DNA from: Gaiella occulta
GTDB taxonomy: Bacteria; Actinomycetota; Thermoleophilia; Gaiellales; Gaiellaceae
Reading direction: 5' to 3'
Length of the DNA stretch: 64,000 nucleotides
Assembly: GCF_003351045.1 (NCBI RefSeq)
Contig: NZ_QQZY01000003.1
Location: forward strand, 124,001-188,000
This document shows positions 1-64,000 of this stretch, one piece after another. The translations under genes were made by a program, and so were the position numbers. The notes beneath the pieces were generated by a model. It saw only the letters and a list, made by a program, of their open reading frames with translations, was not told where the DNA came from and ran no database searches. Within the stretch, counting starts at the first letter, position 1. Each line of letters opens with the position of its first letter.

Positions 1-1544
1 TGATCGCGATGGCCCTCGCGACCGAGCCCGCGCTTCTCATCCTCGACGAGCCCACGACCGGTCTCGACGCGACGGTCGAGGCGGAGGTGCTCGACCTCGT
101 GGCGCGCCTCCAGGCCGAGCTGCGTACGTCGGTGCTCTTCATCAGCCACAACCTCGGGATCATCCGCAAGATGTGCGACCGCGTCGGCGTGCTCTACGCC
201 GGCCGCCTGGTCGAGGAGGGCGACACCGAGACGGTGCTGCGCGATCCACGGCACCCGTACACCGTAGGCCTGCTGCGCTGCGTGCCGCGCGGCGGTGTGC
301 GCAAGGATCACGGCAGGCTCGACACGATCCCCGGCTTCATGCCGAACGTCGGCGAGGAGCTCCCCGGGTGCGTCTTCGTCGGTCGCTGCACGCTCGCCGA
401 GGAGCGCTGCCACATGGAGGAGCCGCCGGTGCAGCTCACCACGGACGCTCACATGAGCCGCTGCTTCTTCAGCGACCGCGCGCAGTCGCTGCCCCGCGAG
501 TCGGCGGCCGAGCTCGCGCTGCCTGCGGTTGACCGAGGCGCTGCGCCGCTGCTGCAGTTCGACGACCTCGGCAAGGTGTTCCGGCAGGCGGGCCACGACG
601 TGCACGCCCTCGTCGGCGTCTCGGCCGCCATCTGGCCGGGAGAGACGCTCGGCCTCGTCGGCGAGTCCGGAAGCGGCAAGACGACGCTCGCGCGCACGCT
701 GCTCGGCATCCTGCAGCCGACCTCGGGGGCCGTCCTGCTCGAGGGCCGCGAGCTCGGAGGCGCGCTCGGCAAGCGCACCGGTGACGATCTGCGCTCGCTG
801 CAGATCGTGTTCCAGAACCCCGATTCGGCCCTCAACCGCCGCCACCAGGTGCGCCGCATCCTGCGCCGCGCGCTGAAGAAGCTCGCGGGGATCACCGGCG
901 GAGCGGCCGAGGAGAGGATGCTCGAGCTCATGCGCTCCGTCCGGCTGGCGGAGCGCTACGTGAGTGCGCGCCCGAGCTCGCTCTCCGGCGGCCTCAAGCA
1001 GCGGCTTGCAATCGCGCGCGCGTTCGCGGGCGACCCGAAGCTCGTGGTCTGCGACGAGCCGACCTCTGCGCTCGACGTGTCCGTCCAGGCGGCGATCCTG
1101 AACCTGCTCGTCGAGCTGCAGGCGCAGCAGGGCGTGTCGTACCTCTTCATCTCGCACGACCTCGGCGTCGTCCGCTACATCTCCGACCGCATCGCCGTGC
1201 TCTACCTCGGTCGGCTGATGGAGCTCGGCCCGTCGGAGGCGGTCTTCTCCGGGCCGCACCACCCCTACACGGAGGCCCTCCTGTCCGCCGTTCCCACGGT
1301 CGACGGCGCGGAGCGCGAACGCATCCGGCTCGAAGGCGACATCCCGAGCGCAGCCTCCCCGCCCACCGGCTGCGTCTTCCACACGCGCTGCCCGCGCCGG
1401 CTCGGGGCGATCTGCGACGAGGTCGAGCCCCCGCTCGTCGAGGTCGAGGAGGGTCACCTGATGCGCTGCCACATCTCGCTCGAGGAGCTCCGTTCCCTGC
1501 AGGCTGCGGGCGCGCCGCCGGCGCGCCGGGAGGTGAAGGTATGA
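1..1544 (+). CDS. Fused dipeptide/oligopeptide-type ABC transporter ATPase (DppD-DppF like), 5' truncated
   Basis: The frame is open at the window edge (codons from position 3), and the first motif seen is a Walker B, LLILDEPTTGLD, so most of the first ATPase domain lies upstream. Its H-loop (FISHN) and the four-Cys C-terminal block typical of OppD/OppF proteins (from about visible residue 121) remain. A complete second ATPase domain follows: Walker A GESGSGKTT near residue 218, signature LSGGLKQR near 325, Walker B VVCDEPTSALD near 348, H-loop FISHD, and a second Cys-rich tail. DppD and DppF are usually separate subunits that power uptake of peptides or other small organics; here they are one polypeptide. 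The stop overlaps the next start (ATGA), so it is very probably co-transcribed with the catabolic genes downstream. Confidence 0.93.
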   Translation, partial: IAMALATEPALLILDEPTTGLDATVEAEVLDLVARLQAELRTSVLFISHNLGIIRKMCDRVGVLYAGRLVEEGDTETVLRDPRHPYTVGLLRCVPRGGVRKDHGRLDTIPGFMPNVGEELPGCVFVGRCTLAEERCHMEEPPVQLTTDAHMSRCFFSDRAQSLPRESAAELALPAVDRGAAPLLQFDDLGKVFRQAGHDVHALVGVSAAIWPGETLGLVGESGSGKTTLARTLLGILQPTSGAVLLEGRELGGALGKRTGDDLRSLQIVFQNPDSALNRRHQVRRILRRALKKLAGITGGAAEERMLELMRSVRLAERYVSARPSSLSGGLKQRLAIARAFAGDPKLVVCDEPTSALDVSVQAAILNLLVELQAQQGVSYLFISHDLGVVRYISDRIAVLYLGRLMELGPSEAVFSGPHHPYTEALLSAVPTVDGAERERIRLEGDIPSAASPPTGCVFHTRCPRRLGAICDEVEPPLVEVEEGHLMRCHISLEELRSLQAAGAPPARREVKV

Positions 1545-2653
1545 AGATCCGCGCTGCCGTGCTCGAGCGCACGGGCGGCCCCCACGCCGTGCAGGAGCTC
1601 GACCTCGCGCCGCCGGGCGCGGGCGAGGTGCTCGTGCGCCTCGGCGCCTCCGGCGTCTGCCATTCCGACTACAACGCGATCGACGGCACCGCCGAGACCC
1701 GCTGTCCCGCGGTCCTCGGCCACGAGGGCGCCGGCGTCGTCGAGGCGGTTGGCGACGGGGTCGTGCGCGTCCGCGTGGGCGACCACGTGGCGTTGTCGTG
1801 GGCGCCGTGGTGCGGGACGTGCAGCGAGTGCACGCGCGATCTCCCATGGCTCTGCTCGACCGCCTGGCCCGCGATGGGCACGGGCGGCCTCATGGACGGC
1901 ACGACGCGCCTGTCGCGCGACGGCGAGCCCGTATACCACTATTCGTTCCTCTCGACCTTCGCAGAGGCGTGTGTGGTGCCGGAGAAATGCTGCGTGCCGA
2001 TCGCGAAGGACATCCCGTTCGACGTCGCAGGGCTCGTCGGCTGCGCCGTGACGACGGGCGTCGGGTCGGTGTGGCGGACGGCGGGCGTGCAACCGGGCGA
2101 CCGGGTCGCGGTGATCGGCTGCGGCGGTGTCGGGCTGTCGGCGCTGATGGCGGCCGTCGCGGTCGGCGCCGAGCCCGTCGTCGCCGTCGACGCCGCACCT
2201 CCGAAGCTCGAGGTCGCGCGCTCGTTCGGTGCCGCCGCGGGGGTGCTGTGGGCCGGGAGCGCCGAGGCGACGGCCGAGGCCGTGCGCGAGGCCTCGGGCG
2301 GCGGCGTCGACTACGCGATCGAGGCCACCGGGCGCTCGGAGGCGATGCTCGCGGCCTACCTGTCGCTGCGGCCGCGCGGCGCGGCCGTGCTCATCGGGAT
2401 TCCGCGCGCAGACGCCGTGTTGCCGCTGCCGGCGCTCACGATCCCGCGCAGCGAGCGCCGCGTGCTCGGCTCGATCTACGGCTCGTCGAAGCCGGAGCGC
2501 GACTTCCCGCTCACCCTCGACCTGTACCGCTCGGGGCGGTTGCCTCTCGACCGGCTCGTGTCGCACCGGCTGCCGCTCGACGAGGTCGAGCAGGCATTCG
2601 CGCTCATGAAGACGGGCGATGCGCTCCGCGTCGTCCTCGACCTCACGACCTGA
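1541..2653 (+). CDS. Zinc-dependent alcohol dehydrogenase, MDR family (first of two)
   Basis: This 370-residue medium-chain dehydrogenase/reductase keeps a full zinc set: catalytic ligands C40 (in GVCHSD), H61-E62 (GHEGAG) and C168, and structural-zinc cysteines C91, C94, C97 and C105. The dinucleotide-binding GCGGVG loop lies at about 193-198. Such enzymes interconvert alcohols and aldehydes with NAD(P). The glutathione- or mycothiol-dependent formaldehyde dehydrogenases belong to the same wider group, which is relevant because the next gene resembles formaldehyde-activating enzyme. The substrate cannot be read from sequence. The ATG start overlaps the ABC ATPase stop, and the Fae-like gene follows after 11 bp. 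Confidence 0.92.
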   Translation: MKIRAAVLERTGGPHAVQELDLAPPGAGEVLVRLGASGVCHSDYNAIDGTAETRCPAVLGHEGAGVVEAVGDGVVRVRVGDHVALSWAPWCGTCSECTRDLPWLCSTAWPAMGTGGLMDGTTRLSRDGEPVYHYSFLSTFAEACVVPEKCCVPIAKDIPFDVAGLVGCAVTTGVGSVWRTAGVQPGDRVAVIGCGGVGLSALMAAVAVGAEPVVAVDAAPPKLEVARSFGAAAGVLWAGSAEATAEAVREASGGGVDYAIEATGRSEAMLAAYLSLRPRGAAVLIGIPRADAVLPLPALTIPRSERRVLGSIYGSSKPERDFPLTLDLYRSGRLPLDRLVSHRLPLDEVEQAFALMKTGDALRVVLDLTT

Positions 2654-2664
2654 CAAGGAGCAAG

Positions 2665-3192
2665 ATGGATCTGCACGAACTCGACGGCCGCGTCGGCGAA
2701 GGCTGGGGCGGAGCGGCGCCGAACGGCAGCCACGTGAACGTCGTCCTCGCCCGGCGCGGCAGCCCCACGGCGGCCGCGGCGGTCGGCATGCTCGCGCACC
2801 CCTCGCCCGGCCATACGCCGGTGCTGTGCTGCGTGGGGCCGACCCCGCAGGAGTACGAGCCGATCTGGCCGCCGACGCTGATGATGAACAAGGCGACCGC
2901 GCTCGAGGAGGGCCACCAGACGATCACATGGGGCGCGGCGCAGCTCGGGATCGGGCAGGGCGTGCTCGACGCCGTCGCCGACGGGCTGATCGAGGCGTCC
3001 GGCGACCTGATCGTGCTCGTCGCCGTCTGGGTCGATCCGCACGCGCACGACGAGACAGCCGTGCGCGAGTCCAACCGCACGGCCGTGCGCAAGGCGCTTG
3101 CGACCTGTGTCCACGGACGCGACCCGCACGCCGCCGCACGGCTCGTGGCCGAGCGCGACTCGCTCACGAGCCCGTTCTACAGCGGCAGCTGA
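2665..3192 (+). CDS. Formaldehyde-activating enzyme (Fae) homologue
   Basis: This 175-residue protein has about the length of classical Fae and shows its landmarks in order: GEGW at the N-terminus, a histidine (H23) where Fae has its proposed catalytic His, GSPTAAAA (31-39), GHTPVL (49-54), MNKAT (74-78), GAAQ (90-93), the VADG segment, and a C-terminal SLTSPF resembling the terminal HPF of Fae. Fae condenses formaldehyde with tetrahydromethanopterin. No tetrahydromethanopterin-pathway gene is visible here, so the real substrate or pterin partner is unknown. The ATG follows a GGAG Shine-Dalgarno sequence. The gene sits between an alcohol dehydrogenase and an enolase-superfamily enzyme and overlaps the latter (TGATG). 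Family assignment is confident; the exact reaction is not. Confidence 0.85.
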   Translation: MDLHELDGRVGEGWGGAAPNGSHVNVVLARRGSPTAAAAVGMLAHPSPGHTPVLCCVGPTPQEYEPIWPPTLMMNKATALEEGHQTITWGAAQLGIGQGVLDAVADGLIEASGDLIVLVAVWVDPHAHDETAVRESNRTAVRKALATCVHGRDPHAAARLVAERDSLTSPFYSGS

Positions 3193-4301
3193 TGCGCATC
3201 ACCGCCGTCGAGGCCAGGCGCTACCGCGTGCCCTTCGACCCTCCGTTCCGCGCTGCCTGGGATCCCGTCCCGCGCCTGCACCAGGACGCGACGCTCGTCG
3301 GCGTGCACACCGACGACGGCTTCACGGGCTGGGCGAGCGGCGGTCATCTGCCCGACCACGAGCAGCTCGAGGCGTTCCTCGTCGGGCTCGACCCGTTCCG
3401 CACCGAGCTCGTGCGCGATCTCGAGGAGACGGTCGACTTCCACGGCGGACGGCCGTGGACGGTCGAAGCCGCCGTCTGGGACGTGCTCGGCAAGGCGACC
3501 GGGCAACCGGTGTGGAAGCTGCTCGGCGGCCGCTCGGAGAGGCTGCTCGCGTATGCGTCGAGTGGCGAGCTCGTCGAGCCGGCCGAGCGTGCCGCACGCT
3601 GCGTCTCCCTCCGCGACGCCGGCGTCAAGGCGGTCAAGATCCGCTTCCACCACCCCGACTGGCGCGACGACGTGGCCGTCGTGAAGGCGGTGCGCGAGGC
3701 GGTCGGGCGCGAGCTGCAGATCTTGGTCGACGCGAACCAGGGCTGGCGCATGCCCGGCGACCTCGAGCCCCGCTGGGACGTCGCCACGGCGGCACAGGTC
3801 GCGCGCGCGCTCGAGCCGCTCGGCGTCTACTGGCTCGAAGAGCCGCTCGCCACCGACGACCTGGACGGGTACGCCGCCCTGCGGCGGCTCACGACGCTCC
3901 GGCTCGCCGCCGGCGAGATGGTGCGCTCGGCGCAGGAGGCGCGCGATCTGCTGCTCCGCGGACACATCGACGTGCTGCAGGCCGACGTGGTGCTGTCGCT
4001 CGGCATCGGCGGCTGCCGCCGCGTCGCGGCTCTCGCCGACCTGTCGGGACGCGCCTGGTCTCCGCACACCTGGTCGAACGGCTACGGCCTGCTCGTGAAC
4101 CTGCACGCGGCGCTCGCGTTCTCGACGGTTCCCTACGTGGAGGTGCCGTACGACCCGCCTGCGTGGTCGGCAGAGCGCCGCGACTGGCTGCTGCCGGCGC
4201 CGATCGCGATCGGCGCCGACGGCACGATCGCGCCGCCTGCCGGTCCCGGCCTCGGCGTCGAACCCGATCTCGACCGGCTCGAAGAATGGAGGATCGACTG
4301 A
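3192..4301 (+). CDS. Enolase-superfamily enzyme, mandelate racemase/muconate lactonizing type
   Basis: The 369-residue protein has the N-terminal capping domain and a TIM-barrel active site with recognisable superfamily residues: K149-x-R151 in place of the more usual KxK, metal ligands D180 (VDANQ), E216 (LEEP) and E242 (AGE), and an Asp-His pair, D264 and H292 (SPHTW), like the MR-subgroup dyad. These enzymes abstract a proton next to a carboxylate, and most MR-subgroup members are sugar-acid dehydratases. That fits a sugar-acid or related catabolic operon, but the substrate is not predictable from this alone. The start overlaps the fae-like stop and the end overlaps the following dehydrogenase (TGATG), so translation is probably coupled. 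Confidence 0.88.
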   Translation: MRITAVEARRYRVPFDPPFRAAWDPVPRLHQDATLVGVHTDDGFTGWASGGHLPDHEQLEAFLVGLDPFRTELVRDLEETVDFHGGRPWTVEAAVWDVLGKATGQPVWKLLGGRSERLLAYASSGELVEPAERAARCVSLRDAGVKAVKIRFHHPDWRDDVAVVKAVREAVGRELQILVDANQGWRMPGDLEPRWDVATAAQVARALEPLGVYWLEEPLATDDLDGYAALRRLTTLRLAAGEMVRSAQEARDLLLRGHIDVLQADVVLSLGIGGCRRVAALADLSGRAWSPHTWSNGYGLLVNLHAALAFSTVPYVEVPYDPPAWSAERRDWLLPAPIAIGADGTIAPPAGPGLGVEPDLDRLEEWRID

Positions 4302-5437
4302 TGCGCATACGTGCCGCGGTGCTGCACCGCCCGGGGCAGCCGCTTTCCGTCGAGGAGGTGGAGCTCGACGGGCCGAAGGCCGGCGAGGTGCTCGTGCGCG
4401 TGGCGGCGGCGGGCGTCTGCCACTCCGATGTGCACCTCGCGGACGGTGCGCTCGGCGAGGGCCGCTGGCCGATGGTGCTGGGCCACGAGGGCGCCGGCAT
4501 CGTCGAGGCGGTCGGCGACGGCGTCACGCATGTCGCGCCCGGCGATCCGGTCGGCTTCTCGTTCGTTCCGTCGTGCCGTGCCTGTCCGGCGTGCCTGGCC
4601 GGGCGCTTCAACATGTGCGCGCCCGCGGGCGAGAACGGTGCGCGCGGCACGTTGATGGACGGCACCTCGCGGCTGCACCTTGCGGACGGCACCGTCCTGC
4701 AGCACGGGCTCATGACAGCGTGCTTCGCCGAGCACACGGTCGTCGACGCACACGGCGCGGTGCCGCTGCCGCGCGAGCTGCCGCTGTGGCAGGCGGCGCT
4801 GCTCGGGTGCGGCGTCATGACGGGCTTCGGTGCCGTGCGCAACGTCGGTCGCGTCGGCCCGGGCGACAGCGTCTGCGTGATCGGGTGCGGCGGCGTCGGC
4901 CTGCAGGTCGTGGCCGCGGCCGCGCTTGCCGGGGCCGATCCCATCATCGCCGTCGACCGCGATCCCGCCAAGCTCGAGATCGCGCGCCGTCGGGGGGCGA
5001 CGCACACCGTCGACGCCTCGAGGGAGGAGCCGCTTGAGCGTGTGCGCGAGCAGAGTGGAGGTGGGGTCGACCATGCGTTCGAGGTCGTCGGCCGGCCCGA
5101 GACGATGCGGATGGCGTGGGAGGTGTTGCGGCCTGCGGCGACTGCGGTCGTCGTCGGGCTCGCGCCCGCGGGCGTCGAGGTGTCGCTGCCTGCGATCGAC
5201 TTCCTCTCCGACAAGGGCATTCGCGGCTCGTACTACGGCTCCGGCGACCCGGCCGCCGACTTGCCGCAGCTCGCGCAGCTCGCCGTGAGCGGCGCCCTCG
5301 ACCTCGCCGAGGTGGTCACGCACGTGACCGGCCTCGACGGCGTCAACGACGCGCTCGAACGCCTGCGCCGTGGTGAGGGCGCGCGTACCGTCCTCGTGCT
5401 GGACGCCGGTCTCGCCGGCGCCCCCGAGCCTCGCTAG
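4301..5437 (+). CDS. Zinc-dependent alcohol dehydrogenase, MDR family (second)
   Basis: A 378-residue paralogue of the dehydrogenase three genes upstream, with catalytic zinc ligands C40 (GVCHSD) and H62-E63, structural cysteines C92, C95, C98 and C106, and the nucleotide-binding GCGGVG. The two share the same layout and many blocks (LVR-GVCHSD, LGHEGAG, LMDGT-RL), so they probably arose by duplication and may act on successive alcohol/aldehyde intermediates. The ATG overlaps the previous stop. This is the last gene of the operon; a 21-bp perfect hairpin follows 27 bp after the stop. Confidence 0.92.
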   Translation: MRIRAAVLHRPGQPLSVEEVELDGPKAGEVLVRVAAAGVCHSDVHLADGALGEGRWPMVLGHEGAGIVEAVGDGVTHVAPGDPVGFSFVPSCRACPACLAGRFNMCAPAGENGARGTLMDGTSRLHLADGTVLQHGLMTACFAEHTVVDAHGAVPLPRELPLWQAALLGCGVMTGFGAVRNVGRVGPGDSVCVIGCGGVGLQVVAAAALAGADPIIAVDRDPAKLEIARRRGATHTVDASREEPLERVREQSGGGVDHAFEVVGRPETMRMAWEVLRPAATAVVVGLAPAGVEVSLPAIDFLSDKGIRGSYYGSGDPAADLPQLAQLAVSGALDLAEVVTHVTGLDGVNDALERLRRGEGARTVLVLDAGLAGAPEPR

Positions 5438-5463
5438 TGCGCCGTCTGCAAACGCAGCAAGCA

Positions 5464-5523
5464 TCGGGTGCGGCGTCTCGCAACAAGGCTTTCCGGTGGA
5501 ATGTTGCGAGACGCCGCACCCGA
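5464..5523. repeat. Perfect 21-bp inverted repeat (hairpin) after the ADH/fae operon
   Basis: Arms 5464-5484 and 5503-5523 are exact reverse complements, separated by 18 nt. There is no T-run, so it is not a textbook intrinsic terminator, but its place just after the operon suggests transcription termination or mRNA-end protection. An arm this long and perfect could also be a dispersed palindromic element. The rest of the 222-bp gap (5438-5659) shows nothing else I can name. Confidence 0.6.
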
Positions 5524-5659
5524 CGAGGAGCCGATGACGACGACACGGCGTGTGCCGCCGCCCGCCGCCCGAGTCCGGATCCGACGCCGGAGGGAGAGCG
5601 CAGGCGCGCCTTCGGTTGATCACGGTTGCTCATGCGCTCGCCGCCGGACGGCCGCTTGA

Positions 5660-6157
5660 ATGGGGCACGTGCCGCCCATCGGCTTCCGGCTCCTGGCGCT
5701 CGCCTCGGCGCTCTCCGCCTGGGCTCTCGTCGCGGTCGGCGACGTCGTGCGGGTGACCGAGTCCGGGCTCGGCTGCCCGGACTGGCCGCTCTGCGAGGGA
5801 GGCGTCGTTCCCGGCGAGCGCCGGGCCCCGGTGATCGAGTACAGCCACCGCGCGACGGCCGCCGTCGTCGCCATCCTCGTCGTCGCGACCGCGTTGCGGG
5901 CCCTGCGCCGTCGCGGCCCCCTGCTCGCCGGCGTGCTGCCGGCGGCGGCAGCGGCGGCACAGGTGCCGATCGGCATCGCCCTCGTGCTCACCTCCGACAG
6001 ATCGGACGCCCACAGCGCGCTCGAGATGCTGCACGTCGCAGGGGCGGGGGCCGTGTGGGCGTCGCTCGTCGGCCTCGCGACGGCCGTGGGGCGGGCGCCG
6101 CTGCGTGGAGCCCGCGCGGGATCGCAGGCGCGCCCGGCGCCCGCAGCCCTCTCCTGA
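5660..6157 (+). CDS. Half-size heme A synthase-like membrane protein (CtaA/COX15 family)
   Basis: The 165-residue protein has four predicted membrane segments (about 8-30, 64-82, 87-110 and 121-143) and clear CtaA landmarks: RVTESGLGCPDWPLC with the paired extracytoplasmic cysteines C39 and C45, the E60-Y-S-H63 helix motif (ExxH), and further histidines H118 and H125. Ordinary CtaA/COX15 proteins are about 300 residues with eight helices built from two such halves, and they hydroxylate heme O to heme A for cytochrome oxidase. Only one half is present, and the frame ends cleanly before the next gene. It could be a compact four-helix enzyme acting as a dimer, or a truncated copy. No oxidase genes are adjacent. 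The ATG is well placed but has no strong Shine-Dalgarno sequence. Confidence 0.75.
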   Translation: MGHVPPIGFRLLALASALSAWALVAVGDVVRVTESGLGCPDWPLCEGGVVPGERRAPVIEYSHRATAAVVAILVVATALRALRRRGPLLAGVLPAAAAAAQVPIGIALVLTSDRSDAHSALEMLHVAGAGAVWASLVGLATAVGRAPLRGARAGSQARPAPAALS

Positions 6158-6170
6158 GAGCAGGCGCGGC

Positions 6171-7319
6171 TCAGCCGTCGGGCTCGTACGCGCAGGCGGG
6201 ATCCTCCGCGAGCGCGTCGCCGGCGGCGGCGAAGGCACGGGCACGTGAGCCGCCGCACAGCGTCCGGTACTCGCAGCGCCCGCACTTGCCGTGGAAGCGC
6301 GCGGCACGGATGTCCTGCAGCAGCGGATGGTCGCGGTAGATGCCCGCCACGTCGTCGCGCTTGACGTTCCCGAGCGCGATGGGCAGGAATCCGGCGGGGT
6401 ACACGTCTCCGGTCGCCGACACGAAGAGGATGCCGCGACCGTCGCGCGTTCCCTTCGTCTGCGCCTTCGACGGCGATGTCGGCGGACCGAGCTCGTCGAC
6501 GAGCTCGGCCTGCAGCCGCTCGTAGAGAGGGCCGCGGCGCTGGCCGGGGCGCTCCGTCTCCCGCCAGGCGACGACGCGACGGAACATCGGCCCTTCCACC
6601 GTCCGCACGACGAACCCGTAGCGGGAGGCGTCGTAGAGGAACTGGCATACATCCTCGTTCTCGGCCGGGCCGAGCGCGCCCAGGGCCGTGCCGCGTCCCA
6701 CCGGCACGAGGAAGAACACCTCCCAGATCGACGCTCCGGCGTCGCGCACGATGCGCGCGATGCGGGGCAACTCGTGGACGTTGTCGTGCGTGACGGCCGT
6801 GTTGACCTGGATCACGAACCGATGCGCGCGGAGACGGCACAGGGCGGACAGCGTCTCCGCGAAGTGGCCGTCGACCCGGCGCATCCCCTCGTGCGTCGCC
6901 GCGCTCGCGCCGTCCAGGCTCACCGAGACGGCCTTGACGCCCAGCGTCCGACAGGCGGCGAGCCGCTCGTCGGTGAGCAGCGGCGTCACGCTGGGGGCGA
7001 GAGCGACGGGGACGCCGACCTCTCGCGCATGGGCGATGAGCGTGGGCAGGTCGGGGCGCATGAGCGCGTCTCCGCCGGTGATGACGAGAACCGGCGCCGG
7101 CCGGCCGAAGGCGGTGAGCGAGTCGAGGAAGCGCGTCGCCTCGCTCGGCGTCAGCTCCCCGGGAACCGGAAGCGGCTGCGCCTCGGCGCGGCAGTGCCGG
7201 CAGGCGAGCAGGCACGCTCGCGTCGATTCCCAGAAGACGAGGATGGGCCGACGGTCGAGATCGATGCGCGAGCGGGCGCCGGGCGCGGATGCAGGAGAGG
7301 CCACCCTCGTAAACGTCAT
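6171..7319 (-). CDS. Radical SAM/SPASM domain protein
   Basis: This 382-residue protein has the radical-SAM cluster motif C36-x3-C40-x2-C43 in WESTRACLLACRHCRAEAQP, the glycine-rich TGGDALMRPDL segment that contacts S-adenosylmethionine, and a C-terminal SPASM-like region with C346, C349, C355 and C376 for an auxiliary iron-sulfur cluster. The N-terminal motif resembles a radical SAM/SPASM group with AhbD/NirJ-like heme-modifying relatives and peptide-maturation enzymes, but no precursor peptide or heme gene is adjacent, so the substrate is unknown. The ATG at 7319 was chosen because upstream in-frame sequence runs into tdk. It faces the CtaA-like gene tail to tail, 13 bp apart. Confidence 0.85.
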   Translation of the reverse strand: MTFTRVASPASAPGARSRIDLDRRPILVFWESTRACLLACRHCRAEAQPLPVPGELTPSEATRFLDSLTAFGRPAPVLVITGGDALMRPDLPTLIAHAREVGVPVALAPSVTPLLTDERLAACRTLGVKAVSVSLDGASAATHEGMRRVDGHFAETLSALCRLRAHRFVIQVNTAVTHDNVHELPRIARIVRDAGASIWEVFFLVPVGRGTALGALGPAENEDVCQFLYDASRYGFVVRTVEGPMFRRVVAWRETERPGQRRGPLYERLQAELVDELGPPTSPSKAQTKGTRDGRGILFVSATGDVYPAGFLPIALGNVKRDDVAGIYRDHPLLQDIRAARFHGKCGRCEYRTLCGGSRARAFAAAGDALAEDPACAYEPDG

Positions 7320-7398
7320 CGCGCGGGCGCTGCCGCGCATCCGCGCGGACGACGATCCGCGCTGCGGTAAAGCCGCAGACGGAGCGCGAGGGGCGCGT

Positions 7399-7998
7399 CT
7401 ACGCCACGAGGGCGACGGCGTCGGCGCCCGCCTCGTGGCAGTCGCGGCAGCGCGCCTCGTACTGCTCGGCGGCGCCGACGACGACGGTATCGCCGGAGTA
7501 GGGGGCGGGACGGCCGTCGACGAGGCGCTGCGTCGTCGTCGCGGTGCCGCCGCAGCGGTGGCAGACGGCTTGCAGCTTGTCGACGAACTCCGCGTGGGCG
7601 AGCAGCTCGGGCATGACGCCGAACGGCAGGCGGCGGAAGTCCTGGTCGAGGCCCGAGATGATGACGCGGAGGCCGCGGTCGGCGAGGTCGAGCGCGGCCG
7701 CGACGATCGACTCGTCGAAGAACTGCACCTCGTCGATGCCGACGACGTCGTACGCGGCCGCCCGTGCGGTGAGCTCGGGGACGCTCTCGACGGCGGCCGC
7801 GCGCATGCTTGCGCCCGCGTGGGAGACGACGTCCGTGGCGTCGTAGCGGTCATCGATGCGGGGCTTGAAGATGACGACGCGCTGGCCGGCGATCTCGGCG
7901 CGGCGGAGCCGTCTGATCATCTCCTCGCTCTTGCCGGAGAACATCGGCCCGCAGATCACCTCGAGCCAGCCGCCGCGCTGTGGGGGGATGCGGATCAC
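7399..7998 (-). CDS. tdk: Thymidine kinase
   Basis: From the GTG at 7998 the protein is 199 residues, the usual size for type II thymidine kinase. It has the P-loop GPMFSGKS (17-24), the DEVQFF Walker B-like segment, the lasso region ending in YSGDTVVVG, and two CxxC pairs for the structural zinc. It salvages thymidine to dTMP. I prefer the GTG at 7998 because a TACGAT box lies 9 nt upstream (8013-8008), suggesting a leaderless transcript; an in-frame TTG at 8076 would add 26 residues unlike the family. A short hairpin (7362-7378) lies between it and the next minus-strand gene. Confidence 0.9.
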   Translation of the reverse strand: MIRIPPQRGGWLEVICGPMFSGKSEEMIRRLRRAEIAGQRVVIFKPRIDDRYDATDVVSHAGASMRAAAVESVPELTARAAAYDVVGIDEVQFFDESIVAAALDLADRGLRVIISGLDQDFRRLPFGVMPELLAHAEFVDKLQAVCHRCGGTATTTQRLVDGRPAPYSGDTVVVGAAEQYEARCRDCHEAGADAVALVA

Positions 7999-8142
7999 GG
8001 TCTCGCGATCGTAGATCCGGCGTCGGCCGGACAGCGCGGCGACGCGATCTTCGCTAGGGTGCACGGGCCTGCGCAAGCGGCTCTTGCCCTGAGAGGGTAG
8101 GGGTCTGCGCCTGCGAGCCCCTGCTACACTGCGGGACCGCTC

Positions 8143-8216
8143 GGCGGCGTAGCTCAGCTGGTTAGAGCAGCGGAATCATAATCCGCGTGTCGTAGGTTCG
8201 AGTCCTACCGCCGCTA
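8143..8216 (+). tRNA. tRNA-Met (anticodon CAT), elongator type
   Basis: Full cloverleaf: acceptor GGCGGCG pairing with CGCCGCT (G1-U72 wobble), D-arm GCTC...GAGC, anticodon stem GCGGA/TCCGC with loop ATCATAA (CAT), T-arm GTAGG-TTCGAGT-CCTAC and discriminator A; CCA is not encoded. The anticodon stem lacks the three consecutive G-C pairs of initiator tRNA, and its sequence is that of actinobacterial elongator tRNA-Met. A CAT tRNA could also be tRNA-Ile2, but the acceptor stem does not favour it. A TACACT -10 box lies at 8125-8130. It precedes rpmG-secE-nusG, as in many actinobacteria. Confidence 0.95.
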
Positions 8217-8257
8217 CCTCGCACGCCCTTTCCCACCCACACTGACGAGAAGAAGAG

Positions 8258-8419
8258 ATGGCCACCGGAGTCCGAGTCGCGATCACGCTCGCCTGCACGG
8301 AGTGCAAGCGGCGCAACTACCAGACACAGAAGTCGAAGCGGAACTCACCCGACCGGGTCGAGTTCAAGAAGTACTGCCGCTGGTGCGGCTCCCACACGAT
8401 CCACCGGGAGACGCGCTAG
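8258..8419 (+). CDS. rpmG: 50S ribosomal protein L33
   Basis: This 53-residue L33 retains the zinc-binding pairs C13-x2-C16 and C40-x2-C43, the zinc form of the protein. It lies near the E site of the large subunit. The ATG is preceded by a GAGAAGAAGAG purine tract, and the stop is followed immediately by the secE GTG. The rpmG-secE-nusG order is a normal bacterial arrangement. Confidence 0.96.
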
Positions 8420-8746
8420 GTGTCAGGCGAGACCCGCAGGCAGCGACGCGACGCGCGCCGCGCGGCCGGCGAGCAGCCCGCGGCGCCGCGTGGCGGGGTA
8501 CCGGCCCCCGCGCGGGCCGGCGCGGACGCCTCGTCGGGCTCGGTCGCGCCGCTCGAGCGCGCACGGCGCGGCGGCTTCTTGCGCGAGTCGTGGGCCGAGC
8601 TGCGCAAGGTCGACTGGCCGACCCGCCCGCAGGTGATCCAGGGCACGGTCGTCGTGCTCGTCGCCTGCGCGATCGTGGGCGCCTACCTCTGGGGTGCGGA
8701 TCAGGTGCTGCGCCCCTTCGTCCGCGACGTTCTCCTGGGTCAGTGA
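8420..8746 (+). CDS. secE: Preprotein translocase subunit SecE
   Basis: The 108-residue protein has a basic, Ala/Pro-rich cytoplasmic N-terminus, the conserved amphipathic segment ESWAELRKVDWPTR (about 55-68) and one membrane helix (about 74-95), the single-helix SecE layout of Gram-positive bacteria. It clamps SecY in the Sec channel; secY lies about 29 kb downstream in the spc operon. The GTG start abuts the rpmG stop. The roughly 50-residue N-terminal extension before the amphipathic helix is low-complexity. Confidence 0.95.
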   Translation: MSGETRRQRRDARRAAGEQPAAPRGGVPAPARAGADASSGSVAPLERARRGGFLRESWAELRKVDWPTRPQVIQGTVVVLVACAIVGAYLWGADQVLRPFVRDVLLGQ

Positions 8747-8753
8747 GGCCGAG

Positions 8754-9287
8754 ATGTTCCACTGGTACGTGATCAACACCTATTCCGGGCACGAGAACAA
8801 GGTCAAGGCCAATCTCGAGCACCGCATCGTCTCGATGAACCAGCAGCCGCGCTTCCGGCGCGTGGTCGTCCCGACGGAGCAGGTGATCGAGACGAAGGAC
8901 GGCCAGAAGGTGCAGGTCGAGAAGCGCGTGCTGCCGGGATACGTGCTCGTGAACATGGATCTCAGCGACGAGGCGTGGACGGTGGTGAAGGGCACCCCCG
9001 GCGTGACCGGCTTCGTCGGCGCCGGTGCCAAGCCCGTGCCGCTCTCGCAGGGCGAGGTCGACCGCATCCTGCATACGGCCGGCTCGGCCGGCGTGCCCGC
9101 CGCCAAGTCGCAGGCGCAGTTCTCTCTCGGCGAGTCGGTGAAGGTGACGTCCGGCCCGCTCTCCGACTTCGACGGCGAGATCGTCGACGTCAACCCCGAC
9201 GCGCAGAAGCTGAAGGTGCTCGTGGACATCTTCGAGCGCCAGGTTCCGGTCGAGCTCGGCTTCGACCAGGTGAAGAAGATCGACTAG
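8754..9287 (+). CDS. nusG: Transcription termination/antitermination protein NusG
   Basis: 177 residues with the NGN domain ([18 protein letters not shown] at the N-terminus, RVLPGYVLV in the middle) and a C-terminal KOW domain ([19 protein letters not shown]). It binds RNA polymerase and links it to Rho or to the leading ribosome. The ATG, after GAGGCCGAG, lies 7 bp from the secE stop. It precedes the L11 operon as usual. A palindromic hairpin follows 7 bp after the stop. Confidence 0.97.
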
Positions 9288-9294
9288 AGACGGA

Positions 9295-9314
9295 GGGCGA
9301 GGCATGCCTCGCCC
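9295..9314. repeat. 20-bp perfect palindrome after nusG
   Basis: GGGCGAGGCATGCCTCGCCC is self-complementary and lies just after the nusG stop. It may attenuate or protect the nusG-rplK transcript. A nearly identical element, with 9-bp arms GGGCGAGGC/GCCTCGCCC, follows the secY stop at 38568-38588, and both are followed by GCT. The remaining leader up to rplK may also hold the L1-binding site that controls rplKA, but I could not identify it by eye. Confidence 0.6.
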
Positions 9315-9387
9315 GCTGGTACGGCACGCGATAGAACCATCGACAAGACGGGAGGAGGGGCGAGCAGCCCCGTCGGCACTCACGCAT

Positions 9388-9816
9388 ATGGCAAAGAAAG
9401 TCCTCACACTCATCAAGCTCCAGATCCCGGGCGGCCAGGCCAACCCGGCGCCTCCGGTCGGTCCGGCGCTGGGCCAGCACGGGGTCAACATCGTGGAGTT
9501 CACGAAGGCGTTCAACGCCCAGACGGCGCACGAGAACGGCCGCATCATCCCGGTCGAGATCACGGTCTACGAGGACCGCTCGTTCTCGTTCATCACCAAG
9601 ACTCCGCCCGCGGCGGTGCTGATCAAGGAAGCCCTGAACATCCAGTCGGGCTCCGCCGAGCCGAACCGCACCAAGGTCGGCAAGCTCACGCAGGCCCAGC
9701 TGCGCTCGATCGCGGAGACGAAGATGCCCGACCTGAACGCGAACGACGTCGAGCAGGCGATGAAGGTGATCGCCGGCACGGCACGTTCGATGGGCGTGGA
9801 GGTGGTGGAAGCGTGA
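9388..9816 (+). CDS. rplK: 50S ribosomal protein L11
   Basis: 142 residues, standard for L11, with the proline-rich N-terminal block [19 protein letters not shown] and the C-terminal rRNA-binding helices. L11 forms part of the GTPase-associated centre with 23S rRNA and is the target region of thiopeptides. The ATG at 9388 begins the canonical MAKKV sequence. An in-frame ATG at 9304 inside the upstream palindrome would add 28 unrelated residues and is rejected. The stop overlaps the rplA start (GTGA). Confidence 0.97.
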
Positions 9817-10544
9817 GCGGCCACGGGAAGCGGTACGAGGCGGCGCGCGCGAGGATCGACCGCGAGGCGCTGTACTCGCCCGCGGAGGCGATCAGGCTCC
9901 TCAAGGAGATCGAGGGCGCACGCTTCGACGAGAGCGTCGAGGCGCACTTCCGCCTCGGGCTCAACGTTCGTCACGCCGACGAGCAGCTGCGCGGCACGCT
10001 GATGCTGCCGCACGGCACCGGCCGCGTCACGCGCGTCGCGGTCTTCGCCGAGGGCGACAAGGCGCGCGAGGCCGAGGAGGCGGGCGCCGACATCGTCGGC
10101 TCGGCCGACCTCGCGGCGAGGGTCGAGGGCGGCTTCGTCGACTTCGACGTCGCGATCGCGACGCCCGACCAGATGGGCAACGTCGGCAAGCTCGGGCGCG
10201 TGCTCGGCCCCCGCGGCCTGATGCCGAACCCCAAGACCGGCACCGTCACGTTCGACGTCGCCAAGGCGGTGCAGGATGCGAAGGCGGGCAAGCTCGAGTA
10301 CCGCACCGACCGCGGCGCGAACGTGCACGTGACGATCGGCAAGCGGAGCTTCGACGAGAGGGCGCTGCTCGAGAACTACGCCACGCTCGTCGAGGAGATC
10401 GTGCGCGCCAAGCCCGCCGCCTCGAAGGGTCGCTACATCAAGGCCATCACCCTGACGACGACGATGGGCCCGGGCCTGCACGTCGACCCGACGCGCACGC
10501 GCGGCATTCTCGAGGACCTCGAGCAGGAGGCCGTTCCGGCATGA
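9813..10544 (+). CDS. rplA: 50S ribosomal protein L1
   Basis: 243 residues with the L1 landmarks [38 protein letters not shown] and the C-terminal SSKGRYIKA-like segment. L1 builds the mobile L1 stalk at the E site and in many bacteria represses its own rplKA mRNA. The GTG start overlaps the rplK stop by four bases. A very strong hairpin (10550-10581) begins a few bases after the stop. Confidence 0.97.
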
Positions 10545-10740
10545 GTGAGCCGGCGCGGCGGGCCTCGGCCCGCCGCGCCGGACGTTGTTCGACCCACAAG
10601 CCCGTCGCCGAAGACCGCCGGCAGCCCTCGAACGAGGGCGGAAGCCCGGCCGAGGTGGCCTCGCAGCGTTGACCGGCACATCGCCGCTCCTCCTTCGAGC
10701 CCGCCTCCGCGGGCTCGAAGCGTGAGAGAGGAGGTGGAGG
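10545..10740 (+). promoter_or_regulatory. Leader of rplJL (candidate L10 leader) with two strong hairpins
   Basis: The 196-bp gap before rplJ holds a 14-bp perfect stem with a CTCG loop (10550-10563/10568-10581) and a 12-bp perfect stem with a CTCC loop (10693-10704/10709-10720) ending 20 bp before the rplJ ATG, next to its Shine-Dalgarno AGGAGGTGGAGG. In many bacteria this region forms the L10 leader, bound by the L10-L7/L12 complex for feedback control. The first hairpin lacks a T-run but could also terminate the rplKA transcript. I infer the L10-leader role from position and structure; I did not match the consensus base by base. Confidence 0.55.
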
Positions 10741-11418
10741 ATGCACAAAGCTGACAAGCAGCAGGTGGTGGAGGAGCTGACCGAGCGACTGCGCTCGGCG
10801 GACGCGCTCATCGTGGCCGACTACCGCGGCCTGACGAACAGCCAGCTGTCGCGGCTTCGCACCGAGCTCGTCGAGCACGGCGCGAAGCTGACGGTGGTGA
10901 AGAACACGCTGACGCGGCGTGCCGCCGAGGCCGCGGGCGCCGACGCGTTGCTCGCCATGCTCGAAGGCCCGACCGCGATCGCGTTCGTCGAGGCCGAGGG
11001 CAACCCCGTCGGGGTCGCCAAGGCGCTCAGCGACGCCGCCAGGGAGACGAAGATCCTGACGCTCCGCGGCGGCGTGCTGGCCGGCAAGACGATCAGCAAC
11101 GCCGACGTCGAGAGCCTTGCCAAGCTGCCGCCGCTCGAGGTGCTGCAGGCCCAGCTCGTGGGCGTGATCGTGGCGCCGCTGACCCAGCTCGTGGCGCTTC
11201 TCGACGCGCCGTTGCGGAACCTCGTCGGGCTCATCGACGCACGTATCGAGCAGCTCGGCGGTTCCGCCGCGGCGGAGGCGCCGGGAGGAGACGACGCGGA
11301 GGAGCCGGCCGAGGAGCAGGCGGCGGGTGCCGAAGATGCGGACATGGATCGGGCGGAGTCCGCGCAGGCGGAATCCCCTGCCGAGAACATCGAACCTGAG
11401 ACGAACGAGGAGGAGTAG
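10741..11418 (+). CDS. rplJ: 50S ribosomal protein L10
   Basis: 225 residues. The first 175 or so match L10, with the rRNA-binding N-terminus ([20 protein letters not shown], then [11 protein letters not shown]) and the helical L7/L12-binding region. Residues from about 178 on are a Glu/Ala/Asp-rich low-complexity tail not found in most L10 proteins. L10 anchors the L7/L12 stalk that recruits translational GTPases. A strong Shine-Dalgarno sequence precedes the ATG, and rplL follows 5 bp later. Confidence 0.96.
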
Positions 11419-11423
11419 GAAAC

Positions 11424-11810
11424 ATGGCTACGGACACCGCGAAGGTGCTCGAGACGCTCGGCAAGATGACCGTGCTCGAGCTCGTGGAGCTGAAGAACGC
11501 GATCGAGGAGGAGTGGGGCGTGACCGCCGCCGCTCCGGTCGCGGTCGCTGCGGCCGCCCCGGCGGGCGGCGGCGGCGACGGTGCGGCGGAGGAGGAGAAG
11601 GACTCCTTCGACGTCGTCCTCACGGGAGCGGGCGACAAGAAGATCCAGGTGATCAAGGTCGTGCGCGCGATCACCGGACTCGGTCTGAAGGAGGCGAAGG
11701 ATCTCGTCGACGGTGCCCCGAACGCGGTCAAGGAGGGCGTCACCAAGGACGAGGCCGAGAAGATGAAGGCGGAGCTCGAGGAGGCAGGCGCGTCCGTCGA
11801 GTTGAAGTAG
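11424..11810 (+). CDS. rplL: 50S ribosomal protein L7/L12
   Basis: 128 residues with the N-terminal dimerisation helices, an Ala/Gly-rich hinge (about 36-55) and the C-terminal factor-binding domain ([20 protein letters not shown]). It is present in several copies on the ribosomal stalk and stimulates EF-Tu and EF-G. An AGGAGTAGGAAAC stretch before the ATG supplies the Shine-Dalgarno sequence. A 21-bp perfect hairpin follows the stop, marking an operon boundary before rpoB. Confidence 0.97.
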
Positions 11811-11819
11811 CCGGCAGCG

Positions 11820-11864
11820 GTGCGCCGCGGGGCGATCGGGCGGCCCGATCGCCCCGCGGCGCAC
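11820..11864 (+). terminator. 21-bp perfect hairpin after rplL
   Basis: Arms 11820-11840 and 11844-11864 pair exactly around a CGG loop, starting 9 bp after the rplL stop. The stem is extremely strong but has no T-run, as is common in GC-rich actinobacteria. It probably causes partial termination or processing between rplJL and rpoBC. A second, shorter stem (11868-11874/11879-11885) follows directly. Confidence 0.65.
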
Positions 11865-11870
11865 GCAGGC

Positions 11871-11899
11871 CGGACACGTCCGGCCGAAACTGGTATAGT
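11871..11899 (+). promoter_or_regulatory. rpoB: Candidate promoter for rpoBC
   Basis: CGGACA (11871-11876) and TATAGT (11894-11899) sit 17 bp apart, matching the -35/-10 layout of a housekeeping sigma factor (GACA core, TAnnnT). They follow the rplL hairpin, giving an rpoB leader of about 120 nt. The -35 box lies inside a small inverted repeat (11868-11885), which could be an operator or simply the foot of the terminator. Confidence 0.5.
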
Positions 11900-12028
11900 C
11901 GCCGTGGATGCTTGCCGACACCGCCCCAAGCGGTTGCGGCGAAGCATGCGCGTCCGCTATTCTTCGAGGTTCCGCCCCGAGCTTCTGCTCCTCCGACTCC
12001 GCACGCCGTTAAGGGAGGCTGTCGCATC

Positions 12029-15643
<3,615 letters not shown>

Positions 15644-15710
15644 TCATTTGCCTGCGCGAATGACCAACGAAATTCAGTACACCGCGGACATATCGAGGAG
15701 CCCGGAACAC

Positions 15711-15751
15711 ATGCAGATTCTCACCAGTGATTTCGCCGGAGGTGAAATCAC

Positions 15752-15755
<4 letters not shown>
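15711..15755 (+). other. Candidate leader peptide (14 aa) overlapping the rpoC start
   Basis: ATG 15711, preceded by GAGGAG at 15695-15700, opens a 14-codon ORF whose TGA overlaps the rpoC TTG (TTGA). The same frame is open from ATG 15660 (31 codons). Stop-start overlap of this kind usually couples translation. It may supply ribosomes to rpoC or sense translation. The peptide is not recognised. Confidence 0.35.
15726..15752 (+). promoter_or_regulatory. Hairpin presenting the rpoC Shine-Dalgarno sequence in its loop
   Basis: AGTGATTTC (15726-15734) pairs perfectly with GAAATCACT (15744-15752); the loop GCCGGAGGT carries the rpoC ribosome-binding site and the first base of the TTG start closes the stem. 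Such a structure would display the Shine-Dalgarno sequence while holding the start region paired. The same design occurs before rpsH (34677-34699). Confidence 0.6.
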
Positions 15756-20287
<4,532 letters not shown>

Positions 20288-20293
20288 TGCGAC

Positions 20294-20322
20294 GGGGCGC
20301 CGAGACCCGGTCTCGGCGCCCC
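20294..20322 (+). terminator. Hairpin terminator after rpoC
   Basis: GGGGCGCCGAGA and its complement pair around a CCCGG loop, 6 bp after the rpoC stop; no T-run follows. It separates rpoBC from the convergent minus-strand GGDEF gene, whose stop lies at 20366. Confidence 0.65.
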
Positions 20323-20365
20323 CAAGCCGTCGCCTGTCGGGACTGTGACGGCGTCGCCATCGCGG

Positions 20366-21502
20366 CTACGGCGCCGTCCTGCCCTCGGCTGCGGTGCCCC
20401 GGCCGCGCTCCTTCGCGCGCTTGAGCGCGGCCTGCGCGCGCGCGAGCAGCGAGACCGCGTCGTCGTCGGGGCCGAGCTCGGCCATGCCGGCGGAGATCGA
20501 CAGAGCGCGAGGTCGGCGGTCGCTCCTCCGGCCGAGCGCAGCCTGCATGCGGGCGAACTGGGCCTCGGCCTCGATGCGCCCGCCGTCAGGGAGGATGGCG
20601 CCGAACTCGCCGCCACCGATGCGGCAGACGATGTCGCCGCGGCGGGCGCCGTGCGCGATCGTGGCGCCGAGCGCGCGGACGGCGTCGTCGCCGGCCAGAT
20701 GGCCATGCTCCTCGTTCAGCGCGCGGAGCCCGTCGATGTCGACAACGAGCACCGTCACGGCGCTCCCCGAGCGGTGGGCGCGCGCGACCTCGCGCGCGAG
20801 CGCATCGTGGAAGGCGGTGCGGCTGCCGAGCCGTGTCAGCGGGTCGATCGCCTCGTGGCGACCCGCGGCGCGACGGCGCCGTGCGTTGTCGATCGCGGGT
20901 GCGGCGCCGGCGGCGATCGCCTCGAGAGCCGCGAAGCCCTCGCTGCCGAGGGGCGTTCCGTCGCCGCGTCCGAACACGGTGACGAACCCGAGCGGCCCTT
21001 CGGGGCCTGCGAGCGGCACGGCGATCGCGGTGCGCAGGGGATCGGCCGGCTCGCTGCCCGGGCGATAGTGGTAGGAGAGCGCCACGGCGCGCACAGGGGC
21101 ACCGTCCGGCGCAACGCCGACGACATGTCCGCTGCCGGGTGGCACGTCGATGCCCGAGGCGGCGAGGAGCGGCTCGCCGTCCGGCGGCTGCACCCGGACG
21201 ATGCTCGCTGCCGCTCCCGGGAGCGCCGCCGCCGCGTCGGCCACGCGGGCCAGCACCTCGTCCAGGTCGAGCGACCCGCCGAGCGCCTCGACGGCCCGGG
21301 CGCGGCGCGCCTCCTCACGCAAGCGATCGAGCGCATCGGCCAGCTCGCAAGCCAGCGCGTCCATCTGCTCCCTCATGTGGAGAAGCGCGCAGGTGACGCG
21401 CTGCTCGGACACCCTGCGGGTACGCCTACCCGAGGCCGCGGCGAGGCCGAGCGCGCCGAGGGCTGCGATCGCGGCCAGCGCTACGAGTGCTGTGAGGATG
21501 AT
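20366..21502 (-). CDS. Membrane-anchored GAF-like/GGDEF-family protein with degenerate signature (GGGEF)
   Basis: A hydrophobic helix (IILTALVALAAIAALGALG) is followed by a GAF-like sensory region (about 70-225) and a C-terminal GGDEF fold (about 235-378) whose signature is G296-G297-G298-E299-F300. The third position, normally Asp or Glu and needed for cyclase activity, is Gly, so diguanylate cyclase activity is doubtful; it may be a GTP or c-di-GMP sensor. No ATG, GTG or TTG lies at the helix start. An AUC codon (21502) sits behind AGGAAGGA, while the nearest canonical start, GTG 21412, would remove the helix. The start is therefore uncertain. It lies 52 bp after a related GGDEF gene. Confidence 0.75.
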   Translation of the reverse strand: MILTALVALAAIAALGALGLAAASGRRTRRVSEQRVTCALLHMREQMDALACELADALDRLREEARRARAVEALGGSLDLDEVLARVADAAAALPGAAASIVRVQPPDGEPLLAASGIDVPPGSGHVVGVAPDGAPVRAVALSYHYRPGSEPADPLRTAIAVPLAGPEGPLGFVTVFGRGDGTPLGSEGFAALEAIAAGAAPAIDNARRRRAAGRHEAIDPLTRLGSRTAFHDALAREVARAHRSGSAVTVLVVDIDGLRALNEEHGHLAGDDAVRALGATIAHGARRGDIVCRIGGGEFGAILPDGGRIEAEAQFARMQAALGRRSDRRPRALSISAGMAELGPDDDAVSLLARAQAALKRAKERGRGTAAEGRTAP

Positions 21503-21554
21503 CGCACCGTCCTTCCTGCGCGCACGGTAGCGGGATGTCGCGGGCGCGGCCGGG

Positions 21555-22718
21555 CTACTGCCCGAGCCGTGCCTCCAGGCAGTCGATCTGCAGCTGGTCG
21601 CGGCCCTGTTGCTTCGCCCGCTGCTCCGCCTCCGCCGACCGCCGGTCGACGTCCGCGGCCGTGTCCGCGTCGCGCAGGTCGGAGAGGCCGGCGGAGAACG
21701 TGATCGTGCCGACGTAGGGGAACTCCGTCCCCGCGACGACGGCACGGAGGCGGTTGTAGGCCAGCACGCCCTGCTGGCAGCTCGTCTCCGGCAGCACGAT
21801 CGCGAACTCCTCGCCGCCCCGTCTACAGGCGATGTCCGCGGCGCGTACCGCGGTGCGCAGGCACTCGGCGAACGTCATCAGCACCGCGTCGCCCGCCGGA
21901 AGGCCGTAGTCGTTGTTGACGCGGCTGAACAGATCGAGGTCGATGATCATCAGCGCGAGCGGGCGGCCGGTGCGGCGGGCGACGAGGATCTCGCGCTCGA
22001 GCGCGCGGTCGTAGCCGCGCCGGTTGAGCAGCCCCGTGAGCTCGTCGGTGACGGCGAGCCGCTCGACGGCGCGGTGGCGGAGCGCGTTCGCCACGGCGGG
22101 CGTCGCGCGCCGAGCGACGGCGGTGAGCGTCTCCACCGCGTCCGCGCCGAACGCCGCCTCGATGCTGGAGTACACCGTGAGCAGGCCGAGCTCGCGGTCG
22201 GCCTGCAGCGGCACCGAGAGCGCCGACCGGATCGCGTCCGGCCCGGTGCCCTCGTAGTCGAATGCGATCGTGGCCGACCGGAACGCTCGGCCGTCCGGCG
22301 GGCCCCCGACGGGACGGCCCCTGTCGTTCACGGCCGCGCCTCTCGACTCGCGCAGGCGCTCACCGTCCTCGGCCACGACCTCGATCTCGCTGCCGTCGAC
22401 CGCGCGCACCGCGCCCGTCGCGGCGAGCGTCCGCCGCAGCACCTCGCCGACGTCGATCGTGGAGCCGATCGCATCGCCGAGCCCGGCGTCGAGATCGGCG
22501 GACCGGCGCGTCGATTGCTCGATGCGCTCGACGAGCGTGTCGAGGCGCTCGCCGAGCATGCCGAGCTCGTCGTGCAGGTGGGCACCGCAACGCCGGCGCC
22601 GCCGAACGGCGCCGATCAGCGTGGCGAGAACGCCGAGCACCATGACGGCCGCGAGGGCCGATACGACTACCGCAGTCGCGATCCCTGTTCCCCTTCCCCG
22701 TCCCCTTCCTCGACCCAC
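21555..22718 (-). CDS. Membrane-anchored diguanylate cyclase (GAF-like region plus GGDEF)
   Basis: 387 residues: a Gly/Arg-rich start, one membrane helix (about 13-37), a helical linker and GAF-like domain (about 45-215), then a GGDEF domain with the intact signature R300-G301-G302-E303-E304-F305. It should make cyclic di-GMP from two GTP at the inner membrane. The GTG at 22718 begins a purine tract (GGAAGG repeats), so the true start could lie slightly downstream. It is divergent from rpsL and tandem with the degenerate homologue, an unusual insertion between rpoC and the str operon. Confidence 0.85.
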   Translation of the reverse strand: MGRGRGRGRGTGIATAVVVSALAAVMVLGVLATLIGAVRRRRRCGAHLHDELGMLGERLDTLVERIEQSTRRSADLDAGLGDAIGSTIDVGEVLRRTLAATGAVRAVDGSEIEVVAEDGERLRESRGAAVNDRGRPVGGPPDGRAFRSATIAFDYEGTGPDAIRSALSVPLQADRELGLLTVYSSIEAAFGADAVETLTAVARRATPAVANALRHRAVERLAVTDELTGLLNRRGYDRALEREILVARRTGRPLALMIIDLDLFSRVNNDYGLPAGDAVLMTFAECLRTAVRAADIACRRGGEEFAIVLPETSCQQGVLAYNRLRAVVAGTEFPYVGTITFSAGLSDLRDADTAADVDRRSAEAEQRAKQQGRDQLQIDCLEARLGQ

Positions 22719-22770
22719 TGTATTCGGACGGACAGCTGTTGTATATGCCCGGGTCGCGATCCCCCTGCTG

Positions 22771-22800
22771 TTGCGGCGGCGGCTCGGGTTTCGCTACACT
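22771..22800 (+). promoter_or_regulatory. rpsL: Candidate promoter of the rpsL-rpsG-fusA-tuf operon
   Basis: TTGCGG (22771-22776) and TACACT (22795-22800) are 18 bp apart, giving a leader of about 75 nt before the rpsL GTG. The region lies between the divergent GGDEF gene and rpsL. Confidence 0.6.
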
Positions 22801-22883
22801 TCGCGACCCGGACGGCGGGGAGCAGAGCCCTGCCGCCCTTACCTGTGTGACGAAAGACCTTCGACCAGAGCGTTAGGAGCAGC

Positions 22884-23255
22884 GTGCCCACCGTCAACCA
22901 GCTCGTCCGCAAAGGACGGAAGGCCCCCGTGGCCAAGACGAAGACTCCCGCGCTCCGCGGCGCGCCGCAGAAGCGCGGCGTCTGCACGCGCGTCTATACG
23001 ACGACACCCAAGAAGCCGAACTCGGCGCTGCGGAAGGTCGCGCGCGTGCGGCTCACGAACGGCATGGAGGTAGGCGCCTACATCCCCGGCGAGGGTCACA
23101 ACCTGCAGGAGCACTCGGTGGTGCTGATCCGCGGCGGCCGCGTCAAGGACCTTCCGGGCTTCCGCTACAAGGTGATCCGCGGCGGGCTCGACACCTCGGG
23201 TGTCTCCGACCGCCGCCAGGGCCGCTCCAAGTACGGCGCGAAGAGGGGCAGCTGA
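22884..23255 (+). CDS. rpsL: 30S ribosomal protein S12
   Basis: 123 residues with near-universal S12 blocks: [20 protein letters not shown] and [17 protein letters not shown]. The two lysines whose mutation gives streptomycin resistance in other species are wild type. S12 helps decode at the A site. The GTG start follows TTAGGAGC. It is the first gene of the str operon, and the stop overlaps the rpsG ATG (TGATG). Confidence 0.97.
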
Positions 23256-23725
23256 TGCCCCGCCGCGCAGAGATCCAGCCGCGCCAGGTCGAGCCCGATC
23301 CGGTGTACGGGTCCGTGCTCGTGACGCAGGTGATCAACCGCGTCATGCTGGACGGCAAGAAGTCCATCGCCGAGAAGATCGTCTACGACGCCCTGGCGCT
23401 CGTCTCCGAGAAGACCGGCAAGCCGGCGCTCGAGGTGCTCGAGGGCGCCGTCAAGACCGTGACGCCCGTGCTCGAAGTGCGTTCGCGCCGTGTCGGCGGG
23501 GCGAACTACCAGGTGCCCGTCGAGGTGCCGCAGCGGCGCGCCCGCACGCTCGCGATCCGCTGGATCGTGCAGTTCGCGCGCGACCGCCGCGAGAAGCACA
23601 TGGGCGACAAGCTCGCGGGCGAGCTGATGGACGCGCTGAACCAGCAGGGCGGGGCGTACAAGAAGAAGGACGACATCTACCGGATGGCGCAGGCCAACAA
23701 GGCCTTCGCCCACTACCGCTGGTAA
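23255..23725 (+). CDS. rpsG: 30S ribosomal protein S7
   Basis: 156 residues, the usual bacterial length, starting [20 protein letters not shown] and containing the basic [19 protein letters not shown] loop that contacts 16S rRNA. S7 nucleates assembly of the 30S head and in E. coli feeds back on its own operon. The start overlaps rpsL, and fusA follows 7 bp after the stop. Confidence 0.97.
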
Positions 23726-23732
23726 GGGAAGC

Positions 23733-25826
23733 ATGAGCACCACGGCAACACGCATCGCGCTCGACCGCGTCCGCAACATCGGCATCATGGCCCACATCGA
23801 CGCCGGCAAGACGACGACGACGGAGCGCATCCTCTACTACACAGGCCGCACCCACAAGCTGGGCGAGGTGCACGAAGGCGCCGCGACGATGGACTGGATG
23901 GCGCAGGAGCAGGAGCGCGGGATCACGATCACGTCTGCGGCGACGACCGCGGAGTGGCGCGACCACCGGATCAACATTATCGATACGCCCGGGCACGTGG
24001 ACTTTACCGTCGAGGTGGAGCGCTCCCTGCGCGTGCTCGACGGCGCCGTCGCCGTCTTCGACTCGGTCGCCGGGGTGCAGCCGCAGTCCGAGACCGTGTG
24101 GCGCCAGGCCGACCGCTACGGCGTGCCGCGCATCGCCTTCATCAACAAGATGGACCGCACGGGCGCGAACTTCGCGAACGCGGTGCAGTCGATGCGCGAG
24201 CGCCTCGGCGCCAATCCGGTCAGCGTACAGCTGCCGATCGGCGAGGAGGACAAGCACGTCGGCGTCATCGACCTCGTCGAGATGCGGTCGATCGTCTACG
24301 AGGACGACCTCGGCGAGAAGTTCAGCGTCGGCGAGATCCCGGCCGCATACGCCGAGGCGGCGCACGCGGCACACCATGCGCTCATCGACGCCGTCGCCGA
24401 GTTCGACGACGAGCTGATGGAGACCTATCTCGGCGACGAGGACGCGGTCACGCCGGACATGATCCGGCGCGCGCTGCGCGCGGGTACGCTCGCCGATGCG
24501 ATCACGCCCGTGCTGCTCGGCTCCGCCTTCAAGAACAAGGGCGTGCAGCCGCTGCTCGACGCGGTCGTCGACTACCTGCCGAGCCCGCTCGACGTTCCCG
24601 CCGTGACGGGGATCGACCCGCGCACGGAGGCGGAAGTGTCCCGGCCCGCCTCCATGGAAGCGCCGTTCGCGGCACTCGTGTTCAAGGTCATGTCGGACCC
24701 GTTCGTCGGCAAGCTCACCTACTTCCGCGTCTACTCCGGCCAGATCGCGTCGGGCGACCGCGTGCTCAACACCACGAACGGCAAGACGGAGCGGATCAGC
24801 CGCATTCTCCAGATGCACGCAAACCACCGCGAGGAGCGCGACGAGATCGTCGCCGGCGAGATCGCGGCGGCAGTCGGGCTCAAGCAGTCGACGACCGGCG
24901 ATACGCTCGCGACCCCGAAGGACCCCATCGTGCTCGAGTCGATGACCTTCCCGGATCCGGTCATCTCCGTCGCCATCGAGCCGAAGACGAAGGGCGACCA
25001 GGACAAGCTCTCGCAGGGGCTGCAGCGCCTCGCCGAGGAAGATCCCACGTTCCGCGTCACATCCGACGAGGAGACGGGCCAGACGCTCATCGCCGGCATG
25101 GGCGAGTTGCACCTCGAGATCATCGTCGACCGGCTCATGCGCGAGTTCAAGGTCGACGCGAACGTCGGCCGCCCGCAGGTGGCCTACCGCGAGACCGCAT
25201 CCAGGCCCGCCGAGCGGGTGCAGGGCAAGTTCGTGCGCCAGACGGGCGGCTCGGGCCAGTACGGCGACGTCGTCATCAACCTGCTCCCGCAGGAGCCCGG
25301 CGCCGGCTACGAGTTCGTCGACAAGGTCGTCGGAGGCAAGATCCCCAAGGAGTACATCAAGCCCGTGGACGAGGGCATCCAGGAGGCGATGAACGCGGGC
25401 ATCCTCGCCGGCTACCCCGTCGTCGACGTCAAGGTGGAGCTCGTCGAGGGCTCCTACCACGAGGTCGACTCGAGCGAGCGCGCCTTCAAGATCGCGGGCT
25501 CGATGGCCTTCAAGGAGGCGATGAAGCGGGCGAAGCCGAAGCTGCTCGAGCCCATCATGGCCGTGGAGGTCGTCACCCCCGACGACTACCTCGGCGACGT
25601 GATGGGTAACCTCAACAGCCGCCGCGGGCGCGTCGAGCAGCTCGAGCCGCTCGGCAACTCGCAGTCGATCAAGGCGAGCGTGCCGCTCTCGGAGATGTTC
25701 GGCTATGCCACCGACCTGCGCTCGATGTCACAGGGGCGGGCGACGTTCACGATGCAGTTCGATCGGTACGAGGAAGTACCCCAGTCCATCGCGAGCGAGA
25801 TCATCGACTCGCAGTCAGGCTCGTAA
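23733..25826 (+). CDS. fusA: Elongation factor G
   Basis: 697 residues with the G-domain motifs [10 protein letters not shown] (20-29), switch [10 protein letters not shown] and NKMD, and the later EF-G domains through the C-terminal [20 protein letters not shown] segment. It catalyses GTP-driven translocation and, with RRF, ribosome recycling. An AAGGGAAGC stretch precedes the ATG. It lies in the canonical rpsL-rpsG-fusA-tuf order. Confidence 0.98.
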
Positions 25827-25846
25827 GAAGGAGACCGGAGGAGAGC

Positions 25847-27037
<1,191 letters not shown>

Positions 27038-27079
27038 CGCGGCGCCGAGAACAGAACAGAAAGAGAAGAGACGAGATCA

Positions 27080-27388
27080 ATGGCGCAACAGAAGATCCGC
27101 ATCCGGCTCAAGGGCTACGACCACCAGCAGCTGGACCGGTCCGCCTCGCAGATCGTGGAGACGGCCCAGCGCACCGGTGCGACGATCACCGGCCCCGTGC
27201 CGCTGCCAACCGAGAAGAACGTCTACTGCGTGATCCGAAGCCCGTTCAAGGACAAGGACTCGCGGGAGCATTTCGAGGTGCGCACGCACAAGCGGTTGAT
27301 CGACATCCACAGCCCGACGCCGAAGACGGTGGACTCGCTGATGCGCCTCGATCTCCCTGCCGGCATCGACATCGAAATCAAGCTGTGA
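27080..27388 (+). CDS. rpsJ: 30S ribosomal protein S10
   Basis: 102 residues, standard length, with [20 protein letters not shown] and the loop [20 protein letters not shown]. It is a 30S head protein and, as NusE, part of transcription antitermination complexes. It opens the S10 operon. Its TGA overlaps a GTG that opens a short bridging ORF to rplC. Confidence 0.97.
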
Positions 27389-27477
27389 CCGATTCGATCT
27401 CGATAGGGAGAGCCAGGATGGACGACATCTCCGTTGATCATCCCGATCTCGCAGCCGACCGGAGCGTGCGATCGTGA
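27385..27477 (+). other. Short ORF bridging rpsJ and rplC (30 aa)
   Basis: GTG 27385 overlaps the rpsJ stop (GTGA) and the ORF's TGA overlaps the rplC GTG (GTGA at 27474-27477). An internal ATG (27418) follows GATAGGGAGAGCCAGG, a good ribosome-binding site that rplC itself lacks. It could keep translation coupled across the 85-bp gap. The peptide is not recognised, and GC-rich DNA throws up such ORFs by chance. Confidence 0.3.
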
Positions 27478-28091
27478 AGGGCATCCTCGGTCGCAAAGTC
27501 GGGATGACGCAGATCTTCGATCCCGAGACCGGGGCGGTCACCCCGGTCACGGTGATCCATGCCGGCCCGTGCCCGGTGGTGCAGGTGAAGACCGCCGCCG
27601 CCGACGGGTACGACGCCGTGCAGCTCGCCTTCGACGCGGTCGTCGAGCGCAAGCTGACGAAGGGCGAGCTCGGGCACCTCGAGAAGGCGGGTGTCTCGCC
27701 CCATCGCCACCTCGTCGAGTTCCGCGGGCCGAGCGAGCTCGCGGTCGGCGAAGCGGTCACCGTCGAGGCGTTCCAGCCCGGCGAGGAGGTCAAGGTCGCG
27801 GGCACGTCGATCGGCAAGGGCTTCGCCGGCACGATCAAGCGACACAACTTCAAGCGTGGCCCGGTCTCGCACGGCTCGCACAACATCCGCAAGCCCGGCT
27901 CGATCGGCGCCTCCGCGACCCCGTCCCGCGTCTTCCGCGGGCAGAAGATGGCGGGGCGCATGGGCGGAGGGCGTGTCACGCAGCTCGGGCTCGTCGTCCA
28001 CGCCGTGGACGCCGAGCGCAATCTCCTGCTCGTGAAGGGCTCGGTTCCGGGCCCGAAGAGCGGGATCGTCGAGATCAGGGGGGCCGACTAG
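27474..28091 (+). CDS. rplC: 50S ribosomal protein L3
   Basis: 205 residues starting [20 protein letters not shown], with the long loop [30 protein letters not shown] that reaches towards the peptidyl-transferase centre. L3 is one of the first proteins to bind 23S rRNA. The GTG has no obvious Shine-Dalgarno sequence of its own and overlaps the stop of a short upstream ORF, so coupled translation is likely. It overlaps rplD by one base (TAGTG). Confidence 0.97.
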
Positions 28092-28717
28092 TGGCCGTCG
28101 TCAAGGCCCAGGTGATCGGCGGCGCCGCCGCCAGGGACGTCGCGCTCGAGCCGGCCGTGTTCGGCGCCGAGCTGAAGAGGCACCTCGTGCACGAGACCGT
28201 GCGCGCCGAGCTGAACGCGCACCGTGCCGGCACGCGCGCGACCAAGAGCCGCGGGCTCGTGTCGGGCGGCCGCTCCAAGCCGTGGCGCCAGAAGGGCACC
28301 GGCCGCGCCCGCCAGGGCACGATCCGCGCACCGCAGTTCACCGGCGGCGGCGTGGCGTTCCCGCCCGGGATGCGCAGCTTCGACGTGAAGGTGAACCGGA
28401 AGGCCAGGCGCGCCGCGCTGTGCGGTGCGCTCAGCAACCATGTCTCCAACGGCACCTTCGCCCTGGTGGACGGCACCGCCTTCGATGCCCCTTCGAGCCG
28501 CCAGGCGGCGAAGCTGGTCGCCGACTGGGGCAAGAGCCTGCCGCTGCTGCTCGTCGCCCGCGAGGACGAGGTCGCGCTGATCAAGTCGTTCCGCAACCTG
28601 GATCGCGTGCTGGTGACGGTGCCGGCCGAGCTCGAAGTCGCGCCGGTCGTGTGGGCGCGCTCGCTGCTCGTCAGCGAGGCCGCGCTGTCGCTCGTCGAGG
28701 GGAGGGTCGGCCGGTGA
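28091..28717 (+). CDS. rplD: 50S ribosomal protein L4
   Basis: 208 residues with the extended loop [21 protein letters not shown] that lines the exit tunnel. In E. coli L4 also represses the S10 operon. The GTG overlaps the rplC stop, and the end overlaps rplW (GTGA), so rplC, rplD and rplW form a tightly coupled block. Confidence 0.97.
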
Positions 28718-29004
28718 ACGCCGCCGACATCCTCATCGCCCCGGTGGTGTCCGAGAAGAGCTACGCGGGCCTCGCCGACCGCAAGTACACGTTCAAGGTG
28801 CACCAGCGCGCCCACAAGACGCAGGTGCGCCATGCCGTCGAGGAGCTGTTCGGCGTCAAGGTCGACAGCGTCAACATCGTCAAGGTGCAGGCGAAGCCGA
28901 AGCGCCGCGGCGCCTTCAAGGGCACGCGTCCCGGCTGGAAGAAGGCCATCGTGCAGCTGCGCGAGGGAGAGAAGATCGAGATCTTCGAGGGGGCTCAGGT
29001 CTAG
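28714..29004 (+). CDS. rplW: 50S ribosomal protein L23
   Basis: 96 residues with [20 protein letters not shown] and the conserved [19 protein letters not shown] end. L23 sits at the exit tunnel and docks trigger factor and SRP. The GTG start overlaps rplD, and rplB follows 2 bp after the stop. Confidence 0.97.
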
Positions 29005-29006
29005 AG

Positions 29007-29849
29007 ATGGCAGTCAGGAAGTTCAAGCCGACGAGCCCCGGACGCCGCTTCATGGCGGTCTCCTCTTTCGAGGAGATCACCAGGAAGGCGCCCGAGAAGT
29101 CGCTCACGGAGCCGCTGAAGAAGACGGGCGGCCGCAACAACAACGGCCGCATCACGACCCGGCATCAGGGCGGCGGCCACAAGCGCCGCTACCGCGTCGT
29201 CGACTTCAAGCGCGTGAAGGACGGCGTGCCGGCGAAGGTCGCGGCGATCGAGTACGACCCCAACCGGTCGGCGCGCATCGCGCTGCTCCACTATGCCGAC
29301 GGCGCCAAGGCCTACATCATCGCGCCGCAGGGGCTCAGGGTCGGCGCCTCGGTCGAGTCGGGCCCGGCAGCCGACATCAAGGTCGGCAACGCGCTGCCCC
29401 TGGAGAACATCCCGACCGGGACGCTCGTCCACAACGTCGAGCTGAAGCCCGGGCAGGGCGCCAAGATGGCCCGCTCGGCAGGCTCCGGCGTGCAGCTCGT
29501 CGCCAAGGACCAGGGCTACGGGGTGCTCCGGCTTCCCTCCGGGGAGATGCGCCGCGTGCTCCTCACCTGCCGTGCCACTGTCGGCCAGGTCGGCAACTCC
29601 GACCACGCCAACGAGTCGAGCGGCAAGGCCGGGCGTAGCCGCTGGCTTGGCAAGCGCCCCGCCGTCCGCGGCTCGGCGATGAACCCGGTCGACCATCCGC
29701 ACGGCGGCGGCGAAGGCAAGTCGAAGGGCGGCCGCCATCCGGTCACCCCGTGGGGCGTGCCGACGCTCGGCAAGCGCACCCGCCGCAAGCACAAGGAATC
29801 CGACACGTTGATCGTCCGCGGCCGTCGCCGTGGCAAGGAGAGGCGCTAG
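29007..29849 (+). CDS. rplB: 50S ribosomal protein L2
   Basis: 280 residues, standard length, with the conserved [20 protein letters not shown] segment containing the histidine near the peptidyl-transferase centre and a basic C-terminus. L2 is needed for subunit association and peptide-bond formation. The ATG lies 2 bp after rplW. Confidence 0.98.
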
Positions 29850-29852
29850 TCC

Positions 29853-30137
29853 ATGAGTAGATCGTCGAAGAAGGGGCCTTTCGTCGAGGAGCGGCTGATG
29901 AGCCGCATCGAGGCGATGAACGCCGTCAACGAGAAGCGGATGATCCGCACCTGGTCGCGCACCTCGACGGTCTTCCCCGAGATGGTCGGCCACACGATCG
30001 CCGTGCACGACGGGCGCAAGCACGTGCCGGTGTTCGTCAGCGAGCAGATGGTCGGGCACAAGCTCGGGGAGTTCGCTCCCACGCGCTCGTTCCGCGGGCA
30101 CGCCGGCGACAACAAGACCCAGGTGAAGAAGCGCTGA
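29853..30137 (+). CDS. rpsS: 30S ribosomal protein S19
   Basis: 94 residues starting [16 protein letters not shown], with [24 protein letters not shown] split around its core and the [14 protein letters not shown] end. It forms a head complex with S13. The start is 3 bp after rplB, and the stop overlaps rplV (TGATG). Confidence 0.97.
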
Positions 30138-30619
30138 TGGCCGACACCGCTCTCATGCACTCCCGCGCGGAGGCGAAGTACGTGCGCCTGTCCGCCCGCA
30201 AGGCGCGCGTCGTGCTCGACCACATCCGCGGCCGCAGCGTGCCGGAGGCGCGCACGATCCTGGCGTTCACGCCGCGCGCCGCGGCCGTGGACATCGAGAA
30301 GGTGCTGCGCTCGGCCGTCGCGAACGCCGAGTCGATCCATGCGCTCGACGGCGACGAGCTCGTCGTCCTCGCCGCCTACGCGGACGAGGGCCCGACGCTG
30401 AAGCGCTGGCGCGCCCGCGCCCGTGGTCGCGTCAACCGCATCCGCAAGCGCACGTGCCATATCACCGTCGTCGTGAGCGAGAACCCGAAGGCCGTCCAGG
30501 GGCCGAAGCGGAAGGACGAGATGCCCGCCGCGAAGGACGCCCCGGCTCCCGAGGCTCCCGCCGCCGAGCAGAAGCCGAAGCGCAAGGCACCGGCGAAGAA
30601 GAGAGAGGTGGCTGCCTGA
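30137..30619 (+). CDS. rplV: 50S ribosomal protein L22
   Basis: 160 residues. The first 115 or so are typical L22 ([20 protein letters not shown], then [20 protein letters not shown] of the tunnel loop). The remainder is a Lys/Ala/Pro/Glu-rich tail absent from most homologues. L22 lines the exit tunnel and is linked to macrolide resistance by loop changes elsewhere. Start and stop overlap rpsS and rpsC. Confidence 0.96.
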
Positions 30620-31632
30620 TGGGTCAGAAAGTGCATCCCGGCGGCCTTCGCGTCGGTGTCATCCACGACTGGAAGTCGAACTGGTACACCGGCAAGAAGG
30701 AGTTTGCCGACTACATCCTCGAGGACGTCCGCATCCGCGAGCACATCACCGGCAAGCTCTCGCACGCCGGCCTGTCCGACATCCTGATCCGCAAGGACAA
30801 GCAGCGGATCACGGTCGACATCTACACCGCGCGCCCGGGCATCGTGATCGGCAAGTCCGGTGTCGAGGTGGACGCGCTGCGCAAGGAGCTCCACGCCATC
30901 ACCGGCAAGTCGGTGCACATCAACATCAACGAGATCAAGCGGCCCGAGCTCGACGCGCAACTCGTCGCGCAGTCGATCGCCGAGCAGCTGCAGAACCGCG
31001 TCAGCTTTCGCCGCGCGATGAAGCGCAGCCTCGCCTCCGCGATGCGGTCGGGCGCGCAGGGCATCAAGATCCAGTGCGGGGGTCGCCTCGGCGGCGGCGA
31101 GATGAGCCGCTCGGAGCGCTATACCGAGGGTCGTATCCCGCTGCACACGATCCGCGCCGACATCGACTACGGCTTCGCCGAGGCCAAGACGACCTACGGC
31201 CGCATCGGCGTCAAGGTCTGGGTCAACAAGGGCGAGATCATGCCCGAGGGCTACGAGGGCACGTCGACAGGGAAGGAGACGCGCCTCGGCGACCAGGACC
31301 AGGCGCGCCGCAAGCGCGGCGGCTCGGCCGAGGGCCTCGGCGCCTCGCGCGAGGGCGGTCGCGGGCGGGGGCAGGATCGCGAAGGCCTCGGGCTCGTGCA
31401 GAAGCGCCGCCGCGGCCCCGGCGGGGGCCAGGGAGGCGGCGGCCGTCCCGGCGGCGGCGCCGGCGGACGCCCGGGCGGCAGCCGCGGCCGCGGCCCGCGC
31501 CCCGAGGGACAGCAGGGCGGCGGCCGCCCGCCGCAGAGCGCGCCGAAGCCGCAGCAGGCGCCCGAGCCGAAGGCGCCCGACGCGACGGAGGCCCCTGCGC
31601 CCGAGAGCACTCCCGGGGGGAGTGAGAGCTGA
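30619..31632 (+). CDS. rpsC: 30S ribosomal protein S3 with long disordered tail
   Basis: 337 residues, far beyond the usual 210-280. The N-terminal [18 protein letters not shown], the KH domain ([19 protein letters not shown]) and the C-terminal S3 domain up to about residue 215 are normal. The last 120 residues are Gly/Arg/Pro-rich, then Pro/Ala/Glu-rich, and probably unstructured; they could contact RNA. S3 forms the mRNA entry site and helicase with S4 and S5. It overlaps rplV and rplP at both ends. Confidence 0.96.
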
Positions 31633-32057
31633 TGCTGCTGCCGCGCAGGACAAAGCACCGCAAGCAGTTCCGCGGCCGCCGCGACGGCTTCTCACGCGGC
31701 CAGACGACCGTGCAGTTCGGCGACTACGGGCTCAAGGCGCTCGAGGACGGATGGATCACCAACCGCCAGATCGAGGCCGCCCGTATCGCGATGACGCGCA
31801 AGATCCGCCGCGGCGGCAAGGTGTGGATCAACGTCTTCCCGGACAAGCCGTTCACGAAGAAGCCGGCCGAGACGCGCATGGGCTCCGGCAAGGGATCGCC
31901 CGAGGGCTGGGTCGCCGTCGTCAAGCCGGGCCGCGTCATGTTCGAGCTCGCCGGTGTGCCGGAGCCGCTCGCCAAGGAGGCGCTGCGCCTTGCCGGCCAG
32001 AAGCTCCCGGTGAAGGTGAAGTTCGTGAAGCGGGAGGCTGATCTCTTTGAGAGCTAG
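31632..32057 (+). CDS. rplP: 50S ribosomal protein L16
   Basis: 141 residues starting [16 protein letters not shown], with [20 protein letters not shown] and [11 protein letters not shown]16 completes the A- and P-site side of the large subunit. The start overlaps the rpsC stop (TGATG). Its last 11 bases overlap the rpmC start in another frame. Confidence 0.97.
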
Positions 32058-32247
32058 GCAGTTGCACGACATGACCGACGAGGAGCTGGAGCAGAAGATG
32101 GCGGAGACTCGCCAGGAGCTGTTCAACCTCCGCTTCCAGTCGGCGACGGGCGCGCTCGAGAACAGCGCACGGCTGCGCTCGGCGAAGCGAGAGATCGCCC
32201 GCATCCTGACCGTCAAGACCGAGCGGGAACGACTGGGGAAGATCTGA
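32047..32247 (+). CDS. rpmC: 50S ribosomal protein L29
   Basis: 66 residues with the two-helix L29 pattern ([31 protein letters not shown]). It lies beside L23 at the tunnel exit. The start is TTG 32047, preceded by GGGAGGCTGATC and 11 bases inside rplP; an in-frame ATG lies nine codons further on (32074), but it lies inside the family's conserved N-terminus. rpsQ begins one base after the stop. Confidence 0.94.
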
Positions 32248-32248
32248 G

Positions 32249-32848
32249 ATGGCTGAAGAGAAGGACGAGATGACAGAGGAGACCCCGGTCGAGGAGACCG
32301 CGGAGCAGACGGAGGCCGTCGTCGACGAGCCGGTCGCGGCGGCAGCCGCGGCGGAGGAGCCGGTGCCGGCCGCCGAGCCCGTGGCGGAAGCCGTGGAGGA
32401 GGCGCCCGCCGGGGAGCCTGCCGCCGAGACCGCCGTGCCCGCGGCTGATGCGGTCGCGGCCGTGCCGGCACCGCAATCGGGACCGAAGCCGAAGAAGAAG
32501 CGGCTGCCGCGCGCCCTGCGCCCGCAGAGGACGAGGCCGACTCGCCCCGTCGCGACCGAGCGCAAGCCGATCGTGCGACTCGAGAAGCCGGAGCACGAGC
32601 GCGGCCGCAAGCAGGAGCGCCAGGGCACCGTCGTCTCCGACGCGATGGACAAGACGATCGTCGTCGAGGTCGACGTGATCAAGTCCCACCCGAAGTACAA
32701 GAAGGTGGTGCGCCGTTCGGTCAAGTTCCATGCGCACGACGAGGGCAACAGCGCCAAGGTCGGTGACGTCGTCCGGATCGTCGAGACCCGCCCGCTGTCC
32801 GCCACCAAGCGCTGGCGGCTCGTCGAGATCGTCGAGGTGGCGAAGTGA
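32249..32848 (+). CDS. rpsQ: 30S ribosomal protein S17 with about 115-residue N-terminal extension
   Basis: The last 85 residues are ordinary S17 ([19 protein letters not shown], then [14 protein letters not shown]). They are preceded by a Glu/Ala/Pro/Val-rich stretch (about 1-75) and a basic Lys/Arg/Pro linker (about 76-115) with no counterpart in typical S17. The ATG at 32249 has a weak site (AAGATCTGAG), and the frame is open without interruption, so the extension is probably real. No good internal start lies at the S17 boundary. S17 binds 16S rRNA early in assembly. Confidence 0.93.
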
Positions 32849-32913
32849 CGACCCACGCCACCCGCGCCTCGTCCACCCGCGGCCACGCCGCTCCGGGGTG
32901 TGAGCGCCGATGA
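32845..32913 (+). other. Short ORF bridging rpsQ and rplN (22 aa)
   Basis: GTG 32845 overlaps the rpsQ TGA (GTGA), and the ORF stops with a TGA overlapping the rplN ATG (ATGA at 32910-32913). It exactly spans the 61-bp gap. It may couple translation, or may be a chance product of stop-poor DNA. Confidence 0.25.
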
Positions 32914-33278
32914 TCCAGCAGGAATCACGCCTCAAGGTCGCCGACAACACCGGCGCCCGCGAGCTCCTCTGCATCCGCGTGATGGGAGGGTCGCATCGCC
33001 GCTATGCGCGCGTCGGCGACATCATCGTTGCTACCGTGAAGGCCGCAACGCCGCAGGGCACGGTCAAGAAGGGCGACGTGGTGAAGGCCGTCGTCGTCCG
33101 GACGAAGAAGCCCTACGGTCGCGACGACGGCACGCTGATCGGGTTCGACGAGAACGCCGCCGTCATCATCGACAACCAGAACAACCCGCGGGGAACGCGC
33201 ATCTTCGGGCCCGTCGCCCGCGAGCTGCGCGAGAAGAACTTCATGAAGATCGTCAGCCTCGCTCCCGAGGTCCTCTAG
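32910..33278 (+). CDS. rplN: 50S ribosomal protein L14
   Basis: 122 residues, canonical length: [20 protein letters not shown] at the start, [20 protein letters not shown] near the end. L14 forms intersubunit bridges. It opens the spc block, and rplX follows after 2 bp. Confidence 0.97.
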
Positions 33279-33280
33279 AG

Positions 33281-33646
33281 ATGGCAGCCACGATGAAGAT
33301 CAAGAAGGGCGACATGGTGCAGGTGCTTGCCGGCAAGGACCGCGGCAAGCAGGGCCGTGTGCTCGAGGCGCGCCCGACCGACGGCAGCGTGATCGTGGAG
33401 AATCTCAACCTCGTCAAGCGGCACACCAAGCCGAAGCCGATCCGCGACGCGTCCCGCATGGGCGGCACGCAGATCATCCCCGGCGGCATCGTCGAGAAGG
33501 CATCCCCGCTCGACGTTAGCAACGTGATGCTCGTCTGTCCCACGTGCAAGCAGGCGACGCGGGTGGGCGTGAAGGTCAAGGAGATAAAGGGAGAGACGGT
33601 GCGCGTGCGGTTCTGCAAGCGCTGCAACGAGGAGATCGACCGCTGA
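33281..33646 (+). CDS. rplX: 50S ribosomal protein L24
   Basis: 121 residues with the KOW motif [20 protein letters not shown] and a C-terminal zinc-ribbon-like arrangement of two CxxC pairs (CPTC, CKRC). L24 starts 50S assembly. The stop overlaps the rplE ATG (TGATG). Confidence 0.97.
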
Positions 33647-34221
33647 TGTCCGCGACCGAGACCTATCTGCCGCGCCTCAAGCAGCGCTACGAGAGCGAGA
33701 TCAAGCCGGCGCTCCTGGAGGAGCTCGGCCTCGACTCCGTCATGCGCGTGCCGAAGGTGACGAAGATCACCCTGAACATGGGCGTCGGCGACGCGAAGAC
33801 CGACGCCAAGGCGCTCGACGCCGCGATGGACGAGCTGTCCACGATCGCGGGCCAGCGCGCGCAGGTGCGCCGCGCCCGCAAGTCGATCGCGAGCTTCAAG
33901 CTGCGCGAGGGCATGGCCGTCGGCACGCGCGTCACGCTGCGGGGCGCCCGCATGTACGAGTTCCTCGACCGGCTCGTGTCGATCGCGCTGCCGCGCATCC
34001 GCGACTTCCGCGGTCTCAACCCCGATTCGTTCGACGGGCGCGGCAACTACTCGCTCGGCATCAAGGAGCAGATCATCTTCCCGGAGATCGACTACGACAG
34101 CGTGCAGTCGATCCGGGGCCTCGACGTCGCGATCACCACGTCGGCGGAGACGGACGACCACGCGCGCGCGCTCCTGCGCGCTCTGGGGTTGCCCTTCGCC
34201 GGCGAGAGAAGGGATTCGTAA
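33646..34221 (+). CDS. rplE: 50S ribosomal protein L5
   Basis: 191 residues with [35 protein letters not shown] and [19 protein letters not shown]5 binds 5S rRNA and contacts the P-site tRNA. It is followed by a 166-bp gap instead of the usual close junction with rpsN. Confidence 0.97.
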
Positions 34222-34386
34222 GTGCCCCTCCGAGCAACCGCATTCCTGCCTCCGGCGGCTGCGAAGCGGCGCCGTGCGTCGTCCTCAGTCCCGCCCATAT
34301 CCGAGGGTATGGGCGCTCCCTGCGTCCGAGCCTGGCTCGCTTCTCGCGCGCCAGACGCGGGGCACGATCACTCGAAGGAGCACTGA
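34222..34386 (+). other. rplE-rpsN gap with bridging ORF (54 aa) and small hairpin
   Basis: GTG 34222 directly follows the rplE TAA, and the frame stays open to a TGA at 34384-34386, one base before the rpsN ATG. The sequence also holds a 7-bp stem GCCCATA/TATGGGC (34293-34299/34308-34314). The peptide resembles nothing I know. The rpsN ribosome-binding site AAGGAG lies at 34375-34380. Confidence 0.25.
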
Positions 34387-34387
34387 C

Positions 34388-34573
34388 ATGGCCAAGACAT
34401 CCCTCCGCGTCAAGCAGAAGCGGACGCCGAAGTACAAGACGCAGGCGTACTCGCGCTGCAACCGGTGCGGCCGCCCGCGTTCCGTGTACAAGAAGTTCAA
34501 GCTGTGCCGGATCTGCCTGCGCGAGCTCGCCCACCAGGGCGCGATCCCGGGCATGACCAAATCGTCTTGGTAA
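34388..34573 (+). CDS. rpsN: 30S ribosomal protein S14, zinc-binding (type Z)
   Basis: 61 residues with C24-x2-C27 and C40-x2-C43, the short zinc form of S14. It starts [17 protein letters not shown] and ends in the conserved basic and SSW residues. It assembles late into the 30S head. It follows AAGGAG and precedes an anomalous AT-rich island. Confidence 0.97.
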
Positions 34574-34702
34574 ACAGAGAAGATTCAATATATGAAATCT
34601 GATTATCTATATCAACTTGATCTTTCAGGGAAATATTTTCCTCATGAATTGTGTGGAAGGCCATTCCTCGCATCTAGCATTTTTCTGGAGGAAAAATGCT
34701 GA
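34574..34702 (+). other. AT-rich island with 36-aa ORF upstream of rpsH
   Basis: By my count only 42 of the 122 bases from 34574 to 34695 are G or C (34%), inside an operon that is otherwise about two-thirds GC. ATG 34592 opens a 36-codon ORF rich in codons otherwise rare here (TAT, CTA, TCT, AAA), whose TGA (34700-34702) overlaps the rpsH start region. It could be a rare-codon leader peptide, an untranslated control region, inserted DNA or an assembly artefact. The precise fit of its 3' end to the rpsH ribosome-binding site argues against an artefact. Confidence 0.5.
34677..34699 (+). promoter_or_regulatory. Hairpin presenting the rpsH Shine-Dalgarno sequence, start codon in stem
   Basis: GCATTTTT (34677-34684) pairs perfectly with AAAAATGC (34692-34699) around the loop CTGGAGG. 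The loop contains the Shine-Dalgarno sequence, and the rpsH ATG (34696-34698) lies in the 3' arm. The AT-rich stem should open easily, so it may act as a temperature- or ribosome-sensitive gate, or bind S8 for feedback. The layout matches the rpoC hairpin. Confidence 0.6.
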
Positions 34703-35091
34703 CTGACCCTATAGCCGACATGCTCACTCGCATCCGCAACGCCAACAAGGCGATGCACGACAGCGCCCAGATGCCGACCTCGCGGATGAAGGAGGAGATC
34801 GCGCGCCTCCTCAAGGACGAGGGCTACATCAAGGACTTCCGCGTCGTCGAGGGAGCGCCCTTCCCGACGCTCGTGATCGAGCTCAAGTTCGGCCGCAACC
34901 GCGAGCGCGTGATCACCGACCTCAAGCGCGTGTCCAAGCCGGGCCGCCGCGTGTATGCCCGCAAGGACCGCCTGCCGCGCGTGCTCGGCGGTCTCGGCAC
35001 CGCCATCCTGTCCACCTCGACCGGCGTGATCACCGGCCGTCAGGCTGCCGAGCGCGGCGTCGGCGGCGAAGTGCTCGCGTTCATCTGGTAG
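34696..35091 (+). CDS. rpsH: 30S ribosomal protein S8
   Basis: 131 residues starting [16 protein letters not shown] and containing the conserved C-terminal [21 protein letters not shown]8 binds the central 16S domain and in E. coli represses the spc operon. The ATG lies in a hairpin stem with GGAGG in the loop, and the first codons (including ATA) are more AT-rich than the rest. rplF follows after 4 bp. Confidence 0.97.
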
Positions 35092-35095
35092 CGCC

Positions 35096-35632
35096 GTGAG
35101 CCGTATCGGACGCAGACCCATCGAGATTCCCGCGGGCGTCACCGTCGAGATCTCGCCGGGCGGCACCGTCAAGGTCGCCGGCCCGCTCGGCGAGCTCGAG
35201 CAGCAGGTGCCCGCGCGGATGCAGATCGCCCAGGAGGACGGCGTGCTGCACGTGACACGTCCCACCGACCGCGGCGACGACCGTGCGCTGCACGGGCTCA
35301 CGCGCACCCTCGTCGCCAACATGGTCGAGGGCGTCACGAAGGGCTTCGAGAAGCATCTCGACATCCAGGGGGTCGGCTACCGCGCGCAGCTCAAGGGCAA
35401 CGATCTCGAGCTCGCCGTCGGCTACTCGCACGCGGTCACGGTGCAGCCGCGCCCCGGCGTCACCTTCGAGGTGCCGGCGCCCACCCAGATCGTCGTCAAG
35501 GGCACCGACAAGCAGATGGTGGGGCAGACCGCGGCGGAGATCCGCAAGGTGCGGCCGCCGGAGCCGTACAAGGGCAAGGGCATTCGCTACCGCGACGAGC
35601 AGGTTCGCAGAAAGGTGGGTAAGCGCGCATGA
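35096..35632 (+). CDS. rplF: 50S ribosomal protein L6
   Basis: 178 residues starting [15 protein letters not shown], with two duplicated L6 folds and the conserved [17 protein letters not shown] end. L6 sits near the factor-binding site. It starts with GTG, and its stop overlaps rplR (ATGA). Confidence 0.97.
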
Positions 35633-35982
35633 GCACGCTCTCGACGCGCGACGCGCGCCTGCGCCGCCATCGCCGCATCCGCGGCAAGGTCGCCGGTACC
35701 GCCGGGCGGCCGCGGCTCGCCGTGTTCCGCTCGAACAAGGGCATCTTCGCCCAGCTGATCGACGACGAGAACGGACGGACGCTTGCCGCCGCGAGCTGGC
35801 TGCAGCTGAAGTCGTTCTCCGGCAGCAAGACCGAGCAGGCTGCCGAGGTGGGCAAGCAGCTCGCCGCGGCCGCGAAGGCCGCGGGGGTCACCACCTGCGT
35901 CTTCGATCGGGGCGGCTACCTCTACCACGGACGCGTGAAGGCGCTGGCTGACGGCGCCCGCGAAGGAGGACTGGAGTTTTGA
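35629..35982 (+). CDS. rplR: 50S ribosomal protein L18
   Basis: 117 residues with [20 protein letters not shown] and the C-terminal [20 protein letters not shown]. It binds 5S rRNA with L5. The ATG overlaps rplF, and the stop overlaps the rpsE TTG (TTGA). Confidence 0.97.
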
Positions 35983-36536
35983 GCACCTTCGAGGTCGCTG
36001 AGAGCAGGGAGCTGAAGGAGCGCGTGATCGAGATAAACCGCGTCGCCAAGGTGGTCAAGGGCGGCCGGCGCTTCTCCTTCACGGCGCTCGTCGTGATCGG
36101 CGACGAGGTCGACCGCGTCGGCGTCGGCTACGGGAAGGCGCGCGAGGTTCCGCTCGCCATCTCCAAGGCAGTCGACGACGCGAAGAAGAATCTCTTCTCC
36201 GTGCCCAAGCACGGCAGCACGATCACGCATGAGATTCTCGGCGAGTTCGACGCGGCGCGCGTCTTCTTGCGCCCGGCGAGCGAGGGCACCGGCGTCATCG
36301 CCGGCGGCGGCGTGCGCGCGGTGCTCGAGCTCGCAGGCATCCGCGACGTGCTCGCGAAGAGCCTCGGCACGACGAACCCGATCAACATGGCCAAGGCCAC
36401 CGTGGACGGGCTCAAGAAGCTCCGCCGTCCCGAGGACATCGCGCGCCAGCGCGGCAAGACGATCCGCGAGGTGCTGCCGCTGCCGCGCGACTACGACGCG
36501 ACGGCGGCGGCGAAGGCCGGAGAGGCGGTCGCATGA
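35979..36536 (+). CDS. rpsE: 30S ribosomal protein S5
   Basis: 185 residues with the double-stranded RNA-binding N-terminal domain ([18 protein letters not shown]) and the C-terminal domain ([20 protein letters not shown]). S5 takes part in decoding fidelity and mRNA unwinding. The start is TTG, preceded by AAGGAGGACTGGAG and overlapping rplR by four bases. The stop overlaps rpmD (ATGA). Confidence 0.96.
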
Positions 36537-36718
36537 GCACCGTCAAGGTCACCCAGGTGCGGAGCACGATCGGCCAGAGCAAGGCGCACGAGGGCACGAT
36601 CCGCGCCCTCGGGCTCGGCAAGATCGGCCGCTCGGCCGAGCACCGCCGCTCCCCGGAGCTGGAGGGTCAGCTGCGCCACGTCGCCCACCTCGTCCGGGTC
36701 GAAGGGAAGGACTCCTAA
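36533..36718 (+). CDS. rpmD: 50S ribosomal protein L30
   Basis: 61 residues with [20 protein letters not shown] and [11 protein letters not shown], the typical short bacterial L30. The ATG overlaps rpsE, and the stop is immediately followed by the rplO GTG. Confidence 0.96.
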
Positions 36719-37309
36719 GTGGCCGAAGAGCTCAATCTCCACTCGCTCCAGCCCGCGCAGCCCCGCAAGGATCGCAAGCGGGTCGGCCGCGGCATGGGCT
36801 CCGGCAAGGGGCGCTACTCCGGTCGCGGCATCAAGGGACAGAAGTCGCGCTCCGGGTCGCACATGATGCCCGCCGGCTTCGAGGGCGGCCAGATGCCGAT
36901 CGACATGCGGCTGCCGAAGCTGCGCGGCAACACGTCCGCCGACGCGATGCCGATCGGGCCGTTCCGCACGTCGACCCAGCCGGTCAACCTCCGCGATCTC
37001 GAGGCCCGGTTCGACGCCGGTGCCGAGGTGACGCCGGAGTCGCTCGTCAGCGCCGGCCTGATCAAGAACACGAAGACCGACGTCAAGATCCTCGGCTCCG
37101 GCGACCTCACGAAGACGCTCGCGGTCACCGCGCACGGGTTCTCGAAGGCGGCGCGGGAGAAGATCGAGGCGGCCGGCGGCACCGTCACCTGGCTCCGCGG
37201 CGATCCCGGCGAGAAGGCGACCGGGAAGGCGCGCTCGGAGCCGGCCGCAACCTCGGCCGAGCCCGAGACCGAACCGTCGGGTCCCTCGGCCGACGAGGGC
37301 GCCGAGTAG
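36719..37309 (+). CDS. rplO: 50S ribosomal protein L15
   Basis: 196 residues: the Gly/Lys-rich N-terminus (GRGMGSGKGRYSGRGIKGQK) and the C-terminal L15 domain to about residue 160, then a Glu/Ala/Ser/Pro-rich acidic tail not present in typical L15 (about 145-150 residues). L15 is a late assembly protein. The GTG abuts rpmD, and secY follows 4 bp after the stop. Confidence 0.96.
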   Translation: MAEELNLHSLQPAQPRKDRKRVGRGMGSGKGRYSGRGIKGQKSRSGSHMMPAGFEGGQMPIDMRLPKLRGNTSADAMPIGPFRTSTQPVNLRDLEARFDAGAEVTPESLVSAGLIKNTKTDVKILGSGDLTKTLAVTAHGFSKAAREKIEAAGGTVTWLRGDPGEKATGKARSEPAATSAEPETEPSGPSADEGAE

Positions 37310-37313
37310 CTGC

Positions 37314-38567
37314 GTGCTGAGCTGGCTCGGCAACGCGTGGCGGGTCCCCGAGCTCAGACGCCGGGTCCTGTTCACCGCGCTCGTGCTCGGCGTCTACCGG
37401 CTCGGATCGTGGCTGCCCGCGCCGGGTGTCGACGCCGCGCAGATCGACAGCTACTTCAACGGCCAGGGCGGCAGCATCCTCGGCCTTCTCAACCTCTTCT
37501 CGGGCGGCGCGCTGTCGCAGTTCTCGCTCTTCGCGCTCGGGATCATGCCGTACGTCACGGCGTCGATCATCCTGCAGCTGATGACCGTGGTGATCCCGCG
37601 CCTCGGGGAGCTGCAGAAGGAGGGCGAGGCGGGCTACGCCAAGATCAACCAGTACACCCGCTACCTCACCGTCGTGCTCGCGGCGGCGCAGGCTCTCGGC
37701 TACTCGGTGCTGTTCCAGCGCCAGGATGCGCTGCAGGGCAACGCGGGGCGCATCACCCTGATCGTCGTCACCCTCACCACCGGCACCGTGCTGCTGATGT
37801 GGCTCGGCGAGCAGATCACGAAGCGCGGCATCGGCAACGGCATCTCGATCCTCATCTTCGCGTCGATCCTGACGAGCCTGCCGCTCGGCGTCAGCGCATG
37901 GTGGAACGGCGGTCCGATGGAGCGCATCTTCTTCCCGCTCATCGCGCTCGCCATCGTCGCCTCGGTCGTGTTCGTGCAGGAGGGCCAGCGGCGCATCCCG
38001 ATCCAGTACGCGAAGCGCCAGGTGGGACGGCGCATGACGAGCGGCGGCTCGACCTACCTGCCCCTGCGCGTGAACATGGCCGGCGTGATCCCGGTCATCT
38101 TCGCGGCCGCGCTCCTTGCCTTCCCGGCCACGATCGCCCAGTACTTCCCGGGCTCGCAGCAGTTCGTGAACGATCACTTCCAGCCGGGCAACCTCACCTA
38201 CCTGCTCGTCGAGGCCGGCCTCATCATCGTGTTCACCTACTTCTACACGGCGGTGCAGTTCAACCCGGTCGAGCAGGCCGACAACCTGCGCAAGTACGGC
38301 GGCTACGTTCCCGGCATCCGGCCCGGCCCGCCGACGGCGCAGTACCTCGACCGCGTCCTCACCCGGCTCACGTTCCCGGGGGCGCTGTTCCTCGCCGCCG
38401 TGGCGGTGGCGCCGAGCGTCTTCATCCGCTACGGCGGTTTCTCGCAGGCGAATGCGCGCGCCCTCGGCGGCACCTCCGTGCTGATCGCCGTCGGCGTCGC
38501 GCTCGACACGATGCGCCAGATGGAGAGCCAGATGATGATGCGGAACTACGAAGGCTTCCTCAAGTAG
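37314..38567 (+). CDS. secY: Preprotein translocase subunit SecY
   Basis: 417 residues with ten predicted membrane helices, the plug/TM2 region (FNGQGGSILGLLNLFSGGAL), the cytoplasmic loop motifs (PRLGELQKEGEAGYAKINQY, KRGIGNGISILIF) and a C-terminal MMRNYEGFLK. It forms the Sec channel with the SecE encoded upstream. The start is GTG. A GGGCGAGGC hairpin follows the stop directly. Confidence 0.97.
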   Translation: MLSWLGNAWRVPELRRRVLFTALVLGVYRLGSWLPAPGVDAAQIDSYFNGQGGSILGLLNLFSGGALSQFSLFALGIMPYVTASIILQLMTVVIPRLGELQKEGEAGYAKINQYTRYLTVVLAAAQALGYSVLFQRQDALQGNAGRITLIVVTLTTGTVLLMWLGEQITKRGIGNGISILIFASILTSLPLGVSAWWNGGPMERIFFPLIALAIVASVVFVQEGQRRIPIQYAKRQVGRRMTSGGSTYLPLRVNMAGVIPVIFAAALLAFPATIAQYFPGSQQFVNDHFQPGNLTYLLVEAGLIIVFTYFYTAVQFNPVEQADNLRKYGGYVPGIRPGPPTAQYLDRVLTRLTFPGALFLAAVAVAPSVFIRYGGFSQANARALGGTSVLIAVGVALDTMRQMESQMMMRNYEGFLK

Positions 38568-38588
38568 GGGCGAGGCGCTGCCTCGCCC
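38568..38588. repeat. 9-bp-arm hairpin after secY, related to the nusG-rplK palindrome
   Basis: GGGCGAGGC and GCCTCGCCC pair around GCT immediately after the secY TAG. It matches the palindrome at 9295-9314 in both arms and in the following GCT. It may modulate secY to adk read-through. Confidence 0.6.
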
Positions 38589-38603
38589 GCTACATCACTC
38601 GCG

Positions 38604-39176
38604 ATGAACGTTCTCGTCCTCGGCCCGCAGGGCTCCGGCAAGGGCACGCAGGCGAAGCGGATCTCCGCCGCCTACGGCGTGCCGCACGTCTCCACCGGCG
38701 ACATGTTCCGCGCAGCCGTCGCCGACGGAACGGAGCTCGGGCGTCGCGTCGCCCCGATTCTCGCCGCTGGCGAGCTCGTTCCGGATGAGCTGACGATCGC
38801 GCTCATCCGCGAGCGGCTGGCGCGGGACGACGCCCGCGACGGCTTCGTGCTCGACGGCTTTCCCCGCAACCTCGCGCAGGCGACCTCGCTCGATGCGATG
38901 CTGGACGGGATCGGGCGCACGCTCGACGCGGTGCTGTTCTTCGACCTCGACGACGACGTCGCCACCGAGCGCATGCTCGGGCGCGCTCGCGACGAGGGGC
39001 GCGAGGACGACGCGCCCGACGTGATCGCGCGCCGCCTCGCCATCTACCACGAGCAGACCGAGCCGGTCGTCGAGCACTACCGGAGTGCCGGCACGCTCGT
39101 CCCGCTCCACGCCGAGCGCACCGTGGACGAGGTGTTCGCCGAGATCAGCGCCGCGCTCGCGCAGGTGGCCCGGTGA
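38604..39176 (+). CDS. adk: Adenylate kinase
   Basis: 190 residues with the P-loop GPQGSGKGT (7-15), the AMP-binding STGDMFR and GFVLDGFPRN segments and a short LID (the non-zinc short form). It balances AMP, ADP and ATP. Its place after secY is typical. The stop overlaps the map GTG (GTGA). Confidence 0.97.
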   Translation: MNVLVLGPQGSGKGTQAKRISAAYGVPHVSTGDMFRAAVADGTELGRRVAPILAAGELVPDELTIALIRERLARDDARDGFVLDGFPRNLAQATSLDAMLDGIGRTLDAVLFFDLDDDVATERMLGRARDEGREDDAPDVIARRLAIYHEQTEPVVEHYRSAGTLVPLHAERTVDEVFAEISAALAQVAR

Positions 39177-39955
39177 TCATCCGCAAGGGCCCGGAGGAGC
39201 TCGAGCGCATCGCCCGTGCGGGCGACCTCGTCGCGGCCACGATCGCCCACGTCGCCGAGCACATCGCCCCCGGCATCACCACGGGCGCGCTCGACGAGAT
39301 CGCGGGCGCCTTTCTCGCCTCGCGGGGCGGCGTCTCGGCCTCCAGGGGCTACAAGGGCTATCCGGCGGAGATATGCATCTCGCCGAACGACATGGTCGTG
39401 CACGGCATCCCCGGCTCCTACACGGTAGCCGCGGGCGACCTGCTCACGATCGACGTCGGTGCGTCGCTCGACGGCGCCATCGCCGACAGCGCCTACACCT
39501 TCGCGGTGGGTGACGTCACGCCCACGGCCAGACGCCTGCTCGACGTCTGCCAGCAGGCCCTCGCCGCCGGCATCGCGCAGGCGCGGCCCGGCAACCGCGT
39601 CGGCGACATCTCGAACGCGGTGCAGCAGGTCGTCGAGGGCGCCGGCTTCTCCGTCGTGCGCAGCCTCGTCGGCCACGGTGTCGGTCGCTACTACCACGAG
39701 GACCCGCACGTTCCCAACTTCGGGCAGCCCGGCCGTGGGCCGAAGCTCTCCGAGGGCATGACGATCGCGATCGAGCCGATGATCACGGCCGGCGGCCCGG
39801 ACGTGTACCTGCACGACGACGGCTGGTCGATCTCGACGCAGGACGGCTCGCTCGCGGCCCATTTCGAGCACACGGTCGCGGTCGGCGCCGCCGGGCCGCG
39901 CATCCTCACTCCCCGCGTCGGACGCGCCAGGGAGATCGCGAGTTTGCTACAGTGA
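39173..39955 (+). CDS. map: Methionine aminopeptidase, type I
   Basis: 260 residues with the pita-bread-fold metal ligands D94, D105, H168, E201 and E232 and the substrate-side H77. There is no N-terminal SH3/zinc extension, so this is the short type Ia form. It removes N-terminal Met from nascent proteins. The GTG start overlaps adk. Its last codons overlap a TACAGT box (39948-39953) that may serve infA. Confidence 0.97.
   Translation: MIIRKGPEELERIARAGDLVAATIAHVAEHIAPGITTGALDEIAGAFLASRGGVSASRGYKGYPAEICISPNDMVVHGIPGSYTVAAGDLLTIDVGASLDGAIADSAYTFAVGDVTPTARRLLDVCQQALAAGIAQARPGNRVGDISNAVQQVVEGAGFSVVRSLVGHGVGRYYHEDPHVPNFGQPGRGPKLSEGMTIAIEPMITAGGPDVYLHDDGWSISTQDGSLAAHFEHTVAVGAAGPRILTPRVGRAREIASLLQ
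39948..39953 (+). promoter_or_regulatory. infA: Candidate -10 box (TACAGT) before infA
   Basis: TTGCTACAGT at the end of map has the TAnnnT form seen at other promoters in this window and lies 89 bp before the infA GTG. No convincing -35 box is visible. In many bacteria infA-rpmJ-rpsMKD-rpoA-rplQ is transcribed partly on its own. Confidence 0.35.
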
Positions 39956-40042
39956 GCGGCCCGCGGCGGAGCCGTTTCGCTCTGCCATGGGTCCTGATTT
40001 ACGAGAGTTCCGCGTTCGGCGCGGCAATCGCGCGAGGGAAGG

Positions 40043-40264
40043 GTGGCAGTCAAGGAAGAGAAGATCGAGGTCGAAGGCGAGGTCGTCGAGTCGCTCCCGA
40101 GCACGATGTTCCGGGTCGAGCTGGACACGGGCCACAGCGTGCTCGCCACGATCTCGGGGAAGATGCGCAAGCACTACATCCGCATCCTCCCCGGCGATCG
40201 GGTCAAGGTCGAGCTCTCCCCGTACGACCTCACGCGCGGCCGCATCACCTTCCGACTTCGCTAG
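40043..40264 (+). CDS. infA: Translation initiation factor IF-1
   Basis: 73 residues, one OB-fold: [49 protein letters not shown]. It blocks the A site during initiation. The start is GTG after GAGGGAAGG. The gap before it (39956-40042) shows only the ribosome-binding site. Confidence 0.97.
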
Positions 40265-40298
40265 CCCCTGACATCCGCCAGCCCCGAGGATTCCACTG

Positions 40299-40412
40299 AT
40301 GAAAGTTCGCCCGTCCGTCAAGCCCATGTGTGAGCGCTGCCGCGTGATCAAGCGGCACGGCCGCACGATGGTCATCTGCGTCAACCCCCGGCACAAGCAA
40401 AGGCAGGGCTAA
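40299..40412 (+). CDS. rpmJ: 50S ribosomal protein L36
   Basis: 37 residues, [20 protein letters not shown] with zinc ligands C11, C14, C27 and H32. It is the smallest ribosomal protein. The ATG follows GAGGATTCCACTG, and rpsM starts 4 bp after the stop. Confidence 0.97.
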
Positions 40413-40416
40413 GCGA

Positions 40417-40791
40417 GTGGCACGCATCGCCGGCGTCAACCTTCCGAACCAGAAGCGGCTCGAGATCGGGCTCACCTACATCTACGGGATCGGCCAGTCC
40501 ACCGCGCAGACGATCTGCAAGGCGCTGGAGCTCGATCCCGACCAGAAGATCAAGGACCTCACCGACGACGAGGTCACGAAGCTCCGCACCTACATCGACG
40601 CGAACGTCGAGGTCGAGGGCGACCTCCGCCGGGAGCGCTCGCAGGCGATCAAGCGCCTCTCGGAGATCGGCTGCTACCGCGGCCTGCGGCACCGGCGCGG
40701 CCTGCCCGTCAACGGGCAGCGCACGAAGACGAATGCGCGCACTCGCAAGGGCCCGAAGAAGACCGTCGGACGCGGGAAGAAGGGGAAGTAG
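40417..40791 (+). CDS. rpsM: 30S ribosomal protein S13
   Basis: 124 residues starting [20 protein letters not shown], with [12 protein letters not shown] and [20 protein letters not shown]. It forms a bridge from the 30S head to the 50S subunit. The start is GTG. The TAG is followed immediately by the rpsK ATG. Confidence 0.97.
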
Positions 40792-41199
40792 ATGGCACCT
40801 CCGCGCAAAGCAGCGGCCGCACGAGGCCGCACGCGTCGCCGCGTCAAGAAGAACATCGCGATCGGCCAGGCGCACATCAAGACGTCGTTCAACAACACGA
40901 TCGTGTCCCTCACCGACCGCGAGGGCAACGTGATCGCATGGGAGTCGGCCGGATCGGCCGGCTTCAAGGGCTCGCGCAAGTCCACCCCGTTCGCCGCGCA
41001 GGTCACGGCCGACAACTGTGCGCGCAAGGGCATGGAGCACGGCCTGCAGAAGGTCGAGGTGTTCGTCAAGGGCCCGGGCTCGGGCCGCGAGACGGCGATC
41101 CGCTCGCTGCAGGCCGCCGGCCTCGAGATCCTCGGCGTCAAGGACGTGTCGCCGCAGGCGCACAACGGCGTCCGGCAGAAGAAGCGGAGGCGGGTTTGA
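40792..41199 (+). CDS. rpsK: 30S ribosomal protein S11
   Basis: 135 residues with [19 protein letters not shown] and the C-terminal [18 protein letters not shown]. It lines the mRNA exit on the platform. The last 36 bases and the following TGATGG are duplicated 95 bp downstream, just before rpsD. Confidence 0.97.
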
Positions 41200-41297
41200 T
41201 GGTTTCTCGGGTCCCACGTTCTTCGTCGCTGGAAGGTGCGCAGCACCTTCCAGCGCTGAACGGCGTCCGGCAGAAGAAGAGGAGGCGAGCCTGATGG
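41164..41297 (+). repeat. Decayed tandem duplication at the rpsK-rpsD junction, with hairpin and 31-aa bridging ORF
   Basis: Bases 41164-41202 and 41259-41297 match at 35 of 39 positions; each encodes [10 protein letters not shown] and ends in TGATGG. Between them is a 13-bp perfect stem with a GCA loop (41227-41239/41243-41255). The ATG in copy 1 (41199) opens a 31-codon ORF whose TGA (41292-41294) overlaps the rpsD ATG, giving TGATG at both ends. Copy 1 looks like a ghost of the original rpsK-rpsD junction. Confidence 0.75.
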
Positions 41298-41914
41298 CCC
41301 GCGATCTCGGACCCAAGTGCCGTGTCTGCCGCCGCGAGGGCATCAAGCTGTTCCTCAAGGGCGAGCGCTGTCTGACCGAGAAGTGCGCCATCGAGCGGCG
41401 CTCGTACCCGCCGGGAGAGCACGGTCGCGGGCGTATCAAGCAGAGCGAGTACCTGCTGCAGCTGCGCGAGAAGCAGAAGGCGCGCCGGTACTACGGGTTG
41501 CTCGAGAAGCAGTTCCGCAACACCTACGAGAAGGCGACCCGCGGGACCGGCGCACCGGGCGAGAACCTGTTGCGGATGCTCGAGGCGCGGCTCGACAACG
41601 TCGTCTACCGCCTCGGCTTCGCCGGCTCGCGCGCACAGGCCCGCCAGCTCGTGCGTCACGGCCACTTCCAGGTCAACGGCCGCCGCGTCAACATCCCGAG
41701 CTTCGGGGTGCGCCCCAACGACGTGATCACGCTCAAGCAAGGCAGCGCCGCCGCACCCCTCGTGCGCGACGCGACCGATCTGACAGCGTCGGTGTCGCCC
41801 TGGCTGCAGGCCGACCACGAGGGCCTCACCGGCAAGGTGCTGCGGTGGCCCGAGCGCGCCGAGATCGACACGCCCGTCCAGGAATCACTGATCGTCGAGC
41901 TCTACTCCAAGTAG
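41294..41914 (+). CDS. rpsD: 30S ribosomal protein S4, zinc (C+) form
   Basis: 206 residues with zinc-type cysteines C9, C12, C26 and C31, the conserved [11 protein letters not shown] and the S4 RNA-binding domain ([20 protein letters not shown]). It nucleates 30S assembly and in many bacteria represses the alpha operon. AGGAGGCGAGCC gives a strong ribosome-binding site inside the duplicated segment. Confidence 0.97.
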
Positions 41915-41941
41915 GCCGCGAGAGAAGACGAAAGGAACGAT

Positions 41942-42919
41942 TTGGCAACCCGCACCAGCCTGATGGACTTCCAGATTCCGCGCATCGTGCGCGAGGAGAG
42001 CGACGACCGTCGCGGCGTGTTCGCGATCGAGCCGCTCGATCGGGGCTTCGGCTACACGTTCGGCAACTCCCTGCGCCGCGTGCTTCTCTCGTCGCTCGAG
42101 GGCGCCGCCGTCACGGCCGTCAAGATCGAGGGCGTCGCGCACGAGTTCACGACGCTTCCCGGCGTCCGCGAGGACGTCACCGACATCATCCTCAACCTCA
42201 AGGGCCTCATCTGCCGCCTCCACGGCGAGTCCCCGGAGATCGAGGTGCACGTGTCCAAGAAGGGCCCCGGCACGGTCACCGCCGCCGACATCGAGGCACC
42301 CGCCGACCTCGAGATCCTCAACCCGGAGCTCGAGATCGCCCAGCTCGCCGACAAGGGCAAGCTCGAGATGACGCTCACGATCGGCCGCGGCCGCGGCTAC
42401 GTCCCGGCCGAGATGAACCGCGGGCCCGAGACCACCATCGGCGTGATCCCGATCGACTCGATCTTCTCGCCGGTGCGCCGCGTCGCCTACGAGGTCGACG
42501 CTGCACGCGTCGGGCAGCGCACCGACTACGACAAGCTGACGCTCGACGTCACCACCGACGGCTCGATCGAGCCCAAGGACGCGATCGCCCAGGCTGCCGA
42601 GATCCTCATCCGCCAGCTCGCGATCTTCACCGACCTCGAGCGGATCGAGGGCTTCGGCGAGGCAGCCGTCGAGGCTGCCGCCGACGCTGCGGCGTCGCAC
42701 GGCATGGAGAACTTCCCGATCGAGGAGCTCGAGCTGGGCGTGCGCTCGTACAACTGCCTCAAGCGTGTCGGTATCGAGACGATCGGAGATCTCACCTCGA
42801 AGTCGGAGGCCGAGCTGGCCGCGATCCCGAACTTCGGCCGCAAGTCGGTCGAGGAGGTGCGCGAGACGCTCGCCGCACACGGCCTCACGCTCAAGGGCGA
42901 GGATCTCACCTCGTCATGA
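41942..42919 (+). CDS. rpoA: DNA-directed RNA polymerase subunit alpha
   Basis: 325 residues: the N-terminal dimerisation domain ([20 protein letters not shown]), a flexible linker and the C-terminal helix-hairpin-helix domain ([20 protein letters not shown]) that contacts UP elements and activators. The start is TTG 41942, 6 nt after AAGGA; the first in-frame ATG (codon 8) has no Shine-Dalgarno sequence. Like rpoB and rpoC it uses TTG. The stop overlaps rplQ (ATGA). Confidence 0.97.
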
Positions 42920-43293
42920 GGCACGGCAACGCGGGCAAGAAGCTCGGGCGGGACTCCGCCCATCGCAAGGCGCTGTATTCGAACCTCGCGGGCGCGCTGA
43001 TCCAGCACGGCCGCATCGAGACGACCGAGGCGAAGGCGAAGGCGGTGAAGCCGCTCGCAGAGAAGATGATCACGCTCGGCAAGCGCGGCGATCTGCACGC
43101 GCGCAGGCTCGCGCTCGCGGAGCTCCGCTCCAACGACGTCGTGCACCTCCTCTTCGCCGAGGTGGCGCCGCGCTTCGCAGAGCGTGCCGGCGGCTACACG
43201 CGGATCGTCAAGATCGGCCCTCGGCAGGGCGACGCCGCCCCGATGGTGCTGCTCGAGCTCGTCGACTTCGAGCCGGCAGGCGCCGCCGCCTAG
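42916..43293 (+). CDS. rplQ: 50S ribosomal protein L17
   Basis: 125 residues starting [20 protein letters not shown], with [20 protein letters not shown]. It lies at the tunnel exit. The ATG overlaps rpoA. It is the last gene of the ribosomal supercluster; two tandem hairpins follow. Confidence 0.97.
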
Positions 43294-43322
43294 CAGCCTG
43301 GGGCGCGGACGGGGGTGATCGC

Positions 43323-43362
43323 GGAGGGCGCCGAGGCGCCCTCCCGGCTTTGCGAGGCCGGG
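43323..43362 (+). terminator. Tandem hairpins ending the alpha operon
   Basis: GGAGGGCGC/GCGCCCTCC with a CGAG loop (43323-43344) is followed by the overlapping stem CCCGGC/GCCGGG (43343-43348/43357-43362). No T-run is present. Placement after rplQ, before an unrelated gene with its own -10 box, supports termination. Confidence 0.6.
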
Positions 43363-43432
43363 AGAGCCCGGCTCGGCTTGCGCAGGCGCGCGCCGGCGCT
43401 TCACGACGGCCTCGCGCCCGTAGGCTTGCGCC

Positions 43433-43762
43433 ATGCTCACGCTGATCGCCCTGCTGCTCGCGCTCCTCGTCCTGCCTGCGCCGTGGGGAGCCGCCCTCGT
43501 CGCCGTGGCCGCGCTCGCAGACGTCGCGGAGACGGTCGTGCTGGTCCGCTGGTCGAGGCGCCGTCGCGCCGCGGTCGGGCTCGAGACGCTCGCCGGACGT
43601 ACGGCGACCGTCGTCACCACGCTCGCGCCGCACGGGCAGGTGCGCGTGGACGGCGAGCTCTGGGCCGCCCGCTGCACCGCCGCCGGCGCGGTGGCCCGGC
43701 CCGGCGACCGCGTGCGCATCATCCGTGTCGAAGGGCTCGATCTCGTGGTGGAGCCCTTGTGA
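43433..43762 (+). CDS. Small NfeD-like membrane protein
   Basis: 109 residues: two short membrane helices (about 2-18 and 19-38), a basic turn, then an OB-fold domain, GLETLAGRTATVVTTLAPHG followed by VRVDGELWAARC and GDRVRIIRVEGLDLVVEPL, as in NfeD C-terminal regions. NfeD proteins partner with flotillin-like proteins or SPFH-associated proteases; no partner is adjacent. A TAGGCT box ends 6 nt before the ATG, so the transcript is probably leaderless. Confidence 0.8.
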   Translation: MLTLIALLLALLVLPAPWGAALVAVAALADVAETVVLVRWSRRRRAAVGLETLAGRTATVVTTLAPHGQVRVDGELWAARCTAAGAVARPGDRVRIIRVEGLDLVVEPL

Positions 43763-43778
43763 CATTCTGTTACAAGCG

Positions 43779-44498
43779 ATGACGACGCTCCGCCTGACGA
43801 TCGAGTACGACGGAACGGGCTTTCACGGCTGGGCGCGGCAGCCGGGACAGAGGACCGTCGAGGGCGCGCTGCGGGACGCGCTCGGGCGCACCTTCCCTCG
43901 CTGGAGCGATCTCGCCGTGGCGGGACGCACGGACGCGGGCGTGCACGCGACCGGGCAGGTCGCGTCTGTCGTCGTCGCGGGAGGCCCGCCGCCCGAACGC
44001 GCCGCCGAGGCGCTCAATGCCGGCCTGCCGCCCGACGTGGCGGTGCTGCGCTGCGAAGCCGTTGCGCACACGTTCCACGCCCGCTTCTCCGCGCGCGCCC
44101 GCTCCTACCGCTACGTGGTGCTCAACCGCCCGCAGCGCTCGGCGCTCGAGGCCCGGCGCTCGCTGTGGTGGCCGCGTCCCGTCGACGAGGAGGAGCTACG
44201 CGCCTGCGCCGCGCTCGTCCCCGGCGAGCACGACTTCACGGCCTTCACTCCCACGGACACCCAGCACCGGGTGTTCCTGCGGAACGTCGCCGCCGCGGGC
44301 TGGGAGCGGCGAGGCGATCACCTCCACTTCACCATCACCGCCGACGCGTTTCTGCGCCACATGGTGCGCACGCTCGTCGGGTCGATGCTCGAGCTGCCCG
44401 CGGAGCGCTTCGCGCCCCTGCTCGAGGGCCGCCACCGCTCCGAGGCGGGAGCGACGGCGCCGCCCTGGGGCCTGTACCTCGAGCACGTCTGCTACTGA
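43779..44498 (+). CDS. truA: tRNA pseudouridine(38-40) synthase TruA
   Basis: 239 residues with the catalytic Asp52 in AGRTDAGVHA, the N-terminal LTIEYDGTGFHGWARQPGQR and FLRHMVRTLVGSMLEL near the end. It modifies U38-40 in the anticodon arm of tRNAs. It often follows rplQ; here a small nfeD-like gene lies between. The ATG is 16 bp after that stop. Confidence 0.95.
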   Translation: MTTLRLTIEYDGTGFHGWARQPGQRTVEGALRDALGRTFPRWSDLAVAGRTDAGVHATGQVASVVVAGGPPPERAAEALNAGLPPDVAVLRCEAVAHTFHARFSARARSYRYVVLNRPQRSALEARRSLWWPRPVDEEELRACAALVPGEHDFTAFTPTDTQHRVFLRNVAAAGWERRGDHLHFTITADAFLRHMVRTLVGSMLELPAERFAPLLEGRHRSEAGATAPPWGLYLEHVCY

Positions 44499-44502
44499 CG
44501 GC

Positions 44503-44547
44503 GTGACGGGGAAGTCGCCGCCTTCCTCGACGACTCGTTCCCGTCAC
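44503..44547 (+). terminator. Possible stem-loop after truA
   Basis: GTGACGGG (44503-44510) pairs with CCCGTCAC (44540-44547) across a 29-nt interior. It is a weak candidate terminator in the 118-bp gap before the HAD gene, which otherwise shows only the TACAAT box. Confidence 0.35.
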
Positions 44548-44604
44548 AGCGCCGGCGGCTCTCGCCCCGCGCCCGTGACGGCCGGCTCGGGGCGGCAGCC
44601 TCCA

Positions 44605-44610
44605 TACAAT
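44605..44610 (+). promoter_or_regulatory. -10 box of the HAD phosphatase-ligA unit
   Basis: TACAAT ends 6 nt before the GTG at 44617, so transcription would begin at or next to the start codon. No clear -35 box is visible. The following ligA overlaps the phosphatase gene and should share this promoter. Confidence 0.5.
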
Positions 44611-44616
44611 CGCCCT

Positions 44617-47435
<2,819 letters not shown>

Positions 47436-47439
<4 letters not shown>

Positions 47440-48503
47440 CCGTAGATGGTGATCGTGACGGTGCGGCGCCCCCACGCGCGCGCGCGGGCGGTGCTCGGCA
47501 TCCAGAGGTCGATGATCGCTCCCTTGATCGCCGTGCCGACGTCGGCGGCGACCGCCGGGCCGTATCCCGGCACGAACACCCGCGTGCCCAGCGGGATCAC
47601 GGTCGGATCGACCGCGATCACCCCGATCCCGACCGGGATCCCGCTCGCCGTCCTGCCCGGGAGATGGTAGGCGACCGCGTCGACGACGAGCGTGCGGGTG
47701 CCGCCCGGCGGCTGCGGCGCGGGAATAGGGTCGGGTGGCTGCGGCGATGTCGTCGTCGTGTCGACCGCCGTCGCCGGCTCCGCCCTGGCCGCCGCGGCCG
47801 CGGCCGCGGCCGCGAGCTTCGCCGAGGCACGCTGCGCCGCGCGCGCTCTCTCCTCGAGCGCGGCGATCTGGACATTCGTGAGGGCGCGTCGGCGCCTCAG
47901 TCCGGCCACCGTCGAGGCCCGCCGTGCGACCGCGTCCTCGAGCTGCCGCGCCGCCGCCCGCGCGTCGCGCCGCGCGCGCTCGAGGTCGCCTCGCCGCTTC
48001 GCGAGGCGCGTGCTCAGCACGCGCAGGGTCGCGGCCCGGGACTGCGCCTCCCGCCCGAGACGGGCGCTCTGGGAGGCTGCGCGACTCAGGCTCTCGATTC
48101 CGGTCACCGCCTCGTCGAGGGAGCTCGCGCCGAGGATGACGGCGATCGGGTCGGCGTCGCCCTGCACGTAGAGATCGCGGAGGAGCGAGGCCAGACGCTG
48201 CCGCGAGGCGGCGAGTGAGCGCCGGACGATGCCCGTGCGGCGCCTGGCGTCGGCCTCGGCGGCGGCGAGGGCCGCCGAGCGCGCCTCCAGCGCGGCGAGC
48301 GCCGCGCGCGAGCGTGCGAGGGACGACTCCGCCGCGTAGAGCTGCAGCAGCGCAGCCTGCTCCGCGCGCTGCAGCGCTGCACCCCTGGCGCGGAGCGCGG
48401 GCACCGTGTCCGCACCGCCGGAGGGCGGCGACAGCCCGATGATCAGCGCTCCGGCGGCAACGGCCGCGACGAGCGGCGCACGCCTTCCGGATCGACGTTC
48501 CAC
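47436..48503 (-). CDS. Secreted coiled-coil protein with C-terminal 3D domain
   Basis: From the GTG at 48503 the protein is 355 residues. It has a signal peptide (basic start, hydrophobic AAVAAGALIIGL, Ala-rich cleavage region), a long Ala/Arg/Leu coiled coil (about 35-235), a Thr/Pro-rich linker and a 3D/double-psi-barrel domain with three aspartates (AVDPTVIPLGTRVFVPGYG, AADVGTAIKG, IDLWMP) as in resuscitation factors and YabE/YocH-like wall lytic proteins. It probably acts on peptidoglycan outside the cell. I chose 48503 over the GTG at 48527 because a TACGGT box lies 9 nt upstream (48518-48513). A decayed dacB is coupled downstream. Confidence 0.82.
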
Positions 48504-48582
48504 AGGGGCGGGACCGTAGCACACCACGCTGCGCCGCTCGGGGACAAAAGTCCGATGAGCAGGGATTTTCTGCTGTCACCGG

Positions 48583-48611
48583 TTGCAACCGTCCTTGCTC
48601 GCTGCTACGGT
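48583..48611 (+). promoter_or_regulatory. Promoter of the NlpC/P60 gene
   Basis: TTGCAA (48583-48588) and TACGGT (48606-48611) are separated by 17 bp, giving a 5' leader of about 55 nt before the ATG with GAGGGG as its ribosome-binding site. It is divergent from the 3D-domain gene, so two cell-wall genes share this region. Confidence 0.6.
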
Positions 48612-48671
48612 TTTGCTCCCGTGACGGGTAACGCCGCCACCGACGGTCCCGGCGACGGTCGAACGAGGGGC

Positions 48672-49829
48672 ATGAACAGCTCGAGAACGCGACAGGCTCC
48701 GGCCGCCCTGCTCGCCGTCGCCGCGCTCGTCGCGGCCCTGCTCGCGGTCGCCCCGTCGGCGGCCGCGGATCCGTCGCTGCGATCCAAGCGCGCCCAGGCG
48801 CAGGCCGTGCTCGCCCGGATCACGGCGTCGAACGCGCAGCTCGAGCACGTGATCGAGTCGTACAACCTCGCGAACGTCCAGCTCGGCCGGATCGAAGCCG
48901 ATCTCCAGTCGAACGCGCGGCACCTTGCCGTCGCGCGGGAGAGCCTCGGCGCCGCGCAGGCGCACGTCGCGCGGCGCCTGCGCTCCCTGTACATCAACGG
49001 CGACAGCGGCGGCGCCGTCGAGATCCTGCTCGGGGCGGAGAGCCTCGACGACCTGCTCACCCGCATCGACATGGTGCAGCGGGTCGGAGATCTCGACGCG
49101 AAGGTGCTCGCCGACGTGCGGACGTTCCGCAGGGAAGTGGAGAGCCGCAGGGCGCTGTTGCAGAAGGCGCGCGTGACGCAGGCCCGCGTCGTCGCCGAGC
49201 GGGTGAGCCGCAAGCGCGTGATCGAGGGCGCGCTCGCGCAGCAGCGGCGCATGCTCGCCGGCCTCGAGAAGGAGATCGAGCAGATCAGGGCGGCCGAAGC
49301 GCGCAGGCAGGCTGCTCTCGCCGCGCAGGCGCGCGCGCGGCTCGCCGCCCGGCAGGCCGCCGCCACGCTGGCGGCCCGGGCCCAGCAGCTCGAGCCCGCC
49401 GACGCAGGCTTGCCGGCACTCGATGCGGGCAGTCCGGACGGCGCCGGCGGCACCTCGGCCCGAGCCATCGCCCCTCCGCCCCCACCGGCTCGCTACGGCG
49501 GCGTCGTCGCCATCGCGATGCAGTACCTCGGCGTCCCCTACCTCTGGGGTGGGGCGAGCCCGAGCGGCTTCGACTGCTCGGGGCTCGTGCAGTTCGTCTT
49601 CAACCAGGTGGGCGTGTCGCTTCCCCACCATGCTGCGTCCATCTACGGCTACGGCACGCCCGTGGCGCAGTCGGACCTCCAGCCCGGCGACCTCGTATTC
49701 TACAACGGCCTCGGCCACATGGGCATCTACATCGGCGGCGGCCAGTACATCAACGCGCCCCAGACCGGAGACGTGGTCAAGATCTCCAGCATCTACCGCA
49801 GCGGCTGGGTCGGCGCGCGCCGCCTGTAG
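48672..49829 (+). CDS. Secreted NlpC/P60 peptidoglycan endopeptidase
   Basis: 385 residues: signal peptide ([20 protein letters not shown]), a long coiled coil (about 38-240) like that of RipA/PcsB-type proteins, a Pro-rich linker and a C-terminal NlpC/P60 domain with C302 (FDCSGLVQF), H349 (GHMGIYIG) and N361 as the catalytic set. It should cleave peptide stems of peptidoglycan, with the coiled coil probably controlling access or binding an FtsEX-like regulator. The ATG follows GAGGGGC. It is the divergent partner of the 3D-domain protein. Confidence 0.9.
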
Positions 49830-49869
49830 CCAGGACGGAGCCGTAGTCGCGGGGGCGGCCTCGCGGAGA

Positions 49870-51633
49870 CTATCCCTCGTAGAGCTCGTCGACCGCGGCG
49901 GCGAAATGCTGCATGACGACGCGGCGCTTCAGCTTGAGGGTCGGGGTGATCTCGTCCCGCTCCATCGAGAAGTCGCGCGGGAGGATCGTGAAGCGCTTGA
50001 TCTGCTCGAACCGCGACCGCTCCCGGTTGACCCCGTCCACGATGCCCTGGACGAGCGCCCGCACGCGCTCGTCGGCCGCCAGGGAGGCGACGTCGCCGTC
50101 GATCCCCTGCCGGCGGGCCCACTTGGCGATCTCGGCCTCGTCCAAGGTGATGAGCGCCGCAGGGTACGGCTTGCGGTCGCCGACGACGAGCGCCTGCGAC
50201 ACGAACGGCGACGCCTTGAGGTCGTTCTCGAGGTTCTGCGGTGCGATGTTCTTGCCGCCGGCGGTGACGATGATGTCCTTCTTGCGGTCGGTGATGCGCA
50301 CGAAGCCGTCCGCGTCGATCTCGGCGATGTCGCCCGATCGCAGCCAGCCGTCGTCGCCGAGCACCGCGGCCGTCGCCTCGGGATCCTTGAAGTAGCCCGC
50401 GAACACCGTCTCGCTGCGGATCAGCAGCTCGCCGTCCTCGGCGAGCCGCAGCTCGAACCCCGGCAGCGCCGGGCCGACGGTGCCGAAGCGCCACCGCTCC
50501 GGCGTGTTCGTCGTCGCCGCCGTCGTGCACTCCGTCAGCCCGTATCCCTCCAGGATGCGGATGCCGAACGAGTCGAAGAACTCCGCGATCTCCCGCGCGA
50601 GAGGCGCGCCGCCGGAGATGGGCGTGCGCAGGCGGCCGCCGAGGCGCTGCCGGATCCTGCGCAGCACGAGCCGGTCGGCGACGCCGTGCCGGAGCCGCAG
50701 GCCGAGCGGCACGGCGCGATGCGCCTCCTCGAGCTTGCTCACGCGGCGGCCGACGGCGAGCGACCATGCGGCCAGCCTGCGCTTCGCCCCCGACGTCTCC
50801 GAGAGCGCCGACACGACCGCCGTGTGGATCTTCTCGTACACGCGGGGGACGCTCGGCAGCACCGTCGGGTGCAGCTGCTCGAGCGCGACGCCGACCTGCA
50901 GCGGGTCGGGAAGGAACGCGATCGTGTAGCCGACGTAGGCGCCGGTGAGGTGCATCAGTCGCCCGAAGTTGTGGGCGAGCGGCAGGTACAGCAGCATCAG
51001 GTCGTCGTCGCGCACGTACATGGGCAGATGGTCGATCACCGACGCCATCGCGTAGTAGTTGCGGTGGCGGATCATGCAGCCCTTCGGCGGCCCCGTCGTC
51101 CCCGACGTGTAGATGAACGTGAACAGGTCATCCTCGTCGATCGCCGCCACCGCCTCGTCGAGCGCGCCCGGATGCTCTGCCTCGTAGACGGCGCCCTCCG
51201 CCTCGAGAGCGGGCAGGTCGTCGAAGGTCAGCAGGTGGCGGAGGCGTGGAAGCGACGCCCGCTCCTCCTCGACCTTCGCCCGCTGCGCCTGGTCCTCGCA
51301 CAGCACGCCGATCGACTCCGAGTGGTCGAGGATGTAGGCGGCATCCCTGGGCGAGCTGTTGGCGTAGATGGGGGCGCCGACGGCGCCGACCTGGGCAAGG
51401 GCGAAGTCGAACAGCGACCACTCGAGCGTCGTGCGCGCGAGGATGGCGAAGGCGTCGCCCTTGTGGACTCCACGCGCGAGCAGGCCGTTGGCCATGTGCC
51501 GGACGCGCTCGGCCGCCTCGTCCCAGGTGACGGCGTGCCAGTGGTCGCCGTGGGCCACCAGGTAGGCGGCTCCGGGGCGCCCGCGGGCCACGGCGTCGCG
51601 CCAGAGCCGGGCGATCGTGCGGTTGGAGCTCAC
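49870..51633 (-). CDS. Long-chain fatty-acid--CoA ligase (AMP-forming)
   Basis: 587 residues with the AMP-binding P-loop [11 protein letters not shown], the GYGLTE motif, the [20 protein letters not shown] hinge and [16 protein letters not shown], all diagnostic of FadD/long-chain acyl-CoA synthetases of the FadD15 type. It activates fatty acids for beta-oxidation, consistent with the acyl-CoA genes further downstream. The GTG at 51633 lies 8 nt after a TAGATT box (51647-51642), so a leaderless start is likely. Upstream in-frame codons to 51852 look non-coding. Confidence 0.92.
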
Positions 51634-51763
51634 CGGCCGAGAATCTACAGGTGCTGGAAGCGGGGATGCGGGCTCAGAGGGCGTGACGAGGAGCGCGACA
51701 CGCACCGCCCGGCACGGATCGCCGGGCTTCGGCTCGTCATCCTCCCTGCCGGGGCCGCCGCCG

Positions 51764-51937
51764 CTAGGCGTGCTGGGGCACAGGCGCGCCGACGGCCTGC
51801 AGCTGCGCCTGGAACAGGTGCTTGTCGATCTTTCCCTGGTAGATGGGGACACCCTCTTCGACGCAGAGCTTGATGATCACGTCACGATCCATGCCGAGCT
51901 CCTTCGAGAGCTCTTCCGGCGTCAAGTGGTTCGCCAT
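51764..51937 (-). CDS. Small helix-turn-helix-like protein (57 aa)
   Basis: 57 residues, [20 protein letters not shown] then [18 protein letters not shown], reads like an excisionase/MerR-type winged helix start: a helix-turn-helix followed by a short strand region. The ATG has an excellent AAGGAGG 3-9 bp upstream. It lies about 20 nt behind a T-tailed hairpin on the same strand, so its expression probably depends on read-through. The function is unknown; DNA binding is an inference. Confidence 0.7.
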
Positions 51938-51958
51938 TCGTCGCCTCCTTCGAGCATC

Positions 51959-51997
51959 AAAAAAAAGCCCGCCTGCGCAAGTGCGCACGGTCGGGCT
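51959..51997 (-). terminator. Intrinsic terminator/attenuator with T8 tail
   Basis: On the minus strand AGCCCG-ACC-GTGCGC pairs with GCGCAGGCGGGCT (51997-51966), followed by TTTTTTTT (51966-51959). It is the only classical T-tailed terminator I found here. It lies between a short promoter-ORF unit and the small HTH gene, so it could end the Nif3 transcript, define a short RNA, or attenuate the HTH gene. Confidence 0.75.
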
Positions 51998-52025
51998 GCC
52001 GAGGCTCGGTTGTGAGTGGCGGGGT

Positions 52026-52071
52026 TCAACGGGCCCGCCTCCCGAAAAGCACCATGATGGTCCCGAGGATA
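52026..52071 (-). other. Candidate promoter and 9-aa leader ORF upstream of the terminator
   Basis: A TATCCT box (minus strand, 52071-52066) lies 10 nt before an ATG (52055) encoding MVLFGRRAR and a stop. The ORF ends 29 nt before the terminator hairpin. Box, short ORF, terminator and gene in that order is the layout of transcription attenuation. The evidence is positional only. Confidence 0.35.
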
Positions 52072-52128
52072 CTCCCGCGCGATGACGTCGGCAACGGGGC
52101 GACGTCCCCCGGCGCCGCGGCCGCGCGG

Positions 52129-52869
52129 CTACACGGGGTTGTCGGCCTCGACGTAGTGCCATGCCAGGTCGAAGCGCTGCGCCAGATGGGCGGCCAGCGC
52201 CTGCACGCCGTAGCGCTCGCTCGCATGGTGGCCTGCGGCGACGAGGTGGATGGAGAGCTCGCGCGCCGTCGCGTAGCTGGGCTCCTCCGGCTCTCCGGTG
52301 ACGAGCGCGTCGTAGCCCTCGTGGGCGGCGCGGATGAGGTCGTATCCCGCCGCCCCGGTCGAGATCGCGATGCGGCGGATCGTCGCGGGGCCGAACGGGA
52401 ACACGAGCGGCTCGCGCGCGACGGCCTCCCCCACCCGCGTGGCGAGCTCGTCGATGCCGAGCGCCTCGACGGTGCAGCCGAGACCGACGCCGGCGAACGG
52501 GCCGTCGGGGGCGGCACCGATGCGCGCGGCGAGCTGCGCGCTGTTGCCCAGCGTGGGATGCGCGTCGAGCGCGAGGTGGTAGGCGAGCAGCGACGCGTTG
52601 CCGCGGAACAGCGCCTCGAGCCGGCCGCGCAGCCGCCGGTCGACGACGAGCGGCTCGTTGCGCCAGAACAGCCCGTGGTGCACGAGCACCATCTCGGCGC
52701 CCATCTCGACCGCGCGCTCGAACAGGTCGCATGAGCTCGAGACGCCGCACGCGATCGTCGACACGTCCTCCGCTCCGAGCACCTGCAGCCCCGACGCACC
52801 GAACTCGGGCCACTTCTCCACCTCGAGCAGCGCGTTCGCATAGGCGGCGATCTCGTCGCGGGCGGCCAT
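52129..52869 (-). CDS. Nif3-like dinuclear metal-centre protein (YbgI/NIF3 family)
   Basis: 246 residues with VLVHHGLFWR (metal-binding H64-H65), LLAYHLALDAHPTLGNSAQL and a C-terminal GHHASERYGVQALA with further histidines. Members are often annotated as GTP cyclohydrolase I type 2, but the biochemical role is unsettled. The ATG at 52869 lies 7 nt after a TAGACT box (52882-52877), giving a leaderless transcript. It is divergent from tRNA-Pro. Confidence 0.9.
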   Translation of the reverse strand: MAARDEIAAYANALLEVEKWPEFGASGLQVLGAEDVSTIACGVSSSCDLFERAVEMGAEMVLVHHGLFWRNEPLVVDRRLRGRLEALFRGNASLLAYHLALDAHPTLGNSAQLAARIGAAPDGPFAGVGLGCTVEALGIDELATRVGEAVAREPLVFPFGPATIRRIAISTGAAGYDLIRAAHEGYDALVTGEPEEPSYATARELSIHLVAAGHHASERYGVQALAAHLAQRFDLAWHYVEADNPV

Positions 52870-52942
52870 CGTCGACAGTCTAGGGACGTGAGCCGCGGAC
52901 GACCGCGCCGCCCGGCGGCCGAGTCGGTACCCTTTCGGCGCT

Positions 52943-53016
52943 CGGGGTGTGGCGCAGCCTGGTAGCGCGCTCCGTTCGGGTCGGAGAGGTCCCCAGTTCA
53001 AATCTGGGCACCCCGA
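52943..53016 (+). tRNA. tRNA-Pro (anticodon CGG)
   Basis: Acceptor CGGGGTG/CACCCCG, D-arm GCGC...GCGC, anticodon stem CTCCG/CGGAG with loop TTCGGGT (CGG), T-arm CCCAG-TTCAAAT-CTGGG and discriminator A; no encoded CCA. It reads CCG codons. A TACCCT box (52928-52933) lies 9 nt upstream, and a hairpin terminator follows. Confidence 0.96.
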
Positions 53017-53022
53017 TTGGGG

Positions 53023-53047
53023 GTGGGGGAGCCTATGGTTCCCCCAC
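53023..53047 (+). terminator. Hairpin terminator after tRNA-Pro
   Basis: GTGGGGGAGCC (53023-53033) pairs with GGTTCCCCCAC (53037-53047), with two G-U pairs, around TAT. The 117 bp after it up to the HAD gene show only a TATCCT box. Confidence 0.6.
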
Positions 53048-53164
53048 CAGCCCCCTCCTTCGGCGCCACCGCACGTATGACGTTCCCCCGGCCTCCCGCC
53101 GCGCCGAGCCCGGCTCCGGCTGCAGAGGCGGCCCGGCCTCGAGGGTAGGGCTATCCTCGGTCGC

Positions 53165-53845
53165 GTGCTGCGGGCCGTGCTCTTCGACGTCGACTTCACC
53201 CTGTCGCGGCCTGGTCCCGAGCTCGGGCCCGAGGCCTACCGGGCCGTCGGGCTCGAGCACGGCCTCGATCTCGACCCTGCTGCCTACGAGGCCGCGCGGC
53301 TGGCCGCGCTCGCCGACCTTCAGCGCCATCCCGAGCTCGAGCACGACGCGGAGATCTGGATCGCGTTCACCGAGGACATCGTGCGCGGGATGGGCGGCGC
53401 GGCGTCCGCTGCACGCGCCTGTGCGGTCGACATGGTGCGCCGCTGGGAGGTGCACGCCAACTTCAGCCTCTACGACGACGCGCTGCCGACGCTCGCGCTG
53501 CTGCGGGCGCGCGGGCTCGCGCTCGGCCTCGTCTCGAACGGCCAGCGCGACCTCGAGGAGTTCGCCGCACACCACGCGCTCGACGTCGACATCGCCATCG
53601 GATCGAAGGCGCACGGTCGCACCAAGCCGCACGCGTCGATCTTCGAGACGGCGCTCGCTGCCCTCGGCGTCACCCCCGCCGAGGCCGCGATGGTCGGCGA
53701 CTCCTACGAGGACGACATCGAGGGTGCGCGTGCGCTCGGCATGCGGGCTATCCTGCTCGACCGCGACGGCCTCCACCCGCACGAGCCGGACCGGATCCGC
53801 GACCTGCGCGCGCTGCCCGCGGCGCTCGGCCTCGACCCGGCATAG
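53165..53845 (+). CDS. HAD-superfamily hydrolase (haloacid dehalogenase-like)
   Basis: 226 residues with motif I FDVDFTLSRPG (D8, D10), a helical cap domain, motif II LVSNGQRD, motif III K in HGRTKPHASIF and motif IV MVGDSYEDDIEGA. Motif I has Phe where phosphatases usually have Gly, as in some YjjG/2-haloacid-dehalogenase relatives. The substrate is unknown. The GTG lies 7 nt after a TATCCT box (53152-53157), indicating a leaderless transcript. Confidence 0.85.
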   Translation: MLRAVLFDVDFTLSRPGPELGPEAYRAVGLEHGLDLDPAAYEAARLAALADLQRHPELEHDAEIWIAFTEDIVRGMGGAASAARACAVDMVRRWEVHANFSLYDDALPTLALLRARGLALGLVSNGQRDLEEFAAHHALDVDIAIGSKAHGRTKPHASIFETALAALGVTPAEAAMVGDSYEDDIEGARALGMRAILLDRDGLHPHEPDRIRDLRALPAALGLDPA

Positions 53846-53879
53846 GGTCGCGCCGCTGGGCCTCGGGCCCGTCGAGCCC

Positions 53880-54857
53880 CTACGGCAGGTCGAGCTCTCC
53901 GCGCCATGCCTCCGTGTGGGCGCCCAGCGCGACGTCCTCGTCGGCGGCGTCGCGGGAGCCGAACACATCCGCCGCCTCGGCCCGCGTCCACACCGGTCCC
54001 GCGCAGACGTCCTCGCGATCGAACAGCGCCAGCCACTCCGCCAGCGGGCGCGACGCGAACAGCGCCGCGAGCTCCCCCGCGAGGCGCTCCTGGTCGTCGT
54101 CGAACTGCCTGCCGGCGAGCTCGGGGCGGCCGGCGAGCTCGCACAGGCGGATGAAGAACTTCGGCTCGAGCGCGGCGACCGTGAGATGGCGGCCGTCGGC
54201 CGCCTCGTAGACGCGGTAGCAGGCAAGGCCGCCCGTCAGCATCCGTGGGACGGGGTCGCCGCCGAGGCGGTGCTCGACGAGGTCGTGCGCGCGGTGCGTC
54301 ATCGAGATCTCGATGCGCGCCCCCTCGCCCGTCCGTGCCCGCCGCACGAGCGCGGCGAGGATCTCCGTCACGGCTCCCAGCGCTCCCGCGGCGAGGTCGG
54401 CGATCTGAAGCGGTGGGGACGCCGGCGCGGTGTCCTCGAGCGCGCCCGCCCAACCGAGATAGTTGAGGTCGTGGCCGGCGCGAGCGGCATGCGGGCCGGT
54501 GCTGCCGAACCCCGTGATCGAGCAGTACACGACGCGGGCGGGGACGTCCTCCGGGCCGACACCGAGCCGCGCCGCGACGCCGGGGCGGAACCCTTCCAGC
54601 ACCACGTCCGCACGCGCGCAGAGGGCGCGGGCGAACGCCGCGTCCGTCTTCAGGTCGCAGACGACGGACTCCTTGCCGCGCCGCAGCGCGCGGTCCCACG
54701 CCGGCGCCGACCTGCGCATGGGGTCGCCGTCCGGCGCCTCCATGCGAACGACCCGCGCGCCCAGGCGTGCGAGCTCCCGCCCCGCGTAGGCGCCGGGGAG
54801 GTAGCGGGTCAGCTCGGCGACGAGCGTCCCCGCGAGCGGTTGCGCGGCGGCCAGCAC
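53880..54857 (-). CDS. CaiB/BaiF-type CoA-transferase (formyl-CoA transferase family)
   Basis: 325 residues with PLAGTLVAELTRYLPGAYAG at the start, GARVVRMEAPDGDPMR, the LRRGKESVVCDLK segment, GHDLNYLGWAGAL carrying the expected catalytic Asp, and FFIRLCELAGRPEL. Family III CoA-transferases move CoA between carboxylic acids; close relatives include alpha-methylacyl-CoA racemase. The GTG at 54857 is 6 nt from CAGAAT (54869-54864), itself 18 bp from a TTGAAC box overlapping the operator at the divergent tetR start, so the neighbouring TetR protein probably controls it. Confidence 0.85.
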   Translation of the reverse strand: MLAAAQPLAGTLVAELTRYLPGAYAGRELARLGARVVRMEAPDGDPMRRSAPAWDRALRRGKESVVCDLKTDAAFARALCARADVVLEGFRPGVAARLGVGPEDVPARVVYCSITGFGSTGPHAARAGHDLNYLGWAGALEDTAPASPPLQIADLAAGALGAVTEILAALVRRARTGEGARIEISMTHRAHDLVEHRLGGDPVPRMLTGGLACYRVYEAADGRHLTVAALEPKFFIRLCELAGRPELAGRQFDDDQERLAGELAALFASRPLAEWLALFDREDVCAGPVWTRAEAADVFGSRDAADEDVALGAHTEAWRGELDLP

Positions 54858-54896
54858 GACCCTATTCTGACCGAGCCTTGACTGAACGTTCAATCG
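54840..54896. promoter_or_regulatory. Divergent promoters and operator between CoA-transferase and tetR genes
   Basis: Plus strand: TTGCGC (54840-54845), 17 bp, TATTCT (54863-54868). Minus strand: TTGAAC (54893-54888), 18 bp, CAGAAT (54869-54864), so the -10 boxes overlap. The 19-bp site TTGACTGAACGTTCAATCG (54878-54896), with palindromic core TGAACGTTCA, covers the tetR TTG start and the minus-strand -35 box. A close copy lies at 59574-59592. Confidence 0.65.
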
Positions 54897-55504
54897 TACC
54901 GCGGGAGGCGGGCGCCGAGAAGCGCCGCCTCATCCTGGCCGCCGCCGTCCGCGTGTTCGCCCGCGACGGCTACCACACCTCGCGCGTCGGCGACATCGCC
55001 GAGGAGGCGGGCATCGCGCACGGGCTCCTCTACCACTACTTCTCCTCGAAGGAGGAGGTGCTCGAGACCGTCTTCCGCGACAACTGGCGGGAGCTGCTGG
55101 GGCTGATCCGCCGCGTCGAGGAGTCGGACGAGCCTGCCGACGAGCAGCTGCGCGGGATCGCGAAGATCCTGCTGCGCTCGTGGCGCAACGATCCCGACCT
55201 CGTCACGGTGATGGTGCGCGAGGTGGCCCGCAGCCCGCATCTGCAGGGTCAGGTGGAGGAGATCCGCGAGGGCTTCGCCTCCATCCAGCGGGTGATCGAG
55301 CGGGGTCAGGCGCAGGGCGTGCTCCGCGCCGACGTCGACGCGCGTCTCGCGAGCTGGATCTTCTACGGCGGCCTCGAGGAGCTACTGACGGGATGGGTGC
55401 TCGGCCAGCTCCCCGACGGTGACGAGGAGGTCGCCCGTGCAGAGCGGACGATCATCGACGTCGTCTGCGGCGGTCTCACCGCCCGCGACACCGTCCCCGC
55501 CTGA
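54878..55504 (+). CDS. TetR-family regulator, FadR-like
   Basis: 208 residues: the N-terminal TetR helix-turn-helix (KRRLILAAAVRVFARDGYHT, SRVGDIAEEAGIAHGLLYHY, FSSKEEVLETVF) and a C-terminal ligand domain (ILLRSWRNDPDLVTVMVREV) of the kind found in fatty-acid-responsive FadR/YsiA-type repressors. The TTG start lies inside its own presumed operator, pointing to autorepression, and a matching operator fronts the acyl-CoA dehydrogenase 4.7 kb away. An acyl-CoA ligand is likely from context but not shown. Confidence 0.88.
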   Translation: MTERSIVPREAGAEKRRLILAAAVRVFARDGYHTSRVGDIAEEAGIAHGLLYHYFSSKEEVLETVFRDNWRELLGLIRRVEESDEPADEQLRGIAKILLRSWRNDPDLVTVMVREVARSPHLQGQVEEIREGFASIQRVIERGQAQGVLRADVDARLASWIFYGGLEELLTGWVLGQLPDGDEEVARAERTIIDVVCGGLTARDTVPA

Positions 55505-55526
55505 CGGCCCCTCCGCCGCCCGCACG

Positions 55527-56780
55527 ATGGTCACCCTCGGCGTGGGCGCGATGGGCCTCGCCTGGTCGCTGACGACGACGGCCGCCTACCTGCCGCCGCT
55601 GCTGCGGGAGTTCACGGGCTCGACGACGCTGATCGCGCTCGTGCTCGCCGCCGAGGGCGTGTTCGCGATCACGCTGCCGCTCGTCATCGGCCCCTGGAGC
55701 GACACGTTCCACACGCCGCTGGGACGGCGGCGGCCGTTCATGCTCGCCGCCGTCGGCCCGATCGGGTTCTGCCTCGCGCTGATCGCGTTCATGCCGAGCC
55801 TGTGGACGACCGCCCTGCTCGTGTTCGCCTTCTTCTTCGCCTACTACGTCTACGAGCCGCCCTACCGCGGCCTCTACCCCGACGTACTGCCCGACGACGT
55901 GTTCGGACGTGCCCAGGGGGTGCAGCACCTGTTCCGCGGCGTCGCGCTGGGGGCGGCCCTGATCGGCGGCGGCCTGCTCTTCCACCTGTGGCGGCCGGCG
56001 CCGTTCCTCGCCGCCTCGCTCATCGTCACCGCCGCCTGCCTCGTGCCGATCGTGCTCGTGCGCGAGGACGGCGGACGCGGGCAGGTGTTCGAGGGGGTCG
56101 GCACCTACGTGCGCCACTCGTGGCGGGTGCTGCGGCGCAATCCCGACGTCGGCAAGTTCCTGCTCGCCAACGCCGCCTGGGAGGGGACGTTCGCCGGCGC
56201 GCGCACGTTCGTCGTGCTCTACATCACCGTCGGGCTCGGGCAGCCGCTGTCGACATCGACGCTCGTGCTCGCCGCCGTCGCGGGCGGCTACATCGTCGCG
56301 GCCCTCGTGTCGGGGCCGGTCGGCGACCGCCTCGGCCTCGCCCGCGTGATCACCGCGTGCTCGGTCGTCTACGGCGTCGGACTGCTCGCCGGCGGCCTCG
56401 CGCGCACCTGGCACGACTGGTACCTGCCGATCGTGTTCGTGGTCGCGATGTTCGCAGGCTCGGTGATGACGCTCGCCTGGGGGCTTCTCTTCAAGCTCAT
56501 GCCGGCCGGCGATCGAGGCGCCGTGTCCGGCCTCGCCACGACGACCAAGGGTCTCGGCCTCATCGTCGGGCCGCTGCTCGCCGGCGCGCTGATCGACATC
56601 CTGCGCCCGACGCTCGCCTCGACGAGCGGCTACCAGGCGCTGTGGCCCGTGCTCGGGATTCCCATCCTGCTCGTGATCCCGCTCGTGGCCTCCCTGGCCG
56701 CCGCGGAGAAGCGGTCGGCGGCAGAGGCGCCCGCAGGCGACGGTGGCAGCGGCGACCGTCCGAGCGGGCTGCCGCTGTAG
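55527..56780 (+). CDS. MFS transporter (sugar-cation symporter-like)
   Basis: 417 residues from ATG 55527, about 12 membrane helices, with the loop motif GPWSDTFHTPLGRRRPFMLA resembling the MFS A-motif of glycoside-pentoside-hexuronide and sucrose/H+ symporters, and the second-half repeat GPVGDRLGLARV. The substrate is not predictable. It lies 22 bp after tetR and may be co-transcribed. Upstream in-frame sequence overlapping tetR is low-complexity, so the ATG is preferred. Confidence 0.82.
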   Translation: MVTLGVGAMGLAWSLTTTAAYLPPLLREFTGSTTLIALVLAAEGVFAITLPLVIGPWSDTFHTPLGRRRPFMLAAVGPIGFCLALIAFMPSLWTTALLVFAFFFAYYVYEPPYRGLYPDVLPDDVFGRAQGVQHLFRGVALGAALIGGGLLFHLWRPAPFLAASLIVTAACLVPIVLVREDGGRGQVFEGVGTYVRHSWRVLRRNPDVGKFLLANAAWEGTFAGARTFVVLYITVGLGQPLSTSTLVLAAVAGGYIVAALVSGPVGDRLGLARVITACSVVYGVGLLAGGLARTWHDWYLPIVFVVAMFAGSVMTLAWGLLFKLMPAGDRGAVSGLATTTKGLGLIVGPLLAGALIDILRPTLASTSGYQALWPVLGIPILLVIPLVASLAAAEKRSAAEAPAGDGGSGDRPSGLPL

Positions 56781-56813
56781 CTCTGCGGGCCCGCGCGAGC
56801 GGCGGCTCCGCTC

Positions 56814-57473
56814 TCAGCCGGCGAGCGACTCGCGCAGGCGCGCGAGGGCGCGGGCGCGGTGGGCGTCCTGGAGCGCGACGACGGCATCCGCGTCGCCGCG
56901 TGCGACCGCGGCGAGGATCGCCCTGTGTGCCCGGTCTGCCTCCGCGCTCTCGCCCGGCAGGACGTAGTAGAGCGCGCGGTACGCCTCGGTCGAGTCCCAC
57001 AGCAGGTCGATCAGTCGCTGCAGCGGCGCGCTCCGCGCGAGACCGTGCAGGTGCCCGTGGAAGCGGCGGTTCGCCCCGAGCTGTGCGGCCACGTCGCCCG
57101 CCGCGCCTGCCTCCCGGCACGCGTCCGCCGCTTCCGCGAGCAGCGCGAGATCGTCCGCGCACGCGAGCGGCACGCCGCGCCGCAGCGCATCCGTCTCGAG
57201 GAGCCGCCGCAGCCGGTACACCTCCTCCAGGTCGGCGAGGTCGAGCTGGGTGACGGCGTACCCGCGCCGCGGCCTGTAGGTGACGAGCCCCTCGCCGGCG
57301 AGCGCGCGCAGCGCCTCCCGCACGGGGATGAGGCTGACCCCGGCCCGCGCCGCCCACGCCTCCTGGTTCACCCGCTGTCCCGGCCGCAGCTCTCCCTCGA
57401 GGATCGCCGTGCGGAGCTGTGCCGCGGCGCGATCCTGCGCGGTGGGCGTGCGTGCGGCCGGGGCGATCGTCAT
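56814..57473 (-). CDS. GntR-family regulator, FadR/FCD subfamily
   Basis: 219 residues with a winged helix-turn-helix (ILEGELRPGQRVNQEAWAAR, VSLIPVREALRALAGEGLV) and an all-helical FCD ligand domain with its metal-coordinating histidines (RRFHGHLHGLA, DRAHRAILAAVARGD). FCD regulators sense carboxylates or acyl-CoAs. It starts 4 bp after the glutaryl-CoA dehydrogenase stop on the same strand, so it is probably co-transcribed with and controls that gene. Confidence 0.9.
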   Translation of the reverse strand: MTIAPAARTPTAQDRAAAQLRTAILEGELRPGQRVNQEAWAARAGVSLIPVREALRALAGEGLVTYRPRRGYAVTQLDLADLEEVYRLRRLLETDALRRGVPLACADDLALLAEAADACREAGAAGDVAAQLGANRRFHGHLHGLARSAPLQRLIDLLWDSTEAYRALYYVLPGESAEADRAHRAILAAVARGDADAVVALQDAHRARALARLRESLAG

Positions 57474-57477
57474 CGGC

Positions 57478-58668
57478 TCAGCGGAAGGCCGGCGTGCCGG
57501 TGATCGCTCCCCCGACGACGAGCGTGTGCACCTCGTGCGTGCCCTCGTAGGTGAGCACGCTCTCGAGGTTGTTCATATGGCGGATGACCGGGTACTCGAG
57601 CGTGATCCCGTTGCCGCCGAGGATCGTGCGCGCGCTGCGGCAGACCTCCAGGGCGCCGCGCACGTTGCCCATCTTGCCGAGGCTGACGTGCTCGGGCCGC
57701 AGCGTGCCGCTGTCCTTCATGCGGCCGATGTGCAGGGCGACGAGGGAGGCGCGGTTGATCTCGAGCACCATCTCGGCGAGCTTCTGCTGGGTCAGCTGGT
57801 AGGCGGAGATCGGCTTGTCGAAGACGATCCGCTCCTTCGCGTAGGCGAGCGCCTCCTCGTAGCAGGCGCGGGCGGCGCCGACGGCGCCGAACACGATCCC
57901 GAAGCGGGCCTCGTTGAGGCACGAGAGCGGCCCGCGCAGCGTGCTCGCGCCGGGGAGCATGCTCTCGGCCGGGACGCGGACGTCCTGCAGGACGAGCTCG
58001 GAGGTGACGGACGCCCGCAGCGAGATCTTCTTGTGGATCTCCGGTGCGCTGAAGCCGGGCGTGCCCTTCTCGACGACGAAGCCGCGGATCTCCCCGTCCT
58101 CGGTGCGGGCCCACACGATGGCGATGTCCGCGATGGTGCCGTTCGTGATCCACATCTTGGCGCCGTTGATGACCCAGTCGCCGCCGTCGCGCTTCGCGTG
58201 CGTGCGCATCGTGCCCGGATCGGAGCCCGCGTCCGGCTCGGTGAGCCCGAAGCACCCGATCACCTCGCCGGCGTGCATCGCGGGCAGCCAGCGCTCCTTC
58301 TGCTCCTCGGAGCCCCAGCGCCAGATGGCGAACATCGCCAGCGAGCCCTGCACCGACGCCGCGCTGCGAATGCCGGAGTCGCCGGCCTCGAGCTCGAGGC
58401 AGGTGAGGCCGTAGGCGACCGCGCTCGCGCCGGGGAGGCCGTACCCGTGCAGGTGCATGCCGAGGAGACCCAGCTTGGCGAGCTCCTGGATCACCTCGCG
58501 CGGCAGGATCCCCCGCTCGAACCAGTCGCCGACCTCGGGCAAGATCTGCTCCCGGACGAACTGGCGCACGGTGTCGCGGATCGCCCGTTCCTCGTCGTCG
58601 AGGAGGGCGTCGAGCGCGAGGAAGTCGAGTGGGTCGAGCGCGGGCTGGGCAGTGGTGGGCGCGGCCAC
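57478..58668 (-). CDS. gcdH: Glutaryl-CoA dehydrogenase
   Basis: 396 residues of the acyl-CoA dehydrogenase fold. Features specific to glutaryl-CoA dehydrogenase are the GIRSAASVQGSLAM block with the Arg/Ser pair that binds the distal carboxylate, LNEARFGI, and catalytic Glu375 in TYEGTHEVHTL. It oxidises and decarboxylates glutaryl-CoA to crotonyl-CoA in lysine, tryptophan or benzoate breakdown, using FAD. The GTG at 58668 follows GGTTCCTTCC; a TAGGAT box lies about 38 nt upstream (58712-58707). A GntR regulator follows. Confidence 0.9.
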   Translation of the reverse strand: MAAPTTAQPALDPLDFLALDALLDDEERAIRDTVRQFVREQILPEVGDWFERGILPREVIQELAKLGLLGMHLHGYGLPGASAVAYGLTCLELEAGDSGIRSAASVQGSLAMFAIWRWGSEEQKERWLPAMHAGEVIGCFGLTEPDAGSDPGTMRTHAKRDGGDWVINGAKMWITNGTIADIAIVWARTEDGEIRGFVVEKGTPGFSAPEIHKKISLRASVTSELVLQDVRVPAESMLPGASTLRGPLSCLNEARFGIVFGAVGAARACYEEALAYAKERIVFDKPISAYQLTQQKLAEMVLEINRASLVALHIGRMKDSGTLRPEHVSLGKMGNVRGALEVCRSARTILGGNGITLEYPVIRHMNNLESVLTYEGTHEVHTLVVGGAITGTPAFR

Positions 58669-58734
58669 GGAAGGAACCTCCAGGGTCGAGAAGCGCGGGC
58701 CAGAAATCCTATAGAAAAACTGCGCCGTGTGACG

Positions 58735-59589
58735 TCAGCCCGCCGCCGCCGCCGCCGACCAGCGCCCCGCTTGCCGTATCACGCGCAGGCGCAGCCCGAA
58801 GCACGCCGTCAACGGGTCGTCCGCCAGCGTCTCCGCGGCGCCGCCCGCCGCGACGGCGCGGCCCTGCCGCAGCAGCAGCGCGTGCGTCGTCGAGACCGGA
58901 AGCTCCTCGAGGTGGTGCGTCGAGAGCACGATGGCGAGGCCGGGGTCCGTGCCGGCCAGCCGATCGAGCGCTGCCAGCAGGGTCTCGCGGCCGGGCACGT
59001 CGAGGCCGGCGAACGGCTCGTCGAGGAGCAGCAGGCGCGGCCGCGCGACGAGCGAGCGCGCGATCAGCGCGCGCTTGCGCTCGCCCTGCGAGCAGTCGGC
59101 GAAGCGGCGGTCGCCGAGCGGGCCGAGCCCGAAGGCCCCGAGGAGCATGTCGGCGCGCTCGCGGTCGAGGCCGCTGAGGCGCTCCTCGAAGGAGCCGATC
59201 GTTCCCGTCGCACCCGTGTGCACAACCTGGCGCACCGTCAGCATCGGGGCGAAGCGGGCGCCGAGCCGTGCGTCGACGAAGCCGATGCGCTCGCGCAGCC
59301 GCTGCACGTCGGTGCGGCCCATCGTGCAGCCGAGGATCTCGACCGTGCCGCGGCTCGGGAACTCGACCGCGGCGGCGAGCGTCAGCAACGTCGTCTTGCC
59401 GGCGCCGTTGGGCCCGAGTAGCGCCCAGCGCTCGCCCGCGCGCACGTGCCAGTCGATGCGGTCGAGCAGGGCCCTGCGCATGCCGCTCTCCCGCTGCCAG
59501 CGCCACACCTCGACGCCCGTCAGGCGGAGCGCGTCCGCCGCTTGACCGGACGGGGCGCGTCCCTCTACACTTATTGACTGACTAGTCAA
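58735..59589 (-). CDS. Orphan ABC-type ATPase
   Basis: 284 residues from the TTG at 59589, one ATPase domain: Walker A GPNGAGKTTLL, Q-loop-like FVDARLGARF, a degenerate signature CSQGERKRALIARSL in place of LSGGQ, Walker B RLLLLDEPFAGLD and H-loop STHHLEE. It resembles YlmA/ModF-like stand-alone ATPases, and no permease gene is adjacent. The first 20 residues lie over the operator and promoter of the divergent acyl-CoA dehydrogenase, so the real start may be the GTG at 59508 or another codon downstream. Confidence 0.8.
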   Translation of the reverse strand: MTSQSISVEGRAPSGQAADALRLTGVEVWRWQRESGMRRALLDRIDWHVRAGERWALLGPNGAGKTTLLTLAAAVEFPSRGTVEILGCTMGRTDVQRLRERIGFVDARLGARFAPMLTVRQVVHTGATGTIGSFEERLSGLDRERADMLLGAFGLGPLGDRRFADCSQGERKRALIARSLVARPRLLLLDEPFAGLDVPGRETLLAALDRLAGTDPGLAIVLSTHHLEELPVSTTHALLLRQGRAVAAGGAAETLADDPLTACFGLRLRVIRQAGRWSAAAAAG

Positions 59590-59592
59590 TCG
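59542..59592 (+). promoter_or_regulatory. Promoter and TetR-type operator of the acyl-CoA dehydrogenase gene
   Basis: TTGACC (59542-59547) and TACACT (59566-59571) are 18 bp apart. Directly after the -10 box lies TTGACTGACTAGTCAATCG (59574-59592) with palindromic core TGACTAGTCA, covering the predicted transcription start. It agrees with the tetR operator at 15 of 19 positions; only the central four differ. Confidence 0.7.
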
Positions 59593-59612
59593 AGTTTCCG
59601 GGAGGGTGCCTG

Positions 59613-60797
<1,185 letters not shown>

Positions 60798-60851
60798 GGA
60801 GCGGCGGGTGGCGCCGCCCGGCCTCTTCCAGCGTGGTGTTGAATGACGTCG

Positions 60852-60871
60852 CTGTGCCCGGACGGGCACAG
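60852..60871. repeat. 8-bp stem-loop upstream of the SDR gene
   Basis: CTGTGCCC/GGGCACAG around GGAC lies in the 100-bp gap between the acyl-CoA dehydrogenase and the SDR gene. It may be an operator or a read-through modulator. No clear promoter was seen beside it. Confidence 0.4.
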
Positions 60872-60897
60872 GCGTGGTACGACCGGAGGAGGCACGT

Positions 60898-61737
60898 GTG
60901 AGCATCGAGATCGACCTCGGCGGCAAGGTGGCCGTCGTCACCGGCGGCTCGCGCGGCCTCGGCAGAGCGGACGCGCTCACGCTCGCCCGCGCCGGGGCCG
61001 ACGTCGTCATCGCCGACATCCTCGTCGAGTCCGACGCCGCTGTCGGGGAGACCGCCGAGCGCTACGGGGTGCTCGCCCAGGCGGCGGTCGCGCAGGGCAT
61101 GGTGCGCACCGAGTCGACGGCGGAGGAGATCCGCGCCATGGGACGGCGCTCGCTCGCCCTCAAGTGCGACATCACGGAGCGCGAGCAGGTCGACGCGATG
61201 GTCGCACGGGTCGTCGCCGAGCTCGGCTCGGTCGACATCCTCGTCAACAACGCCGGAACGCTCGACCACGTCGGCCAGTTCCACGACCAGAGCACGGCGC
61301 TGTGGGAGCGCGACCTCCGCGTCAACCTCACCGGGGCGTTCCACTGCGTGCAGGCCGTGTGGCCGCACATGAAGGAGCGCCGGTGGGGCCGGATCGTCAA
61401 CATGGCGTCGGTCGCCGGCACCCTCGGCGGCTTCGGGCAGGCGAGCTACTCGACGACGAAGGCGGGCATCCTCGGACTCACGCGCACGCTCGCGATGGAG
61501 GGCGGGCGCCACAACATCACCTGCAACGCGATCGTGCCCGGCATCATCGGCACCGAGGCGTTCCACATGGCGAGCGCGGCGATGAACGAGCGCATCGCCA
61601 ACCGCACCGTGTTCAAGCGCCCCGGTGAGCCAGAGGACATCGCCAACGCGATCGCCTTCCTCTGCTCCGACCTCGCCCGCTACATCACCGGCATCGAGCT
61701 GAACGTCAGCGGAGGCGTCGAGCTCTTCGTCTTCTGA
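60898..61737 (+). CDS. Short-chain dehydrogenase/reductase with extended insertion
   Basis: 279 residues with the Rossmann motif TGGSRGLG (15-22), NNAG, the catalytic Ser (NMASVAG) and YSTTK. Between beta-2 and the DIT segment there is an extra stretch of about 25 residues (around 52-75) similar in place to the insertion of mycofactocin-dependent SDRs. These enzymes oxidise alcohols with a tightly bound NAD. The GTG at 60898 follows GGAGGAGG closely. The acyl-CoA gene context suggests a hydroxyacyl-CoA or steroid-like substrate, but that is a guess. Confidence 0.88.
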   Translation: MSIEIDLGGKVAVVTGGSRGLGRADALTLARAGADVVIADILVESDAAVGETAERYGVLAQAAVAQGMVRTESTAEEIRAMGRRSLALKCDITEREQVDAMVARVVAELGSVDILVNNAGTLDHVGQFHDQSTALWERDLRVNLTGAFHCVQAVWPHMKERRWGRIVNMASVAGTLGGFGQASYSTTKAGILGLTRTLAMEGGRHNITCNAIVPGIIGTEAFHMASAAMNERIANRTVFKRPGEPEDIANAIAFLCSDLARYITGIELNVSGGVELFVF

Positions 61738-61749
61738 CGGCGGGCATCG

Positions 61750-62169
61750 TCAGCGCGGACGCTCGGCGCGAGCGACCGCCTCGGCGAACCATGCCGGCAC
61801 GCGCGTCGGCGCTCCGCTCGAGCGGTCGACGGTCGCGTGGCCCGTGCTCGCGGTCGCGATCAGCTCGCCCTCGCGCTCGAGCAGGTACTCGTAGCGGAAG
61901 CGCGCCCCGCGGACGTCGACGCAGCGCAGGTGGACGGTGAGGACGTCGTCGAAGTGCGCCGGACGCGCGTAGTCGAGCTGGACGCTCGTCGTCAGCGCCT
62001 CGATCCCCTGCGCCTGGATCGACCGGTAGCCGCCGGCATGATCTGCCAGGTAGGCGACGCGGGCCACCTCGAGCCACACGACGTACGCTGCATGGTGGGC
62101 GATCCCCTGCGCGTCCGTCTCCGCGAAGCGGACGCGCACGTCGTAGGCGTTGACGAAGCCGTCCGGCAC
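61750..62169 (-). CDS. Acyl-CoA thioesterase, 4-hydroxybenzoyl-CoA thioesterase/YbgC type
   Basis: 139-residue hotdog-fold protein with VRFAETDAQGIAHHAAYVVW, containing the catalytic Asp and following His typical of the YbgC/FadM group, and QLDYARPAHFDDVLTVHL. It hydrolyses acyl-CoA esters. The GTG at 62169 lies 6 nt after a TAGGCT box (62181-62176), so the message is probably leaderless. It is divergent from the L,D-transpeptidase gene. Confidence 0.88.
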   Translation of the reverse strand: MPDGFVNAYDVRVRFAETDAQGIAHHAAYVVWLEVARVAYLADHAGGYRSIQAQGIEALTTSVQLDYARPAHFDDVLTVHLRCVDVRGARFRYEYLLEREGELIATASTGHATVDRSSGAPTRVPAWFAEAVARAERPR

Positions 62170-62232
62170 GGGGCAAGCCTACGACGTCGCCGCCGCGAGC
62201 GGCGCGGGAGGCCGTCCGCTATCAATGCGGCG

Positions 62233-63003
62233 ATGTCCGCCCGTCGCCGCCTCGCGCTGCCCGTCGCGATCGCCGCCGGCTTCGCGCTCGCCGCTCTCCC
62301 GGCCCAATCGGCGGCCGCCGGCGACAGGAAGAGCCCGAGGGCCGTGCCGGCGACGGGATGTGCTCCCGGCTCCGTCCACCGGATGCGCACGGCCCGCCTG
62401 TCGTACGGGGCACGAGCGCTCCGGCGCGTCCGCGCGCGGCGCCTGCCCGCTGGGCCGGTGATCGAGCGCTTCGGCACCGTCAACGTCAACGGCGTCGCGA
62501 CGGTGTTCGGCGTCCTCGCGGCCCGCGTCGACGCCTCCTGCCGTCCGGTCTGGCTCGAGGTGCAGCTCCCGATCCGGCCGAGCGGCTCGACGGGGTGGGT
62601 ACTCGCCCGGGACGTCGCGCTCTTCCCGGTGCGCACCCGCATCGCCGTCGACCTCTCACGGCGCCGCGTCACGCTGCTTCGCAGCGGCCGGCCGATCCTC
62701 GTTGCCACCGTCGTCGTCGGCGCCCCGTCGACGCCCACGCCGACCGGCCGCTACTACGTCAACCAGCGGCTCCTCACGCGCAGCCCGACCGGCCCGTTCG
62801 GACCGGGCGCCGTCGGCATCTCCGCGTTCTCGCCCGTCCTGCGCAGCTGGCCGCAGGGAGGGCCGATCGCCATCCACGGGACCGACGCTCCCGGCCTGAT
62901 CGGGTTCGCCGTCTCCTACGGCTGCATGCGAGCACGCAACGCCGATATCGTGCGGTTGCTGCAACTCGCCGTCGAGGGCACCCCCGTGGACATTAGGATG
63001 TGA
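62233..63003 (+). CDS. Secreted L,D-transpeptidase (YkuD domain)
   Basis: 256 residues: a signal peptide (LALPVAIAAGFALAALPAQS), an SH3-like N-terminal segment and a YkuD domain with IHGTDAPGLIGFAVSYGCMR (H215, C231). The usual SHGC motif reads SYGC. The domain forms 3-3 crosslinks in peptidoglycan. A TATCAA box (62220-62225) ends 7 nt before the ATG, suggesting a leaderless message. The TGA overlaps the region that promotes the next gene. Confidence 0.9.
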   Translation: MSARRRLALPVAIAAGFALAALPAQSAAAGDRKSPRAVPATGCAPGSVHRMRTARLSYGARALRRVRARRLPAGPVIERFGTVNVNGVATVFGVLAARVDASCRPVWLEVQLPIRPSGSTGWVLARDVALFPVRTRIAVDLSRRRVTLLRSGRPILVATVVVGAPSTPTPTGRYYVNQRLLTRSPTGPFGPGAVGISAFSPVLRSWPQGGPIAIHGTDAPGLIGFAVSYGCMRARNADIVRLLQLAVEGTPVDIRM

Positions 63004-63005
63004 GC

Positions 63006-63293
63006 ATGGCGGATCGCACCCACAGCAAGGAAGCCGATCGCGACGTGATCGCCAGGCTCGCCTCGAGGGGCGAGCAGACGATCGCGAAGCTCGCCGACCT
63101 GCCCGGCGGCAGCAAGGCGCTCAAGGCCGTCAACGACCTGCGCGCGCGGGTGGACGAGCTCGGCAGGAAGGTGCGCGGCGTCGACGCGCTCGAGCGCCGC
63201 GTCGCCAAGCTCGAGAAGGAGCTCGCGGCGCTGAAGCGGGCGCAGAAGCCGGCCGCGCCCAGGGCGCCGCGCAAGCCCGCCTCGCCCTCGTAG
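63006..63293 (+). CDS. Small coiled-coil protein of unknown function
   Basis: 95 residues from ATG 63006: a mixed N-terminus, a helix (SKALKAVNDLRARVDELGRK), a heptad-patterned coil (ERRVAKLEKELAALKRAQ) and a Lys/Pro/Ala-rich basic tail. I do not recognise the family. A TAGGAT box (62994-62999) ends 6 nt before the ATG, inside the end of the L,D-transpeptidase gene, so it may have its own leaderless transcript. An overlapping GTG at 63000 is an alternative start. Confidence 0.7.
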   Translation: MADRTHSKEADRDVIARLASRGEQTIAKLADLPGGSKALKAVNDLRARVDELGRKVRGVDALERRVAKLEKELAALKRAQKPAAPRAPRKPASPS

Positions 63294-63312
63294 GGCGGGC
63301 GTGGCGCACGCC

Positions 63313-64000
63313 TCAGGCCGCCGGCACGCGCAGCCGTAGAGCTCCGAGGAGCGCCTCGAAGCGCGCCGGCGTCGTGCCCGGCTGCTCGCCGTCGAGCTCG
63401 ACCGGCACCGGCTCGTCCGTCTCGACCGTCACGACCCTGCCGCGCAGCGCCTCGGCCTTCGGGTGCGGGAGGTGCGTGCCACGATAGATCTTCGGCATCG
63501 TCAGCACGAGGTCGCGCTTCGTGACGTCGCCGATCGCGACCACGTCGAGCAGGCCGTCGTCGGGCTCGGCCTCGGGACACATCTTCATGCCGCCGCCGAA
63601 GTACTTCCCGTTCGCCACGACGACGTCGAACATGCGGCCCGCGCGCGTCGCGCCGTCGACGCTGACGCGCGTCTCCACCGCCGACCAGCCGGCGAAGACC
63701 GCGAACGTGGCCCACAGGTAGGAGGCCTTGCCGCCGAGCGCCTTCGTCGCATCGTTCGCCCGCTGCGCGACGGCGCCGCTCATGCCCGCGGAGGCGACGT
63801 TTGCGAACACGGCCTCCGCATCGTGGCCGTCCCACGCGCGGTAGCTGACGCGGCCGAGGTCGATCGTGCGCACTGCGCCGTGCAGCGCCACCGCGACAGC
63901 CTGCTCGACGTCGCGCGGGATGCCGAACGTGCGCACGAAGTCCCAGCCGGTGCCGCGCGGTACGACCGCGAGCTCGGGCGCATGGGCCAGGCCGACGAGG
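63313..64000 (-). CDS. Diacylglycerol kinase/YegS-type lipid kinase, N-terminus beyond window
   Basis: The frame runs off the window end; the visible part begins with LAVVPRGTGWDFVRTFGIPR, the DagK/YegS nucleotide-binding segment (usually PxGTxND; here the Asn is Trp), and continues through the C-terminal lobe (MFDVVVANGKYFGGGMKMCP, EAEPDDGLLDVVAI, VPVELDGEQPG). These kinases phosphorylate diacylglycerol or related lipids in membrane lipid turnover. The Asn-to-Trp change at the GTGND motif is unusual. Confidence 0.88.
   Translation of the reverse strand, partial: LVGLAHAPELAVVPRGTGWDFVRTFGIPRDVEQAVAVALHGAVRTIDLGRVSYRAWDGHDAEAVFANVASAGMSGAVAQRANDATKALGGKASYLWATFAVFAGWSAVETRVSVDGATRAGRMFDVVVANGKYFGGGMKMCPEAEPDDGLLDVVAIGDVTKRDLVLTMPKIYRGTHLPHPKAEALRGRVVTVETDEPVPVELDGEQPGTTPARFEALLGALRLRVPAA

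Follow-up and report, generated by a model that had tools for sequence, protein, structure and literature searches.

How is the gene for a small helix-turn-helix (HTH) protein of Gaiella occulta controlled, and does the short leader before it sense arginine? The question arises from positions 51764-52071 of a 64,000-nt stretch of DNA, called the window below, whose minus strand had been described in a sequence-only reading as a transcription attenuator or a short stable RNA of about 100 nt, with a possible response to arginine or tRNA charging. The TATCCT box, the 9-codon ORF, the terminator, the Shine-Dalgarno sequence, and the 57-aa ORF named there are all present in the sequence where they had been placed, and the mini-ORF does carry three Arg codons (AGG, CGG, and CGT). 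To these parts we add a -35 hexamer and a hairpin around the leader stop. The locus is laid out as follows.

52094-52089, minus strand: -35 hexamer TTGCCG
52071-52066, minus strand: -10 box TATCCT, separated from the -35 hexamer by a 17-nt spacer holding CGTC
52055-52026, minus strand: putatively leaderless 9-codon ORF (MVLFGRRAR), with its UGA stop at 52028-52026
52039-52018, minus strand: hairpin 1 (GGCGGG/CCCGCC), whose loop holds the stop codon (UGA) of the mini-ORF
51997-51959, minus strand: intrinsic terminator, stem 51997-51966 and eight T at 51966-51959
51950-51944, minus strand: Shine-Dalgarno sequence AAGGAGG, 6 nt before the ATG of the HTH gene
51937-51764, minus strand: conserved 57-aa ORF, winged-HTH-like by predicted fold

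The start codon of the mini-ORF lies 10 nt past the -10 box. The upstream neighbor on the same strand is a DUF34/NIF3 gene (Pfam E 3.2e-47), and the unit begins after its stop codon. A tRNA-Pro (CGG) predicted by ARAGORN at 52942-53017 on the plus strand, and absent from the Rfam matches at the gathering score, overlaps the extended 5' part of the listed NIF3 frame.

Our answer, which we hold to be fairly probable from the comparison of related loci, is that this is a cis-acting leader in which the behavior of a ribosome on a leaderless mini-ORF would control transcription of the small HTH gene.

A leader between a shared promoter and one gene

Within the family, 92 of 103 genomes encode the HTH protein, and within the class 104 of 149 do; the phylum sample gave 10 of 149 genomes, all ten members of the same class. 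At the level of DNA, a 241-base stretch had matches at E 0.001 in 29 of 61 genomes. The named contigs with close relatives are labelled mostly Actinobacteria, Thermoleophilia, Gaiellaceae, or Gaiella, and the single ones labelled Burkholderiales and Acidobacteriota probably come from mislabelled metagenome bins; on these labels, the window would very probably be placed in Gaiellaceae. Of the 209 loci collected, 158 were distinct (91 Gaiellaceae loci, 4 others of the order, and 63 from the wider class); L028-L030, which came from short DNA matches, were not counted as gene loci. Of 41 genomes searched with a covariance model, 27 had the leader at E <1e-3, each a single time and always directly before the HTH gene; the strict filters of this search lose weak matches, and many of the loci had also served to build the model.

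The promoter is conserved beyond its two hexamers. In 58 of 88 Gaiellaceae loci, TTG stands 17 or 18 nt ahead of the -10 box, and spacer positions -16 to -13 are C, G, T, and C in 68-78 of the 88. This form of promoter with a CGTC spacer occurs at 50 of 91 Gaiellaceae loci (0.7 expected), at 3 of the 4 order-level loci, and at 14 of the 63 class loci (0.5 expected); the pattern TTGCNNNCGTCA..TATNNT has one match in the whole genome. The loci that have it include class members devoid of the leader, where it starts 61-77 nt from the gene as against 141-179 nt. Since the same promoter stands nearer the gene when the leader is missing, the leader has the look of a module placed between a shared promoter and the HTH gene. 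A stricter motif was found in 2 of 25 genomes, both times at the HTH gene, and we therefore claim no regulon. The CGTC(C) block, kept at this gene across the class even where there is no leader, is possibly an operator for autoregulation.

A start-proximal mini-ORF follows the TANNNT box by 6-10 nt in 90 of the 91 distinct Gaiellaceae loci (81 AUG and 9 GUG starts); the sole miss, L132, has CTG in place of ATG when its sequence is read by eye. With its start codon so close to the predicted transcript start, the mini-ORF is putatively leaderless. Its length is nearly fixed, at 9 codons in 63 loci, 10 in 17, and 8 in 8 (88 of the 90), with two outliers of 15 and 29 codons. The constraint is specific to the frame: a stop at codon 8-10 is found in frame 0 in 88 of 91 loci, and in frames 1 and 2 in 0 and 0 of those 88. 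The stop is UGA in 90 of 90 mini-ORFs, a count in which the stop codon was not a selection criterion and which comes from related loci rather than 90 independent events (the HTH gene was counted in 32 genera). As a background, UGA ends 39 of 105 GC3-selected ORFs of the Gaiellaceae loci, and 11 of 33 such ORFs across the window. The leader peptide varies widely in its residues across the family. The HTH gene itself favors UAG while its own leader has a fixed UGA (TAG 58, TGA 16, TAA 16, and one cut off among the 91 loci).

Outside Gaiellaceae, a leader of 7-14 codons was recognized in 14 of the 63 class loci. Most class members thus have no recognized leader, which means that the HTH protein does not need one. 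In some class loci (L084, L150, L176, and others), a T run resembling a terminator lies some 50 nt ahead of the gene, and the upstream ORFs have 22-28 codons, longer than and different from the Gaiellaceae mini-ORF. At L056, L063, L101, L122, and L026, the leader is separated from the gene by some 60 nt more than elsewhere, and some of these loci have a second T run in between.

Two covarying hairpins

The pairing around the stop codon was assessed at loci chosen for a UGA stop (101, 97 distinct). In the register i+j=-1, 70.3% of pairs are standard, compared with 33-52% in 14 other registers, and hairpin 1 formed 477 of 679 pairs when the maximum of 2000 shuffles was 427. An alignment of 83 leaders covered both helices; its 84 references omit L154, L193, L197, L098, and L131, which belong to other families or have long terminators, and L044 was dropped from the final version. 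Two-sided changes were observed at 13 of the 15 named pairs, namely at all 7 pairs of hairpin 1 and at 6 of the 8 of the terminator. Paired cells make up 79.1% of helix 1 and 95.1% of helix 2, or 87.6% for both together, against 80.4% after shuffling and 36-49% in slid registers. Conservation of the hairpin had been suggested as a check by the sequence-only reading, and the stems do appear to be kept, with covariation, across Gaiellaceae leaders.

The hairpin enclosing the stop was also more stable than with shuffled flanks in Gaiellaceae (mean -12.2 vs -8.7, n=88) and among the leaders of the class (-8.8 vs -6.9, n=14), with no gain at the four order-level loci (-7.5 vs -9.0). L027, from a sister family, and L167 have no hairpin around the leader stop. 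Folded as a single sequence, the window leader is unremarkable (z -1.8), so the evidence beyond chance is comparative. RNAalifold on a MAFFT alignment returned the terminator alone, and hairpin 1 is shown by the stop-centered analysis and the named structure.

Judged by its sequence, the second element is an intrinsic terminator, a GC-rich hairpin followed by a T run and kept by covariation. TTTT occurs at most 110 nt before the HTH gene in 85 of the 91 Gaiellaceae loci, and a Shine-Dalgarno-like tetramer precedes the gene in all 91. The T run at 51966-51959 is the sole run of at least six A or T in the 64-kb window, and a loose scan of 44000-60000 listed this terminator (51997-51959) alone. 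The same scan listed 4 weak candidates in 1-20000, 7 in 20001-40000, and 1 in 40001-45000, all with interrupted T-rich tails and about as many as in shuffles. The earlier description of the only T-tailed terminator in the window holds for T runs of six or more and has to make room for these weaker candidates. No Rfam family matched the leader at the gathering score; relaxing the search to E up to 5 gave three matches, all far under their gathering scores, and the SRP-RNA-like look of the leader is unsupported by Rfam. A pseudoknot between loop and middle was seen by eye in a few loci and is not general.

Taken together, the promoter, the frame and length of the ORF, the UGA, the two covarying hairpins, and the position before one gene are the parts of the proposal that the comparison of sequences supports.

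What the leader may sense

We propose that RNA polymerase would start within a few bases of the mini-ORF AUG (or GUG) and that a 70S ribosome may load on this leaderless start codon without a Shine-Dalgarno sequence. After 8-10 codons, the ribosome would arrive at the UGA; as this codon sits in the loop of hairpin 1, a translating ribosome would have to open the hairpin. The intrinsic terminator about 30 nt downstream of the UGA would stop most transcripts at about 97 nt, and the HTH mRNA would arise by read-through of the terminator only. Three steps are inferred here: translation of the mini-ORF, incomplete termination, and a dependence of read-through on ribosome occupancy. From hairpin 1 to the terminator, the preferred route would be polymerase pausing at hairpin 1 combined with ribosome-polymerase coupling. 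Because the peptide sequence is not conserved, the signal is probably the general translation state (initiation, elongation stress, or UGA release) and not one amino acid. A more specific form, in which the leader would be a minimal sensor of initiation and UGA (RF2) release that acts on the terminator by pausing or coupling without an antiterminator, is put forward tentatively.

An alternative RNA structure was looked for by comparing the pairing of arms from the same species with that of arms shuffled between species in 84 leaders. Own arms paired more strongly only for 1:2 (z -11.1) and 3:4 (z -11.9). Arms 1:3 (z 0.5) and 2:3 (z -1.2) showed no species-specific pairing, 2:4 was weaker than shuffled (z 2.6), and the middle had no such pairing with arms 3 and 4; with arm 1 it paired weakly (z -2.0, one of ten tests). 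In the same leaders, the median probability of the terminator was 0.99 whether the RNA was free or had a ribosome at the start, middle, or stop, and a ribosome in mid-ORF lowered the fraction of terminators above 0.8 from 0.92 to 0.80. For the window RNA, the probability was 0.955-0.969 at every codon position of the ribosome. A mutually exclusive antiterminator and terminator are thus not supported by these models, and thermodynamic folding leaves room for a kinetic effect such as pausing.

These results bear directly on a trp/his-type attenuator responding to the charging of tRNA-Arg, in which stalling at Arg codons would lead to an antiterminator. The three Arg codons of the window peptide suggest it, GRRAR is frequent in the nearest genus, and 27 of 88 mini-ORF peptides end in Arg. 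However, no antiterminator was found, and among the 90 peptides Arg is absent from 4, present once in 32, twice in 36, three times in 15, and more often in 3, so that 36 of 90 have one or none. Arg clusters at codons -4 and -3 (37 and 58 of 88), within the GC-rich stem, and is replaced by Gln, Pro, or Trp where the stem pair changes. At pair 26:47, for example, G-C in 51 rows of the 83-leader alignment gives way to A-U in 9 and C-G in 8; the codon becomes Gln or Pro, and the pairing is kept. That the peptide changes while pairing is maintained argues for selection on pairing, frame, and stop, and not on the residue. No run of codons for one amino acid recurs across the 90 Gaiellaceae peptides, and the downstream product resembles a DNA-binding protein, not an arginine enzyme. 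We consider this explanation very unlikely. Of what the sequence-only reading had proposed, the attenuator-like order and the HTH-like protein stand, together with a predicted promoter of its own and a predicted leader RNA of about 97 nt, and arginine sensing falls away.

The other alternatives concern what the leader is for. The terminator may simply fix a low level of HTH expression, the mini-ORF merely protecting or stabilizing the leader; such a constitutive device would agree with a terminator that forms, by prediction, whatever the ribosome state and with the same promoter motif standing nearer the gene in class members that lack the leader, but it leaves the UGA of 90 out of 90 leaders and the covarying hairpin centered on it unexplained, and we regard it as rather unlikely. 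Somewhat less probable still is that the leader acts chiefly in trans, as a small RNA of about 97 nt, with the HTH gene expressed by leakage. The strong terminator, the separate promoter, and the compact fold would suit a small RNA, yet almost no unpaired sequence that might serve as a fixed seed is kept between genera, the conserved parts are the start, the frame, the UGA, and the stems, and the leader always adjoins the same HTH gene. Finally, there may be no separate unit at all, the terminator belonging to the NIF3 transcript and the mini-ORF being accidental. In its favor, the window has NIF3 ahead of the unit in the same orientation; of 101 loci with enough upstream sequence, 27 have a same-strand NIF3 at most 400 nt away, 13 have one at a greater distance, and in 61 no NIF3 was found. 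Against this stand the conserved promoter between NIF3 and the mini-ORF, the frame-specific stop, and loci L005 and L012, which have a divergently oriented alpha/beta hydrolase gene upstream. A leader found once per genome, always before the HTH gene and also behind a divergent gene, is not a NIF3 read-through tail, and we give this explanation hardly any credit. Likewise, transcription running on from NIF3 with no new 5' end, the outcome that had been named as speaking against a separate unit, is made unlikely by the conserved -35 and -10 elements and the divergent neighbor in L005 and L012; the leader most likely has its own promoter, separate from NIF3 transcription.

The small HTH protein and comparable systems

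The 57-aa protein was modelled by AlphaFold2 (pLDDT 83.7) as two helices, a small wing, and a third helix. Its nearest folds are the DNA-binding domains of Nu1-type terminases, phage Xis, and BldC, at Z 5.6-6.7, which is below the safe level of the tool; the IF2 N-domain scores Z 4.3, and Foldseek gave E values above 0.3. Since calcium-binding and other unrelated chains reach a similar Z, the structural match holds at the level of the fold only. No sequence family reaches its cut-off for this protein and no whiB-type match was listed: the window protein scores 12.3 bits with IF2_N (PF04760), whose cut-off is 25.3, and the best family members reach E 0.0028 with IF2_N and 0.013 with HTH_17 (PF12728), short of the curated cut-offs. 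A sequence search of solved structures returned weak matches alone, sigma factors among them. With caution, we describe the protein as a MerR/BldC/Xis-like winged HTH by predicted fold and as putatively DNA-binding. It appears similar in predicted fold and size to BldC of Streptomyces, Xis, and Nu1, described as small MerR-like winged HTH proteins (PMC5859096), but unlike them falls below the cut-off of every sequence family.

A conserved short ORF, an intrinsic terminator, and a gene, in this order, give the Gaiellaceae leader the broad architecture of a uORF attenuator. Among its closest known counterparts in layout is whiB7/wblC of actinomycetes, where a short uORF and an intrinsic terminator precede the gene for a small regulator, and where the attenuator is reported to answer to general translation stress (PMC11550727). 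In that system, disturbed translation of the uORF is described as favoring an anti-terminator (PMC11550727), whereas none is supported here; the Gaiellaceae ORF also differs in being 8-10 codons long and putatively leaderless with its UGA in a hairpin loop, and the product is a predicted winged HTH. The mycobacterial leaderless poly-Cys uORFs (Canestrari et al. 2020) may resemble it in that a short leaderless ORF controls the downstream gene through the behavior of the ribosome, as reported in PMC9031893 and PMC13236596. According to the same sources, they sense Cys through contiguous Cys codons and work by translation attenuation, whereas in Gaiellaceae the codons vary and the conserved output is an intrinsic terminator. 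The trp-type transcription attenuators, with ilvB1 of M. tuberculosis, are likewise described with a uORF, an intrinsic terminator, and a leader transcript of about 100-120 nt (PMC13236596); the Gaiellaceae leader differs in having neither a run of regulatory codons nor a supported antiterminator. A uORF before a small-protein gene encoding DUF1127 in S. meliloti has been proposed to monitor ribosome availability (PMC12218461). It is presented there as probably Rho-dependent and as having a ribosome-binding site, whereas the Gaiellaceae leader appears to be intrinsic and leaderless. By analogy, the leader may be akin in its logic, uORF-linked attenuation, to whiB7 and the mycobacterial leaderless uORFs.

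Full-text literature searches, judged by titles, returned no description of the leader or of the protein family, and nothing for 'Gaiellales' with 'leader peptide'. The combination of a putatively leaderless start, 8-10 codons, an invariant UGA in a covarying loop, and no antiterminator was not met in these searches. If the proposal is true, the leader would be a translation sensor found throughout Gaiellaceae, a group with almost no genetics. Its near-fixed length, invariant UGA, and sequence-free hairpin would make a clean test of whether the position of a ribosome can gate a terminator without an alternative fold. The leader also provides a way into an unnamed family of small, DNA-binding-like proteins that spans the class. 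As for the neighborhood of these genes, in some relatives such as L012 the HTH gene has a convergent Ku (end-joining) gene downstream, with an AMP-binding enzyme beyond (L012:1815-2780, minus strand).
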